Assembly (NCBI GenBank): GCA_037043015.1
Contig: CM073330.1
Location: forward strand, 15,828,512 to 15,892,511
DNA: 64,000 bases
DNA from: Bryum argenteum
Lineage: Eukaryota > Streptophyta > Bryopsida > Bryales > Bryaceae
Reading direction: 5' to 3'
Below the pieces are notes generated by a model, which saw only the letters and a program-made list of their open reading frames with translations, did no database searches and had not been told where the DNA came from. The stretch's first letter is position 1. Each line of letters starts with the position of its first letter. A program made the position numbers and the translations under genes. Below, in pieces: positions 1 through 64,000 of the stretch.

Positions 1-1050
1 TACAGGAAAAGAGTCCATTTTGTAGACATGTCTTTAAACTCCTCTTCTGCTATGCAAAAGTACAAGATCATGAATGTACCTGCGATTACACTTTGATGCG
101 TGTTGTCAATTGGAAGATGAGAACCTACTTTTGATTAGTGCCCTGTACTTTCATTGAAGTGTTTGTCGAAAGTGGCGACTTACTGTTGGAGGAAGCTGCA
201 ATTCAATTCCGCTAAGGGCATTATCACCCCGCCGCGCCAGGCCAGGCCGGCAAACAAGTGCCGGCCGGGGTCAGCTGGGAAGAATGCCCAGCGTGGCCGG
301 CGAGCAGAGCCACCGCCGCCTGCCACTGCCTGCTGCCGCAAGCCACCGCTTGCTACCGCGGTCCGCCGCGAACCATCGAAAAACAGTACACATGGCTCCG
401 ATACACATCGATTTTCTTACTAATAAAATATTACCACGTGTCATCTCACCATTGGTTAAAATGCTAGTGAAGGCCGGACATATATTGGAGACAAGTCCTT
501 ACCCGTGTCCTCCGACATGGTATTGAGATTTATAAAATATATAAGAAATCAAGGCCTAAGGGCCACTTTATACAGAGGCCAGGGCTGGCTGGAGGCTGGG
601 CCGGGTTCGACAGCTAGGGCTTGGGCCCAAGTTGGGGAGTTCGGGACTTGGGAAACCTTGTCCCAATTGCATCACTTGGGCCCGAACATTTTGGCGCCAA
701 AACAGTGCCACGTGGGATGCCACATAGGATAAAGTGAAGTTTTGGTCAGACCCTAGTCGGGTCCTAGTATAAAGCCCTTGGGCCCGATTTGAAAGAATCG
801 AGCCATCCTATCGGTTGAAATTTGAAGAATTCGGGCATGTACTCCGCTCCCATCTTTGTGGTTCCTCGTGTTTTTTTAAAGATATGTAGCATGTCCTCCG
901 TTCCCTCGTTTTATTGTTCCCAGTTCCCGGTCGTCTATTATGGTTTCCCATTCTCCATTATTTTTCTTATTGGTTATCTACTTCCAAAGTCTCGTTCAAC
1001 ATTCACAGATTTTGTTCCCAGTTCTCGATCCCACAACTCACCTTATTGGT
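1..1050. other. Non-coding stretch, no gene seen
   Basis: I see no convincing gene. Positions about 230-380 are GC-rich with repeated GCCGGC and GCCACCGC words, and short open frames there look like chance. From about 830 the plus strand becomes a T/C-rich tract of short TCC/TTC-containing phrases that leads into the 20-bp tandem repeats. Confidence 0.5.
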
Positions 1051-1150
1051 TTCCATCATTCGTTCATGGTTCTCATCATTCGTTCATGGTTCTCATCATT
1101 CGTTTCCGGTTCCCATCATTCATTCCTAGTTCCCATCAATCATTCCTAGT
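1051..1150 (+). repeat. 20-bp tandem repeat, five units
   Basis: Five consecutive 20-bp units of the form TCTCATCATTCGTTCATGGT. The first three are nearly identical. The last two drift to CCATCATTCATTCCTAGT. Further degenerate copies may lie on both sides in the same T/C-rich tract. No function can be inferred. Confidence 0.85.
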
Positions 1151-1460
1151 TCTCGTATATTTGTTCTTGGTTCCCATCTGTTCTCAATTCCTAACCTTCA
1201 TTCCCCATTCCTAGATCCCCTCCGATTTTCCCTTCATCCCCTCTTCACTTCTTCTTTGCTCCCATTTTCATGTTTCATATTCCTTGTCTTTTTGCCTCCT
1301 TGTTATATTCTTAAGATCTAGTAAATTCCTTAATAACAATCAAATACAACTTATGGAAACTCTTCAAATTCTTAAAAACTCTTTATACCATGTATACATG
1401 ACCACCTGCAACCGCCGGACAGACAAACCCCTAATCGTGTTCTTTTATATATAGAGATAT

Positions 1461-1592
1461 GGTGTGCCTGACGTTAGTGATAGTGATATTGATATAGATC
1501 GCGTTATAGGGATAGTGTGTGGGGGTGGTGTGCCGAACTTTAGTGATAGTGATATTGATATAAACCGGGTTATAGGGATAGTGTGTGGGGTG
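1461..1592 (+). repeat. 66-bp tandem duplication
   Basis: Two head-to-tail copies of about 66 bp, each beginning GGTGTGCC and containing TAGTGATAGTGATATTGATAT followed by GTTATAGGGATAGTGTGTGGGG (written here in overlapping short pieces). The copies begin at 1461 and 1527 and differ at only a few sites. It is a simple local duplication with no coding character. Confidence 0.8.
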
Positions 1593-1689
1593 GGGTTCCC
1601 CGCATGCTGTACCATCACTACTCAAGAGTTGTTAAAGAGTGTTAATTGTAATCTAAACACTAAATGCCAGAGATAGATAAAAGATAGAA

Positions 1690-1893
1690 ACTTCGGTCCC
1701 TTTCTGAGGGGCCGGCAATTGGAACAATACTACTTCCCCCTCTCGAGGTACCCATACAACAAGGTCCAAGGAACCCCCACAATAGTTGGGTGGACAATAG
1801 TGGTGAGCACCACGCCGGCATGGGAATAGAACCCACGACCTCCTCATTGGGGGCCATGAGCCCTAACCACCAAGCCAAGGCTTGTGGTGCCTT
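1690..1893 (-). mobile_element. tRNA-derived SINE-like element
   Basis: Read on the minus strand, the sequence starts with a tRNA-like head. An A-box-like TGGCTTGGTGG (1861-1879) is followed by a B-box-like GGGTTCTATTCCC (1822-1834). The spacing and the strand are right for an internal RNA polymerase III promoter. A non-tRNA body follows down to about 1690. There is no acceptor stem, so it is not a functional tRNA. The B box deviates from GGTTCGANTCC by one base, which suggests an old copy. Boundaries are approximate. Confidence 0.65.
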
Positions 1894-4477
1894 CACTAAA
1901 TGTCACACATCACTATAGTATTACAACACTAATCTTTAAAACATAACACTAAATGTCTTAAACACTAAATGTCACACATCACTATAGTATTACACACTAA
2001 TCTTTAAAACATAACACTAAATGTGAAAGCATAAAAATCTTCTTGAAATAGAAAGAAGTTATGTGACTCAAGAAAAGACAAAGTATTGATTGCAAAGATG
2101 ACCCAAATGGAACATTAATTTTAGATTTGTTGAGAAAAAGTTTAATTAGACTTTTGGTATATAGCACTAATCTTTGTATAATACCAATCAACAAATTTTG
2201 TGTGGTTGAAATGTGGTAAGAAGACATGAAAACCAACATCATTATCCTAGTGTAAAATAATTATAATATGTTATATAACTAGTATAAACCCGTGTCCTGC
2301 GGACACACACAAAAATTTAAAATATTTGTTTCATTTGTACATGAGGTCCCCCTCGTCCCATTGCGTGAGCTCTTTATTTGGTGCTCTTCAAAAACTACCC
2401 CGTATCCTCGGTTCCCTCGTTGATGGTCCCTTTGCTTTTTGAGATTTACAGGATGTCCTCTGCTCCCTTCTACTCCATTCTTGTGACAAAACGTATGAGA
2501 ATTCTGAAAGAATGATGGATTGACTTATTATGAGATATAAGACAATGAATTATACAATGTGCAGTAAGTCTAAGCTTCATAGCCTACAATTTGAGTAAAT
2601 GGCAATCATACAAGAAGTAGAAGGATCTATTTTTGGCCACACTTGTATTCAAGGGTTGATAAGAAACTATTAACACATACTCATGCTCTTATAGTGACAT
2701 CTACATGCCTCTTCTAAGTGTGTTCTTGCTTAATACGTAACATGTTCAATAATCTTGCAAGATTAGATTGGAGAGTTATCTCTAGAGTCGTTAAGAGAGT
2801 ATTTTTGGACAAATTTGCAAAGCCTTTGGGAAACCCATAATGGTAGGATTATGGTTCTTAGACTCTACTCAACATATTTGTAAGATTTTTAAGGAAAATT
2901 GTAAGTGTCCTAAATCCGTCTACCCCATAATTCACGTGTGGGGTACGGTCGTAAATGGACTTGAAGGCTAGTTTGAATTGGCAAAAAGAAAAACAATACA
3001 TATCAATTTGAAATTTTTAATCACATCGTAGTTGGCATTTCTTAATTCAAATTTGTGGTAATTTTTTCAATGTTGAGACGCTCTTCCACATGATGTGTAT
3101 AGATCTAGATGGGCAAAGATATGTGAAATCCACGCGGTTTTTGATGCAGGCTTTCCCTCGACATACCTGGCCCATAGTAAAAATGTTCAAATTTCATCAA
3201 TACAAATCAAAACATCCTCCTCAAGGACTAAAGAAACCACAAAGTTTCTACCACAAGTTTTTTTAGAATCTACCAAATTCTTGTTTTGCACAATGAACAA
3301 GAGTTACATAGAGTTACATTAAGTTGGCATTGAGCTTGAGCAAAGCTTGAGTTAGCCTAGGTACAACAATGGGTGGAGGTTGGGTTAGCCCCAATATGAC
3401 AATGAATTAACAACTTGCACCACCCATGTTGCAAAATTAATGGGTACACTGCCTCCTTTTAGGTGTAACCATGCGCTTCTATGTTACAAATTTAACAATA
3501 TATCGGTTTTTGACCGTTCTCACCTTTTGATACTTTCAATGTTTTGACACACATGTTTTTGACTATTTTTGACCCTCAAACGTTTTCAACCAATTTTGAC
3601 CTTCCAATGCGTTTCAATGGCCCTTTAATAACATTGATGGTGAAGTCTTAGAGCATTGAAGGCCAATGTTTTAGATCATTACCTTCATATGTTTTTATAA
3701 GATCGCTCAAGGACATCGAAAGGTTGAACACTGTCAAAATCACTTGATAATAGGGAATTGATGGCATTATTTTATTATTAAGAGATGTTTGAAAATAGAA
3801 GTGATTATAGAGGAGACTTAAGAGTGATGCTAGAGAAACGTGCCATTTAAGAGGTATGATTGAATATGCTTCTAATGATATGTGTGTTAATATGGCACAT
3901 CTTTCCACCAAAATGGCACATGGAATAACGTTATTTTAGCGGAATTGAGTTTTGATGCTTGACTCATGAACATCCTAGCGTATTTTCAGCCAGAATGCAC
4001 ATTTTCAAAGAAGGTGTCATTGATAAAATGAACATAAGCAGTTTCGATCTCAACCGTACAAAATTGTAATAGACTTGTTAATATTCATGTGCACCAAGAT
4101 TTGAGTCATGAGGCCTCATAGATTGCAAGATTGTAACGTTTTATCACGCAAAAGAGGCTACCAAATTGCATCTGGGCATAGCCATCTTCATGTTTACTTA
4201 AGAGTGGAAATCTTTGAACAAAGTTGCTCTAATGAAAAAATCTCCAACTAGACAGTAGTTCAACTTCATCTTAATATTACCCTTGCACCACAAAAAATCA
4301 TGAGGAAAACCTTTTTGGATCAAAAAATAGCCATGCAATGATGAAACGTGTCGGAAAAAAAATTGAAGGCTAAAAAGTCCAAAACTAGACCCTTTGCACT
4401 CCAATCTTTGCCTTATCTGGGAAGCAAATTCTATGTGGTGAGGATAATTATATACTAATAAGACTAGACTCTAAATG
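1894..4477. other. Long non-coding stretch, nothing recognised
   Basis: AT-rich sequence with only short open frames and no recognisable product. It contains a short duplication around 1905-2015 (the phrase CATCACTATAGTATTAC occurs twice, with ATCTTTAAAACATAACACTAAATG). The phrase at 2450-2475 resembles 890-905. Nothing else is supportable. Confidence 0.5.
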
Positions 4478-4482
4478 GAATT
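4478..4482 (+). repeat. Left target-site duplication GAATT
   Basis: GAATT lies immediately before TGTCGGA at 4483 and immediately after TCCGACA at 19595. This is a 5-bp direct repeat bracketing the element 4483-19595. Confidence 0.8.
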
Positions 4483-4838
4483 TGTCGGACCCTGTTTTTT
4501 CGATTTTTGGCCACTAAGTTCTAAATGCGCATTAAGAATAAGTATAGAGTCTAGAATCCGACCTAAGTATGTACTAGGCCGTATAGTATAAGGCAAATAC
4601 GATTTTCTAAATAAGTGTTTTACTTAGAATATAGTTTGTAATAAAAAGGACGGGTTCGTGAACCCGTACTCCGCACTCGAACGGGAAGGACGTGCTGTCA
4701 GAAGCCGGAATAGGGGTAAAGACGGCGGCTGGAGGACGGAGTGGCGGGAAGATAATAATGACGACCGGTGCCAAAGACGGCTCCGTACGGGGACGGTAAT
4801 GATGGCGGACGGACAGGTTATGATGGCCGGACTTTGCC

Positions 4839-4846
4839 TATAAAAG
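4839..4846 (+). promoter_or_regulatory. TATA box of element 1
   Basis: TATAAAAG lies about 167 bp before the gag-like ATG at 5013, after a GC-rich leader. The position fits a core promoter for the element transcript. The homologous region at 28208-28555 lacks it because the similarity ends just before this point. Confidence 0.55.
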
Positions 4847-5012
4847 GCGACCCGTCCGCCCTTGTCGTTACCTGCCTTCTCGCTTTCTCCTTCTTCTCGC
4901 TTCCTTTGCGCCCTTGCTTTCCGCCTTCTTGCTTTCCGTCCCTTAGTTCCGATCCGGCCCCCTGGCCGATCTCAGCCCGGCTACTCGCTACTTTCTAGCG
5001 CTTTTCTTTCCG

Positions 5013-5402
5013 ATGGCAGGAACAGCATCCGCTTCCGCTCCGGCACAGGAGGAGCTCAAGATTTCTATCAAACTGGTGCTACCGATCTTTCCGGCGGAGG
5101 AGGAAGACAAGAAGATGTTGATGGAGGACCTCGATCGGATGGGCCTATGCGGCTTACTCGACACCCCGTGGGGACTACGTGACGCGGCGATGGTGCAGGA
5201 GATAAAGACCGGCGCGCCAAACCAGTTCGAAGGGACCGTGAGAGGGAAGCTGCTGTCATGGACGGCCGAGCATTGGAGGACTGTTTACGGCCTGATCGGA
5301 AACAGTGGAGTAGGGTTATGCGGCCGGAAACACAAGTGGGCGAAGACGGCCTTCCACGGGAAGCCGCACAAGAACAACGGGTACGCAGTGGAGGACTGCA
5401 AG
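5013..5402 (+). pseudogene. Gag-like protein of element 1, N-terminal part
   Basis: The frame opens at ATG 5013 with an Ala/Ser-rich start, then a domain with the pattern ..EEDLxRMGxxGLxDxPWxxxxxAMVQEI.. and ..NGYAVEDCK. The same pattern occurs in the gag-like genes near 23816 and 33017, so the family is real. The frame runs into the MULE at 5403, which adds a few foreign residues and a stop at 5441. The continuation lies at 17083-18618. Joining the two parts across the duplicated 11 bp keeps the frame: 390 + 1,536 nt makes exactly 642 codons including the stop. Role unknown. Gag-like or the plant transposon-protein domain (Transposase_32-like) is my best guess from the pattern ...FLxxIxxPDKPxxxxxxLA....PLxxFLxHLY, which lies in the second part. 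Confidence 0.7.
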
Positions 5403-5403
5403 G
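5393..5403 (+). repeat. Left MULE target-site duplication (11 bp)
   Basis: GGACTGCAAGG occurs here and again at 17073-17083, flanking the MULE. A 9-11 bp duplication is typical of Mutator-superfamily insertion. The exact length is ambiguous by a base or two because the element itself begins with G. Confidence 0.85.
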
Positions 5404-5510
5404 GACGTTACTTGGGCGTGAGCGTAGAGCGTAGAGCGTAGAGCGTAGAGCGTAGAGCGTAGAGCGTAGAGCGTAGAGCGTAGAGCGTAGAGCGTAGAGC
5501 GGAGAATTTC
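5404..5510 (+). repeat. Left MULE terminal inverted repeat with 7-bp array
   Basis: After GACGTTACTTGGGCGTGAGCG comes an array of about twelve AGCGTAG heptamers (about 5420-5498). The terminus is the inverted partner of 16997-17072. The expanded heptamer array is unusual for a MULE end and may provide repeated transposase-binding sites. Confidence 0.8.
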
Positions 5511-5859
5511 AGATTGGAGAGCGGTGGTGAGAACATTTTTTTGGAAATTTTTTCTAAAAATATAAAAATTCTAAATTTATACAGAATATTCTAGAGAATA
5601 TTCGAATATTCTTGACTTATTACCGTGGATTTGGAACCCGAACCCGTGGAAATGAGGGAAAAAATTCTGAAATTTGGCTAACTTCAACAACATTCAAAAG
5701 ACATGGAGACACTTATGGTGTGACATTACTTAAACAATTTTGTGGACATAGATACTAATATTTTTAATGCTATATTGCAAAATATAGTCACACAACGTGT
5801 TAACTACACAGTCTAGGGTTAAGGGCGAATAGGGAATATAGTGTGGAAAACTATGACAT
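5511..5859. other. MULE subterminal non-coding region
   Basis: AT-rich sequence between the left end and the transposase stop. It probably includes the 3' UTR of the minus-strand transposase. No other signal seen. Confidence 0.5.
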
Positions 5860-7308
5860 CTATACTATGGCGAGCTCAAGGATGCCTCTCTCCATGATCA
5901 TCTTCACCTCGTTGAAACTTAGGGTAGGCGCATGGATGAAGAGGTCTACATCTGGTTCAAACTTGCATACCAACACAAAGACATAGTATAGGTGCTTGCA
6001 AGGTCTATAAGGTTCTCCTCTCCGCCCTAGTTTTGTAATTGTGCTTTTAAACACCGGACAAGTGCAATCTGGTAATGCACCTATTGATAGTTGATAAATC
6101 GCTTGCGAATCTGACTCCATGGAAATAATGCATCCAATTCCTGGCGATGGGACCATAGTGACCTTTAGTATCTTCGCCTGTATGGCACGGGCGGAATCAA
6201 TATTCCGTGTGTGCTTGGGAATTACGTTGGAGATGCGCCGGAGGTTCTTTGACTTCCTTGATTTTGGGAAGACATCTGCATTCTCCGGCACTGGAATATG
6301 TGACAGGTCCCGTGGCGCAGATGCAGTGTTGAAAGTGCGGTTGAGTGGAAGTCTCTCCTTCTGAGGGAGTCGGAAACCAGCATTCTCTAACGCCTCCATC
6401 TCCGAACGTGTCAGATTTGTCCCTATCTTCACGGGCCAGATTGTTGGGATTGGGGGTTGATCTTGAGTTCGAGAGAATGGCTCCACCCACTTCCGACGAG
6501 TGCCTTTCACACACCTCTCAATATCGTCGGGGCATAAATAAAACTTCTCCACCTTCTTGCGGTGACCATTTTTAGGAGGCATCGATATTCCGGTATAAGT
6601 TGGTGCAGGTGTTGACTTCCCGTTTTGCACTATACGAGACTCGCATTTCTTCTTGGTCACTGCATGCTGTGCCCAACAGGACTTGGCTGAGGGCTCCTTC
6701 AATCGAGCAATATGCCATAAGTTTTCGTTCACTTTTGTCTCTTGTACAGCTGTCACCCGATTAATAGAGGCACCAGCGGATGTGGAAGATTCGATTGGGC
6801 GTGCTTCGTCTTCGTCGTCCTCGTGAATCGTTGTCAGACTCTCACCACATCCCCGGGTAACCCTTCTGCCGATTCGGGGACGCGAGAAATTCACAGTGTC
6901 AGGCCTATGGGTTTCCTCTTCCGCTCCGATTGGAACATCATGTTTACGTTTCTTCGAACCAAAAATCTCGGCACCCTCCAAGTGAGCATCGCGAGTACAA
7001 AATATATCAGCCTCCGGGAACTCTATTACTGCCTTATTGAGAGCTGATGGATCGCTGGTTCTATGAGCCTTACGTTGTGCACTGCGAAGTCGGAGTTCCT
7101 CCCTAGACGGACCATGTCCACCCGCTCCACCTTTGGTGTATTGATAGTATCCCACAACTTGAAGGAAAGCACGAACGTAATCATCAACAGCTGCCATATA
7201 GAGATCACCACCCTTATTTCCCGAAGCTTGCAACCATTTGTTATGAATGGATTCTGCAAGGTTGCAGGATGGCATCTCAGCTAGCTCTTCTGCAGATAAT
7301 TTTTGTTC
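5860..7308 (-). CDS. MULE transposase, exon 3 (catalytic E and SWIM zinc finger)
   Basis: The exon opens at 7308 after a good acceptor (..CCTGGTAG) and runs in phase 0 from exon 2. Near its start the motif CNLAESIHNKWL matches the N-x-x-E-S-x-N signature that supplies the third catalytic acidic residue of MULE transposases. The middle has a Cys/His cluster (CWAQH...KKC...FYLC...ERC). The C-terminus has a SWIM zinc finger: CTC, then about 20 residues, then CKH. SWIM fingers are standard in MULE transposases and bind DNA or protein. The frame is open for about 480 codons with no stop. Product: the cut-and-paste enzyme that recognises the terminal repeats in the nucleus. Confidence 0.85.
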   Translation of the reverse strand, partial: EQKLSAEELAEMPSCNLAESIHNKWLQASGNKGGDLYMAAVDDYVRAFLQVVGYYQYTKGGAGGHGPSREELRLRSAQRKAHRTSDPSALNKAVIEFPEADIFCTRDAHLEGAEIFGSKKRKHDVPIGAEEETHRPDTVNFSRPRIGRRVTRGCGESLTTIHEDDEDEARPIESSTSAGASINRVTAVQETKVNENLWHIARLKEPSAKSCWAQHAVTKKKCESRIVQNGKSTPAPTYTGISMPPKNGHRKKVEKFYLCPDDIERCVKGTRRKWVEPFSRTQDQPPIPTIWPVKIGTNLTRSEMEALENAGFRLPQKERLPLNRTFNTASAPRDLSHIPVPENADVFPKSRKSKNLRRISNVIPKHTRNIDSARAIQAKILKVTMVPSPGIGCIISMESDSQAIYQLSIGALPDCTCPVFKSTITKLGRRGEPYRPCKHLYYVFVLVCKFEPDVDLFIHAPTLSFNEVKMIMERGILELAIV

Positions 7309-7501
7309 CTACCAGGTACATAAGCATTGCTGTCGGGCTCAAAGTGTAGGATGAGGCAATTTCGTTGACGAAACTGCCTACTAAAAATAGAATTATTATA
7401 TATATTTTTTTTTAAGGAGATAATAATTTACGTTTATCCCGACTTAATTGTAAAATCGAAATTACTATAACTTGAAATTACCGTAGTAAGCTTTTACTTA
7501 C
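7309..7501 (-). other. Intron 2 of the MULE transposase gene
   Basis: On the minus strand the donor is CTG/GTAAGT at 7501 and the acceptor CTGGTAG/GAA at 7309. Both exons are in phase 0 across it. Reading through would introduce a stop. Confidence 0.75.
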
Positions 7502-8440
7502 CAGTTCCATGAATCTACCCCACTGTCTATAGCGGTGATGCCAATACGAAAGCCATAGGCCTAGGTGGTAGAGGCCATTCTCGGAGGTGGCGTTTGAGGA
7601 TGACCACCACGCTCTGATTGCCAAATACCCGGTCTCTGCTTCATCGGATGAATGAGCATCCTTGTATTGCTTACAGAGGACCCTATGTTGATCTTGCAAT
7701 TCGTGGACGATGTACTTCTTGGTATGAGTTTCTAATGATTGCGTCCAATGAAAGTAACAAGTACGTTCTTGGTCTTCCATGGAAATTGAAGGATCTCTAG
7801 AGCCGTAAACGATGCGCACTGCGTTCCAGTTGGCTTGAGCACTGTCAGCCATAAATCCTTGAAACTTAGGTTTGGGTACTCCGTGCCTAGCCATGACGTG
7901 GTTGAGATTCCTCCAGAAGACGAGTTGAGCTTGAGTATCTTCAGATTGAAAATCTGAACATGCAATGGTTAGAATGCGCTGGTAATTAGGGTCGTACACA
8001 TGGCAGACCATGGTAGTCCATGGCTTCACCCGTTTGACATGGTCAAACATCATCCATGCATTGGAGAGGTCGCCTCCAGGTTGCATCCGGCGGACCAGGT
8101 CGACACCACTACCGGGTCCAACTTCTGACATCTTAAAAATGAAGACTTTATCAGAATCGTCCCTTTGGCCCGGGAACGTGTTGCGTTGCACGTACGCCCA
8201 GTTGCTCAGTCCTCTTAGCTTCGTGATGCCATCAAGGATGCCAAATCTGCGCATGTACTTGAAAGAAGAGTTCAAGAGTTTACATCGATCAAAGACTGGC
8301 TCAAGTTCTTCAAGAGTTAGGTGTCCGGATTTGGGGTCATTGTGAGCCAAAAAACCACTTTGGGGTGGCAATTGGTCACAAGGATCAAGATCACAAGAGA
8401 AATGAAGAAGGGAAGAAGGGAAACAAGGAGAGGATGAAGA
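7502..8440 (-). CDS. MULE transposase, exon 2 (DDE core)
   Basis: It contains the core of a MULE transposase: a stretch ending ..WTTMVCHVYDPNYQR.. (first catalytic Asp candidate), and ..FQGFMADSAQANWNAVRIVYG...ERTCYFHW, which matches the family pattern vxTDxxxAxxxAIxxVFPxxxHxxCxxH (second Asp, then C-x-x-H). The 3' boundary is a clear GTAAGT donor at 7501. The 5' boundary is uncertain, somewhere between 8350 and 8467, because several AG acceptors are possible. It joins exon 1 in phase 1 and exon 3 in phase 0. Confidence 0.8.
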
Positions 8441-9637
8441 ACAAGGGAAAGAACAAGAAGAAACCACCGGCCGGATGCATTTTTAAGTACCCTTCAGATT
8501 CTAGGCCGCCATTTCTCCATCCTAGCTCGGAATTGGGCGTGCATTAGCTTTTTAGAAAGCCAACTTAATTGTGCATCTACCCTGAAAATCTCAAAAGCAT
8601 AGGACAAAAAACCTAGGACTGATTGCCATTTGACTGGGCCTTGTTTTTATACCATCCGGCCGAGAACACCTTCAACACTACTGACTTTGGGAGGTGATTT
8701 CTCCCTCCCTACAGATCGGAATTGGACGAGCCATATACCAAAAGAAAGCTACTGAGGAGATCTACCAGCATCCTAAATCTCAATCGATTTGGACTAAAAC
8801 CGAGGGACTGATGGCTATTTGACTGAGAGGCACTTCCAAGGAGATGAGCAAATGACAACAATCTACAAGGAAGAGCAAAAACAAGGAAAGAGGGGAGCAA
8901 GAAGAGAGAGAAGGAGGCCCATGGCCTTCCTTCTCTTCACTAACTAAGCATTAGAAGAGGGAGAGGGAGAACACCAACATGAATCAATGAACAAGAGAGG
9001 GGAATGGATTGATTGATTGATTATAGCTTGAAAACAAGCTCTTAAGTACAAATGGAGGAGCCGCCAAAGAGGCGGCTCACCCTAACCCTAAGGCCCTAAT
9101 CTAAGGCCTCCATGGATGAATAACGCTCCATCCTCCATGGCGCTCCATCCTCCATGGCCCTCCACCTTGAAGAACCCCTACAAACGAATGTAACTCACAA
9201 TTGCCACCACAAAGTCAATTGGACAAGACCAAAACAATCAAGTCTCAAACACAAATATGAACACCCGAGGTTAATTGTGCAAGGCCAATGGTAAAACATC
9301 TAACTCTTAATCAAGCAACTAACCCTATTTCTAATTAAGGATCCACTAGGGGGATTCATTCCTCCTCTAGTCCTTCCCCATCAAACTATGGATCCACTAG
9401 GGGGATTCATTCCTCCTCTAGCCCTTCCACACTAAATCTAATCTAAAGCTTAAATAAATGCCAAACATCCTATCCAAGGCCTTACAACAACCATCCTCAA
9501 ACATGCATATTGTATTCAAAACTTAATTATCTTAATTTCACCAATCTACTTCAAAATGACATTTGCTAATTAACAATTCATTCATAAAAGTAACAAATAA
9601 ACAATAACATCAAAAGAGAGCAATAACATGCTCTCAC
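8441..9637 (-). other. Large intron 1 of the MULE transposase, repeat-rich
   Basis: About 1.2 kb without coding character between exons 1 and 2. It holds two diverged copies of a phrase of about 150 bp (around 8460-8640 and 8690-8830, both ending near GGACTGAT..GCCATTTGACTG-like sequence). It also holds a tandem duplication at about 9338-9428 (GGATCCACTAGGGGGATTC occurs twice) and a TCCATCCTCCATGG repeat near 9130-9165. It could contain a fossil solo LTR, but I cannot define ends. Confidence 0.5.
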
Positions 9638-11021
9638 AGTCATCTTCGTCGCGTAGAAGAATGTTACCTACTATGTCCTTGCTCGTCTCCAAGACAATTT
9701 TCGAAATTGTTGCTTGGGGGTTGCGATCAACATGCTGTTCGATTAACTCATCTATCATTTGACGTGAGCATCTATAGTCTCCGACTTTGACAGGGTGCTC
9801 GTGGGTACCGATATGCACACATGCACGCTCTTGAATATCATCTCCAAAGACGTAGAAGATTTTGGCAGGACACAAAGCAACGCAGACTGGAGGTTCTCTG
9901 CAAATCTTACAGACTAGGGTGGACGATGAGGGAGGCGGTTCACTTATTGAGAAAGGTTCTTTGGTGATACCTTCAAACTCCACCTCATTGACTCCCGTCG
10001 CACGATCCGGGCGTTCCAAGAAAGGACACTTGTCATTGTGGCATTGGAGATGACCCACGCAATTAGAATACCGAAATGACAAGCCCAGGGTGTTGCTGAT
10101 GTTAGTTGTCATCGTCCTAGTCCAGACATGTCCGTCATACCGTTTGTCCATCCCTTCCATTGATCTTGCATTCTTGAGTACAGCGGAAGGAAGTGTCGGG
10201 GGGAGGACATATAGGGCATCTCCATTGAAAGATGGAGGCAGAAAGGATACAATGTGAGTAGGGATGAAATTGAAATCTAGTTTCTTGAGTATATTCTTGC
10301 TACCGGGCATGCTACCAAGTTTGCGTAGACATGGGAGAATGTTTTTGGGTTTTCCTGTTTGAGAGGATGGTGTGGGAGAGGCTAACGAAGAGGGCGTTGA
10401 TAGAAAAGAATTCTGAGAAATAGAGGAGATGGATGGAAGCTTGGCTGAAGGACGACGGGGTGGAACCGATGGCTTTCGTTCGTCATCGGATGAATCTGAT
10501 ATATCGATACTAACACGCTTGCCTGGTTCGATCTTGACACGAGCAAAGAGGGGACCAACGTTAGAGATCGTGGATGAGCTTCGAGGTGTTAGAAGTTGAG
10601 TGGAGGCGTTCATAACTGACTCTGTCAAACCATATAGGCGATACTTTCCTGACTTCAGCTTCCACATGGTAGCGTTATTATCTAAGACGACAGGTTCTAC
10701 AACCGTGGAGTACAGGACATGAAATGTATGTGGATCAAGAACGTCGGTTTCTAACCACAATGTAGATACATCATAGCCAAAGCGGATTGCAAGCCAAGAA
10801 GAGGTGACTTCAGCCACACCATCAGGGCCAGGGGGAAGACAGAGAGGGACATCAGAGGCGACTGACTTAATCTCGATCAAATCCGGAGAAGGAGACTCAG
10901 TGGTGGAAGCCATGACTTCAACCACACCATCAAGGCGAGGAGGAAGACAAGGAGGGACATCAGAGGCAACTGACTTAATCTCGATCAAATCCGGGCAAGG
11001 TTGCTGAGAAGAGGAAGCCAT
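9638..11021 (-). CDS. MULE transposase, exon 1 (N-terminal region)
   Basis: The exon starts at ATG 11021 and ends at a T/GTGAGA donor (9637), giving about 461 codons. The first 75 residues are two copies of a 36-residue repeat (each with PDLIEIKSVASDVP). A region like ..MWKLKSGKYRLYGL.. and a Ser/Pro-rich acidic linker follow. The C-terminal half has a Cys/His-rich stretch: HLQCHNDKCPFLERP, then CKICREPPVC...CP..AC-H. This looks like a zinc-binding DNA-recognition domain in the place where MULEs have a FLYWCH/WRKY-GCM1 domain. No premature stop. The complete protein would be about 1,250 residues, longer than most MULE transposases because of this N-terminal extension. Confidence 0.72.
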
Positions 11022-11664
11022 GATAGAAGCTAGTACAAGAGAATGGACGAACGAGTGGTATAAAAGAGATAATGAGTTCCTGCGGCGATGTTTATGTACT
11101 GAAATAATGTACTATTGTAATTAGTAAATGTAAAAAAGAGTTGCAAGTTTATCGAGTGGAAGATATTGGAACAGTTTGACTTTAGGGCTAAAAATGGCCT
11201 CACGAACTCTTTGACTTATACGTATTTAAAATGTAGCATGTAACCACTTTGTTTAAATATAAAAAACATGCATTAATTAAGCACAAGTATAAAGATGGGA
11301 AAACTAATTAAGGAATTTAGATTTGAATTTGTGACGGCGGCCGCCTTTGTCAGAGATTAAGAGGGCTAGAAAGGCTACTTGAAAATAGATTAGTATATAG
11401 TGTCAGACACAGAATCAGAGTAAAAGATTTTGTACTGTATCCGTGTGCTGAGGTGGCTATGAGTGTTATTGGGATACGCGTTTAATAAAGTAGTTAGGGT
11501 TAGATGAACGGCGCATTCAAAGAGTATAAAGTCATCGGGTTAGAAGAGATGATCCTCTTTGTTTCTGCAGACGTTAGTATTTTGCATCTGAGTTGTATGA
11601 TGTAGTTGTATTCTCAGAGTCACGCTTTCTAGAATATTGTGTCTTAAGAGGCAGGAGTGTGTAA
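11022..11664. promoter_or_regulatory. Divergent intergenic region between transposase and plus-strand genes
   Basis: 640 bp separate the minus-strand transposase start from the plus-strand two-exon gene, so it probably holds promoters for both. On the minus strand TATAAAAG-like sequence lies at about 11058-11065 (plus-strand CTCTTTTATA-type motif GTATAAAAGAG), about 40 bp upstream of the transposase ATG. AGTATAAAGTC at 11522-11532 is a TATA candidate on the plus strand. Confidence 0.4.
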
Positions 11665-11673
11665 TTGTTCGCA

Positions 11674-12476
11674 ATGGAGGGTGACAGTAGTCAAGTAGAG
11701 AGAGGGAAGGATGGGGGACGCGGAAAGAAGAAGAGAAGAGGTGGCATAAAGTTTTCTGGATCGAAAGCTTTGCGACGGAGTGCGATGCGGAAGAGAGATG
11801 CGCCAGATGTCTCTGATGACGATCTAGTGCAAGATACAGAAGAAACGATTTATGAGTTCCTCCCAGGGAGGTTTAGAAAGAATGTGAAGATGCGAATGTT
11901 GAACTTGGACGCCATTACAGAGAATACTGGCTGTGGAGACGAAGGAGAACGGATTGATTGGAACGAAGAAGTGGAGGAGCTAGAGTCTAGTAAGCAATCG
12001 CTGAGCAGGAATGGATCTCAAGAATTTGAACGTGAGAGCGCGGATAAAGAGTTCAAGAAAGTAGTAAGTTTAAATGGGAGTCTGAGTTTGCATTTTGTGT
12101 AAAAATTGATGTGATATACAGTCTTAAATGTTTTGATGGATTTGTTTAGTGGAATGATATGGAGACATTCGTTGATGACATCTTTGGTGTTCATCCTCAG
12201 CAATATGAAGCAGAAGCACATGGAGCAACTCAAGATTGTCAAGAGGAAGAACGGAATGCAATGGAAGGCGATCAAGAAAAAGACGAAGTGGAAGTAGACC
12301 CGGAACGATTACCGGTACAAATCCCAAACCTTGGACAGGAGGTTGATCCAGGATGTCGTCTGGAGTTTATGATTTATGAACACCCTAATGGCTTCATTCA
12401 ATGTTGGTTGATAGATAATAATGAGTTCCCATGGGCTGACAGTGAGGACGTGAACAAAGCAGATGCTGATAGTTAA
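11674..12476 (+). CDS. Two-exon gene for a small charged protein, unknown
   Basis: Exon 1 runs 11674-12063 (an alternative ATG is at 11665) and ends at GTA/GTAAGT. Exon 2 runs 12150-12476 after TTTGTTTAG. The phase is 0 and the joined protein is about 240 residues. The N-terminus is basic (GKKKRRGG, then LRRSAMRKR), like a nuclear localisation signal. The middle has ..DTEETIYEFLPGRFRKNVKMRMLNLDAI.., and the rest is strongly acidic, ending with ..LEFMIYEHPNGFIQCWLIDNNEFPW... I recognise no family. It sits divergently to the transposase inside the MULE and both exons are open, so it is probably an accessory MULE gene, by position comparable to mudrB-type second genes. That comparison is positional only. 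Confidence 0.6.
12064..12149 (+). other. Intron of the two-exon MULE gene
   Basis: An 86-bp intron with consensus donor GTAAGT and acceptor TTTAG. Reading through it gives a stop at 12100-12102. Confidence 0.7.
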
Positions 12477-12600
12477 TGTGTCACTAATATGTAGACACAA
12501 TGAAGCCATTTTTTATACATGTATGAAAACAAAAATCGGATGTAGCGTTAGAAATGTCAAAATTTATGTGAGGTAGTCGCCCATAAATAAAGATCGATTG

Positions 12601-13085
12601 TCACAAATTTCTTACTAAACTATGACTAATATGTTCTTGTGTTCTGGATTCTAATATACAAAAATTTCTCTCTCTCTCAACTACTCTTATCCTATGAATT
12701 ACGTAATGATTTGTACTCATGTTCTTTGGACACACTCCAAAAAACCATGCCTTGCAGAGAACAACGGTAGTACAGATGTCCTTGTAGGTGTCGACACATA
12801 CCAATAAGTTGGGAATACGTGTTTTTTGACGGAACTGAAAGTGATTGAGGTAGTCAAGAAGTTCTTTGTCCATTGATATAGAAACGTAGAATACTCCAAA
12901 TATTTGACTGGGATTAATGAGCTTGGTCATAGAAAAAATAATATGTGAGCAAGTGCGTAGTGGACTTTACAGTCATAGGAATCGTGTAGATTTGCGGTTT
13001 TTGATGCTCATGATATTCCACATATCTGAAAGAGCTCCATGATCTTGCACACCTGAGCATGAAACGCCATCGAGAAGCTTAAGAC
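12601..13085 (-). pseudogene. Possible decayed coding fragment
   Basis: A minus-strand frame of 109 codons (12930-12601) has protein-like composition (..GVFYVSISMDKELLDYLNHFQF..). Just upstream, 13075-12975 reads ..LLDGVSCSGVQDHGALSDMWNIM.. before a stop. The two could be exons of one minus-strand gene, but no junction keeps the frame. I recognise no family. It may be a damaged gene captured by the MULE or chance. Confidence 0.3.
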
Positions 13086-14205
13086 ATAATAATTATTTCC
13101 AAAAATTAATATTAATAAAATTAGAGTATCTTATCTATAATTTACCGGATTTCACGTTAAACAGTCATGACGCATTGATCATCAATATCTTAAATTTTAA
13201 GAGGTTGTCTATGGTGAAAACAACATCTTCATTGAATAGGGGTATGTAATGCTATCAGTGAACTAAAATAGTTGGTCCTTCTGTAGGAGAGGATTTATTC
13301 GGATTCTAAATTTTTATAATAACGTTATTGAATAATTTACACCGTAATCGCTTAGTGTATCCAAAATGCTCACTAATCATTCTCATTATATTATATTAGA
13401 GCATGCATGATTTTGTACTACTGAAATGCAATGGAGTTTAGCAAACTAATCATTCTCATCATATTATTTTAGAGCATGCATGATTTATTACTACTCAAAT
13501 GCAATGGAGTTTAGCAAAAAGTAAAAGATGTAAGGAAACCGATGCTATCTGCTGCAATGTCAATGGTGGCTACTAGCTCATGTGCCGCCTCAGTCCAAAT
13601 GGCTTATCTGCTCTTATTTCTCGTATCAAACGCCGAGCCGGTTCCTCGTAGTGGCCGCACTGATGCTTGGATCTGCGGCATCCTCGGGATGATCGGAAAC
13701 AACGGACACGAGGCAAGAATGTAGTCCTCGGTAGGATCGTATGGGCAGAAACGGGACCTCAGCTTTATCGGTTCTGACGGGAACCAGGCACCAGGCCTTA
13801 TCGGTTCTGGTCGGCGCATTGAATCGCTCCACCTACCGCGTAGTTAGAGGAATCGCCAAGGAACGCCGATTACAATCCTCCATTTAGCATCTGAATCAAT
13901 ATGGGGACTGCGTGTAGTTCGGATCTGGTACGAGGTCGCCTTGTCGTTTCCGATGACCGCCGATGACCACTGAAGAAGCTGATTCCCAGAGAGCATGGAG
14001 GGTCTTGGCGTGAGGACTTCGGCGCTGTTTGGAGGCATGTAGCAGTGGGAAGCGATGCTGACGTTGTGAGGGCGGGGTCCGATTAAGCGCTGTTAGAAGG
14101 GCGATTGATTGTGAAGTGCTTGAGAGCTGCACGTGCTTGTGAGAATTCCTCGTTGCAGAGAATTGAGAGAATCTTTTGTATCTTTTAGTTGCAGATAGTT
14201 ACAGC
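13086..14205. other. No supported gene in this MULE segment
   Basis: The first 450 bp are AT-rich and contain a short duplication: AATCATTCTCAT..ATATTA..AGAGCATGCATGATTT occurs near 13374 and 13450, each followed by CAAATGCAATGGAGTTTAGCA-like sequence. From 13540 composition becomes mixed, with short frames only. It may include the promoter of the methyltransferase-like gene. Confidence 0.45.
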
Positions 14206-14277
14206 TATGGCTTGTCGTGGAGCGGAGGTTACGAGTCCTGGAGTGGAGGTTACGCCGCCGCGGGAGTCAAGCGTCGA
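14206..14277 (+). CDS. Possible first exon of the methyltransferase-like MULE gene
   Basis: ATG 14206 opens a 24-codon frame (MACRGAEVTSPGVEVTPPRE..) ending at a clean donor (GTCGAT/GTAAGC). A second short frame ends at CAGCAT/GTACGC (14411). I cannot trace a continuous spliced path from here to the exon at 15244, so the link is tentative. Confidence 0.3.
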
Positions 14278-14445
14278 TGTAAGCATTTTTTCTCCCCCCT
14301 CCACCTTCCTGATCTCTGGGTGGAGAAGGATGCAGTGCAAATTGACACGAAAAATGGAGGTGACGAAGGAGGAGCTGAACCGAAGGAACGACTCCCGAAT
14401 TCCTCAGCATGTACGCTTTTGTTCACATATTTGAAATGCTAGAAT

Positions 14446-15240
14446 TTGAATCCATATTTGGAATGCTCGAAACCTGTAGTGTCCCATCTTCAGCTTTCGC
14501 GGACGAAACTGTCAGCACGTGAAGGTTCCTGTAGTTTCTCTCAAATGCCTTGGTATTGTCAGTCCGGGACTTGGAGCAGGCCTTGTAATTCTCAACATCA
14601 GGTATTGCTCCCATGTTGGAATGTGTTCATGGGCGAGGCTCCCGTTTGTGCTTGAGGGAGTGCATGAGTCTCTGATTTTCTGAGGTCCGAGATTTGCTTT
14701 TCGTTGGCTGCTTCTATGTGGATTGTGCTGCTTGAGGCTCTGCATTTTGAATATCTCTGTAAGTGCCGTCCTTGCAGGCTTCGTCGACGAATCCAACCTG
14801 TCGTGGCCTCCGAGATGCTCGAATTCGTACTTGCCTTGGGTTATCAATGTCTTCTTCCCTGCTTTCGTCAACGAAACTGCGGGACCATAATCACCCAAAG
14901 AATGAGCTTAGCAGTTGTAGTGGGCCATCCGGGTGCTCATCAGCCCGTGGCGCCGTCATTCTAAACTGTGCTGCTCGAGTCTGTGCACTTTGAAGGAACT
15001 GTATTAGTGCCGATAGTGCCAGATTCGTCGACGAATCATCAAATGGTGGCCTCCGAATGCTCGAATCCCGTAGTGGATTTGGATATTAAGTGCTTCGTTA
15101 ATTTTTTGTTGTGTCATTTCGAGCGAGCAGTTGCTGCGGATGAGCTTGATCTCGGCCCAGCCAGATCGAACGTGCTTGAGGGAGTTCAGGAGTCTCTCAT
15201 TCTGTGAGCAATGAGATTGCCTTTTGTTAGTTGCTCCCTG
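14446..15240 (+). repeat. Degenerate tandem units with a TTCGTCGACGAA palindrome
   Basis: Three diverged units of about 240-350 bp repeat shared phrases in the same order: GAATGCTCGAA..CTGTAGTG (14461, 14814 variant, 15055), GTGCTGCTTGAGGCTCTGCA..TTTGAA (14727, 14970), and CTTGAGGGAGT..AGTCTCT (14652, 15177). Within them an approximate palindrome recurs: TTTCGCGGACGAAA 14495-14508, CTTCGTCGACGAAT core 14778-14793, TTTCGTCAACGAAA 14863-14876, GATTCGTCGACGAATC 15022-15037. The block lies directly upstream of the methyltransferase-like exons and is probably intronic. Confidence 0.6.
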
Positions 15241-15243
15241 TCT

Positions 15244-15431
15244 GGATTGTGTTGTCATACCTGACGAGGATGACATGGTCAGTAACTTGACTGACGCGAG
15301 TTCCATTACCTACCGCACTAACGGGAAGCCGTGGCGCGGCGCACGCGAGAAGGATCCGTCGTTTTTGCAGTGCTTCGTGGATTGCCTCACGGACGATGGG
15401 GGAATCGTGTTTGACTTCAGCGCTAGTACAG
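15244..15431 (+). CDS. Methyltransferase-like gene in the MULE, exon with motif I
   Basis: The frame reads ..YRTNGKPWRGAREKDPSF..FVDCLTDDGGIVFDFSASTG, ending at donor ACAG/GTAAAAA (15431). The pattern fits the segment of Rossmann-fold DNA methyltransferases in which a helix precedes motif I (the SAM-binding glycine loop, here FDFSASTG). It parallels the pattern in the 18.8-kb element: PGAYREHHLSLSD..F..L....GGKFLSIMGGT. The true 5' end of the exon is not defined. I find no catalytic (D/N)PPY motif, so activity is doubtful unless it lies in an unrecognised upstream exon. Confidence 0.55.
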
Positions 15432-15509
15432 GTAAAAATTGAAGTCCCTATTTATAATAAGTTTGCAAATTTATATTTTCAATACTCATGTGGATTTCCA
15501 AATGTGCAG

Positions 15510-15701
15510 GTGCTTCAATCATCGTATGTGCACGCTCCAATCTTCACCTCATTGCTTTTGAGACAGATGAGGAGATTTTTGATGGGCTCTTGGCCACCTT
15601 CAAACACCCTAAACCGATGGAAGAAGAAAGTGGTGAATCAGCCTCTGGTGACGATTACGACTCCGATGAACCGTACTTGAAGAAGCCTCGCACTTATATC
15701 G
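15510..15701 (+). CDS. Methyltransferase-like gene in the MULE, next exon
   Basis: It begins after acceptor TGTGCAG in phase 1 and continues the fold: ..ASIIVCARSNLHLIAFETDEEIFDGLL.., matching the helix after motif I and the acidic end of beta-strand 2 (AFETD, the SAM ribose-binding position). An acidic linker (EEESGESASGDDYDSDE) follows. The donor is ATCG/GTGTGT at 15701, phase 1. Confidence 0.6.
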
Positions 15702-15794
15702 GTGTGTACTCAATTCAATTCAATGACTTATTGTGATTTCAAAGTCTGTACTACATTCAGAGCATTGATTGGTTATGATTATTTAGATATGCAG

Positions 15795-16021
15795 GCATCT
15801 CAAGACACTTGACCCGAAACGCTCATCTCATCAATAGCCCACCTCCCACACTTGTTCTACCATCCTATGCGGAGCATGTTGCTCGGGCTTTCGTCGCGGC
15901 TCCAACTCCTCCTGTACCGAATTCTCCACGCCGACGCTTTAGAGCTGGTGTGCTTAGGTACATTGATTTAGAGGCAGATCAATGTGACCTCCATTTTAAT
16001 GGTGCTTCACCTTCATCGTAG
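15795..16021 (+). CDS. Methyltransferase-like gene in the MULE, last exon
   Basis: The acceptor is GATATGCAG (15794). The exon joins in phase 1 and encodes about 75 residues of Pro/Arg-containing tail (..PTPPVPNSPRRRFRAGVLRYIDLEADQ..) to a stop at 16019-16021. A T-rich stretch and 3' UTR follow. All three exons are open, so this end of the gene is undamaged. Confidence 0.55.
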
Positions 16022-16249
16022 TGTGTTTATTTTTTTTTTCTATTTCAGAGATGACTATGTAGGGCCAACTCTCATGAGTTGCCTTACCCTACAAGTCATT
16101 ACTTTCATATGTTTTACATTATTTTCAATATATGTGTCTTTGCCTTAAACCGTATTGAAAAATTTCAAAGTCCAATTCTGTACTCAATCTATATGTTGGA
16201 TTCACTTGTCATACCCCACTATTTTAAATGACATTTAAAATTCTAAAAT

Positions 16250-16430
16250 GTATACAAGGTCTTATAGGTCAATGCTTCCCTAAATTTGTCAATGTCTATA
16301 GGAGCTTCTATTTTGTCCCTATTAGCTCAGGATAGCTGGCTTGTGCGCTACGCGATGCTCAAACGAGCCCAATGGGGATCGAACCCGGACCTTCACTATG
16401 CCATCGTTATGTCTAAGCCATCCACTACAT
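16250..16430 (-). mobile_element. tRNA-derived SINE-like element
   Basis: On the minus strand an A-box-like TGGCTTAGACA (about 16410-16420) is followed by a perfect B box GGGTTCGATCCCC (16374-16386), then a non-tRNA body with TAGCTCAGGATAGC-like sequence reaching about 16250. It is a pol III-type head without a complete tRNA cloverleaf. It lies inside the MULE, so it inserted there or was carried in. Ends are not precisely defined. Confidence 0.6.
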
Positions 16431-16996
16431 TGGAGAAAACGATGAGACAGTTTCTATTACTGATATTTGGATTATATATTCCTTTGCCATTTATAATTTT
16501 TCCTTTATCAGGACAGTTTCGAACATGCGCAATATTCCTTGCCGGGCTCGTGTGAGCAGCGCGTTACACAAGAGGCAACTATCCAAGGATGTAGTATAGA
16601 TCTCTAGGGTTCTTTGCTTTCGCCGAATTTTTGTTGTATTTTCATGATGACGTCAGCCCTAATTTATCCCTAAACCGTAAATCCAAAAACAAGTTTAATA
16701 ATAACCTAAATCATATGTTCAATATAACCTTTAAATAGTCATGCCTCCAATTCACACGTTCATCAATATGATGACATCAGCCATACTTTCAATATATTAA
16801 CATAAAATCTTCAAGACAATACAAATGAAATATTTTTGCAAGGTGGGACCCACATTTAAAGAAGACCCAACACCACGGAATTAGGGATCCTAGCCCCCTA
16901 AAAATAGACATTTTAAAATAGTACAGTACAAAATTAAGTGGTAATAGGGTACTTTACTTTGAAAAAAAATTGTTAAAAAATAGTCAAAATTGTCCG

Positions 16997-17072
16997 ATCA
17001 CCGCTCTACGCTCACCGCTCACCGCTCACCGCTCTACGCTCTACGCTCTACGCTCACGCCTCTACGTTCCCC
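16997..17072 (-). repeat. Right MULE terminal inverted repeat
   Basis: Read outward-in on the minus strand it starts GGGGAACGTAGAGGCGTGAGCG and continues with AGCGTAG heptamers interrupted by GGTGAGC variants. It matches the left end but has fewer and more varied heptamers. Confidence 0.8.
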
Positions 17073-17083
17073 GGACTGCAAGG
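17073..17083 (+). repeat. Right MULE target-site duplication
   Basis: GGACTGCAAGG, identical to 5393-5403. Confidence 0.85.
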
Positions 17084-18618
17084 ATCCGAGGGAGCGCACG
17101 GTGATCAAGTTCCTGGCTTCGATCATCCACGCGGACAAGCCGCATCGGATCACTGTCCGGCTTGCCAATACCGTCCTGGGGTCGGTGCGCGGAGAGCGGG
17201 AAGTGGACTGGGGTATTATCATCCGCGACTTGGTCACCCGGCTCGTGGAGAATGTAGGTAAAACCCGTCCGAGCCCACTCACTCCTTTCCTTTACCATTT
17301 GTATAAGAAGGAGGAGGTTTTGACCGATGAGGAAGAGTCGAACTACGAGATCGCGCTGTCGTCGCAAAACAACGGCGTGTTCGAGTCCGAGGAGGAGACG
17401 GACAGCAAGGTCGTATACTCAGACGACGAGGAGGACGAGGTCGGATCTGAGGAGGAGGACGTGCAGCCGGATGCGCCTCAAGAACCGGCCAGGGAGGGAA
17501 CACCACAGCGAGCCTCACCAGAGGTAATTGTACTTCCGTCCCCGTCCCCTCCTGAGAAGCCGGTCTCGACCGGAGTTCAGACCGAGCACGGCCAAGCTCC
17601 GACGGCCGTGGGAGATGATAAAGTTATGGCCGATTGGGAGAACCCGATGCAGCCCAACGACCCTCGACTTCCACCACCCAGCAGTCCGTCCGCCAACCAT
17701 GCTGATCCGATGAGGAGGGCGTGGTACCACTTCACCGAAGCGCGTACCACTTACTTCCACTACCAGGAGCTAATCGCTCAGCTCTGTAAAGAATTCGAGG
17801 TACGTAATCTACTCGAGGTCAAGCAGAAGTGGGATTCTAAGCCGACCGAGGAGGTGTACCACCAGCTGGAGCGGCAGATTACGAGGCTCACAATGGACAA
17901 CAGACGCTTGAGGGAGACGATCAGGCGAAGGGAAGAAGAGCTCGTGATCGGCCGGCAAGCCGTTCAAACCGCTCACGAACAGGTGGTGAAGCTAGCAGAA
18001 ATCTGTGAGACTCCAGCCGAGGTGCTCCAGAGGGCGAATCTCTTCGAGGTCGGGATTCTGGAGTCGGAAGTCTTCAAGGCGGAGACTTTCCGGAAATTCC
18101 TCCTAGCGGCCAAGACATACTCCAGCAAGATCGAGAAGAGCAACGCCGAAGTAAAGGTGGTGCTCGATTCCGTCCGGGGTCAGATCGCGGAGATGGCCTC
18201 GCTTCCGACCTTTGCAGCCACTCCAGCCCAAACACCGACTCAGACCCCAAGGCAGAATCCGGCCAATACCGGAAGGATGGAAGCCGGCCCCTCGAATCCG
18301 GCCGGCACGAAAGGTAAAAGTCCGGTAAAGACGGAGGAAGGTGTACCTGACCCAGCAGATTCTCCGGCCAAGAATACCCGGACAGCGAAGAGGAAGCTTA
18401 CGGCCGAGGAGTACGAGAAGTCCCCAGGCACGCAGAAGCTGCACGACATCGGCCTCCAGCATTCCGAGGAGGAGGAGTTGAAGAGCGGAGATGACACGGG
18501 CGAGAGCGATGACGAGTACATGATCACGGACACGGGCAAGAGGGTCAAGACAGGACGGATCGCTGCCTCTCCACTAAAACGGCCTAAGCACGGGGTAAGC
18601 TCAAGGAAGAAGCCGTAG
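17083..18618 (+). pseudogene. Gag-like protein of element 1, main C-terminal part
   Basis: This is the continuation of the frame broken at 5402. It starts with the conserved block DPRERTVIKFLASIIHADKP..., then VDWGIIIRDLV and PLTPFLYHLYKKEEVLT. These blocks align with the corresponding segments of the genes at 23816 and 33017. A long acidic Glu/Asp stretch follows. Next comes a helical segment rich in E, R and Q (about 17860-18020, ..QLERQITRLTMDNRRLRETIRRREEEL..), typical of a coiled coil, then a Lys/Pro-rich tail with basic ..KRPKHGVSSRKKP. There are no internal stops. With the MULE removed this copy would be the only intact member of the family here. Confidence 0.7.
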
Positions 18619-19595
18619 GACGTCTTCAGAGGCCGGAGTCAGTGAGGGTTAGGAGGCTGGATTAGGATCCGGTCTAGGACAGTTAGTCCCTTTTTTTGGG
18701 ATGCGGGCCGCATTTTGAGGAGTAGGCCGGCGCCGCAATCTAGTTAGGGTTCCAAGTCGTTGACTTAGCAGTATTTATAGTAGACGTTTTGTCTCCTAAA
18801 ACATTCCTTGCTTAAGTGTTAATCAAACCTTCTTATGCGCATATTCGGTGTGATCGCTTCCCTTTCTCAGTTGAGTGCTTGGCGAGTCGGATCTACCTTG
18901 TTTGAGTTGTGAGTTGGGAGTTAGGAATCCGGATTCTTTGTTAGATCGTTTCTGTGGAGTTGAAGTCGGGTTGGGCGTATTCTTGAGTACCTTGTGTCTT
19001 GAACTGGTCTAAGTGTCTGAGAGAGGGAAACTGCTGTGGTAAACACTTTACGGTCTGGGAGGGTCTGGGAGTAGAGTGTGTGAGGCCGGATTCCAATCCG
19101 ACCTCCGACTGCCACGGACTTGGGTTCCTCTGTAGTCTCAGAGGACGGATCAAACACAGTACGTGACCGGAATACGTGTAGACGTCTTCTAGCCGGATTC
19201 GGAGCTCTTGGAGTCTGTCATTGTAGTAAGTGTGATAGGGTAACCAGGACGGCCTGCGTGACCTGCTAGTCCGGACGGCTAGGACGGATTAGTTGTGAGG
19301 ACGTAATGTGTGCCTAGTTGGGTGTGTGTTAGAAAAGAGTCTAAGTGTGGACGTTTCCGCCACGATAAACATAAGGGAAAGAGTCTTTGTGCATCCCCTC
19401 TTGCAAAGGGATACCCTTGCCAAGCAAGGCTAAAACATAAGTTGGGATTAGAAACGTTTGGGTGTTGGGTGTTTTAGCACTACTTTGTCTTGGTCACTTC
19501 ACAAAATCCCTGGAACGATACACGAGTCACCTAAAGACGGGTTTTACACCAATAAACGTGTAAGGGAAGACTAAGTGAATACATGGCATCCGACA
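18619..19595 (+). other. 3' non-coding region of element 1
   Basis: About 980 bp without an open frame after the gag-like stop. It contains GT-rich sequence. The last 130 bp (TTTGTCTTGGTCACTTCAC.. to ..CATGGCATCCGACA) recur nearly unchanged at about 33627-33750, so the right terminus is conserved in the family. Confidence 0.65.
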
Positions 19596-19600
19596 GAATT

Positions 19601-20773
19601 CATCCCAAAAAATGAAGTTATAATCCAAGGGAATAGCTCCTTGAAATGTCATTTACTTTTCCACTTTTTCCATCGAAGAAACACCATTGCAAATCCAATA
19701 GCAAGAGTATTTGGTCAAAACTTCTAAATAGAAAGTTGTTAAAAATCACCTTTAGATCAATCATGAAATAATAAATTCATGAAAAACAATTTTTGGTTCC
19801 ACATACTTGGCTTGCAATGGTAAAACATGCCCCATGCTTGAGAACCCAAAAACAATAGTTGTCTTCACTAAAGTGTATGTCATTATTTCATACTTTATTG
19901 TAGGGAATTCAAATTTTTACCCTACAAAAAAACCTTGATTTCAACCTTAATCCAAGTGATTTCATCCAAGACGGACCTTGCATGAAGAAGCTATGGCTCT
20001 TCAAAGTTGCAACCTACCATCCAAAATGTCGTTTTTCAACTTTTGGCTCCAGGGTAATAGAAAAAACCAAAAAGAACCTCTATTTCAACCTTGCATTGTA
20101 CCAACCTTGTTTGGATCCACAGAGTAGGTGACATTGACGTTGGGCCGTTTCATTTTCATGTAATGTACATGATATTGTATTGGTACAGATTCTCTTGAAG
20201 CCCATATTCATGTTTTCCATGGCATAAAATTTCAGCTTGAGCCACACATGCATACCATGTGAGTTCAGCACCAGATGGAAATTCAAGTTGATCATTCAAC
20301 TGTATATAGAACTAACCCTCTGAGAAATGAGAAATGGAATGAAAAATCGAAGAAATATGTATCTCTGAAACGGACTTTTACACAACCACAAGGTCAAGTG
20401 CATTACTATGCAACAAATCCATTTGTATGCTACATTAGAGAAGGTTCCTATGCAAACCAAGACGGACATTCTTCATGTGGGTAAACAACAAGACGAAGGA
20501 AAACAAGTTAGTAATCCAAAATCAAAACTCACAAAGCTGTTCGAGTCATGTTTGTCTACTTGTCCTCAAAAACCTACTATTTTCTGTGTATTTAGTACTT
20601 GCCATACATTATACTACCCACAACCCATATTGACTGTCTAAAATAAAAGGAACGGATCTACACACATAATTTTATTGTCTAAAAATATTCACCTAGTGGG
20701 AAAATTTGATGTTTTAAGATAAGTGATTCGTGTAACCACAAAGAGATGCTAAAGCAAAGCCAATACTAGAAAA
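19601..20773. other. Non-coding stretch, nothing recognised
   Basis: AT-rich, short open frames only. CATGAAATAATAAATTCATG near 19765 is a small imperfect inverted repeat. No gene seen. Confidence 0.5.
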
Positions 20774-21014
20774 GAGGGGGTTCGCAACGTTACGAACGGT
20801 GTTCTTTGTAAACGTTGCTAAAGTCTAGCAACTTTTCGGTACTTGCTTGAGCAACATTCTCAAGAAAATAAGCAACGTTTTGAACTAAATTATAAATAAT
20901 GTTGTTTAGTGATCCGATAACATTACTTATTTTCTTGAGAACGTTACTAAAGCAAGTTCCAAAACGTTGCTAAACTTGAACAACATTTGAGGAGAAAACG
21001 TTGCAAAGCCCCTC
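20774..21014 (-). mobile_element. Foldback MITE-like element, copy 1
   Basis: The ends are inverted repeats: GAGGGGGTTCGCAACGTT at the left, and GAGGGGCTTTGCAACGTT read from the right on the minus strand. Internally, phrases such as GCAACGTT, CTCAAGAAAATAAG and CAAGCAAGT recur in both orientations, so the whole 240 bp can fold on itself. Non-coding. Confidence 0.7.
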
Positions 21015-21521
21015 AAATTGTAGTAGTGGCCCTACCACTTCCATCAGCAGTCTATTCTATTTAGCTGGTTAGGTCGTAAACCTCGACATCTCTTGCTCCT
21101 CCGATGGCATCTACCAGTTCTTTGACTCTCCTCACCAAACACCTCGCATGCGAACAATGGTAGGATCATGTACTTGCAGAAATGATGCATCATTGAATTA
21201 AGATATTTAAATCGAAACCCATTCGTATTGTAGTATGCACACACTTGGACCTGGCCAGCGCTTCACCGACAACCCTCGACAATCCTTCTTCAGAGTCGAC
21301 TGTGAGACATGCCATGCAGTTTCCTAGCCGCATCGATTAGAGTGAGAGAAAAGTAAAGGAAGACGTCCGTCATCATCAAATGGTGCGGCTGCTGTACATT
21401 CTAATCGAAAGCAATAATTGGAAAACTCGACTACGAAACAAAATTGAGCAATGTCAGAGTAAACTGACTTAGAAACATGCTCATTCGGCTGAGTAAGTGA
21501 GTAGAGACACTAGTACACTTT
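21015..21521. other. Spacer between the two foldback elements
   Basis: About 500 bp. A minus-strand frame of 66 codons (21244-21044) has no recognisable similarity. No other signal. Confidence 0.4.
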
Positions 21522-21742
21522 AAGGGGGGTTTGCAATGTTTTTTTCTCAAATGTTACTCAAGTTTAGCAACGTTTTGGAACTTGATTGAGCAACGTTCTC
21601 AAGAAAATTAGCAACGTTATCGGATCACCAAACAACGGTATTTATAATTTAGTTGGCAACGGTGTTTATTTTCTTGAGAACGTTGCTCAAGCAAGTTCCA
21701 AAACGTTGCTAGACTTTAGCAACATTTACACAAACAACGGGT
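21522..21742 (+). mobile_element. Foldback MITE-like element, copy 2, inverted
   Basis: Copy 2 is the reverse-complement counterpart of 20774-21014. It starts AAGGGGGGTTTGCAATGTT, and the body is nearly the reverse complement of copy 1 (TTTAGCAACGTTTTGGAACTTG.. and ..GTTATCGGATCAC..). The right end is degraded. The two copies in opposite orientation could pair over about 220 bp. Confidence 0.7.
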
Positions 21743-22407
21743 ATTTAACTAATTATGGACAATTTGACAGTCCAGAAATCAATCGGCTTCCGTCCAATAG
21801 AGCTCAGAGGCGCACGGAACAAAATAAGAAAGCCAGAAAATCTGAATGATAGAAAATATTAGTAATTTGCAGAATTTAAAATTGAATACAATGTCAGAGT
21901 AGGAAACAAATCCGTTTCAATAAAGGAATATTCTACATGAAGCTAGACCCACTACCTTGTGGTGTCGGCGCGCAGCCGACAACTCTAACTTCGCTTCAAT
22001 AAATATTACAAGACTCTATTGAATCTTCAGCAACATCAAGGTGTTGAAACAAAACATTAATTTAACATAGGTGAATCGCAGTGGTGTCGGCTCGCAGCTG
22101 ATAAGCAGCAACGCGTCTCCATCACCGGCTTCCTTCTTTCTGGCGCTCCAAGTTCAACAATCCAGGATATACTTCCTTGGACAATCTCGATTTGAAGACC
22201 GATTGCGACTACGACCATGAGTGCCAGTGCTGCACCGGCTCAACGCAGGTTGTGCAAATACAACTTGGAATAGTTGCAATGCCTTGCTGAAAGATCGAGC
22301 TTGCCAAGAGTTGATGGAGTTGCTGGAATTGGCGGTGTGCAGAAGCTTAGATAGAAGAAGGTTGTAGTGTCGGCTCGCAGCCGATAGGCATGCAGACAAG
22401 GTAAAAC
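21743..22407. other. Non-coding, with TGTCGGC palindromes
   Basis: No gene. It carries palindromes with arms TGTCGGCT / AGCCGACA around 3 bp: at about 21961-21980 (GTGTCGGCGCGCAGCCGACA), 22083-22101 (last arm drifted) and 22366-22385. These lie downstream, on the minus strand, of the FCP1-like fragments. Confidence 0.6.
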
Positions 22408-22692
22408 CTAGGAACACTGCAATCTGAGAGGAACACCGTACTTGAGGGAATGAGCAACTTCATAGTGAAGTTGACCGGGTCTATTAGAATGACTCATGCA
22501 ATCACTCACAGATTTGAACAGATATAAGGGGTAGATGAACGGAAGGATATCTGTAGCTACATTCGGAATTGTCGTACTTGAAGACGTCAAATCACCTCGA
22601 AAAGGATAAGGCATGTAGCACGCAGCATCCGGCGCCAACCGTAAACCGAGAGGAGAAACATCAACGAGGAGAAGTTGGTCGGGCCTGCACAC
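22408..22692 (-). pseudogene. FCP1/HAD-like phosphatase, C-terminal part
   Basis: The minus-strand frame contains QLLLVDVSPLGLRLAPDAACYMPYPFRGD and later ATDILPFIYPLYLFKSVSD. This follows the second half of FCP1/SCP (NLI-interacting factor) phosphatases: the strand ending in the VDDSP motif (here VDVSP), then N-P-x-N-A-I-..-P..F.GD, then a D..L..L.PfL...l pattern. HAD motif III/IV residues are partly lost. It is probably the exon following 22750-23160, with an intron in the roughly 60-bp gap or a frameshift. Confidence 0.6.
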
Positions 22693-22749
22693 CTCACGGG
22701 AACGGCGCTTGGAATAGAGTCTTCAGAAGCTTGTAACACCACGGAAAAT

Positions 22750-23160
22750 TCATAGGACGATCACAATATCTCTACCAAAAACAAATGATAGCCTGTCCAT
22801 AACGCCGGAAGGTAGAATGTAACATAGGAGAGCCCTCAAGTCACAGATCGGCATCATACACCAGAGACCAACATGGAAGCGCTCCAACAACATGGCAAAT
22901 AACTTCATTAGACCTGGCCGCTTGATAACATTACGGTGAGCATTCCAACGATCCGTCGGAATATTAGGGTTGATGTAGCATAGCAATCCAGATACGCATA
23001 GAATGATACATTTCTTGGAGGAAGAAGTATCAACAATGTCATAATCCAAACAGCAGTCACCCTGAACAATACAAGCTTGGTATAAGTCAGACCAAAGGAT
23101 AGAAAAGCCATACACAGCAATAGAATGATAAAGGCATGCATATCGGCCGGCAGCCGACAA
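22750..23160 (-). pseudogene. FCP1/HAD-like phosphatase, N-terminal part
   Basis: The minus-strand frame contains SSSKKCIILCVSGLLCYINPN...HRNVIKRPGLMKLFAMLLERFHVGLWC. This fits the start of an FCP1 homology domain: KKxLVLDLDGLL.., then ..xVxKRPGLxxFLxxLxxxFxVxxWT. The nucleophile motif DLDG is replaced by CVSG, so this copy should lack phosphatase activity. The motif order and spacing are right, so I trust the fold more than the function. It lies between foldback MITEs and element 2. TGTCGGC-type palindromes lie at 23142-23160 and 23189-23208, just inside and upstream of its start. Confidence 0.62.
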
Positions 23161-23210
23161 GAAGACGAAATCAATATAAACTTAACAGTGTCGGGTGGCA
23201 GCTGACAGGA
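23139..23210. repeat. Two further TGTCGGC-type palindromes
   Basis: TATCGGCCGGCAGCCGACA at about 23142-23160 and TGTCGGGTGGCAGCTGACA at 23190-23208. They are degenerate members of the palindrome family at 21961, 22083 and 22366, which makes five copies around the FCP1-like fragments. Confidence 0.6.
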
Positions 23211-23314
23211 GTTAGAGCACAAGACATCAAACTAGACAGTCCATGAGTAGAAATGTCAACGATACAATGACAAGAAGAAGTCAAGGAACCTTGTGCTAAA
23301 AGGAAAAGAGCAAC

Positions 23315-23319
23315 GTATG
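23315..23319 (+). repeat. Left target-site duplication GTATG of element 2
   Basis: GTATG directly precedes TGTCAAAC at 23320 and directly follows TTACGACA at 28204 (28205-28209). Confidence 0.75.
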
Positions 23320-23815
23320 TGTCAAACTCCTATTTCTTTGGTTTTCTGCATTTAGCCTAAAATTTTTGAATTTTAGTTAGCATTAGAAATAAAAGGGAAC
23401 CTTTTATTGTGTTTCCCTAGTTTAAGAAGGGTAGGGATGAGTTAATTTGGTTAGCCTTGGTTAAAATGATTTTGGAGGTTACCGGATGGGAAGGTCAACC
23501 CGGACCAGGTAACCCTGGTTAGCCGGTGTCCTGGCCGGGCGCGGGTTGGGGATAATGGGCGGCGGGCCTACCCGGGCCTGTCAGACCTAACCCTTTTCAA
23601 AGGGCGGCCCCCATTTCGCGCCACCTTCTTCTCTTCCCCCTCGCGCTGTCGTTGCTCCACGTTTTGTCGTGTTGCATCCGGAGTTGTTGTCTTCTAGCGA
23701 GCGCGGAGTGCGGTGTCGGTAGGCCAGGAGATCGCGCGCCAGGGGAGTGTACCCGCGTCGAGGGGAAGTGCGTGAGCTGCCAGCAGTTAGGTTGGAAGTG
23801 CGGAGAGCGGGAGCT

Positions 23816-26800
23816 ATGGCGCCCAAGGAGAATGCGGCTAAGGGCAAAGCTCGGAAGGAGAAGCCCTTGCCAGAAGTCATCCGGGAGAGGGGAGTGCACC
23901 CGGAGATCCCCGTCAAGGCAGAGTACCGCAGGCAGCTGAAAGAAGACCTAAAACGGATGGGCTGCTACGAGTTCTACAATCGGCCCTGGAACTTGCAGAG
24001 GCCCGCGTTGCTGAAGGAGGTCTAGACAGGAGAGCGCATCGCCAAATTCAAGGAGGACATGGTGCGGGGGCAGCCTGAAGTCTGGGAGAGGGGACTTTGG
24101 AGGATCACCTACAACCTTGTTGAATCCGAGGTGGGGTACATCACAGTGCGGGGAGACGAGGAAGTGCAGCGGAGCTTCTCCCAGCCTGCACATGAGCATG
24201 ACGGATTCAAGGTGGAGCATTGCCTCGATTCCAGGCTGAAGAGGGTGCTGCAGTTCCTCCTACCCATACTTACCCCGGACAGGCCTTCGAGCGTTGCAAA
24301 CAAACTCGCCAAGGCTATCCTGGAAGCATACGCGGGGAGGCAGGTAATTGGATGGCACATCATCCTGGAGGATGTCGTAATCCGGGCAGTGACCAGGATA
24401 AACAATGGCAAGGGTTGCCCATTGATGCCATTTCTCTTCCACCTCTACGACGCATACAACTGCCTGGATGACGATGAGGCTGCGCAGTACGCCAAGGCCC
24501 TGGGGAAGATGCGAGCCATGTTCCCAGGAGAGTTTTCCCCGGTGGAAGAAGCAGGACAAGCCGGGACGTCAAGGCAGGCTGAGCCAGCAGGATCAGGGGA
24601 TAGTAGCGAAGCTGCAGCAGAGGAAGGGGTAGCGGTAACTCCACCCCGGGCCCCCACCACAGCCCCACCAGGAGTACAACAAGAGACTCCAACAGGGGAG
24701 TACAACCCCTTCTCCCCCATCAGTCCAGTACAGGGGAGTGGCTCAGGAGAGGAGGAGTCGCCAGCCGTCAGCACCAGGGCAATGCGCCGCAGCACCAGGC
24801 AAAGGCGTAGGCAGACCTCTCAACCAGCATCCCGAGGTCCCATTCACCTGGATGACTCAGAGGACGAAGACCGTGTGCGGCGATCAATATCTCCAGGAGA
24901 AGGATCTCCTCACGATCCAGACCAGGAGAAGGAGTTAGAGGACCCGCTGGAAGGAGAGCCCCAGCCAAGGAAGAAGAGGAAGACCACCCCGGAGGTGCAT
25001 CCGGAGTTGTCAGCAAGCCTATGGATGGGATCCCCTTCGGCCAAGCTGAGGAAGCCTTCAAAGAGAAGGAAGGTGACCTTCGCATCGGACAGGGGAGTAG
25101 GAGAGACTCAGCCTCCAAAGAAGGTGGCACCCCTGGCCAAGGGGAAGGTGAAGAGGAGCATCCCGAAGAGGGGGTACGCGGGTCCAGGACAAGAGAGGGT
25201 GCCCAGGGAAGAGACCACTGAGGAGAGCAGCGGGCCCGAACCCGAGCCCATGAACATACCCCGGGAGTCTGCAGGACCCTCGTCTAACCCAGGAGAGTCC
25301 AGCACCCCTGCTCCAAGGAAGGAGACTGTCCCGGAGAGAAGGAGAGGAGCCATCTCCGGTGCACCCACTCCCCTGTTCAGGATAACAGAAGAGAGTCCCC
25401 TGAACCCTATCAAGGAGACCCTGCAGATGTGTATGGAGGAGCACAAGGTGATGTACCGATCGCTCAGAGAAGTAGGGGGAGTCCTGAAGACAAATGCAGT
25501 GGAGCGTTACCCCGAGCTGGTTAAGGCTATGCAGGAGCAGCGAGATGCACTCAACAAGGAGGTGAAGGAGCTGCGAGATCAGGCCATGGACTTCTCCATC
25601 AACATCCTGACCCAGGATAAGGAGATCGAGGCGTTGAAGAAGTATGTCTCGACTCAGAATGGGTGGGCGCGGGCTAACCTCTTCGCCTTGCAAAAGACCC
25701 TGCTAACGCCGGGGGAGGCTCAGGCCAAGGCGCGGTTGTTCGATGCACACCTGCAGGGTGATGGCGCGGATGCCGCTGTACGCATGGCTTCCTTCCTGAA
25801 GAAGCATACGGCGCGGATAGAAGGTGCCCTGGAGGAGATGCGGATCCTCCTCAAGGAGATGTATGAGCGGTTCCCAGGAGAGGCAGCAGCAGCCGAGGTC
25901 GCAGCAGCAGAAGCGGAGGCAACCTGGGGTGTTACAGTGCGAACAGAGGAAACGGGAGGACCAGGTGAGACTCCTTCGATGTCTGCCCCATTAGCCGCAG
26001 CTGATCCAGGGGAGCAAATGGTGAAAGAAGCCCAACCCGATGTTGGGATGGCATGGGAGGAGGAAGATGATCCAGGGGTAATGGATGAGGCCCAGCTAGT
26101 GCCCGGGGTAGTGACGGAGGTTCCCCCGGAAGTGCCAGGGGCAATGGATGTTGTCCCATCCGTTCTTGCAGAAGCGCAAGAAGTGCAGCCAGCAGAAGTG
26201 CCAGCCACTGAAGCTCAACCCTAATCCAGGGTAGAGGAAGAGGTTCTCCCTGCACCAGGAGAGGCAAGAGCGGATCCACCCGGGCAGGAAGTAGGAGAGG
26301 CACCCTCACCGATGGAAGAAGAGATAGCTTCTGTCCCACATACACTGGGGACAGAGGAGCGCGTCAAACCAGAGGAAGGTGTCCCCGTGGTAATCCCACC
26401 TGAGTCGGCAGGGAATGAGCAAGCCCCCCATGAAGAGGAAGCCGTTGCGAGTGCTTCATCCGAGTTGGGAGTAGAAGGGGAGGTGCCACTCACGGGGGAG
26501 GTGACCGATTGCTTACCTGGAGCAGAGGTAGAAGGGGAGGCTCCACTAGGAGGTAAGGTCATCAAGGAGATCCAGCCCGAGCCGGAGCTACCATCAGTCG
26601 AGGTACCGGTGGCTGATGAGCCAGGGCAGCAGGATGGTACCCCAGGAGAGGAGGTCGTCGCAGAAGGGGGAGTCACTCCAGGAGAATCGACGGGCCCATC
26701 CACTGAGGAGCCTGCCCCGGACACCACCGACCCGTCTCTAAGCGAAGCCGAGCCAAGGGTAATGATGATACCCGAGACCCCTGTAGTGGTTCCCGAGGAA

Positions 26801-27067
26801 GTTATCCTGGATGAGGTTGATGCCCTCTCCGGGAGGACGGAACCCTTGGATGTGGAACCCGAGGCAGTCCCATCTAGGGGAGGACCAGGACTCAAAGAAG
26901 GTACGGGTGGCAATCTGGAGGAGCGAGGAGAACCAGAGGTGACCAGCATCCTTGTCCGAGGGGACCAGGGGAGTGAAGACAGGGGAGCGGCCAAGCGGAC
27001 AGTACCTACCCTGGTTGGGTTTGAGGGACAATCTCTCATCAAGTTGACCAGGGCTAGATCTATTTAG
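23816..27067 (+). pseudogene. Gag-like protein of element 2
   Basis: ATG 23816 opens a frame of about 1,083 codons interrupted only by TAG at 24023 and TAA at 26222. Both are one C-to-T step from CAG/CAA. The conserved N-terminal domain has LKEDLKRMGCYEFYNRPW, then HDGFKVEHCLDSRLKRVLQFLLPILTPDRP, VIGWHIILEDVV and PLMPFLFHLYDAY. A long low-complexity region rich in Glu, Pro, Ser and Gly with several basic patches (RRSTRQRRR, QPRKKRKT, KRRKV) follows. Next comes a predicted coiled coil around 25480-25640 (..ELVKAMQEQRDALNKEVKELRDQ..), then Ala/Glu-rich and Pro/Glu/Val-rich tails. No zinc knuckle, protease or polymerase. Role unknown; structural Gag-like or DNA-binding is possible. Confidence 0.65.
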
Positions 27068-28204
27068 CTTTAGGTTAGGGGATAGGCATTTAGTAGTAGA
27101 AGGATAGAGGTGTGTTCACACCGTTTTGGACTTGTATTAGTTTTTGTGTGTCTGACTGATAGGCGGTGCAGGAGAGGCCACGTGGGCTTTATCCTGTCCG
27201 GGTATTCCGTGATCCACTTAAAGCGGATCTGGAGCATGGAACCCGGAGTAGCGTAGAGATACTTAGCCAAGGAATGTTCTCATTCTTTGGGTCTCTTTTG
27301 TATCATCATCATTTCGAAGTATCTAGGGTTGCGGCCGCCTTCTCAAGTCTAAACCGTTTTCCTTGAGGTTTTGTGTGTGTGATGGTGTAATTGAGTCCCT
27401 TGCATTGTTTGCTTGAAGATCTGGAGTGAAGGACAGGATTGGTGAGATCTGTACTAGTGTCCAGGGCAAGGAGTTTTGGCAGTTAGGCGTCACTACGAGT
27501 CAGTACTTTAGGTGAACAGGGGTTCCCTAATATTCCCCGGGGACAGTGGTCTAGCGCGGGGAAGTTGGTCACTGTTGCGGAGAGTGGGTCTTAGTCCTCC
27601 TACTATCCTGGATTTGTATCCAAAGTTGTCCCTTTCTACCTTCTATCCTGGTTTGGGAGTTAACGTGTGAGTAGCCATACCAACAGGGAAACATTGGCAC
27701 CCTTATAGTGACCTGTACCGGGATTAACAACCCTGGTATTGAAGGAGGCCGGGTCTAACCCTGGGCGAAGTTGAACCAAGAGAAAGACATTGTTGCTTGT
27801 GGGTTTGTGTGTTGGGTTGAGTAGTGAGAGATCCGAGGAGAGAGGAAGTCAAGTGCCCTAAATCCAGCACTTTAAACTAAGGGAGAACCCTCTGATGGAC
27901 AAACTGAGGTAAAACTAAACCAGCTGAGAGATATACTGGTGGACCAGGGTAGAGGGAGTCAAACTCCCCTGGAAGGAAACCAGGACAGGAGAAGCAGAAT
28001 TGCTAACCAGGAAATCAGCACCATCCTGGTCGAAGGAGAAGCAAGACAGGACATTGATAGAAGTACTGTCCTGGGGAGGTTATCCTAGTTACTTTGGAGC
28101 TCAGTGAATCCCCGCGGATCGATTAATCCGGATATCACCTCTGAAGGTGTTCTTAACACTTAAAAGAACACTAAAGGGGAATATCGCTAACACGAATTAC
28201 GACA
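27068..28204 (+). other. 3' non-coding region of element 2
   Basis: About 1.1 kb without open frames. It is rich in CCTGG/CCAGG words, with a phrase TCCTACTATCCTGG..TACCTTCTATCCTGG. Comparable 3' regions occur in elements 1 and 3, so it is part of the element, not a host spacer. Confidence 0.6.
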
Positions 28205-28918
28205 GTATGTCGGGCCATGTTTTTTCGATTGAGTGCTCAATATGTTTAAATGCGCATTAAGAATAAGTATAGTGTCTAGAATCCGACCTAAGTATGTGAT
28301 AGGCCGTATACTATAAGGCAAATAAGTTTAAACATTTATGCGTTAACCTTAGAATGTAATTTTGAATAAGAAGGACAGGTTCATGAACCCGTACTCCGCA
28401 TTCGAGCGGCGAGGACGTACTGTCAGAAGCCGGACAGGGTTTAAAGACGGCGGATGAAGGCCGGAGTGGGTGGAAGGACAATAATGACGCGAAGTGCCAA
28501 AAACGGCTCCGTACGAGGGCGGTCATGATGGCGGACGGACAGGTTATGATGGTCGGATTTAGTTTAACCTCCGTAAATCCTCGGAGGGATCCTTCCTATT
28601 ATTTGGAAGAGTGCGGAATGGTCACTCTCTACCGATTGATTAAGGTGATTGGAGTTTCACCGGTTTGCATTACTCCTTCTTTCTCTCTCCCCGGAGTTCT
28701 TTCCTTACAATTACTGCTACTATCCGGTTTACCTCCCAAACTGTAGGTCACACTAGCTGTTATCCGGTTCTCTCCCTCTCCCTAGTCCAATGGTACTTGT
28801 AATCCGGATTGCAGTGAACGGCGTCCCACCACTCAGTCCGCGAGATTTCGACTAACGATACCTGAGGTCTAACTGATGCCCGGGTTTGCACGCAACCCCT
28901 AATGATGACTTCCCTCAT

Positions 28919-29322
28919 GGCCTATTCACACCAGCCATCGAACATACGTTCAGTCACGCGTTGGCTTGTCGTATCCTGAACGCTCAACGCACCGCCTGGC
29001 CTCAACATATGTTGCCTGACCGCATCTTTTCAAGAGTCCAGCAGACGCGTTGCCGCAACTTCTCAACCCAACGCATGTTTTAGCCAATCACAAGCAAGCA
29101 CTCAAAGTCAATATTGGTAATTCTGAATTGTGTGCTGCCCTTGAAATTCATGGGCAGCCCAAAACGAGTGGCCTTTTAAAGAAATTTTTTTTTTTTGTTA
29201 ATTCCACGTGAGGCAACGGACGCGTTGCTTTGGCTTCACTGTGAACAATAATGCGGTGACCGCATGCATTGCCGCACAGCAGCCACCGGACGTATGTTGG
29301 CTGTGGCAGGTGTGAACGGGCC
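28919..29322. mobile_element. 404-bp MITE-like element
   Basis: The ends are inverted repeats: GGCCTATTCACACCAGCCA at the left and GGCCCGTTCACACCTGCCA read from the right. Inside are many CAACGC/GCGTTG words. The related repeat at 54240-54290 lacks this insert (..CCCTC/TACCGGATATCCC..), which gives the empty site. Only AT is clearly duplicated at the flanks. Superfamily uncertain. Confidence 0.6.
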
Positions 29323-29952
29323 ATCAACCGGATATCCCGTCCGGGAGGTTGGAAATCAGGTTGGTTTTACTCACCAACCTAACACCTCTGTCCAAACGGG
29401 TTGGTACGACAAATTCCTTGACCAACAAACACAACAGGGACGCTCGGACTCTCCCACTCGGACCTCTTACTGACCACGCTACTACTCTAGCAATCCCAAC
29501 CCGGGTACTAGAATCGAAGCCATCGAATCTACAAGGGACTCCTTGTAACCGCAACCAAATTCAAACCGCACTTACATACAAACAACCCAAGATCACACAC
29601 ACAAAGCAAGGATACGAGTTTTCGGATGCAAGCTAAACCTTTACTCACGGATGCAGAAATACAGAAAAGACGCGAAGCACTCCGCAGAGGCTCCGTTAAG
29701 TACTTGGGATCTCCGGATTTCCCGGAAAACCTTATCAGATCCGAAATTCCCGGAATCCGAGATTTCCGGGGTGAGTGGGCTAGGCTAGCATCTCCTATTT
29801 CTGCCTATGACTAAGTCTAACTAATTCTAACCCTATTTCTACCGGCTGGTCATTGGACGGCTCGAGGGTGATGACGGCGGTGTCGTACTCCTGGAGATGC
29901 CAACATCTGTAAATGGGAGATGATTTGTCCTCCGGGTATTGCTCCGCTGAAG

Positions 29953-32900
29953 TCATGAGGGCCAGTGAGGTCTTCGGCTTCTCCACGCATTCCGGAGCGC
30001 CTTGAGCTTCGACTGTGGAGGACCTGTGGGGGCTTCCCATTCCATCAGCTCAGGGGTGGGCCCCTGAGGTACTAACCCTTCTTCTCTGGTCTCCACCACC
30101 TCCTCTCGGGACACCGGATGGGGGTCAGACACTTCCACTCGGTCAGTGGTAAGTATTGTCCCCTCTCTCTCTGGGATCGTGTACAGGTCCTCATCCGGTT
30201 TACAGGCTGAGTCCCCTCGTACTTCCACCATCGCATCTCCTGCTTCCTCCTCCATGGGCACTCCTGGTGCCTCCACTTCTTCGCTGGCTTTGTCCATCCG
30301 GAATGGCGTTACCTCCTGCTCCTCTGGTCCTACTTCCTTCATCCCCTCCGTTCCCGGGGCCACCGGTCCCTCTGAAGCATGTGTCGGCACCTCTCCCTCT
30401 CCCGATGACACTTCCTTCCCCAAGGTAGCAGGCTTCTCCGGTTCAGCATGAGGAAGGGCCCTAGGTTGTCATACCGGACGGACACGCCGCCAGTCCGTCC
30501 GTCCGCCTTGTCCGTCCGATTAAGTTGTAGCTCGCCCGATAGGGTCAAACGGCTGTTGACTTTTAGTTTAGGTAAAAAAACGACGACATGGCAAGGGTTT
30601 AGGTGAAAACTAAGTCACTTGGCCGCCGCGTACGGGCCGCGTGGAACGCCACACACGCTTTTTACTGCAAAGTTTGTTACCCACGAAATATTACCCACCC
30701 CCTACAATCGAGGTGGACGGACATGCCCGTCCGTCCGGGACAACTCGTACGTCTGTTTTGTCCGTCCGATTACCTCAACACGCCCGATATGACAACCTTG
30801 GAAGGGCCCCTAGAAGCTTACCGGTCAGTACCCGGAATTCCTTCAGGCATTGGTTGACTCCTACCGAATGCCTCTAGAGTAACTCCACCGATTGGGGCGA
30901 CTTGCTGATGTTGAACCGGGCATCGTAGAAGGTCGCCTTTGTCTGGACCTCCGCCTCCGATTGCAGCGTTCTCATGAGGGACTGCAAAACCGTCCGGTCG
31001 ATACCCTGTAATCTCCGGATTACCTTTGTTTGATCCCTCACGGTTTTCTTCAGTGCCTCTACCTCTGGCTGCACCTCCGTCGTTGGGGACTCCGGCTCAC
31101 ATTGGACTCCCCTTGTGATCTTCTCCTTTGGCTGGGTTCTTCGTTCCAGTTCCGCTTTCTCGGCTCGCAGTCGGGCCACCTCAGCGTACAACTCTCCTGC
31201 GAGCTCCGGATAGCGCTCCACATTGGGCGTCCGGAATATGCGTTCGAGCCGTTCCAGCGAAGTGAACAACTGCCGGTTGTCCTGCTCCACTTCATCCATT
31301 GCGAGCCGGATGGGGTTGAGGATACCCTCCCTAGGGATCCTGTAGTACGGCCGAGGAAGGGTGGGAGTTGGGGCCCCCGTTCCGGGTGTCGTCATGCCCC
31401 CGTGAGATGACTCCGGAGCCATCTTTGCTACCGCTGTCGCGGAAGTTGGAGCATCCACCTGCTCCGGTGAAATGATTGGAGGAGGAGTAGCCTCCTCCGC
31501 AACGTCACTCCTCTCGGCTATGAGCAGCCTTCTCTTCACTTCAGGCCGAGGCGGGCTTCTCGGTTCGGGCTCCTCCACCGGAATCGGCTCCGGTTCCTGC
31601 ATCGGAGTCGGATCCGGGCTTGGTTCTCGCTCCACCTCTGTGGGCTCAGTAGCCACCTCTGGGCTGGCCGACCTCTTCCTCTTCCTTGCCTTCTACTTGA
31701 TGTTGGGCAAGCTCCCCCCTGGAGGTCCTTGCTTGGTTGGTGGGGCTACCGGCTCTACTCTGGTAGAAACAACCGGCCAAGTACTTGAGCCGGATGCTCC
31801 CTGTGCTGTCGGAGGGGCCAGGATGCGGGAACGCATCCTCCCATACCCGGTGGTGTTCTTCCTTCTCACCCCTCCCGATAGCCTCTGACGTCGGGGAGGT
31901 GTCTCTTCCTCGTCCTCCTCATCTTCCTGGTCGTCTTCCTCCTCAGACTGGTCTCGGCCAGCCTCGGCCACGGCTTCGGCCCTTCTCCTCTGGGCTTTTG
32001 TCCTCCGGACAAGGGGGGTGTGCTCTTCTTCCTCTTCCTCCTCCTCTTCCTCGACCGGATTGGCTCGCTCCTCTTGCTCTTCGGCTTCTTCCTCTTCTTC
32101 ATCCGCGCTCGGCATGAACACGGATGGCACAGCCCTGCGTACCCGAGTAGCAGGCACCGAGTTCACTTCCGCTCTTGGGGCAGTCCCACGGGGTGCGTTG
32201 CTGGGTCTGGCTTGGCTCTGCCCTATTTGCCTCTTCTGCCCACCAGCCGGCTCCGAGGATCCCTCCAAGTTGCTCGCCCTCACTCCTCCTTCCTCCTCTT
32301 CCGACTCCGAGGAGATATCTTCCTGGCGGTCTCCGGACAGCATGGGCTGCTTGTCGCTCCAATAGAATACCTCCCGGTCGGTGAGGATGCCGAATCGGGC
32401 GTAGAAGTGGAAGATGAAGGGGGTCAGGGGACACCCCTTCCGGTTGCCAACCTTGGCAATCTCCCGCTGCACCACATCGCTGATGATGTGATGCCACCCG
32501 ACTACCTGCTTACCATCATAGCTCCACATGATGGACTTCATCAGCTTGATGGTGCAGGTTGTTGGCTTATCCAGGCTGAAGATGGGCACCAGAAACCGGA
32601 GTAGCCGCATCTCCCGATTGCTCTTGCAATCCTCGATGGTGAAGCCGTTCTTCGTAATCGGGCGATCTCCTAAACCGGCCGCGTAGCCCTTCAACACCCT
32701 TGGTCTTGATATACCCCACCGGGAAGTCTGGAAACAGGTAGGTCGCCCTCGAATGGCGCGGCTTCCAGTTCTCCGGTTTTCCCCCTAGGCGATGCGCTAC
32801 GAACTGCTCCGGAAACTGTTTACTGACTATCTCTTCGATTATCGCCTGGTTGCTCATGTCCCACGGGACGTCGAATAGCCCGGCGCACCCCATCCGGAGG

Positions 32901-33017
32901 AGGTCTTCCTCCAATTCCGCCTCATGGCGCGGAGTTCGGGGGAAGTCCGGCTTCACTGTCTTGAGGGGGATCGGCTTCCCCACTCGCCACAGCTCCGCGT
33001 TTCTCTTTCTCGGCATC
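29953..33017 (-). pseudogene. Gag-like protein of element 3, broken
   Basis: ATG 33017 starts MPRKRNAELWRV.., then ..EEDLLRMGCAGLFDVPWDM... A frameshift near 32690 precedes GFTIEDCKSNREMRLLRFLVPIFSLDKP, VVGWHHIISDVV and PLTPFIFHFYARF. A Glu-rich run (up to nine E in a row) and basic patches follow. Stop TAG at 31693 is in frame with the next part: PTPTLPRPYYRIPREGILNPIRLAMDEVEQDNRQLFTSLERL, then a heptad-like coiled coil. Another stop at 30874 and a 338-bp MITE at 30462-30799 precede the acidic C-terminal part (30423-29953). It is the same family as the genes at 5013 and 23816, and is dead by one frameshift, at least two stops and an insertion. Confidence 0.65.
30452..30809. mobile_element. 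Mutator-type MITE with 10-bp target duplication
   Basis: GGAAGGGCCC occurs at 30452-30461 and 30800-30809. Between them the ends are inverted repeats (TAGGTTGTCATACCGG at the left, AAGGTTGTCATATCGG from the right). The 338-bp body is GTCCGTCCG-rich and non-coding. The gag-like frame resumes directly beyond it. A 10-bp duplication points to Mutator-superfamily mobilisation. Confidence 0.72.
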
Positions 33018-33750
33018 GCGTCAATGATACTCTTGTTCCTGCGCTCGGTATCGCCTACCCCACTCTGAGCTACCGGACTCCTTCCGGTGGAAACCCTAGC
33101 TCCCGGAACCCTAACTGGACTCGCTAATCGTCGCTTCTCTCCGGTGTACTGAGCGCGCGGTGATGTTCGAGAGCTAAGAACACGCAAATCAAAACTGGAA
33201 TGGCCAAGAATGGTGGCGGTAGCGCTTAAAAGCCATAATCCGGAAACCTCCTCTCGAGAGGTACACCGGTCCTTTTTCCGGGCACAAGTGAGCCGCCGGT
33301 GGTACTCGCGGGCACGCGCAAAAATCCCGGCCGTTTCTTCGGGTCGACCGGTCGTCCCGGTGACCATCCCGGTAGAACACCCGGGTTACCCGGAATTCAC
33401 AGGGGAAAACCGGATGGAAACAGGGCACTCCGGTAGGCTCTAAAATCTATCAAGGCCAACCGGATTAACCACAACACCAAAATACTACCTACGGACCGGT
33501 TTTAACTATCCGGTCTTTATTTCCAAACACTAAAACTATCATTTAAACCCTAAAAATGCAATAAAAATAAAAATATTGGAGAACAGGGTTCGACATAAGG
33601 GTAGAAAGGATTGGAGTTAGTTGTCTTAGCATTACTTTGTCTTGGTCACTTCACAGAATCCCTGGAACGATACACGAGTCACCTAAACACGGGTATTACA
33701 CAAATAAACGTGTAAGGGAAGACAACGTGGATACATGGCATCCGACAGTG

Positions 33751-34106
33751 CTCGAGGGAGGCGAAGAGCTGATGGGTTTCTTGTTCTACAGTCTTGATAG
33801 CGAACCTGATTGGTTGGAGGATTCCGTTGCTGGGAATCCGGTAAGAGGGATTGGGAAGCGTTGGGACGACTGTCTCCATGACGAGGGTTGATGTGGCTCA
33901 GTTGATAGCCTCCAGTGTATCCCGTACCACCGGGTTGACTGGCGTTGGTGGCTCCATCTGCTTTGGTCCACAGGGTTGGTGAGCGCCTCCGGCTCCTGTA
34001 GAATCGCCTTACCGGTTTGGAGACATCTCTTGCAAGAATCCGAGTCAGGTTGCTCCTCAACGCTCAGAATGGTGACCGGAGTTGACTCCGGGTCCGGCAT
34101 AACCAT
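33751..34106 (-). pseudogene. Fragment of a fourth gag-like gene
   Basis: Minus strand, 33879-33751 reads PTLPNPSYRIPSNGILQPIRFAIKTVEQETHQLFASLE, clearly parallel to PRPYYRIPREGILNPIRLAMDEVEQDNRQLFTSLE in element 3. The fragment is cut off at 33750 by the right end of element 3, which marks an insertion or recombination junction. Upstream (to about 34106) the similarity becomes frameshifted Pro/Ser-rich sequence. Confidence 0.55.
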
Positions 34107-34267
34107 TTTATGCTACAACGACCTACCACGATCCGGTTGATAGAACCGATTACTCCCGCACTATGGTCCGGAAAACCTCGAACCAAAACCCCAGGGTAAC
34201 CGGGTAGTTCCTGATCCGGTTTCCCTTCCCGGTCGAGTACACTACCGACCGGATACTGTTTAAGTAA

Positions 34268-34510
34268 CAAAATGTTGATTTAGTTTTACCTCCATAAAAC
34301 CTCAGAGGGATCCTTCCTGTTAATTTGAAGAGTGCGGAATTCGGTCACTCTCTACTGGTTGATTTAGGTGATCGGAGTTTCACCGGTTTGTTACTTGGTA
34401 CTTCGTCTCTCTCTTCCGGAGTTCTTCCCTTACAACTACTTCTGCCACCCGGTGTTACCTTCAAAATAGCAGGTCACTCAAGCAATCATCCGGTTCTCTC
34501 CCTCTCCCTA
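34268..34510 (-). repeat. Left half of a split repeat (empty-site reference at 28556-28790)
   Basis: GATTTAGTTTTACCTCCAT.. to ..GTTCTCTCCCTCTCCCTA matches 28551-28787 with few differences. At 28787 the repeat continues with GTCCAATGGTA; here it is interrupted after CCCTA by the 18.8-kb element and resumes at 53331. In 28556-29563 this repeat forms the 3' region of the element-3 gag gene. Confidence 0.8.
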
Positions 34511-34539
34511 GAACACGTAATTCGTTATAATGGGAATAT
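34511..34539 (+). repeat. Left terminal inverted repeat
   Basis: 29 bp beginning GAACACGTAATTCG, perfect reverse complement of 53302-53330. Half-sites AGAGCTAAACGCGCATG recur just inside (34570-34650), and one palindrome (TTTAGCTCGACTAGAGCTAAA split by one base) lies at 34928-34948. Confidence 0.9.
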
Positions 34540-34976
34540 CCAAACTCTCAAAAACCAATCGACCTAAATTCCAACATATATATCGAGCTAAACGTGCATG
34601 TTTTAGAGCAAACCGCGCGTGATGTAGAGCTAAACGCGCATGTAGTAGAGCTAAACTGAATACAAAAGATGATGATAATAGCAAGAGAAAATGCAGCCTG
34701 ACAGCAATTTGCTAAAAGAGCACAATAAAACGATAAAGTCAATTAAACTGGGAATCGACAACCAAGTCCGGAAATGTACAAACACTTCCATTGTTAACTT
34801 TAAGGCATAAAAACCGTACCAATACTTAACTACGAATGGTAGGACTTCTAGAACGACCATTTCAAAGATGAATGTATTGACAAAAAGTCACACGATAAAT
34901 TGACAGCTCAAATTGCACTGAGGTCATTTAGCTCGACTAGAGCTAAATGGGCATGCCCAAATAGAGGGATGTCAGG

Positions 34977-37938
34977 CTACTCCTCTCCACCGTCGAACCG
35001 CTCAATACTTTGTTTGATGATGTCGATTTGACGCTCCGATAATGAAATAATAGGACGCCGAGAGCCAAGTTTTGCACTTGATTTCCATGACGTAAAAATT
35101 GCATCAGCATGAAGCCATTCCGGAATGTGAGTGTCTTCAACTTTCCATTTGAATGTCTTCTTCGTATCCCAACCAGCATAGGTTTCCTGAACAACACTAT
35201 TTCTCGATGCAGGTTGAAAATATTGCATTTGAATACAGCCTGGATAGTTGTGATCAACATCGAAATCAGTCAGGGCCCTAGCAATCCAGAAAGGACGAGT
35301 ATCCCCATCAGCTGGCCGTAGAGCTACAAAGTATCCAGCAAAAACATCTCGACCAACCCGAAAGGACTCCCTTGGTCTATCACACAACCGTCCGATAAAG
35401 TGCGGATCACGCCCATATTCTTTCATGATTCGCAAGATTTAAGAATTCTCGTGTCGCAGGTACTCGAGTTAAAGGCCAACAACCGTTCTTCAAAAATGAG
35501 GACACTTCTATAGGCTCAACCAACGCCAGCTTCACAGCTCGCCAATAGCGAATAACAAATTCATGACGCCGACCAAATTCTCCCGATATGTCCTCCGCAC
35601 TTGAAGTCTCCCACATCTTAATAAACCCTCCAATGCCTTTTACAATGTCATCACGGTTCTTCATAGGAATGGGGCGCCAAAGGTTTCATGTCACCTGTAG
35701 GTAACATTGGTTTCCCCGTACTTCGGTCCTCTTTCCACAATTTTATACCTCCATCAGTAGAAGGTAACCACTCCTTGTCTGTGCATAACATCTTATCTTT
35801 CGCATCATGGGCCATCCATTGTCATGCTTGTAAAACTTGAATCACGACCCTCCGAATGCCCAACTAAAATTTCATCTCTCGGAACCAATGTAGTCTTTGA
35901 TATAACCCTTGAAGTCGTATTTCCTCTATCAAATGAGGAATAACGGGCAAAGCCTCCGCGTCCATAAATGACTTCATCAATCGAGGAAGTGTGAGAAAGT
36001 CGTTCTCTTTGAGAGTCATGCTCCAACGTCCAAAGAGGGCGTCAATGTCTTCGTGGGTATGTCCAACTAACAAGAAATTAACGTATACTTCACGGAACAC
36101 ACCCATGTGTACAGGGAAGAGACCAAAAGCAAAACATAAATCTATTCTTGTTATCAAAAGCTGCGTTGTCGAGTTGCACATGCAGGACAGGAGGTAGAGG
36201 CTCCGCCACCCCACAAACTTCACTTTCAGGTAGAAGAGAGTTTAAACACCCTTCTTTTCCGAACAAGATGACTTCAAATAAAGGCGTGACCCCGAATTTG
36301 CGAATAATGACTTCGAATATGAGATCGGAACACCTTCTAGATCTCGTAAAAGCTTTAATATTGATCCAACAGTGTGATTGCAATCACTTGGATAAATATC
36401 GAGCCCATAATGAGCATATCGGACATCGCTATGCCCGTGAGCAATCATGCCAGTTACAGCAATTGGAAGCTTCATTAATGCATCATTTGCCTTCGTTTTA
36501 TGTGAAAATACAGAGACAGCGATCTTCGCATGATCCATTTTGTCATGTATTATACAGAGGACATCTCTCGGCCGCTGAATAGAAAGAGAACGATTTGAAT
36601 AATAATACTCACGATGCGTTTCTTGATGATGCAAATGCTCCTCTAGCTTCTTGATCCACATATTCTCTTCACATGAATCAGGTACCATAGACTTGATCAT
36701 TGTCTCCATCTATTTACAAGTTGAGCAACGAGCAAAGTTGTCCCCAGGCGCTTTCTTTGAATACTCAGAAAATTTTGACCTCCTAATCCTGCTCAGTGTG
36801 CTCTGAGAAATAGACTTCAAGCCCAACCTCTCATTGATGTCATTGATCCCTGGTATGGCATCCTTCCATCTAAAGGACGATGGCAAGGACCGCGAGACAA
36901 CCTTCTCACCAGATGTCAACATCTTCGACCGGTGGGGCATATGATCAGCAGCATTGTCAATGAATGTCTTGAGAGTAGCAACAGCTTGCTTCACGTGCAA
37001 TCGAGGTTTCTTCTGACCAACATTCCCATGGTGCCGAGCACGTAGTCCAGCTGCAGCTTCTGCCTTCCGCCTGTAAAATGTGGAAATCGGAACTCCACTA
37101 ATATGTTGCCATGCACGCGCGCAAACATCAATGCCTTGATGGTCACCATCATCTTGCCGTCCGGTGCTGATGAAAACGATTATGAACATCGATCTTGAAA
37201 TGTGATTTAAATTTAAAACCCGACGCCTCGTACATCTGCTTTCGGAGAGCCATAATTTTCTCACGAGGGAAAGGTTGGCAACAGTTCTTGCTGCAGCAAA
37301 TCTTGCTTGCAACTAAGTTGACTGAATCTAACGTCAAGAGTTCCTCCTCCCTCTTGGTCCTCACAACCCGTTGGTTCCGTTCTCCCAAATCATACGGTCG
37401 CACCCCCTTCTTCTTTGGATGATCGCGGGCATAAACAGCGACGTTAAACTGATCAACTCGTAAATGATCAAGTAGTGACCAACCCTCATGCATAGCATGA
37501 TTGAGCTTCCAGTTCCTAGTTCCATAAATGGTCTCAGCAGGTATGAACTCGAAATTCAAACACTTCACGATCTGCACAACTACTTGATCTTCACATAAGG
37601 GCTCGTCATTACTCTCAAGCATTCTTTCAGCGTCCAGAGTCTGACAAATGCCTTCACCCACAACGTCGCCACCATCGTTGAGAAGTGTCACAAATTTCGT
37701 AACCCATTTACTTCTGGGTAGTCCGGGGCAATCTTTTAAATGGTCCGGAAGAACAAGCTCAGAAGGACCATCCAAGTCCTACAAGACCACAAACATAGAC
37801 GAATTAGTACGAATGGATAAACTCAGAACAATGATGTATTATGCAAAATAAGTAAGTCCAGTACCTCCGAAAAAAAACGCCGCAAATCATCCTCGCCATC
37901 GGACTCACTCAATTCCATGATAACCTGAATGCCAGCAA
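34977..37938 (-). pseudogene. DUF7869-like probable DDE transposase, decayed
   Basis: ATG at 37915 (MELSESDGEDDLRRFFSE) is followed by a donor GTACTG (37860) and acceptor TTGTAG (37779). The next exon reads DLDGPSELVLPDHLKDCPGL... It includes a Cys cluster KICCSKNCCQPF and ..ISGVPISTFYRRK... Then follow ..IIHDKMDHAKIAV.. (first Asp region), HVQLDNAAFDNKN (second Asp) and VYVNFLLVGHTHEDIDALFGRW (the H-T-H-E-D-I-D motif I associate with DUF7869 proteins), then LMKSFMDAEALPVIPHLIEE. The C-terminus (35435-34977) has a separate beta-rich, BAH-like region (FRVGRDVFAGYFVALRPADGDTRPFWIARAL). Breaks: frameshifts near 37180, 36310, 36120 and 35880, and a TAG at 36710. The role, transposition of the 18.8-kb element, is inferred from position and motifs. 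Confidence 0.65.
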
Positions 37939-38020
37939 TAAATAAACAATCATGAGAAACCACTGGTAGCTAAATCTATGTGCAGTCAGAAATGCTTATT
38001 ACCATTAAGAATATATGACC

Positions 38021-38836
38021 ATTAAGCTCGACTCGAGTGAATGGACTTCAAGATCAAGTCACCACTACCACGATGCAAGTGATATCGTCGACCATTTAGC
38101 TCGATTCGAGCTAAATGGTCATCACGCTGCTAACGCGCCGAGGTAAGCGTGATGAACAGTTTTCTGAATGAACATTTAGCTCGACTCGAGCTAAATGGTC
38201 TTCGAGATAATTGTTTACCATTCACCGCGAAGCAGTCAAACCAGGATGACAATTTAGCATGGCTCGAGCTAAATGTTCTTGAAGATCTAAATACATTTTG
38301 TTTACCCCGAAGCATGTCGAAGGAAAGACCATTTAGCTCGAGTCGAGCTAAATAGTCATCCAGGATCAATGACTTAGCGGTAAGCGTGATGAACAGTTAT
38401 CTAAATGACTATTTAGCTCGACTCGAGCTAAATGGTCTTCAAGATAACTGTTCAACGCTCACCACGACGCAGTTAAAACCGGATGACCATTTAGCTCGAG
38501 TCGAGCTAAATGGGCATACCACTCCGATGAAGGTTAAGCCCATTTAGCTCGAGTCGAGCTAAATGGGCTTGCTGTGAAGTTAAAACTGTACGCCCATTTA
38601 GCTCGACTCGAGCTAAATGGGCTTGAACTGCTCTGATACAATGCAAGCCCATTTAGCTCGAGTCGAGCTAAATGGGCTTGAACTGATACAGGACAGTACG
38701 CCCATTTAGCTCGAGTCGAGCTAAATGGGCGTACAGTTTTAACTCAGTGCAAGCCCATTTAGCTCGACTCGAGCTAAATGGGCGGACTGCCCTCTAGCAG
38801 ATCAAGCCCATTTAGCTCGACTCGAGCTAAATGGTC
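38021..38836. repeat. Palindrome array 1 (13 sites) in a 5'-UTR intron
   Basis: Thirteen palindromes with arms TTTAGCTCGA and TCGAGCTAAA around one C or G, mostly extended to GCCCA..TGGGC or GACCA..TGGTC (14-16 bp arms). The first seven are 76-81 bp apart, the last seven 52-55 bp apart. Cores are at about 38032, 38106, 38183, 38264, 38344, 38421, 38501, 38553, 38608, 38661, 38715, 38768 and 38821. The array lies wholly inside the intron 39105-37930 of the minus gene's leader (donor GAG/GTAAGT, acceptor ATTCAG). Confidence 0.93.
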
Positions 38837-39099
38837 TTTGAGTGAGTCCTTCATTACAGGACTTCAGGAGCATATCATGCATATGTTATATGAGACTGCC
38901 TCGATATTCGTGCACAGCAAATACTATAAATCGTTCTTGGGAACTGTGCAGAAGTAAAACAGTATCTTTGCCTCGATTTCCGTGCACAACTAAACCGACG
39001 ATATCCACATTGTTATCAGGAATGCACCACGATGAACGCAAGATATGACCAATTAACAACAATCTCTTCTTATACATTGACATTGAGGATATAGACCGA

Positions 39100-39560
39100 A
39101 CTTACCTCACACGCCGTGCTTGGCGGTGCGGTATTTCAACGAAGGCCTTGGGCATCCTCAAAAGCACCACGCGCATCAACTCCAGAGCTTCTGAGAGTCT
39201 TAAACCCTAAACCAGATTTGCAAAACCGGAAGCACTAATGGTAATAGGTAGTTTAGGCTAAACGTAGTGTCTGAGAGACGAAGTGCAAAGATGCGAAGGT
39301 GCGGGAGGTGAGGCGAAGGGCAACAGAGAGCGCGCCGGAGAGGAGCGGAAAGAAGCGGGAGCGGAGCCGGAGAGGAGCGGAAAGAGCACAGGAGCGCGGC
39401 AGGAGCGAAGGAGCGGAAAGAGCGAAGGAGCGGAAAGAGCAAAGGAGCGGAAAAGAGCGGGAGAGCGGAGCAAGAGAGGAGGCGAAGCGCATAGTGCGCC
39501 AATGAGGAGAGAGCTAGAGCAAGCGGGAAGAGAAATGGCGCCAAACAAGATCACGAACTC
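39100..39560 (-). promoter_or_regulatory. Leader/promoter region of the minus-strand gene, CT-rich
   Basis: On the minus strand the sequence is dominated by GCTCCT, CCGCTC and CTCTTT words (plus strand GGAGCGGAAAGAGC repeats), from 39530 down to 39290. The leader exon ends at 39106 with GTGTGAG/GTAAGTTCGG. No protein-like frame. It mirrors the CT-rich leader of the plus gene at 43690-44070, which suggests two divergent transcription starts with matched leaders. Confidence 0.5.
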
Positions 39561-39599
39561 AAAATAGAAAGGGCGCCAAATACGGCCAGTAACGGTATA

Positions 39600-42500
39600 G
39601 AGTAAAAGCGACGTGGATGGGAACTTGGGGGGAAACGGGGAACTTCACAAGGAACGGGGAACTTCGCAAGGAACGAGGACATCTTCGGAAATTTGGGAGG
39701 AACGAGGACATCTTAGGCCAGTAAAATCATTTGAAGTTAAGTCGCGGAGAAATTTGTAATACTTCTAAAAATAGAAATTACATAATTGTAATAATAAAAA
39801 CCGGATTCGGGAGGACAATGGATAACCCAAACTCAAATGAACAAAATAATCTCATATCGGGCACTAGAATGTTAAACTCTTAATGCGCCGAATGTCAAAA
39901 ACGACATTTTGAATAGAAAGCATAACTTTGAATAGCCATATCTTCTTCGTCCGAGGTCCGTTTTGAATGATATCACTTAGGTTTTGCTCCAAATCAAGTC
40001 TAGTTTCTATTCTAAACTTTGCAAAAAGTATGAAATAATGAAATGCACTTAAGTGAAAACAACTCTTTTATTTTATTGGAACTCCAAGCATGGAGCATGT
40101 ATTATGATTGCAAGCCAATTACGTGAAATTAAAAAGAGTTTTTCATGATTCGCTTTTTCATAATCATGATCTCAAGGTGATTCTTTACAACTTTATAGTC
40201 TTTAAGCCTAGCGTTTATGCTTAATTGATTAAAATCAATAGGTGTTGTGAAGTATAATTGTAAGATTTGTATTTACTAAATTACATGTAATATTAAAAGA
40301 TAAATACTTTACACGTTGAAACTTGATTTATAGTAAATATTATATTCAAATTATTTAAATGTGATTCTATAAGATTAGTTTCTAGTCAATTAGGTGTGGT
40401 GTATCACGTATGATATTCAATTAAGTTGAATGTGATATTCTACAAATGGCCATTATAAACATAATATTCAAGATATTTATGTGATATAATATCATATAAG
40501 TATTTAGACAGTGAATAAGTTGAGAAATCATAAGTTTATTACGTATTTCTTAAACTATGTTATTTCCAATAAGATATTTTAAGTATATTACTTAAAGTAT
40601 AATACTTAAAGTATACTATATTTAAAGTATTATATTATTGATTTAAAATTGGTGTTGTTAAAATTGAGTGTCGACGACTATATGTTTTTGGAAGTTTAGT
40701 ATTCTATGTGTGATATTCAAACATAATAATATTCATTTTTACTTCAATTCTTATGCTAGGATGTTTTATATATTACACTATTCTAAAGTTATTTTCAAAA
40801 TTTTATAATGTATCCGCATTTACGCTTTTTTTTATAAGGTCGATAAGTAACTTCTATGTTTACTTTTCAATCCTCACTCTATAAGTTCAAAAATGATCAA
40901 CCTTTAAACCTAAACCTTTAACTCAATAACCAAAACCTTAATTCCTAAAATCGTTAGCCTAAATTTTATACTCTAATAGAGAACTCTCATAACGCATTCA
41001 ATCTCGTGGCGCACTCCCACTTTCCCCGGGCACATGTCTTTTCGCTATTCCGCCGTTGTTTTCTGCTGCTACTCCTCGCTCATGCTACTTTAGCTAATCC
41101 TCGCGCTCATTGAATCAATCTGATAATTGCTATTGTAAAATGGTTGCAAATGGCACATTCATTTTTAGGAGATTTGTATATTAAGCTATGAGAATCAAAT
41201 GTGTTGGTTGTGCATTAAATTTAAAATTTCGTTATTTGTTTACATGTGCCATGTTTACCCTAGCACAATATTTATGTGAAATCGTCATACCTTTTTTATT
41301 TAAATATTCTTTACTTAAGTAATAATTTTTGATTAAAGATTAAGGAGTTGAGATTAATTTACATTTAATATACTAATATGTTTTGTTCAACCATATTGTA
41401 CTATATGAAAATATATTTCTTATTATAATAAGGTATATTCAGTATTATTGAATATGCTATTATACACTATATTACTACATTAATTAATATTTAAATAAAA
41501 GTTATTATATCAATAGACTAATCTATTGTATTTTTAAATTTTTAATAATATAAAATGTCTATCAGTGCTAATAGTTGAATGTGAATATTAATAATGTTTT
41601 CTTCCAATAGGATATTTCCCTACTAAACGAGGATATGTAGATTAATAATCATGGGCATTCGTCATACATAAATTAAATGCAATTTTAATTCTGCGTATAT
41701 ACTTTATTTTATTCCGTGCTAACAGTATGCTTATTGCCTACAAATGTACTTAATGTAGGTCAAATCATTTAACGTTTTACTAATGAAAATTAATTATTTA
41801 GAACCAAAAATATCTTTTTTGTGATCTTGTATCTTACTATCTTAAGAAACTAAGATTTGCCTATGCAAGAACAAATAAAAAGTTATTTTCCAACACTGAA
41901 CATTATACCTTCATGATTTATATGGAAGCTGATTTGGAAATCTTTTATAATTAGTTACTTTTAGGAAGTTACTTTTAGAATGCAATTGGGAAATTAAACA
42001 CTTTTATCTTTACTTAAGAAAGAATACTTACGTATAGGATATCGACTATGTATATCAGAATTTCAATCAAAATGAGACTCATTCCGTTAAAATGAGATTG
42101 ACCCTATAAGAAGCTTCTTTGCAGAAGACATTTAAGAATGACGGTATTTGCTCACATCATGATAGTGGTGCATTCTTGATTATTTCCTTCTCATGATGTA
42201 ATTGGTTGCGCTACTTTGACACAAACATATTGATCCAATAGAGGAAGCAATTGCGCAGGGGAAACAAGTAAAGCAATCAAGTTATAAAAACCATCTTACA
42301 CTCTCTATTTGCCACTATATTAAATGTTTTTACTTACTTCAATCGTCATTTTCTTTCTACACATAGTTTTTCCAAGCATATAATATTTTTAACTCGATCA
42401 CTACAAATATAATCGGTGTTTTATTTATTTACATTTCACGAATTATTCTATGTTTCTTAACTTTAATTTCCTTTCCTACCAATTAAACATATTTAACTAA

Positions 42501-43450
42501 CATTTTATAGGATAATTACTCTAGGATTTAAAAATATCTTTATTCACTTTATTTTGATTACTTACGTATTAATTTAAGCTTTAACAATAGAAATGAACTA
42601 TTTTAATTCAATGCGTGAAAACAAAAACATATAAAATTAACCAAAAACAAATAAAATAAATATTTAATTTTAAAGTAAATGAAAAAAAAAGGAAAAAAAT
42701 ATACTTCCATTGCTTTCTTGGCAAATCCTAATATTTTGTCTTTAATTATCATATGACATGAATTATGATTTAAAGTTATAAAAACCACTCTCCCTCACTT
42801 TTTGCGCATACACTAGCACTCGTCTCGTACTTCAAATTATGCTGGGTTCTTGAATCCTCATGAAATTTATAGACATAGTTTCATTTGTCTTATGATATAT
42901 TTCACACTTTCAACACATTCATATGGTCCTATTAAGCTATTGTACGTATTCAAATCACCTTCTTTCCATCATTTTCTTATTGACCGCTTATTCAAATTTC
43001 GGAAAGTTCCACTTAAATGATGACACGTAGATACTTTATTCCTATGATTTATTTTATGGTACTATAATTTTTATAAGGTTATTATAAGCTAGTCTCAGGA
43101 CAACTTTTTTTTTCCTTTGCATTTTATTTATTTTTTACCTTATTATTCAAAGTGCCAATGTGTTAAAACTTTTGTAAGAAACTCATAGCATAGATATGTG
43201 TCTTTCTCACAAATTTCTAAATAACACCATCTATTTTCTAGGGTCATAATTAGTTAACCTAAAATTTAAAAATATTTTTTCTTCTCTTCTATATATTTTC
43301 TACATCTTATTCAAAGTTCAGGTCCATAGAGGTAATCTAAACTAAATCGGGAAAATTAGTTTCGACTTCTTAGAAATTATTTTGGTGATTTCTAAATTTT
43401 ATAGAGTCGTTATTACCTACTTCACATACAAAAATTCCTTTGATTCCATT
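39600..43450. other. AT-rich core of the 18.8-kb element, non-coding
   Basis: About 3.85 kb of strongly AT-rich DNA between the two divergent leaders. No frame of note, no palindromes of the TTTAGCTCGA family. Phrases such as TTAAAGTATAATACTTAAAGTATACTATATTTAAAGTATT near 40585 (given here only as position) form local AT repeats. It could hold enhancer or replication functions, but nothing specific can be read. Confidence 0.5.
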
Positions 43451-43529
43451 TATTTTTTTGAAATACATCTCCGCCCCAAATAATAGAACTTCTGTTTTTT
43501 TTTAAAATAAAAAATAAAAAATTTTTTGG

Positions 43530-44071
43530 AAATTTCCACCCGGGCAGCCCGGGCAGCTGGGCAGCCAGAAAATCGGCGGCGGGGCAGCCCGGGCAGCCCG
43601 GGCAGCCGGGCAGCCTGCAAACCGGCGGCGGGGCAGCCCGCGCAGGCGGGAGCGCCCTGCCGACAGGGTCCCCGCCCCCCCCCCATTTCGGGCTCTCGCT
43701 GTATCGCAGCTCCTCCGCGCTCCTCCGCGTCGCAGCTCCTCCGCATCGCAGCTCCGCCGGCGCTCCTTCAATCTTCTCCCTCTCCGCTGTGCTCCTCTCC
43801 TGCTCCTTGCTACGCGCCGCTTCGCCCTCCTTCGCGCCTCTCCCGCCATCCCTCCTCTTCCGCCTCTGCCGATTTGTGCTACTCGCGCGCAATTTGCTTT
43901 TGCTTCTCTCTTTTTTATGCTCTTGTTTTAGGTTTTGCTCCTCATCGTGCGAGCTCCTGCGGTCATACTTTCTTGCGCTTGCTCTTCCATCTTCGGCCTT
44001 GTTTGAGCTCTCAGCATTCCAGCATTCTTCTACGAAGTTGTTGGGCGTCCTCGTTTCCTGCTTGTTCATGT
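43530..44071 (+). promoter_or_regulatory. GC-rich repeat and CT-rich leader of the plus-strand gene
   Basis: 43540-43660 is built of CCGGGCAGCC units with two GGCGGCGGGGCAGCCCG phrases, strongly self-complementary. 43690-43900 is CT-rich (CGCAGCTCCTCCGC repeats, CTCCTCTCCTGCTCC), the counterpart of the leader at 39100-39560. The leader exon ends near 44071 at TTCAT/GTAAGTTC. Long frames on both strands here are low-complexity and not credible proteins. Confidence 0.5.
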
Positions 44072-44249
44072 AAGTTCTTACCTCTGAATTTTAGGTTTTG
44101 CATTGAGATTGTGCTTTAGGAGCTTGTTTTGTACGTTGCAGGGCACAATGTTTTCGAATCCTGCTCGAAGTGTAGTGGCTTCACGCAAATTTGTGTTCAT
44201 TGCTTCAAAATTTGTGTTTTTCTGCTAGAATGCGCTCATTCGAACTTCC

Positions 44250-45455
44250 AGCTCATTTAGCTCGATGCCCATTTAGCTCGATGTCCATTTAGCTCGATGC
44301 CCGTTTAGCTCGATGCCCATTTAGCTCGATGCCACTTTAGCCCAATTAATTCGATTCTTTGCCATAGTTCTCCATGCCAACCGAAGCCCATTTAGCTCGA
44401 ATCGAGCTAAATGGTCTCGGTTTTCTCGTTCAGAGCCAAGCCCATTTAGCTCGACTTGAGCTAAATGGGCCCGACTATACGAGGTCGAGACCATTTAGCT
44501 CGAGTCGAGCTAAATGGGCTTGACTCTGACCAAGTAGTGAGCCCATTTAGCTCGACTCGAGCTAAAAGGGCCTGACCCCATACAAGGTCCGAGCTCATTT
44601 AGCTCGAGTCGAGCTAAATGGGCTTGGACTACGGCAAGGTAGTCAGCCTATTTAGCTCGACTCGAGCTAAATGGGCTCGACCACACAGGTCCGAGACCAT
44701 TTAGCTCGAGTCGAGCTAAATGGGCTTGGACTACAGACGAGTAGTGAGCCCATTTAGCTCGACTCGAGCTAAATGGTCTCTCGACCGTATGGGGTCGAGG
44801 CCCATTTAGCTCGAGTCGAGCTAAATGGGCTTGGACTACGGCAAGGTAGTCAGCCTATTTAGCTCGACTCGAGCTAAATGGGCATGACCCCATACAAGGT
44901 CCGGGACCATTTAGCTCGAGTCGAGCTAAACGGGCCCACTACTTGGTCAGTAGTCCAAGCCCATTTAGCTCGACTCGAGCTAAATGGTCTTGGACCTGTA
45001 TGGGGACATGCCCATTTAGCTCGAGTCGAGCTAAATGGGTGACTTCTTGTCCGTAGTCCAATCCCATTTAGGCTAGACATAGGCTAAATGGTAACGGATC
45101 TGGGAACGTGGCGAGGCCCGTTTAGCTCGATTCGAGCTAATCGGGATTGACTCGCAAGGAAGCGAGACGCCCATTTAGCTCGACTCGAGCTAAATGGGCC
45201 TGACCTTGTTCCAGGTTCGTGACCATTTAGCCCGGGTTGGCCTAAATAGGCAGGAAACCTGCTATAGGGTAGTATGTCCATTTAGCTCGAGTCGAGCTAA
45301 ATGAGCTTACTGCTCTGGTACAGGTTTATAGCCCATTTTGCTCGACCCGTCCTAAATGGGACCGACATTGTTTGCGGTCCGGGACCATTTAGCTCGAGTC
45401 GAGCTAAATGGCCTTCCTGATATGTAGCAGGTTAACCCAGTTGAGCTCGACTGGG
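44250..45455. repeat. Palindrome array 2 (about 20 sites) in a 5'-UTR intron
   Basis: It starts with five to six head-to-tail half-sites (CATTTAGCTCGATGCC, 44255-44335). About twenty full palindromes follow at 48-56 bp intervals from 44390 to 45400, mostly with perfect arms. Variants lie at 45066, 45224, 45332 and 45440. Central bases alternate between C and G. Spacers between sites also contain inverted repeats (GACTAC..GTAGTC, CGACC..GGTCG). A block of about 207 bp (four sites) is repeated: the spacer GGACTACGGCAAGGTAGTC occurs at 44626 and 44833. The array lies between donor 44071 and acceptor ATCTTACAG (45555), so it is intronic in the plus gene's 5' UTR. Confidence 0.93.
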
Positions 45456-45726
45456 GCTCTATAATCTTGGCAATAAATCTAAACATGTTTGATGGTTTAT
45501 CTTGGATCGATCGCCTAGATGATGAGGACGTGCCACTGCCCCTGTAAATCTTACAGTTTGTTTCTCATTGTGTGAATGACAGTAATGCCGAGAACCAAAC
45601 AAACTGCCAGAATTGTTCAGATGGCTACAAATGCCCCTGCCGAGTCTGAAATCAACATGGAAGTGGAGCAGCAAGAGTCGGCTCCTGAGGTAATAGTCTA
45701 CTTCAGATCTATGTTCCCCCCTATTG

Positions 45727-45754
45727 TGCCCATTTAGCTCGAATCGAGCTAATT
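45727..45754. repeat. Palindrome in intron 1 of the ParB-like gene
   Basis: GCCCATTTAGCTCGAATCGAGCTAAT-type site, one per 92-bp intron (45690-45781). Confidence 0.8.
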
Positions 45755-47190
45755 CGCCCTCTATTATTTTGTTATTCACAGGTCACTTATAATATGCAAG
45801 CCTTGGAGGGATTCCTTGCACCAGTTGAAATCGAATCACCAGACGATCCGCTTTCTGCTATTTTTCTGGACGCGCAATGGGGAAAATTGTGGACCCCCAA
45901 GAAACATTCCATCAAGTCTTGGTCGATTCGTCCGTTGAACAAGACCCACTTCTTGTTTTATCAACAGTCAGGATCTCACGGGGCGTTTTTGCCCCTGTGT
46001 ACTGATGCCTTCATCGAACTTGTTACCTATGAGGATGAATTTCTCATGATCAAGTTCGAAGCAGTGGAGGTCGAAGGATTCGTCTTCACCATTGTGTTTC
46101 CCCCTAATGAAGTCCGTTTCTCCCACGACTTCATCCGGAGCTTCATGGTCGGGAAGGTCGATGCCAATCAACTTCATCACATCGACACGAAATTGCTGCC
46201 CAATCAGTCTTCTCCGAAAATCTTCGCCAGATCCTACATTCCTTACACTGCGCAGATCTGGAAGGCTCTCTCTGATTTCGAGAATGCGAAGAAGAAAGGC
46301 AAGGCTCCAATGAAAGGGCCCGGGAATCTACTGTTGCCGGCTCCATCCGGGAATGCTCCGTCGGGTCTAGGCACTCCAGAGGGAAGTCTAGGCGTTCAGA
46401 GTATGAAGCGTCCTAACCCGAATTCTTCCAGCTCTGGATCAAAGAGGAGCAAATCCTCCGGCAGCGCTCTGACGTTCATGAACCCTACCATGAACGTGGC
46501 TGTCTCTGAGAAGGACATCAAGTACGAGGAGGCGACAAAGTCTCTGGAGGACTACTGGGACAGCTGTGGAGAGTGTTATGTATTCGGTCGTGACAATCCC
46601 CTTGACGTGTCGATCGACCTCCTTGACCCTTCCGAACCAAGGTTCATCGTGCGATCTCTCGAACCAGCCGGCATCGCGCATTACAAGAACATCTTGATGA
46701 ATTCTCTTGATGTTTCTTCCAGACAAACCATCATCATAATGCCGAAGATCACAACTGCGCCTGAGGTTTGGGATTGGGACGTTTAGATCCAATCTTGTCG
46801 GTTCCGAATTATCGACGGGCAGCACCACGTTGAGGCTGCGAAACAGTTGATTCGGGACAAGAAGGTCGACGAATCGAAGGTCCTCGCCCTTCAGACATGG
46901 AAAGCCCACGTTGTGTGGCATTCCAACATCAACAAGATTTTGGACGTGTCGGCCATGGCGAACAAGACGAACAATGCTGGGACGTTCATACCTTCCTGGG
47001 CAACGAACATCATGGGCGCTAGAAAGGTCTGGGAAGACTATGGCCGCCCTGAGAAGCTCAAGAAGCCACATCGACGTGAAACACCGGTTGAATTAGATAA
47101 CCGGAAGCGTTATGAGGTATGACATTACCTCATCCTTGCATTTCCTGGTTGGCTTTGGTTGCATTTTCTGTCGACGTGTTTGGGATGTCG

Positions 47191-47214
47191 TTTTAGCTCG
47201 ACTCGAGCTAAAAC
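47191..47214. repeat. Palindrome in intron 2 of the ParB-like gene
   Basis: One perfect site (GTTTTAGCTCGA, C, TCGAGCTAAAAC) in the 136-bp intron 47117-47252. Confidence 0.85.
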
Positions 47215-48635
47215 AGCATAGGTTGTTTCTTAATAGTTTTGCTTTCCTGCAGGCATTCGCGGCTGCTATGGTGAAGAGGTTCATCAGCATCAACAACAAT
47301 AATGTGAAGGACAAGATCGTCAGACCGTCCGACCTTCGCAACGAGCTCCTCATCATCACATCTCCCGACGACGTCTACGAGTTGTGGAAGAGGTTCATCA
47401 CTGGCTACAGTCTCGGAGAGCTGATCGACCCCGACACCGAGCTCCCATTCAATCGGGCGAAAGACTGGGAAACCGCCTCAAAGAAGTTCTCTTTGAACAG
47501 GGAGTTCTTCAAGGGGATGGGGCAGTTGGACGCGGAGAACCTCGAGGTGTTGGCGCAGCACTTGCTGAACGAGACTCCGGATCGAACGTTGCCCTACCCC
47601 AAGGTGGCCGTGAGGAAGCCTGCGAAGAAATACTTCCAGTGCATGAGTGCAAAGCAGTGGGTGGAGAATCGGAAGAGGAAGAACACTGTCGCGAGGGAAC
47701 TGCACAACCTCAAGCCCTCACTCGGTTTGTTCGACTCCGAGTGGCACTTCGACGTCGACAACTGGAGGAAGTTTAAGGTGGAATACAATCTGACTCGTCA
47801 GACTATGTCCATGCTTCTCTCGGTCCCGGGCGACTCGTTCTTCACCCTCTACCGCCAAAAGCAGACGAAGAATAGGAGTGCAGCTGAGATATCGGAATAT
47901 GCAGCTGAGTTCTTCAAGAAGTTCCTGGATGTCAAAGGGACTTTTCAACCTCCTGAACCGACTGTTTACACGCGGCTCTTTCACTCTTCCGAGTTTAAAT
48001 TCGGGAGTTGGGACAAGGACTACGTCTGGAACCAATCAAGTAAGTGTGATTTAGGCTTGATTGATTTGCGAGCTGTCCCGGGGAGCGGAAGTAGAGTGGA
48101 CGACACAGAGAGTCCATACTTTCAGGAATTCCTTGATGTGTGGGCAGACACCGTGACCGATCCTCACATCAAGAATCCCGAGGTTTGGATGTTCATCACC
48201 TCCAACGTCGCCCAGAATCGCCAGGCAATGGTTTACGTCGACAAGAAGTTGAAGGACGGGTACTCTCGCAAGGCTGCCAACTACATGCCGGCCAGCAACG
48301 AGCGTTTTAACGGCATCGCAGAGGGAAAAGCTTCAGAGAAGCACTTGCTCCCCCTCCTCTTTCTTGTCAAGAAAAGCAGCCATGCTCAGAGTGTGTTGGA
48401 TGCGATTCCCTCTGTATTCTACGCTCCAGAGTTGCCCCTGTACTCGAAGCCCGGCGCGTACAGAGAACACCACCTTAGTCTCAGTGATACCGAGCTCCGA
48501 TTGGAGTTCTACTGTCGTGTGCTGAAGATGTTCTCATCTCCGGGAGGGAAGTTTCTATCGATTATGGGTGGCACAAAGCCAATGTTGGCTGGAATTGTAA
48601 GTACATTGCTCCTTTCTTTTAATTTGAATTCCACA

Positions 48636-48938
48636 AGCTCGTTTAGCTCGAGTCGAGCTAAACGATCCCATGCTCGTTTAGCTCGACTCGAGCTAAACGA
48701 TCTTATGCTCGTTTAGCTCAGGTCGAGCCGAACACTCTCATGGCTGTTTAGCTCGAGTCGAGCTAAACACTCTCATGCCTGTTTAGCTCGAGTCGAGCTA
48801 AACACTCTCATGCTGTTTAGCTCGACTCGAGCTAAACACTCTCATGCCTATTTAGCTCGCCGAGCTAAACACTCCCATGCTTATATCTCTTCATAATGTA
48901 ATTTGTTCATGGCCTTTTAGCTCGAGTCGAGCTATTTC
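48636..48938. repeat. Palindrome cluster in intron 3 of the ParB-like gene
   Basis: About eight sites in 300 bp (48640, 48672, 48710, 48749, 48781, 48815, 48850, 48920) spaced 30-40 bp, with flanks GTTTAGCTCGA/TCGAGCTAAAC instead of CATTTAG. The intron runs from donor ATT/GTAAGT (48597) to about 48990. Confidence 0.88.
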
Positions 48939-48990
48939 TTCTTACTCTTCTTATATGTTTCTCTCGCCTTCTTACGGATGTGCCAGTGAG

Positions 48991-50013
48991 ACATATGTTG
49001 TTATCGCCGAGATCGAGAAGGAGGCTTATACGAATCTTTGCGTCGGATTACCAACATCTCGACTACAACGATATCAACGTCGCAAAGATACGTCAATCCG
49101 AAGCGAATCGCGGTCCCAAGCCTTCTGCTGAAGGGACGAAGAAGGGGAAGAAGAGGATGTCTAAGAAGAAGAGCACCCAGCCTGCAAGCGACGACTCTTC
49201 CGCTTCTGAGCACGAGGATGAAGATGAAGGTGATCCTTCTTCTCCGGCTGGGATGAATTCCCCCATGGATTCAGCTGTTCCTCTGGTTTCTCCTCCCGCA
49301 ATTGACTGGGCTGCGGTGGCAATTCCGTCTAGTGCTGCTCGTGCTCCCCCTCGTGGTCGTGGTACTGCTCGTGCTCCCTCTCAGGGTCGTGGAAGCGGTC
49401 GAGCTCGGTCTTCTGCATCACATGGCCGCGGTACTGCACGCGCCCCTCCCCGCGAATCTACCAAGCGTTCTTCTTCTGAGGCGCGAGCTGGAGAGGCTTC
49501 TCGGTCCAGAAGCGCTTCTGTGCCTCAAGCACGGAGGGCGCTCGAAGCCAACTTTGGGGCCTGCGATGTCGTTGGGGACATTGAGAGCCCCCCCTCCGGC
49601 GCTTGCGACGTGGTCCTCCATCGGAAGAGGATTTAGCTCGAGTCGAGCTAATCGAGCAGTCTCCTGGGGTCGTCGACATTGGGGCCGCTGGGACTCCGGT
49701 TCAGCACACGGTTCCACCCCCGGGGTTTCGAAGGGAGGTTCGTTCAAAGAACTCGAACGATGGGATCTACCGGGATTTCTTTGGCGAAGACGATGAAGAA
49801 CTGGCAAGAAGAGCGCGTGCCACGGGATGGATCATCATCCGGCGGCTCGACTCGTCAGACCATGACGATAATGAGGGTGCGGGCGATGGCGACGGGGATG
49901 ACGATGACCAAGGTGATGATGCTGATCTCGCGGCCATGACCTTAGACGACGAGGTGGCTCCTGATCCATCCCAGCAGGAGACTACATTGGCCCCTTCTCC
50001 CCGCCGCCCATGA
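48991..50013 (+). pseudogene. Continuation of the ParB/methyltransferase-like gene
   Basis: After the intron the frame reads TYVVIAEIEKEAYTNL (strand 2 of the methyltransferase-like fold, acidic AEIE). A frameshift near 49035 follows, then ASDYQHLDYNDINVAKI in the next frame. Next come a Lys-rich stretch (KKGKKRMSKKKS), an acidic patch and an Arg/Gly/Ala/Pro-rich tract with repeated RGTARAPP. From 49603 in a third frame the reading is ..GTPVQHTVPPPGFRREVRSKNSNDGIYRDFFGEDDEE.. and Asp-rich sequence to 50013. One TTTAGCTCGAGTCGAGCTAA palindrome sits at 49632-49651 at the frame change, perhaps in a short intron or as an insertion in coding DNA. Confidence 0.45.
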
Positions 50014-50831
50014 GCCCTCCCAGGAGGCAGATTGAGAAGGGGAAGTATGACAAATGGTTAGTGAAAGGTGTTTGGAAGTACGAGGACGAGCCGGAGGATA
50101 CCAAAGTAGTCCGGTTCTATGATTTCTCGGAAGAGCCTAGTTCTCCAAAGCCTTTGAGGGCTGAGGATGATCCTCTTCTTCCTGTCATGCCTCTGCTCAC
50201 GGACGAAGGAGAGCCTTCACAACCACCAGTGAAAGTGGAAGTTGTCGCCCCTTTGCTCACGAAGGATCAGAAGCGAGCTCAGAAGCGGCAAGAGAAGGAG
50301 GTTCAGAAGGCTCGCAAGGCAAAGGAAGAAGCAGAGAGAGAAGCGGCAAGAGAGAGGCAAAGGTTAGAAGACATCGCTCGAGTGGAGAAATTGGAGTCCA
50401 CTTTCCTGAGCTCTCAGTCCGAGACCCGCATGGCACTAGGCAAGATGGAGCAGATGTTTCAGTCATTCGGGAATATCTTATCCCAACTGCCTAGTTTTCC
50501 TGTCCCCATTGCTTCCATCAACCCCGATCAACCTCGCCTCAAAGATTCGCGACGCGAGTCCACCGCCCATCGTCGCGCCTCCACAACCTCCCATCGTCGC
50601 GCTGCGCACGGCCCGACCATCGTCGCGCCTCCACAACCTCCCATCGTCGCGCCGCACAACCAGACCATCGTCGCGCCTCCTGACCTCCTATTGTTCTTGA
50701 ACCGAGATCGCACCCGCCCCATACCCTCGAGATTTCGGAGAAGCCGGCGAAAGAGGTCGATGTCCCGATTGAGGCGGCGACGACGCCGACCCACTCTCCC
50801 GTGGCTGCTACCGAAGTTGTTCCGCCCTTGA
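50010..50831 (+). CDS. Coiled-coil, basic-tailed protein, unknown
   Basis: Open frame of 273 codons following the previous segment (ATG at 50010 overlaps its stop). It begins MSPPRRQIEKGKYDKWLVKGVWKYEDEPED..., has a strongly helical charged region (KDQKRAQKRQEKEVQKARKAKEEAEREAARERQRLEDIARVEKLE, positions about 50257-50397) and ends in low-complexity translated from the CGTCGCGCCTCC repeats. The first 150 residues look protein-like. The tail beyond 50545 may be another frame of the real product. It could be an internal exon of the same large gene rather than a separate protein. Confidence 0.4.
   Translation: MSPPRRQIEKGKYDKWLVKGVWKYEDEPEDTKVVRFYDFSEEPSSPKPLRAEDDPLLPVMPLLTDEGEPSQPPVKVEVVAPLLTKDQKRAQKRQEKEVQKARKAKEEAEREAARERQRLEDIARVEKLESTFLSSQSETRMALGKMEQMFQSFGNILSQLPSFPVPIASINPDQPRLKDSRRESTAHRRASTTSHRRAAHGPTIVAPPQPPIVAPHNQTIVAPPDLLLFLNRDRTRPIPSRFRRSRRKRSMSRLRRRRRRPTLPWLLPKLFRP
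50555..50680 (+). repeat. Minisatellite CATCGTCGCGC
   Basis: Five CCATCGTCGCGC words separated by CTCCACAACCTC or GCGCACGGC-like spacers, giving a tandem pattern of about 20-30 bp. It lies within the open frame 50010-50831 and probably expanded recently. Confidence 0.7.
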
Positions 50832-50999
50832 CTCTCCCGTACTGCGACCGATGTTCTTCCTTCCCTTGACTCTCCCGGGGCTGCTACTGAGACGGCTATA
50901 ACTTCACCGGCAAATCCAGAGGTTAGTTACTATCCTTTCCTTGCTCTGCTATTCCCTCATCTCTTGAAGTTTTTGCATTTAGTAATCTTAAAGCCGGCG

Positions 51000-51680
51000 C
51001 TCCTTGTTTGACAGAGTCCCGCACCGATGGTGGCGAGTAGGTCGACGAGTAGTCTCCAAATTATTGGATCTTTGTTTCGCTTTTTGTACATAGTACAATT
51101 ATTATCGTTGTACTTATTGAAACATCATTCAATAATATTGAGACTCTTTTCTTTCAAATCAGTTTTTATCTTGGTGAGTCTGCGTCCTTCTCATCACAAG
51201 GCCCTAAACTTCGTCCTTTTCTATCGGCCCCCTTCGAATACCTTGTTCCGTCCGATTGCTTCAAAATCCCCACCAACCACCTCATGTTACCTCTGGGTGT
51301 GGCGGTTGATCATCCAAGTCTTTTTGAGTTCTTTGCATACTTGAAGATTTTGCAAGGTACACACCCTCTTGTTTTAATACCATTTGCCATTGTTACGTGT
51401 TCCCCGAATGCGGCGGAGTCCGTCCAAACATCCCAAACAGCAGATCTCGCCCGAGCTTCCCATTACGCATATCTCCCGCAGTCTTTTACGGTCCAAGCCC
51501 AAGTGGTTGAATGTGATGTTGAGCTGGATGGGGTTCTATGTTCGATGGCCTCGTGTCTACCCCAAAGCCTCGCCGAGTGTCTGTCTCTTTTCGGATCCCA
51601 ATAATCCTCCGGTGTTTTCCTCCACCGTCCCAACCTTAGTTGCCGGGAGGGTCGTCTCTGTCGTCCCGGGTTGACAGGTT
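51000..51680 (+). pseudogene. Downstream fragments of the plus-strand gene
   Basis: Readable pieces in different frames: LMLPLGVAVDHPSLFEFFAYLKIL (51277-51350, ending at a CAAG/GTACAC donor), then after ..CAAACAGCAG (51441) ISPELPITHISRSLLRSKPKWLNVMLSWMGFYVRWPRVYPKASPSVCLFSDPNNPP. These have protein character and follow each other through a plausible 90-bp intron. No family recognised with confidence. The LPLG..D..FEFF segment could be another part of the methyltransferase-like module. Confidence 0.35.
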
Positions 51681-51779
51681 CCTTCGCTTACTTAATTTGT
51701 TCTGCCACGTCCACGTCTGGAGTACCGTAGATCCTAAGGTTGTACATGGACTGCTCCTTTTTGTTCTCGAAGTCGACGC

Positions 51780-52235
51780 TTGCCTGGACTTGTCTTGGCT
51801 TCCAACCAATGCGATAATCTGTTGTTGAAGAATTACGCATTCGCCAAGTACCCCGGCACGACAAATCCCATCCTCTTAAAATATCCTCGACGGCGGTTGT
51901 ATCCTAGGAAGGGTGCCAATTTCAATGACGACAACTTGCTCATTGTCGATTCGAAGCCCGAGACTTGCATTGCGGTTCCCACAAAGAACACACTTTTCAC
52001 TATTCCGTGGAACCATTCCTGTCCCGAGGATCCAAAGTCCGACTTCTTGAAGAGGATAGGCGAGATATGTCTTTCCGTGCATTGAACGGTCCGAAAATTT
52101 CGCCGAGACTATGCGCCATCGTAGACCCACGCAAAATGAACTGTCGAAGGACTCAGAGTTGTATATGCTCTTGAGCCGTAATCTTCCATATATGTGGAAT
52201 CAGGACCGAATCAGTGGGAAGAATTTGCCTTAAAT
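51780..52235 (+). pseudogene. Further coding fragments, frameshifted
   Basis: NLLLKNYAFAKYPGTTNPILLKYPRRRLYPRKGANFNDDNLLIVDSKPE..IPWNHSCPEDPKSDFLKRIGEICL reads through 51805-52080. In the next frame ERSENFAETMRHRRPTQNELSKDSELYMLLSRNLPYMWNQDRISGK runs to 52222, ending near a donor-like GGGAAG/AATT boundary. The change of frame near 52075 marks a 1-base indel. Unknown family. Confidence 0.4.
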
Positions 52236-52432
52236 TCTTTTATCAGTGGTATTGTTCTGGTTTTTACCCTAGGAACGCTTATGTTTAACGATTGCTTAGA
52301 TCCAGATATAATGTAGATCGATTGGTGAATCCACCCTCGACATACATGATTATATGCGTTCTTATTTTGTGTACCTTTTTCATTGCACTTAGCGTCTTGG
52401 ACTCACTTGCTAATATGGTTGTGTTTATGAAC

Positions 52433-53059
52433 CAGGTTGCTGCTGTTGGACGTCAGCTCTCTCCACATGCATCATGTGCTTTGCAAGCGAATCTTGTAAT
52501 TGGTCCTTCGACGGTTTCAGAGGATTCCATTACAAGTGACGACTCCAGAACTTTCTCAGAACGAATGCGGGGACGGCTTATCTACTTTGCTCAGGACGAT
52601 GCGTCGGCTGTAGACTACACGAAGGAGGACATGGATAATGACGATGATGGTGTAGTCAACAGTCCCCCTATTGAGATTCAACCAGTTATTGCAACCGGCA
52701 ATGATCGAATCGGTGTTATGACTCGGTTGTTGCGGCACCCCCAAGGTGATCTTTGATCCCGCAACCCCGTCGTCGACGCCCGTGCCTATTTAGCTCGTCT
52801 CGAGCTAAATAGTTCCTTGCCAAATACTGGGGCTCATTGCTCCTTATCTCTTGGGGCAAACACTCGCGTTCATCCAACACGATTTTCGACTGAGTCTCAC
52901 CGTCTATTACGGAGACATGCACCGAAGCGTCGTAGAAGTGGTGGGCTTATGGAGATGGACGAACCTGCCTTCTCTAAATACACTCGTAGTGACGACCCTC
53001 GATTCACTAAGAATGATACTTCTGGTGATACCTCTTCTCCGCCACGTCGTAATTGGTAG
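52433..53059 (+). pseudogene. Last exons of the plus-strand gene
   Basis: The acceptor ATGAACCAG (52435) opens VAAVGRQLSPHASCALQANLVIGPSTVSEDSITSDDSRTFSERMRGRLIYFAQDD.. to a frameshift near 52710, then ..VVAAPPKVIFDPATPSSTPVP. A palindrome with imperfect centre lies at 52787-52810. The final frame 52866-53059 reads RVHPTRFSTESHRLLRRHAPKRRRSGG...SGDTSSPPRRNW and stops. AATAAATT at 53101 and GAATAAAAT at 53127 are polyadenylation-signal candidates 40-70 bp later. Confidence 0.4.
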
Positions 53060-53301
53060 ATTAATTTAGTGCCTACCTGTTGGAGGTCTACAATTACACC
53101 AATAAATTGTATTTGTGCTTTCATATGAATAAAATTTACTCTTGGGGTAGCATATTTCTTAGCTTGCGTTTTGAAATCTTTACTAGTATTGTCTTTTATA
53201 TTGAGAAAATTCATCGTTATCAGTAAAAACCTGGTGATTTGGTAACTAATCAGGTCAGAATCGATCTAAATGGAAGTCTCCCTAATTACCAAAATCAGTA
53301 T

Positions 53302-53330
53302 ATATTCCCATTATAACGAATTACGTGTTC
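53302..53330 (-). repeat. Right terminal inverted repeat
   Basis: Perfect reverse complement of 34511-34539. Confidence 0.9.
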
Positions 53331-54530
53331 TAGTCCAATAGTGACTCGCGACCCGGATTGTACTGAACAGTATCCCACTGTTCAATCCGCAAGATTTTGA
53401 CGAACGTAACGGGCAATTATACACTAAACCGGGTACAAAATGGGCAAGTATATACAGTATATACAGTATATTTGTATCTAGGTTGTCCTCAACTTTAATA
53501 TGGATTTCTAGGTGATGTGGTACCCCTATGACCATGGACCACCACCCAATTTTTGACATTTCAATCCAAGATTTCAACATAAAGTTGGACACGTGTAGCT
53601 CTCTTAGGCTACCTGCACAACCAAGTATATGGATGTAGTTCATATACGATATATACTTAAAACCTGTCCCCATCACCATTTTGAGATTTGAGACGTTCTG
53701 TGCAAAAATGATAAAAACTATTCTTTAGAATTAGTGGCCCACCTAGATGTTGTACACATTAAATAGTACCTAGAGAAATTTCAACCAAAAAAACTTATTC
53801 ACTTGCTTTTTTTTGTGCTGAGAAAAACAAGGCATTTCTTTCTATAAATGACAATTTATACTCTAGGTTGCAAATTGGCTGATGTATCGTAATTAGAGAA
53901 TATGTATGCATTATATAATTGATGAGTTGAGCTTATATTGGACAATATTTCTTGCCCAAAAAAGTATATTTTTGTCAAATTCAGATCTGTGACAAGTATA
54001 TGCTAGTATATAAATATACTCTTTATGTTCATTTCAAGCACATTCTAAAAATAAAAACATCAAACATAGGTAATAAAGTGTGTCTACAACCATATTATTG
54101 TATCCTAAACCCCTATAGTTTCCTCTAATTTATTTGACATACAATTTTGAAACTCACTCTTGAAATCTACCCTGTCACTACAGTTTTGTACTGGTTTAGT
54201 GTACACTAACGTTAATGTAGAACTAAACCGGTTTCCGGGTTTGCACGCCAATTCCAGTGAGGACTCCCTCTACCGGATATCCCATCCGGGAAGTTGGCTA
54301 CTGAGTCAGCTCTACTCACTAACCCAGTACCTCTGTCCAAATCCGGAGTACGGAGTCAATCCTTGCAACCAGTAGACACATTTGAACGCTCGGAACTCTC
54401 CCACTCGGATCCTTTACTGACACCGCAACCCCTCTAACAATCCCAAACCGGGTACTAGAGCAGTAGCCACTGAATCTGCGAGAGACTTCCTGTTTCTACA
54501 ACCGGATTCAGACCGCAGATGAGCGGTTGT
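53331..54530 (-). repeat. Right half of the split repeat
   Basis: TAGTCCAATAGTGACT.. follows the sequence at 28788 onward (TAGTCCAATGGTACT..), including GGATTG.AGTGAACGGCGTCCCAC. After a MITE-like insertion it resumes at CCGGGTTTGCACGC (54236) and runs parallel to 29326-29563 (..GGATATCCCATCCGGGAAGTTGG..). It ends near 54530. Confidence 0.75.
53420..54203. mobile_element. MITE-like insertion of about 780 bp
   Basis: Inverted ends TACACTAAACCGGGTACAAAA (53420) and, from the right, TACACTAAACCAGTACAAAA (54184-54203). The body is AT-rich and non-coding, with GTATATACA repeats near 53449. The related repeat at 28870 lacks it. The target duplication is not clear (possibly TA). Confidence 0.5.
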
Positions 54531-55285
54531 GCGCCATAGCTTGCACACTGGTTTCCAAAAGTTGTTCACGCATTGGCATGATTGGAATTCTGTATCTGCA
54601 GCAATGGGGAACTGGACTTGGGGTTTGATGAATGGACATATTCCGTGGCCATGGTCGATGTTCTTGTGATTAGGTTAATGACTCTTATGTTCTACTTTGA
54701 CAAATCCTGCTCATCGTGTCCACAGAACTTGCTGACAAACGAATATTTGCTTATCAACTAGGTCTGATTTCTGGAATGATCGGGTGCAGGTGTCACTTGT
54801 AATATCGTCGCCACCGAAGTAAAGAAGACTTGGAGAGCGCGGTTGATTGCTGGCGACAAACCAAATGCAGGAAGATCATAGATAGCGTTCTTCTTTCTTT
54901 GATCATTTATTTTGCAGGGAACATGACGACCTGATTGAGTGCAACAAGTCATTTTCTACATCCAATTCCTTACTATTTTCTTAGCCAGTTCTGCATTCAT
55001 ATTTCTGGTTTTTCTGTTCGTGAACAAGAGTTTCTAGCATTGATGACTGAGATCGAGAGATTCAGCTATTTGAGTAATAACTCTATGAGTAATTTGAGAC
55101 ATGAAACCTTAGAAGTTACAACACCGGCAGTCTCGAACCACAGAGAGAAGCGAAGTCTATGCAAAGGCATGGATGGTTGGAGTATTGAAGTGAGTGATGA
55201 CAAGAACACAGGAACAGACCTAGGAATGAAAAAAATAAGGATTGTATCAGTATGATAGTACAGTGGGGAAATTAAGGCTGGCTAT
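54531..55285. other. Non-coding stretch upstream of the Ty3 element
   Basis: Short frames only. The plus frame 54935-55255 (..MTEIERFSYLSNNSMSNLRHETLEV..) has some protein-like composition, but I recognise nothing and see no supporting signals. Confidence 0.4.
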
Positions 55286-56098
55286 GTGTTACCGTAGCCA
55301 ACGTTGCCAACAGGATGGACGCGGCCAAGTCGGGAGGATAGGGGGCACCGAAGGGCAACAGGGACTTCGGGCGCATCGGCTACTTAAGAAGTGTAGTCAA
55401 CAGGGTAGTCATCGGTTGTTTTGAGGCAGTAAGATAGGGATTAGGAGGAACTGCAATGTACTCTTATTTCATTATCAATACAAAGGCTATAGCCGATCTT
55501 CTCTCTATCTCCCTGTATTCTGTTGTGCATGCTCAAGAAGTCTAACTCTCTCTGGCTACCTCTCTTGCATGCTGCTCCGTGCCCAACGTACACTTCCGCT
55601 GCCTTCGACTCCCACGCAGGCCATAATTCAAGTTGACAGATTTCCTTCTCTCCTCTCCGCGTTACGTAGGTTACGGCCATCGTAAGTCATCGTTGGCCAC
55701 ACCGATACTCGCCTTCGCCCTCTCCTCTTTCTCTCCCTTCCTGGGCCTTAGTTCCTCGAACACTCACTGTCGACATCCTGAGCGCTTACTAAGTCCGTCT
55801 TACTCTTACTGTCCGGTGGCCTCGTAGGCAACTCTGGGCACTGCTGCTTTCCTCTCTCGAAAACCCCCTCAGTTGACACAAGCCGACGTTGCGGTAACAT
55901 CGGAGGCTACGGAAGTCCAACATATGGTCAACGCTGCCTTAGGAGGTTCGGTTAGATCCTCCGGGTGTTTCCTTAACACCAGCTGCCCACACACTTCCCC
56001 GACTCCTCCCAAACTAAATACAATGTTGCCTGGATCACTCTGAACTGTGGTCGACTTAGGTAGTCTCGTAAAGCATCTCCATTCATACCCGGCTAACA
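55286..56098 (+). mobile_element. Probable 5' LTR of the Ty3/gypsy element
   Basis: The stretch ends in ..CTAACA directly before a primer-binding-site-like sequence, as a 5' LTR should. A TG start near 55287 (TGTTACCGTAGCC) would give about 812 bp. It has no coding potential. I could not find a matching 3' LTR after 61724, so the left boundary and LTR identity stay unproven. Confidence 0.45.
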
Positions 56099-56101
56099 TT
56101 T

Positions 56102-56119
56102 TGGCGACCATGCTGGGGA
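56102..56119 (+). promoter_or_regulatory. Primer-binding site candidate
   Basis: TGGCGACCATGCTGGGGA lies four bases after the CA end of the putative LTR and about 50 bp before the gag ATG. It has the TGGCGxCC..GGGG form of plant Ty3/gypsy primer-binding sites that pair with a tRNA 3' end. Confidence 0.55.
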
Positions 56120-56168
56120 TGGAGTGTTGAGATACTCAGAAGTCGAGTAGAAGCCCTACGTAAACAAA

Positions 56169-57330
56169 ATGCCGCCTCGACAGCAGAAAAACAAAGAACC
56201 AGAAGTAGTTTCACCTACTGACGACCCTGATGCGACTAGGGAATTTTTGCAATGGATGAAGCAACAAATGACCGACTTTGTTGCCAAAAATGACGTCACC
56301 AATGCCAAATTGGAAATGCTCAGTCACCAATACCAGCATTTGCAAGGCACGGCCACTTCTGCTGCCATACCCAGCCCTGGGATCGCAGCAATGCCTTCAT
56401 CGTCAACATTGATGCCTCCTATAAACCCAACGGTGGCTACATCGATGGATGCAGGGAAAAGAGATAGGCTCATTAAGCTACCAAAAATACCATATCCGGT
56501 GTTTGGCGACAATGCCGACCCTGACTAGCACATTAGACGCTTCAAGGTGATAGCCAGAACAAATGGTGTCTCCACCGCTGCTGACTTGCAAAACATCTTT
56601 GGCACCACATTACAGGGGAACCATATCAACTGGTATATAGACTTTGAAGCCGAACACGCTCACCCTACCTGGGATGACATGGAAAAAAGCTTTCTCCAAA
56701 AATTTCGTAAACTAAAGACGTCTTCTGAAATCCTCCATGCCTTGGGAAACATTACCCAAGAAAAGGGAGAAACTGTGGATACCTTCTACGACAGATTCAA
56801 ACAGTTGGCTGATAAGCTGAACCAGAGGCCAACAGACGACTACTTATGCGAATGGTTCAAAAAGGGGCTGTTACCCTGGATCCAGCAAGGTATCGTCATT
56901 AGAGGGGTGAAACCCTACCCGATATCTTAACTGCCGCCAATGACATCAGTAGAGAACTTGGGCTACTTAATAAGACACAAGCTCCACTGTTGCCTCTACC
57001 TGGTCAAGGCCAACGAAACGACGCCCGCATAACCCTGACGTTATGCACAACCTGTGGGAAAGCTCACAATGGGCGTTGTTGGTTTGCCCCCGGCAACAAT
57101 CGCAACGACGACACAAGGCGTCCTCGGCCCACCGCTGCCGCCATGTACCCAGAAGAAGTCCATGTCAACGCATTCCAACCCGGCAGAAGTGATGGCTGTT
57201 GGGAGTGTGGGTCCCTACATCATCGACGAGGCCAGTGCCCTGTCCTGAAACAACGATGGTCTCAAAGTCGCCCAATGACGGAAACAAACAATCACACTAC
57301 GACACCTTTAGACAATCGAAGACCCAACCC
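56169..57330 (+). pseudogene. Ty3/gypsy gag region
   Basis: ATG 56169 (MPPRQQKNKEPEV..) opens gag. A TAG at 56526 interrupts, and the same frame continues with HIRRFKVIARTNG...WDDMEKSFLQKFRK...ETVDTFYDRFKQLADKL, the retrotransposon Gag capsid pattern. A frameshift near 56905 moves to the frame with ILTAANDISRELGLL and two zinc knuckles: a non-standard CTTCGKAHNGRC and a standard CWECGSLHHRRGQC (C-x2-C-x4-H-x4-C). Gag forms the virus-like particle and packages element RNA. This copy is dead. Confidence 0.8.
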
Positions 57331-58393
57331 GAATCGGCGGGGGGGAGTGACGTTGACAGAGGTACATGGAACCGACACTAATGTTTCTACGATCTCAGCC
57401 ACCGCTGTCACCACGAGGTCTAAAGCCGTTGTGCCTGAACACGTGGTAGAACATCGCAAACAATTCCCGAAACAACACTGGGAGCGCCTACACAACATTC
57501 GACAACAAATTCAACAAGATCTGGAGTCGCCGTCAGGTGCCGATTTACAACAAGTACTGGACAATACAACTGTAAGTATCACACTAACCAGCTTGTTAAA
57601 AATTAGTCCTGAATTACAAAAGTATTTGCAACAGACAGCCTTGTCCGATACGTCGACAGCACTGATGACTGTAGACAACAACGTCACCACCATTGATCCT
57701 GATGCCGCCGTAATCCATCTAAGGTTAGGCTCACACAAACTATCCAATGTTTTGGTAGACGGAGGCTCCGGTGTCAACGTGATGAGTGACGGCCTCCGTC
57801 GACAGCTTGGTTTGCCCTCACCCAAGATGGCCCAGTTTATCCTAAGGATGGCCAACGATGCCCCGGTTACACCTTTAGGGATTCTTGCTACTGTAGCCAT
57901 TACCACGCATGGCGTGTCAACACCGGCGACTTTTGTCATTATCGACATGCCAGATACTACTAATTTTCCACTCATACTCGGAAGACCATGGCTACGAGAT
58001 ATGAATGCAGTGCATGATTGGGCCCGGAATCAAATTAGGCTACACCACCATGGTAGGACAATAGTGATCCCTGTGGATAGATGCATTACCAAAGCTAAAG
58101 TTGACCAAATCCGCAATTGAGCCGGAACCGATTGGGTGAATGGCCTAACACATGACCACGAAGCGTTAGTCTTCCACGCAGACCCATCGTTGATCCCTGT
58201 TGCCGAAATACACTTGGCCAGCATCGTGCCTCAGGAGGAAACATTGAATATACCATCACGCTTTACAGAGGAACTCCAGGAAAACATCACAGTAAATGCT
58301 ACTCCAGCCACAAAGGCACTGGAGGAACAAGTCGTCACTGGTTGGACTAACGGTGCCAAAGAAAAGATCGAGTTAGTCAACCTAGGGTCCTAG
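57331..58393 (+). pseudogene. Ty3/gypsy protease region
   Basis: It continues in the same frame. The retropepsin-like segment reads LGSHKLSNVLVDGGSGVNVMSD, with D-G-G-S in the place of the catalytic D-T/S-G, and a flap-like region ..ATVAITTHGVSTPATFVIIDMPDTTNFPLILGRPWL (the I-L-G-R-P-W-L motif is typical). A TGA at 58118 and a stop/frameshift at about 58385 break it before reverse transcriptase. Confidence 0.78.
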
Positions 58394-59913
58394 GCAGCGA
58401 TGAAGAACCCAAGTATGTAAAGATCAACGCTGACGCCCCTGATGCCATCAAACAGGCAACGGTGGCATTATTCAAGGAATTTTGGGACATATTTGCCTGG
58501 ACACACGAAGACCTCAAGGGCATACCTTGAAACATAGCTGAGCACACCATTGACTTGAAACCTAACGCACAGCCAGTGCAACAGCGACGGTACCGGATGA
58601 ATCCAAACTACGCTGCCAAAGTAAAAACAGAACTGGAGAAGTTGCTTAGCGCCAAATTCATATCTCCAGTTGACGCCGCCCCCTGGTTGTCACCTATGGT
58701 CATCATACCAAAAAAGAATGGTGCCCTACGTATCTGTGTAGACTTTCGAAAACTTAACGCTGCCACGAGAAAAGATCACTACCCATTACCACATATGGAA
58801 GAGATCATCGATGAGGTCGCCGGACACGAGATGTATTCATTCCTGGACTGCTTCTCAGGATATTACCAAGTTGCCATGGCCGAACACGACAAAAATAAAA
58901 CAGCATTTTCTACTGAGTGGGGACCCTATCAGTTCGAAAGGATGCCATTCGGAGCCAAAAATGCACCGATGACATTTCAGAGAGTCATGGAATTAATATT
59001 CCGTCCATACTTAAAAAGGTTTTTTCGTATTTACCTGGATGATGGAACAATCTATGGACATATGAAAGACCATGTTGACCACTTACGGCAAATATTCCAG
59101 GCTTGTCGAAGAAATGGAGTAAGTCTCAATGCCGACAAATGTATGTTTTTATTCTTTGCCGGAGTCATCTTGGGGTATATAGTATGCAAATACGGCAAGC
59201 TCCCGGACCCAGCAAAGTTTCAGGACATCATGGATATGACGCCACCTACCGATCAGAAAGGCGTCCAAAGATTATTGGGCTTGTCACAGTTCAATAGAAT
59301 GTACATCGAAAAGCTGGCTCACATTACAGCTCCAATAACCAAGTTGAATCACGCCGGCTATACTTACCCACGTGATTGGACACCAGAAGCTCAAGCTGCC
59401 TTAGAAAAAATCAAACAACCTTACTCAAAGGCACCTATATTGTTGGCACCGGATTGGACAAAACAATTATACGTCCACACCGATGCCTCCCAGATTGCCG
59501 TAGGGGTCATGTTAGCCCAAAACGTGGATGGCAAACATGATCAACCTGTTGCCTATGCTAGCAGATTACTCAACCAAGCAGAGAGGAATTATTCGACCAC
59601 AGAAAGAGAAGCGCTTGCCATGATATATGCTGTAAAAAAGTTTAGACACTATTTACTTGGAAACAAATTTAGGTTCATGGTGGATCATCATAGTCTTTCC
59701 TATCTCGTAAATCAACCACTGATTACTGGAAGGGTGGCTAGGTGGATTATGATACTTATGGAGTATGATTTCGAAGTAGTTTATATCCCAGGCAAAAGAC
59801 ACATTGTAGCCGACTACTTATCACGAGACACCAACACAACTGAAGAAGGCATCGATGACTCCTTCAACGAACCATACATACGAACGGCACTACTACAGCC
59901 AACGGAGCCATGA
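58394..59913 (+). pseudogene. Ty3/gypsy reverse transcriptase and RNase H
   Basis: After a TGA at 58528 the frame is open from 58531 to 59913. Motifs in order: WLSPMVIIPKKNGALRICVDFRKLNAAT; FLDCFSGYYQVAMAEHDKNKTAF; PFGAKNAPMTFQRVM; and the YLDD active site (RIYLDDGTIYG). RNase H follows: LYVHTDASQIAVG, TTEREALAMIYAVKKFRHYLLG and FMVDHHSL. These identify a Ty3/gypsy polymerase. Order protease-RT-RNaseH-integrase confirms the class. The enzyme core itself has no internal stop. Confidence 0.92.
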
Positions 59914-61260
59914 GAAGACATACAGGCAGCACCAACACAGTCTGCGCAGTCATCAGATGCCTATGACTGGAGGTATCCCATCATGGAATACCTGACTCAC
60001 GGAACACTACCCACCGACACAACAGGCACACAGAGAATTAAATTTGTTCGTACCACGTTGCCATATACAACCGTTCAGGGACAAATATACCGCAAAGGAC
60101 CGGACTATGAAATCCGTCTGTGCGTACCATCTCATCAGCAACAGACTATACTCTCGCACTTGCATGATGGACCAGCAGGAGGACACCAAGGACCGGAGAC
60201 AACAATCAAGAAAATATTGGCAGCAAAATATTGGTGGCCTACGTTCCATAAAGACACCTTTGCCTACGTCAAAAATTGTCACGCTTGTCAAACGGCGACT
60301 ACTAACTTCCAGTATCAAGGAAAAGTACCATTGAAGTCTATACCTCCGTTACGACCATTCCAGAGATGGGGGTTGGACTTCGTTGGCCCCATTCGACCGG
60401 CGACTAAATAAGGCTACAAGTATATCCTAGTTGCCACTGACTACACAACGAAATGGGTAGAAGCCAAACCTTTGAGAAACAACACTGCCGTAGTGACAGC
60501 CAACTTTATCTATGAGAACATCATTACGAGATTTGGATGCCCTCTGGAAATTGTTTCCGACCAAGGAACGCATTTCGTCAACACTGTCATCGAAGAGCTC
60601 ATGAACAAGCATCTCATTAAACAGAGAACCAGCATAGTTTACTACCTATAAGGCAATGGTCAGGCCGAATCTACAAACAAAACAATCATCAACATGTTGC
60701 GTAAGTTTACACAGGCCAACTTCGGCGACTGGTACGACTGCTTACCTGCAGCACTGTGGGCATATCGTGTCGCCACAAAGTCGGCTACGCAGGCAAGTCC
60801 ATTTGAGCTTGTATATGGCACACAACCACTGTTGCCGACAGAATACCTGGTGCCAACCTTCAGATCACTCCAACCAAAAGACTTTGCGCCGCATCGCGTG
60901 TTGGCAGCCAAGGTGGAGGATTTGCATAAATTGGAAGAACTCCGAAATGATGCCCACAAAAACATCCTACACAAACATACACTTAGTGCAAAACACTTCC
61001 AAGGATCCCATCCCCTCGCATGTTCCACAAAGGTGACCAAGTTCTCTGTTGTCCACGAGATCCAAAGCTGCGAAAGTCCAAGTTCGAATTTGTGTGGCAC
61101 GGGCCATACAGAGTCCAACTAGCACTGCCAAATAACACAGTGTTACTCGTCAACGAGGACAACTTCGATACACAAGCCACCATTGTCAACGCTGCCAAAA
61201 TAAAACACTATCAGAGTGACAACAATCGAACAAAGCCGGCATTGAGTCTAGGGCAACTCC
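59914..61260 (+). pseudogene. Ty3/gypsy integrase region
   Basis: The frame continues past TGA 59911. The zinc-binding HHCC domain is LHDGPAGGHQG...NCHACQ. The catalytic core has WGLDFVGPI (D1), then after TAA 60409 [25 protein letters not shown] (D2), and after TAA 60649 GNGQAESTNKTI (E). WAYRVATKSATQASPFELVYG follows. A frameshift near 61003 leads to MFHKGDQVLCCPRDPKLRKSKFEFVWHGPYRV, the C-terminal DNA-binding domain. No chromodomain seen. Three breaks make it inactive. Confidence 0.88.
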
Positions 61261-61986
61261 ATGACAACTTAGCCATCGAAGCTCAGCAGTTAGCCACCGA
61301 TGATAGACAGCCAGAGGCACCAAGTGAAGGCAACGGAGAAGGGGGGGATGCACCCATGGTGGCATACATCAACCACATCCATGTTGCCCATGATGCCTCA
61401 CATAATGACGGGTACAGCCATCAAAGCCAACATCGAGGCCCAATGGATTGGGCCATCATTACCCACTATGATGACCCCATCATAGACAACCGGCCGCCAA
61501 CGGTACTAGGCTTTCAAAGGCCTTTTACAGCCACCAAACACACCCTCACAAAATCATTTCCATTAGCCACCTCTCCGCCGCCAACGACAGCCATCATTTC
61601 AGGCACCGGTGGCTACTTAGTGCAGTCAGTCAGTGCCTCACTTTTTGCGCCAAGTCGACTCATGCTCGCCCTCGTTGCTCTCTTCCCTCACCCACTCTCG
61701 CACTCCACCTCCGTGCTCGCTTGAAACCTGTCTCTCTCCCATCATTCTGCCTTAGCACTCGCTCAACACTCCTCTCTTGCTTTTCAGCGTTGCCACTCCA
61801 ACATTTTAGTCGACCTACGGTGACAATGGCGCAGCGCTAGGGAAACCCACAACGTCCGCAGTTGCCTCCGTTTCACATGCCCAAGAACCTCACAGATTGG
61901 ATCTCGCGAATCGACAACGTATCGGCAGCAGAGACGGGCATTCAGCGTTACCGAGACGATATGCATCACTGGCACCTCGACATCGG
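61261..61986 (+). other. Region downstream of the Ty3 pol
   Basis: The last pol frame runs on to a stop at 61722-61724 through low-information sequence including a purine run (GAGAAGGGGGGGATG, about 61337), a possible polypurine tract. Beyond it, GCGTTGCCACTCCAACATTTT (61786) echoes the ACATTTT at the LTR/primer-site junction. No 3' LTR can be shown. A short frame after 61826 (..PFHMPKNLTDWISRIDNVSAAETG..) has protein character, unidentified. Confidence 0.35.
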
Positions 61987-62485
61987 TCAGAATGAGGAGA
62001 ATTGCATATGAGAATGAGAAATGTGTATATTAGGCAAAGTGGTTTCGTAATCTTCTGCCTAGTAGTAGGGAGTTTCTTACAACTTTTTGAAGAAGAAGGT
62101 TTTGGAGTCGAAGTCCTATTAATCCTTGGACACCCTTGTTCGACATTTTTTGATCTAGTTGACGTGATGAGGTTCGTGATATAAGAGACCTTATCATCTT
62201 GTACATGAATTGAATTATACGATTGGAAAACTTTTTATCATTTTAATCGTCTTGTAGTGTGATTTGTATGTCTGTTCTGCGATTGCACAGCTTCGTTTTA
62301 TCGCTTTGAATTGAGGTAGAACTCTTATGAACGGCCAGAATGAGGAGAATTGCATGTGAGAATGAGAAATGTGTAAATTAGGCGAAGTGGTTTCATAATC
62401 GTCTGTCTAGTACTAGGGAGTTTCTTAGAACTTTTTGAAGAAGAAGGTTTTGGAGTCCAAGTCCTATTAATCCTTGGACTCCTCT
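61987..62485 (+). repeat. Pair of 145-bp direct repeats
   Basis: CAGAATGAGGAGAATTGCAT.. begins at 61989 and again at 62337. About 145 bp match with about ten differences, ending ..GTCCTATTAATCCTTGGAC. Spacing is 348 bp. Non-coding. Could be a tandem duplication or short terminal repeats of an unrecognised element. Confidence 0.75.
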
Positions 62486-62663
62486 TAATCAATTGCCTCC
62501 TACGGTGAAACAATTAAGATGTGACAAAACAGTCCTCAATTTTAGGGCATAAGGGTTGGTTCTAAATGCAATACACAGACTGGTAACAGTGAACCATTGG
62601 AAGAGGAGAAACCTTCCTCAAAATTAGGGCACAGGGGTTATACAGATTGGTTTCCGCAAGCAG

Positions 62664-62790
62664 CTTCATATATTGTCTTGTTTTACGCAGCAATTCATAT
62701 ATTGTCTTGTTTTACACAGCAAGTCAATGTTGGTTGTTTTACGCAGCAATTCATATATTGTCTTGTTTTACACAGCAAGTCAATGTTGGT
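62664..62790 (+). repeat. Tandem repeat TCATATATTGTCTTGTTTTACRCAGCA
   Basis: Three copies of about 35 bp beginning TTCATATATTGTC (62667, 62692, 62750) plus two copies of AAGTCAATGTTGGT. Simple local duplication. Confidence 0.75.
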
Positions 62791-62837
62791 AGACTAGCAA
62801 AGAGAAGGAAGCTTCCATTATGGAAACTGTGTCAATG

Positions 62838-62927
62838 CTACTCGTGATTGAATAATAAGGCATTGTAAGTAGGTAAGTTCGATGACGTGATTGAATAATA
62901 AGGCATTGTAAGTAGGTAAGTTCGATG
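62838..62927 (+). repeat. 44-bp tandem duplication
   Basis: CGTGATTGAATAATAAGGCA..GTTCGATGA occurs twice head to tail (62841 and 62886). Confidence 0.75.
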
Positions 62928-64000
62928 ATGATCAGGTTGCACATTCCTCGATTTCAACACCACTTGTGAAGAGTGTTCTTTCCACATTACATGCTGAAAT
63001 AAGCTGGTAATGAAGAATATGAGGAAGAATGAAAGAATACGGCGTGCGTGGGCTTGAAGGACCCCACCGCAACTCGTCCAACGACTCGTTGAAGAGTGAT
63101 CTTGCCAAAATCCTTCCCTACCTCTCTATTTTGGAGTTTTTCAGCACGCCCATAATCAGGGAGATATTATACCCCTCAAAATCCAGGACCTCTCAAAAGT
63201 TGCTGACACCGAGGCAGGCCACCATGAAGATCAGTCAATGTGACATGCAAAGCCCAACCAACACACTATGCCCGTAAAACCAGCTCTCATTTTCTGGAGA
63301 TTTGATACATGAGGGTGGGGGTCCAATTTTTTGGCGAGTCCCTAAATGCTTTTGGAGCCCTCGACTGGCCCTTTGGCTATTGGGTATTATTTGTGGAGAA
63401 AGTGAGAAAAATTCCAAATTGTCCATGGTCCAAAAACTGGACGCTAGAACGTTTACGGTTTAAAAAATTGTTATTTAAGAAAAAGAAGGTAAGCACAAGC
63501 ATAATAATGAACCCCGTAGTAGCCCCCTATGCAATCCTTTTCAAAGAATCTCAATTAAGGTAATTCAAATGAAATATGGAAAAATAATGCTTGACATCCT
63601 ACTTTCCCTCACCCAAAGCTTTAAGTGCAATGATGGATGAAATTGACCTGTTCAACCACCATTGTAGTTGTCCTATTAAAAGAAATATGAAAAAGTTATT
63701 TGTGATTGAATTAGATTGAAAAAAATAAATTATCCTATGATTTTTATCCTTTTCTAAGTTGAAAGGACTTCCAAACCAAAAAGTGATCATAATTATGCTC
63801 AAATGTACAAATGAGGTACATCTGTCCTTTCACAATCTACAAAGTAGGCTTGATCGGGTCACTCATCGGTTTTAGGTGTCTCGACCCTATATCCTAAAAC
63901 AAATTAATCAAACGCTGCCAATTATACAAGAATCTCCTAAAACAACACTCCAATTCACGCTCATCACAATTGTGACTGATCGATAAACAACAAAAAACGG
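62928..64000. other. Non-coding stretch to the window end
   Basis: No gene recognised. Short frames only; composition becomes AT-rich after 63400. Confidence 0.5.

Follow-up and report, generated by a model that had tools for sequence, protein, structure and literature searches.

VANDAL elements are Mutator-like DNA transposons, and elements of the CACTA, hAT and Mutator groups carry subterminal repeats that are bound by the transposase. The VANC motif arrays of VANDAL elements include introns among their sites and are not the same from one related family to the next; repeats of the VANC type are also present upstream of VANA21, and DUF1985 and DUF287 are the domains named for VANC (PMC5735166, PMC10398659). 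Motif arrays of a different kind have been described in Arabidopsis, where expression is raised by 11-20 copies of TTNGATYTG in an intron close to the start; six are effective when placed in exons, and upstream copies are ineffective (PMC6760150). Here we analysed a 64,000-nucleotide stretch of the Bryum argenteum genome (the window; contig CM073330.1, positions 15,828,512 to 15,892,511), in which a preliminary description had noted arrays of one palindrome in the 5' leader introns of two divergent genes. Searches of open-licence papers for palindromic intron arrays, autoregulatory motif arrays, moss palindromes and large transposons with 4-bp duplications returned nothing alike among the matches listed, and both motif strings returned, among the matches listed, seemingly unrelated primer or sequence matches.

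Results

The two divergent genes of the preliminary description together make up one 18.8-kb DNA transposon, a copy of subfamily A (34512-53329), whose limits were established by flank searches and the breakpoints of other copies. In the flank search the left break fell at 34501-34512 in 39/39 non-self copies and the right break at 53329-53334 in 35/39, or 36/39 with one more recovered via its second piece; the remaining three right breaks lay at 53042, 53303 and 53343. One copy in this search carried two short additional pieces past the break. The element is closed by 28-bp terminal inverted repeats that match each other perfectly (34512-34539, plus strand; 53302-53329, minus strand) and is flanked by a 4-bp target duplication, CTAG, at 34508-34511 and 53330-53333; these features, together with dispersed copies sharing common breakpoints, identify it as a DNA transposon. 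With up to two mismatches allowed, a genome-wide search for the terminal inverted repeat returned 464 matches in forward orientation and 458 in reverse, and the reversed control returned none. The target duplication of a copy from the sister subfamily B is AAAA, and among gene-less copies an identical 4-bp duplication is present in 17/22 and absent in five.

Gene 1 (34977-37924, minus strand) is frame-broken in the window copy and encodes a DUF7869 protein (PF25273), with a Pfam E value of 8e-17 for one stretch in this copy and 3e-42 in an 872-aa frame of a relative; open frames elsewhere reach 958 aa. Judged from its sequence, the product is probably the transposase. An Xre-like helix-turn-helix (HTH) match fell below the Pfam threshold (E 0.0077), and the HTH-like stretch did not sort clearly with motif type across relatives. 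Gene 1 had no sequence match in the PDB, and no literature on DUF7869 was found among open-licence papers. Gene 2 (45583-53060, plus strand), delineated from open frames and relatives and frame-broken in places, gave no Pfam family above cut-off in the seven open frames scanned (frames below 120 aa were left out), and therefore contains neither DUF1985 nor DUF287 in those frames. Its weak Pfam matches (E 0.049-0.57) were unrelated, and its core had no NCBIfam relative and no believable PDB sequence relative; PDB matches to an arginine methyltransferase (E 0.15) and a hydrolase (E 0.39) were too weak to be believed.

Both genes appear to begin with a leader intron, recognized from conserved splice-like sites. 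The putative gene-1 leader intron (37925-39105, minus strand) keeps its 3' CAG in 24/25 aligned loci (counting the copy in the window, L033) and its 5' GT in 4/4 covered rows, which represent two independent copies. For the putative gene-2 leader intron (44070-45582, plus strand), which may be preceded by a short extra 5' exon, the 3' CAG is kept in 5/5 rows, all from one other copy.

The window contains 78 occurrences of TTTAGCTCGA, where 0.18 would be expected. Scanning for the 27-bp form of the palindrome with up to seven substitutions, we located 13 copies in array 1 (38019-38834) and 19 in array 2 (44388-45411), so that the arrays announced for both leader introns were recovered, the leader placement itself being supported by the conserved splice-like sites. 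The reported spacing, near 53 bp and near 78 bp in half of array 1, was likewise borne out (about 53 bp in both arrays, and 73-80 bp in array 1). The exact 21-bp core TTTAGCTCGANTCGAGCTAAA is found in 11/13 copies of array 1 and 15/19 of array 2; the description of the palindromes as perfect thus applies to 26/32 copies, but the other six are inexact. Consensus arms measure 13-16 bp, and the central base in array 2 mostly alternates between G and C. Many spacers are copies of one another in both orientations; this copying and inversion from one palindrome to the next shows that recombination has been at work in the arrays. On the 5' side of the gene-2 leader intron there are five half-site repeats of 16 bp (CATTTAGCTCGATGCC; 44254-44333, plus strand), and tandem half-sites beginning GTTTAGCTC, read directly in the sequence, lie in the left subterminal region (34583-34660, minus strand). 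The palindrome scan of the window found no copy from 38834 to the half-site repeats at 44254.

Further copies are scattered through the element. A short gene-2 coding intron (45690-45781, plus strand) contains one palindrome (45730-45756), and in the one other copy covered its GT is kept and its AG is kept as TAG. Another palindrome (47189-47215) lies in what the reading frames suggest is the next gene-2 intron, and a short array (48639-48939), with flanks TCG..CGA and TG..CA, in a further putative intron of the same gene. Two copies on the plus strand are read in frame, one in a coding stretch (..DLARVELIEQ..; 49629-49655), where locus L025 has a palindrome in the equivalent position, and one in a coding-looking stretch (..YLARLELNSS..; 52786-52812) that has an in-frame TGA ahead of it at 52757. 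A solitary palindrome with one fixed asymmetry lies in the gene-1 3'UTR (34924-34950). The intronic placement originally proposed is supported for the leader introns, but these last three copies mean that the palindrome is not solely intronic. An even-length palindrome, TTTAGCTCGAGCTAAA, was also considered and set aside; it occurs at two places only, L001 and L002, the latter an old gene-less copy.

We then asked how well the palindrome is conserved. In the solitary 3'UTR copy, 16/594 core cells were changed against 433/4,959 around it (30-locus alignment, about 28 covering), and 1/336 against 134/3,412 in a 16-copy alignment (16/28 hits kept, 12 dropped for coverage); because the element copies are related, these cells are not independent, and by variable sites the contrast was not significant (13/19 versus 147/176, P 0.12). 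At the leader-intron edge the core changed at 0.055 and the rest at 0.111 (22/25 hits kept, three dropped for coverage), while a second alignment, confounded by repeat misalignment, gave the hardly different values of 0.121 and 0.149. A 161-bp gene-less derivative with the same ends as the full element carries one palindrome, whose non-CpG core bases differ in 2/340 cells versus 38/1,640 for the other internal bases (20 copies; L002 and L069 were left out of this base count and of the variable-site and CpG-decay tests). The suggestion that arms are kept while spacers drift needs rewording: the core does change less than its surroundings by cell counts, contrary to the outcome named beforehand as refuting it, but not demonstrably by variable-site counts, and many spacers are mutual copies rather than products of unrelated drift.

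The exact core is identical in relatives whose proteins are just 22-54% alike. Relatives with the same core showed gene-1 identities of 48% (family C) and 40-54% (D) and gene-2 identities of 31% (C), 34% (E) and 22% (D). In separate protein alignments, broken rows were left out. Subfamily B, the closest by protein, is yet the most different in motif: its arrays lie in the same introns but repeat another unit, of 30 bp and the form TTTAG-N11-CTAAA, which does not make a hairpin, occurs in sense orientation in all hits (29/29 and 17/17) and is absent from the 6.7 kb between its two arrays. Its ends are nearly the same as those of subfamily A, which indicates that the array motif can change independently of how the ends are recognised.

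Genome-wide, the exact core occurs at 5,878 places, which beyond the first 100 listed are known only at the loci examined. All 81 of these 100 places that we examined could be tied to element copies or relatives; 72 lie in stretches that also contain genes of the element or leader sequence homologous to its own, and nine (C1:1217057-1229268) lie about 3 kb or less from scored gene matches. The test proposed earlier, co-occurrence of palindrome and gene family with random scatter as the refuting outcome, thus came out for a link, in that all 81 tied places belong to the element family, where dense arrays occupy non-coding element parts and are rare elsewhere; no palindrome in a host gene was shown among them. 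The exact palindrome is absent from viral contigs, and three single copies in a prokaryote genome collection are taken as chance. A PsaD exon was most similar to PDB chains 9vfj, 7ksq, 8htu and 6l35, the last three of them from the moss Physcomitrium, which makes a bryophyte, perhaps a moss, the likely source of the DNA.

Methylation had also been raised as a possible role. CpG decay odds were 1.35 for the gene-1 coding region, 1.98 for a gypsy control and 3.7 for gene-less copies, from sets that differ in age and chromosome and with a small effect; the 3'UTR value of 1.32 was not significant. The low decay in the full element goes in the direction of low methylation, but as a hint only.

Discussion

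Taken together, we consider the chances about even that the palindromes are multi-copy sites at which a protein of the transposon's own machinery, dimeric and sequence-specific in its DNA binding, would attach and keep the element both active and self-controlled. The candidate recognition sites are concentrated directly downstream of both presumed promoters, in the leader introns, and are sparse elsewhere in the transcribed region, with half-sites near the left end too. The binder is probably encoded by gene 1 or gene 2, and binding could serve anti-silencing or autoregulation, on the model of VANC proteins, which strip silencing marks from motif arrays in the non-coding regions of VANDAL transposons. 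That the sites serve the element's own protein had been among the first suggestions and is our best reading of the link to one family, the conservation and the half-sites without compensatory pairing. It counts against this reading that the core is unchanged as proteins diverge, where a binder and its site, if coevolving, should diverge together, and that subfamily B, nearest in protein, has the most different motif. Further points against it are the lack of palindromes between 38834 and 44254, unlike the VANC-type repeats upstream of VANA21, the HTH-like stretch that did not sort with motif type, and the weak contrast at the leader-intron edge and by variable sites. The ParB- or centromere-like variant of the suggestion would have the look of the arrays as its sole support, and no ParB family was among the Pfam hits for the subset of gene-1 and gene-2 frames scanned. 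More specifically, and tentatively, this may be a case of anti-silencing or self-activation independent of VANC, in which a protein of a bryophyte DUF7869 transposon would bind a 21-bp palindrome in both leader introns, distant families sharing one 'address' and the sister subfamily having switched both introns to another.

The main rival is that the arrays boost expression in the manner of intron-mediated enhancement, as transcribed motifs that lie no more than about 1-1.5 kb past the start, are read by a host factor and raise transcription of both genes. Measured from the likely starts, both arrays do begin and end between a few hundred bases and about 1.5 kb downstream, no palindromes occur upstream in the window (subfamily A) and no units between the arrays of B, and a core that stays identical while the proteins differ greatly suits a reader supplied by the host. 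There is also the Arabidopsis precedent, where intron copies of TTNGATYTG near the start boost expression (PMC6760150). A 21-bp exact symmetric site is nevertheless unlike the 9-bp motif of that work, the 81 tied places of the 100 listed fall in the element family with none shown in a host gene, and there are palindromes a long way downstream as well, in the 3'UTR and also in gene-less derivatives. We regard host-read enhancement as rather unlikely. Less probable still is that the palindromes are internal transposase-binding sites needed for mobilisation, comparable to subterminal repeats and amplified in introns; half-sites adjoin the left end and the 161-bp derivative, whose ends are the same, retains a palindrome, but over 3 kb separate each main array from the ends, and subfamily B nearly shares the ends without sharing the array motif.

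RNA hairpins, acting in splicing control or as the small-RNA precursors first proposed, would explain why subfamily A arrays fold into extremely stable RNA structures (z -46 and -31 versus 25 mononucleotide shuffles) and why core-adjacent flank bases pair symmetrically (226/246 at position 1 and 183/246 at position 2, in the set used for flanks and consensus arms, without gene-less, B and duplicate overlapping loci). The corresponding B arrays, however, in the same introns of the closest subfamily, have little or no RNA structure (z -4.9 and +0.6), and flank symmetry separates the subfamilies as expected of any symmetric binding site. When right arms were re-dealt within ten arrays (128 palindromes), they paired equally well overall: 517/2,000 permutations reached the observed pairing, giving no sign of compensatory arm changes within arrays, although one of the 16 positions tested (-4) was nominally above permutation (P 0.033). 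No Rfam family matched at gathering score. Because the B unit is not a hairpin and compensatory arm changes were absent, we reject hairpins as the main role and hold them to be quite improbable. It is very improbable that the palindrome has no function and is a selfish or mutational repeat, duplicated and flipped by recombination and tolerated in introns. The copied and inverted spacers, and a site-level conservation test that is not significant, agree with such an origin; against it stand the cell-level conservation of the core in the solitary copy and in gene-less derivatives, the absence of the palindrome from AT-rich intergenic DNA, and the arrays of B, which fill the same introns but consist of another unit.

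If an element-encoded binder is indeed involved, the locus would add another example of a plant transposon that protects itself in a sequence-specific way, and one whose genes differ from those of VANDAL. Nature has in effect run an experiment here, in which one motif is kept across distant families and another has been switched in a sister subfamily, and the system could provide a DNA address that is long, highly specific and paired with its own binder. Should a host factor read the arrays instead, they would illustrate the assembly, by a transposon, of a strong expression array within introns.

Among described systems, the subterminal repeats of CACTA, hAT and Mutator elements resemble the present case in that one motif occurs in many copies within a transposon, partly near an end, and is kept in a gene-less derivative; here, in contrast, the main arrays lie inside the element, within leader introns, and a sister subfamily has almost the same ends but another array motif. 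Intron-mediated enhancement in plants through TTNGATYTG (PMC6760150) also involves multi-copy motifs in promoter-proximal introns, whereas the motif described here is far longer, symmetric and tied to one transposon family wherever checked. The closest likeness is to the VANC/VANDAL system of Arabidopsis (VANDAL21 Hiun, VANDAL6), which also comprises multi-gene DNA transposons with dense short-motif arrays in non-coding parts, including their own introns, and an array motif that varies between related families. VANDALs are Mutator-like, whereas gene 1 here carries DUF7869, and the scanned frames of gene 2 carry neither of the two VANC domains named above. The moss element has no sites upstream of its genes, and in place of the 9-bp, one-way VANC motif it bears a 21-bp palindrome whose core is common to very distant families.

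Palindrome arrays in two divergent genes

The preliminary description had reported arrays of one palindrome at the two divergent genes, and these were borne out: the window has 78 copies of TTTAGCTCGA, where shuffles predict 0.18. Scanning for the form CCATTTAGCTCGANTCGAGCTAAATGG with up to seven substitutions gave 13 copies at 38019-38834 (array 1) and 19 at 44388-45411 (array 2), further palindromes, single or in short arrays, at 34924, 45730, 47189, 48639-48939, 49629 and 52786, and none from the end of array 1 (38834) to the half-site repeats that begin at 44254. The palindromes had been called perfect, which holds for the exact 21-bp core of 26 of the 32 array copies (counted from the scan rows) but not for the others. 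In the 258.8 Mb searched (25 contigs), the exact core has 5,878 places and its reversed control none. Among PDB chains, a PsaD exon of this genome comes closest to 9vfj, 7ksq, 8htu and 6l35, the last three from moss, which makes a bryophyte the likely source.

Both arrays lie in leader introns that we infer from splice-like sites conserved in both genes. Of 25 loci aligned for gene 1 (the window copy included), 24 keep the 3' CAG and all 25 the start ATG; the 5' GT is present in all four rows covering it, which amount to two independent copies. For gene 2, five of five rows, all from one other copy, keep the 3' CAG and the GT of the following intron, whose 3' end is TAG, not CAG. The intronic placement described for the palindrome is nevertheless incomplete: one copy lies within the gene-1 3'UTR, and those at 49629-49655 and 52786-52812 fall in gene-2 stretches reading as coding (as LAR(V/L)EL; two of the palindrome's three frames are open), so that the palindrome belongs to the transcribed region and not to introns only.

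The two genes belong to one transposon. Searches with flanking DNA placed the left break at 34501-34512 in 39 of 39 non-self copies and the right break at 53329-53334 in 35 of 39, plus one by a second piece; in the three remaining copies the match stops at 53042, 53303 and 53343. Past the right end, one copy has two additional short pieces. A perfect 28-bp inverted repeat, adjoined by CTAG, forms each end and has 464 forward and 458 reverse matches genome-wide at up to two mismatches. Gene 1 (minus strand) contains DUF7869; its frame is broken in the window, but at other places open frames reach 958 aa. Its exon has 1,123 first-look candidate places, 150 of which were scored. No Pfam family exceeded the cut-off in seven open frames of gene 2 (plus strand), and the gene-2 core matched nothing in NCBIfam; its PDB sequence hits were weak and unrelated.

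By eye, 114 of the 150 scored gene-1 rows lie on one contig, C1 (44.1 Mb, 17% of the genome), which looks like a transposon-rich chromosome and is possibly sex-linked. Elsewhere in the window, 56151-61724 holds the polyprotein of a gypsy-type LTR element (RT, RNase H, integrase zinc domain), with a CpG o/e of 0.75 versus 0.91-1.13 in parts of the transposon. Two more long open frames, again divergent and here acidic and of low complexity, lie at 24026-27067 and 29953-33385; two pieces scanned gave no Pfam family above the cut-off, and one end of the pair resembles, by eye, the frame at 4947-5441. Judged by eye, open minus-strand frames at 5860-11111 resemble a transposase of the Mutator type, with cysteines and histidines in a SWIM-like stretch; they had no Pfam match at E 0.01.

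Linkage to the transposon family and its derivatives

The first 100 listed of the 5,878 exact places span the initial 1.3 Mb of C1; later places were covered where loci were fetched. Rather than being scattered without a link to these genes, 81 of the 100 are tied to the element family: 72 lie in fetched loci that contain genes of the element or leader DNA homologous to its own, and for nine (C1:1217057-1229268) a scored gene match is no more than about 3 kb away. The 19 unfetched places (17 at C1:820442-826083, two at 1313701-1313801) are some 6.6-12 kb from arrays tied to the element. The same exact core occurs in distant relatives (subfamilies C, D and E), with gene-1 identities of 48% (C) and 40-54% (D) and gene-2 identities of 31% (C), 34% (E) and 22% (D). 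Its symmetric flanks are CCA..TGG in the window copy's subfamily A, CAG..CTG in C and D, and AG..CT in E.

A gene-less 161-bp element with the transposon's inverted repeats gave 701 first-look candidates, 40 of which were scored. Its 4-bp duplications are identical in 17 of 22 copies read and differ in five. A single palindrome of this form is present in each of the 20 fetched copies, and is exact in 13. Locus L002 has a shortened palindrome and L069 a degenerate one; the L069 copy (1089-1254, TTAA duplication) is a nested insertion between the genes of a subfamily C element. The flank type of the gene-less element, with the exact core, has 54 places, none on C1.

The sister subfamily B (copy at C1:30986-53711, duplication AAAA) has ends that differ from those of A at one of 20 compared bases, with identities of 73-79% for gene 1 and 58-59% for gene 2. 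Its leader introns hold arrays of another 30-bp unit, of which only the outline TTTAG-N11-CTAAA is kept. Every motif hit in these arrays is in sense orientation (gene-1 side 29 of 29, gene-2 side 17 of 17), with no hits in the 6.7 kb separating the arrays.

Conservation and symmetry

Arms had been described as kept while spacers drift. Counted by differing cells, this was seen at the solitary 3'UTR palindrome (core 1/336, outside 134/3,412; 16 of 28 hits kept, by coverage). A 30-locus alignment, about 28 loci of which cover the palindrome, gave 14/538 non-CpG and 2/56 CpG cells in the core and 418/4,791 and 15/168 around it, but by variable sites the 3'UTR contrast (13/19 vs 147/176) was not significant. 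Across the 20 gene-less copies, non-CpG differences were 2/340 in the core, 14/960 in the inverted repeats and 38/1,640 in other internal bases (core vs other internal, P 0.035, indicative only, as are all conservation P values here, because cells are not independent); CpG differences were 5/80, 22/160 and, for the rest, 4/40. At the gene-1 leader array's edge, the 22 of 25 hits that were retained gave 59/1,082 vs 434/3,913 non-CpG and 7/260 vs 49/308 CpG cells, a contrast that was smaller in a second alignment with misaligned repeats (159/1,309 vs 788/5,292; CpG 39/317 vs 81/371).

Intronic RNA hairpins, one of the functions proposed for the palindromes, are disfavoured. The A arrays fold extremely stably (z -46 and -31), whereas B arrays in the same introns do not (-4.9 and +0.6; intergenic control -0.6; 25 mononucleotide shuffles each), so that what is conserved is an array at this location, not the hairpin. 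Among 246 distinct palindromes, flank pairing exceeded composition at positions 1 (226), 2 (183), 4 (111) and 5 (191), hardly so at position 3 (157, 58% expected), and not at position 6 (72, 33% expected); this symmetry is mainly a difference among subfamilies. Within arrays (ten arrays, 128 palindromes) no compensatory arm covariation was found: 1,716 of 2,048 cells paired against a permutation mean of 1,710.6, a level reached or exceeded in 517 of 2,000 right-arm permutations, and one of 16 positions (-4) was nominally above it (P 0.033). These permutations and the weakly folding B arrays speak against a selected hairpin; half-sites each kept independently are as expected of putative dimeric binding sites. 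Many spacers are copied between palindromes in both orientations (e.g., 44515-44545 and 44931-44963; 38564-38596 and 38726-38757). When self-inverse palindromes recombine, the spacer between them would be lost or inverted; inversions that leave the palindrome intact are thus expected.

Possible function of the arrays

Binding sites for the element's own protein, also suggested in the preliminary description, remain the best reading. The arrays, near both promoters, would be recognised by a dimeric DNA-binding protein that belongs to the element. The main rival is that the arrays, read by a host factor, would drive expression in the manner of intron-mediated enhancement (PMC6760150); it better accounts for an identical core across distant families, but leaves unexplained both the tie to the element family in the places checked and the palindrome in gene-less derivatives.

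For recognition by an element protein, the nearest known system is VANC/VANDAL of Arabidopsis, in which, according to published work, a protein of the element binds arrays of motifs in non-coding DNA, including introns of the element's genes, and lifts silencing. CpG decay odds were 1.35 for the gene-1 coding DNA in full elements, 1.98 for a gypsy control and 3.7 for gene-less derivatives, a weak fit to a VANC-like reading. Unlike VANC/VANDAL, the element in the window had no VANC domain in the frames scanned, and we therefore suggest only that it may work like VANC/VANDAL anti-silencing; the likeness lies in motif arrays placed in non-coding parts, here the leader introns.
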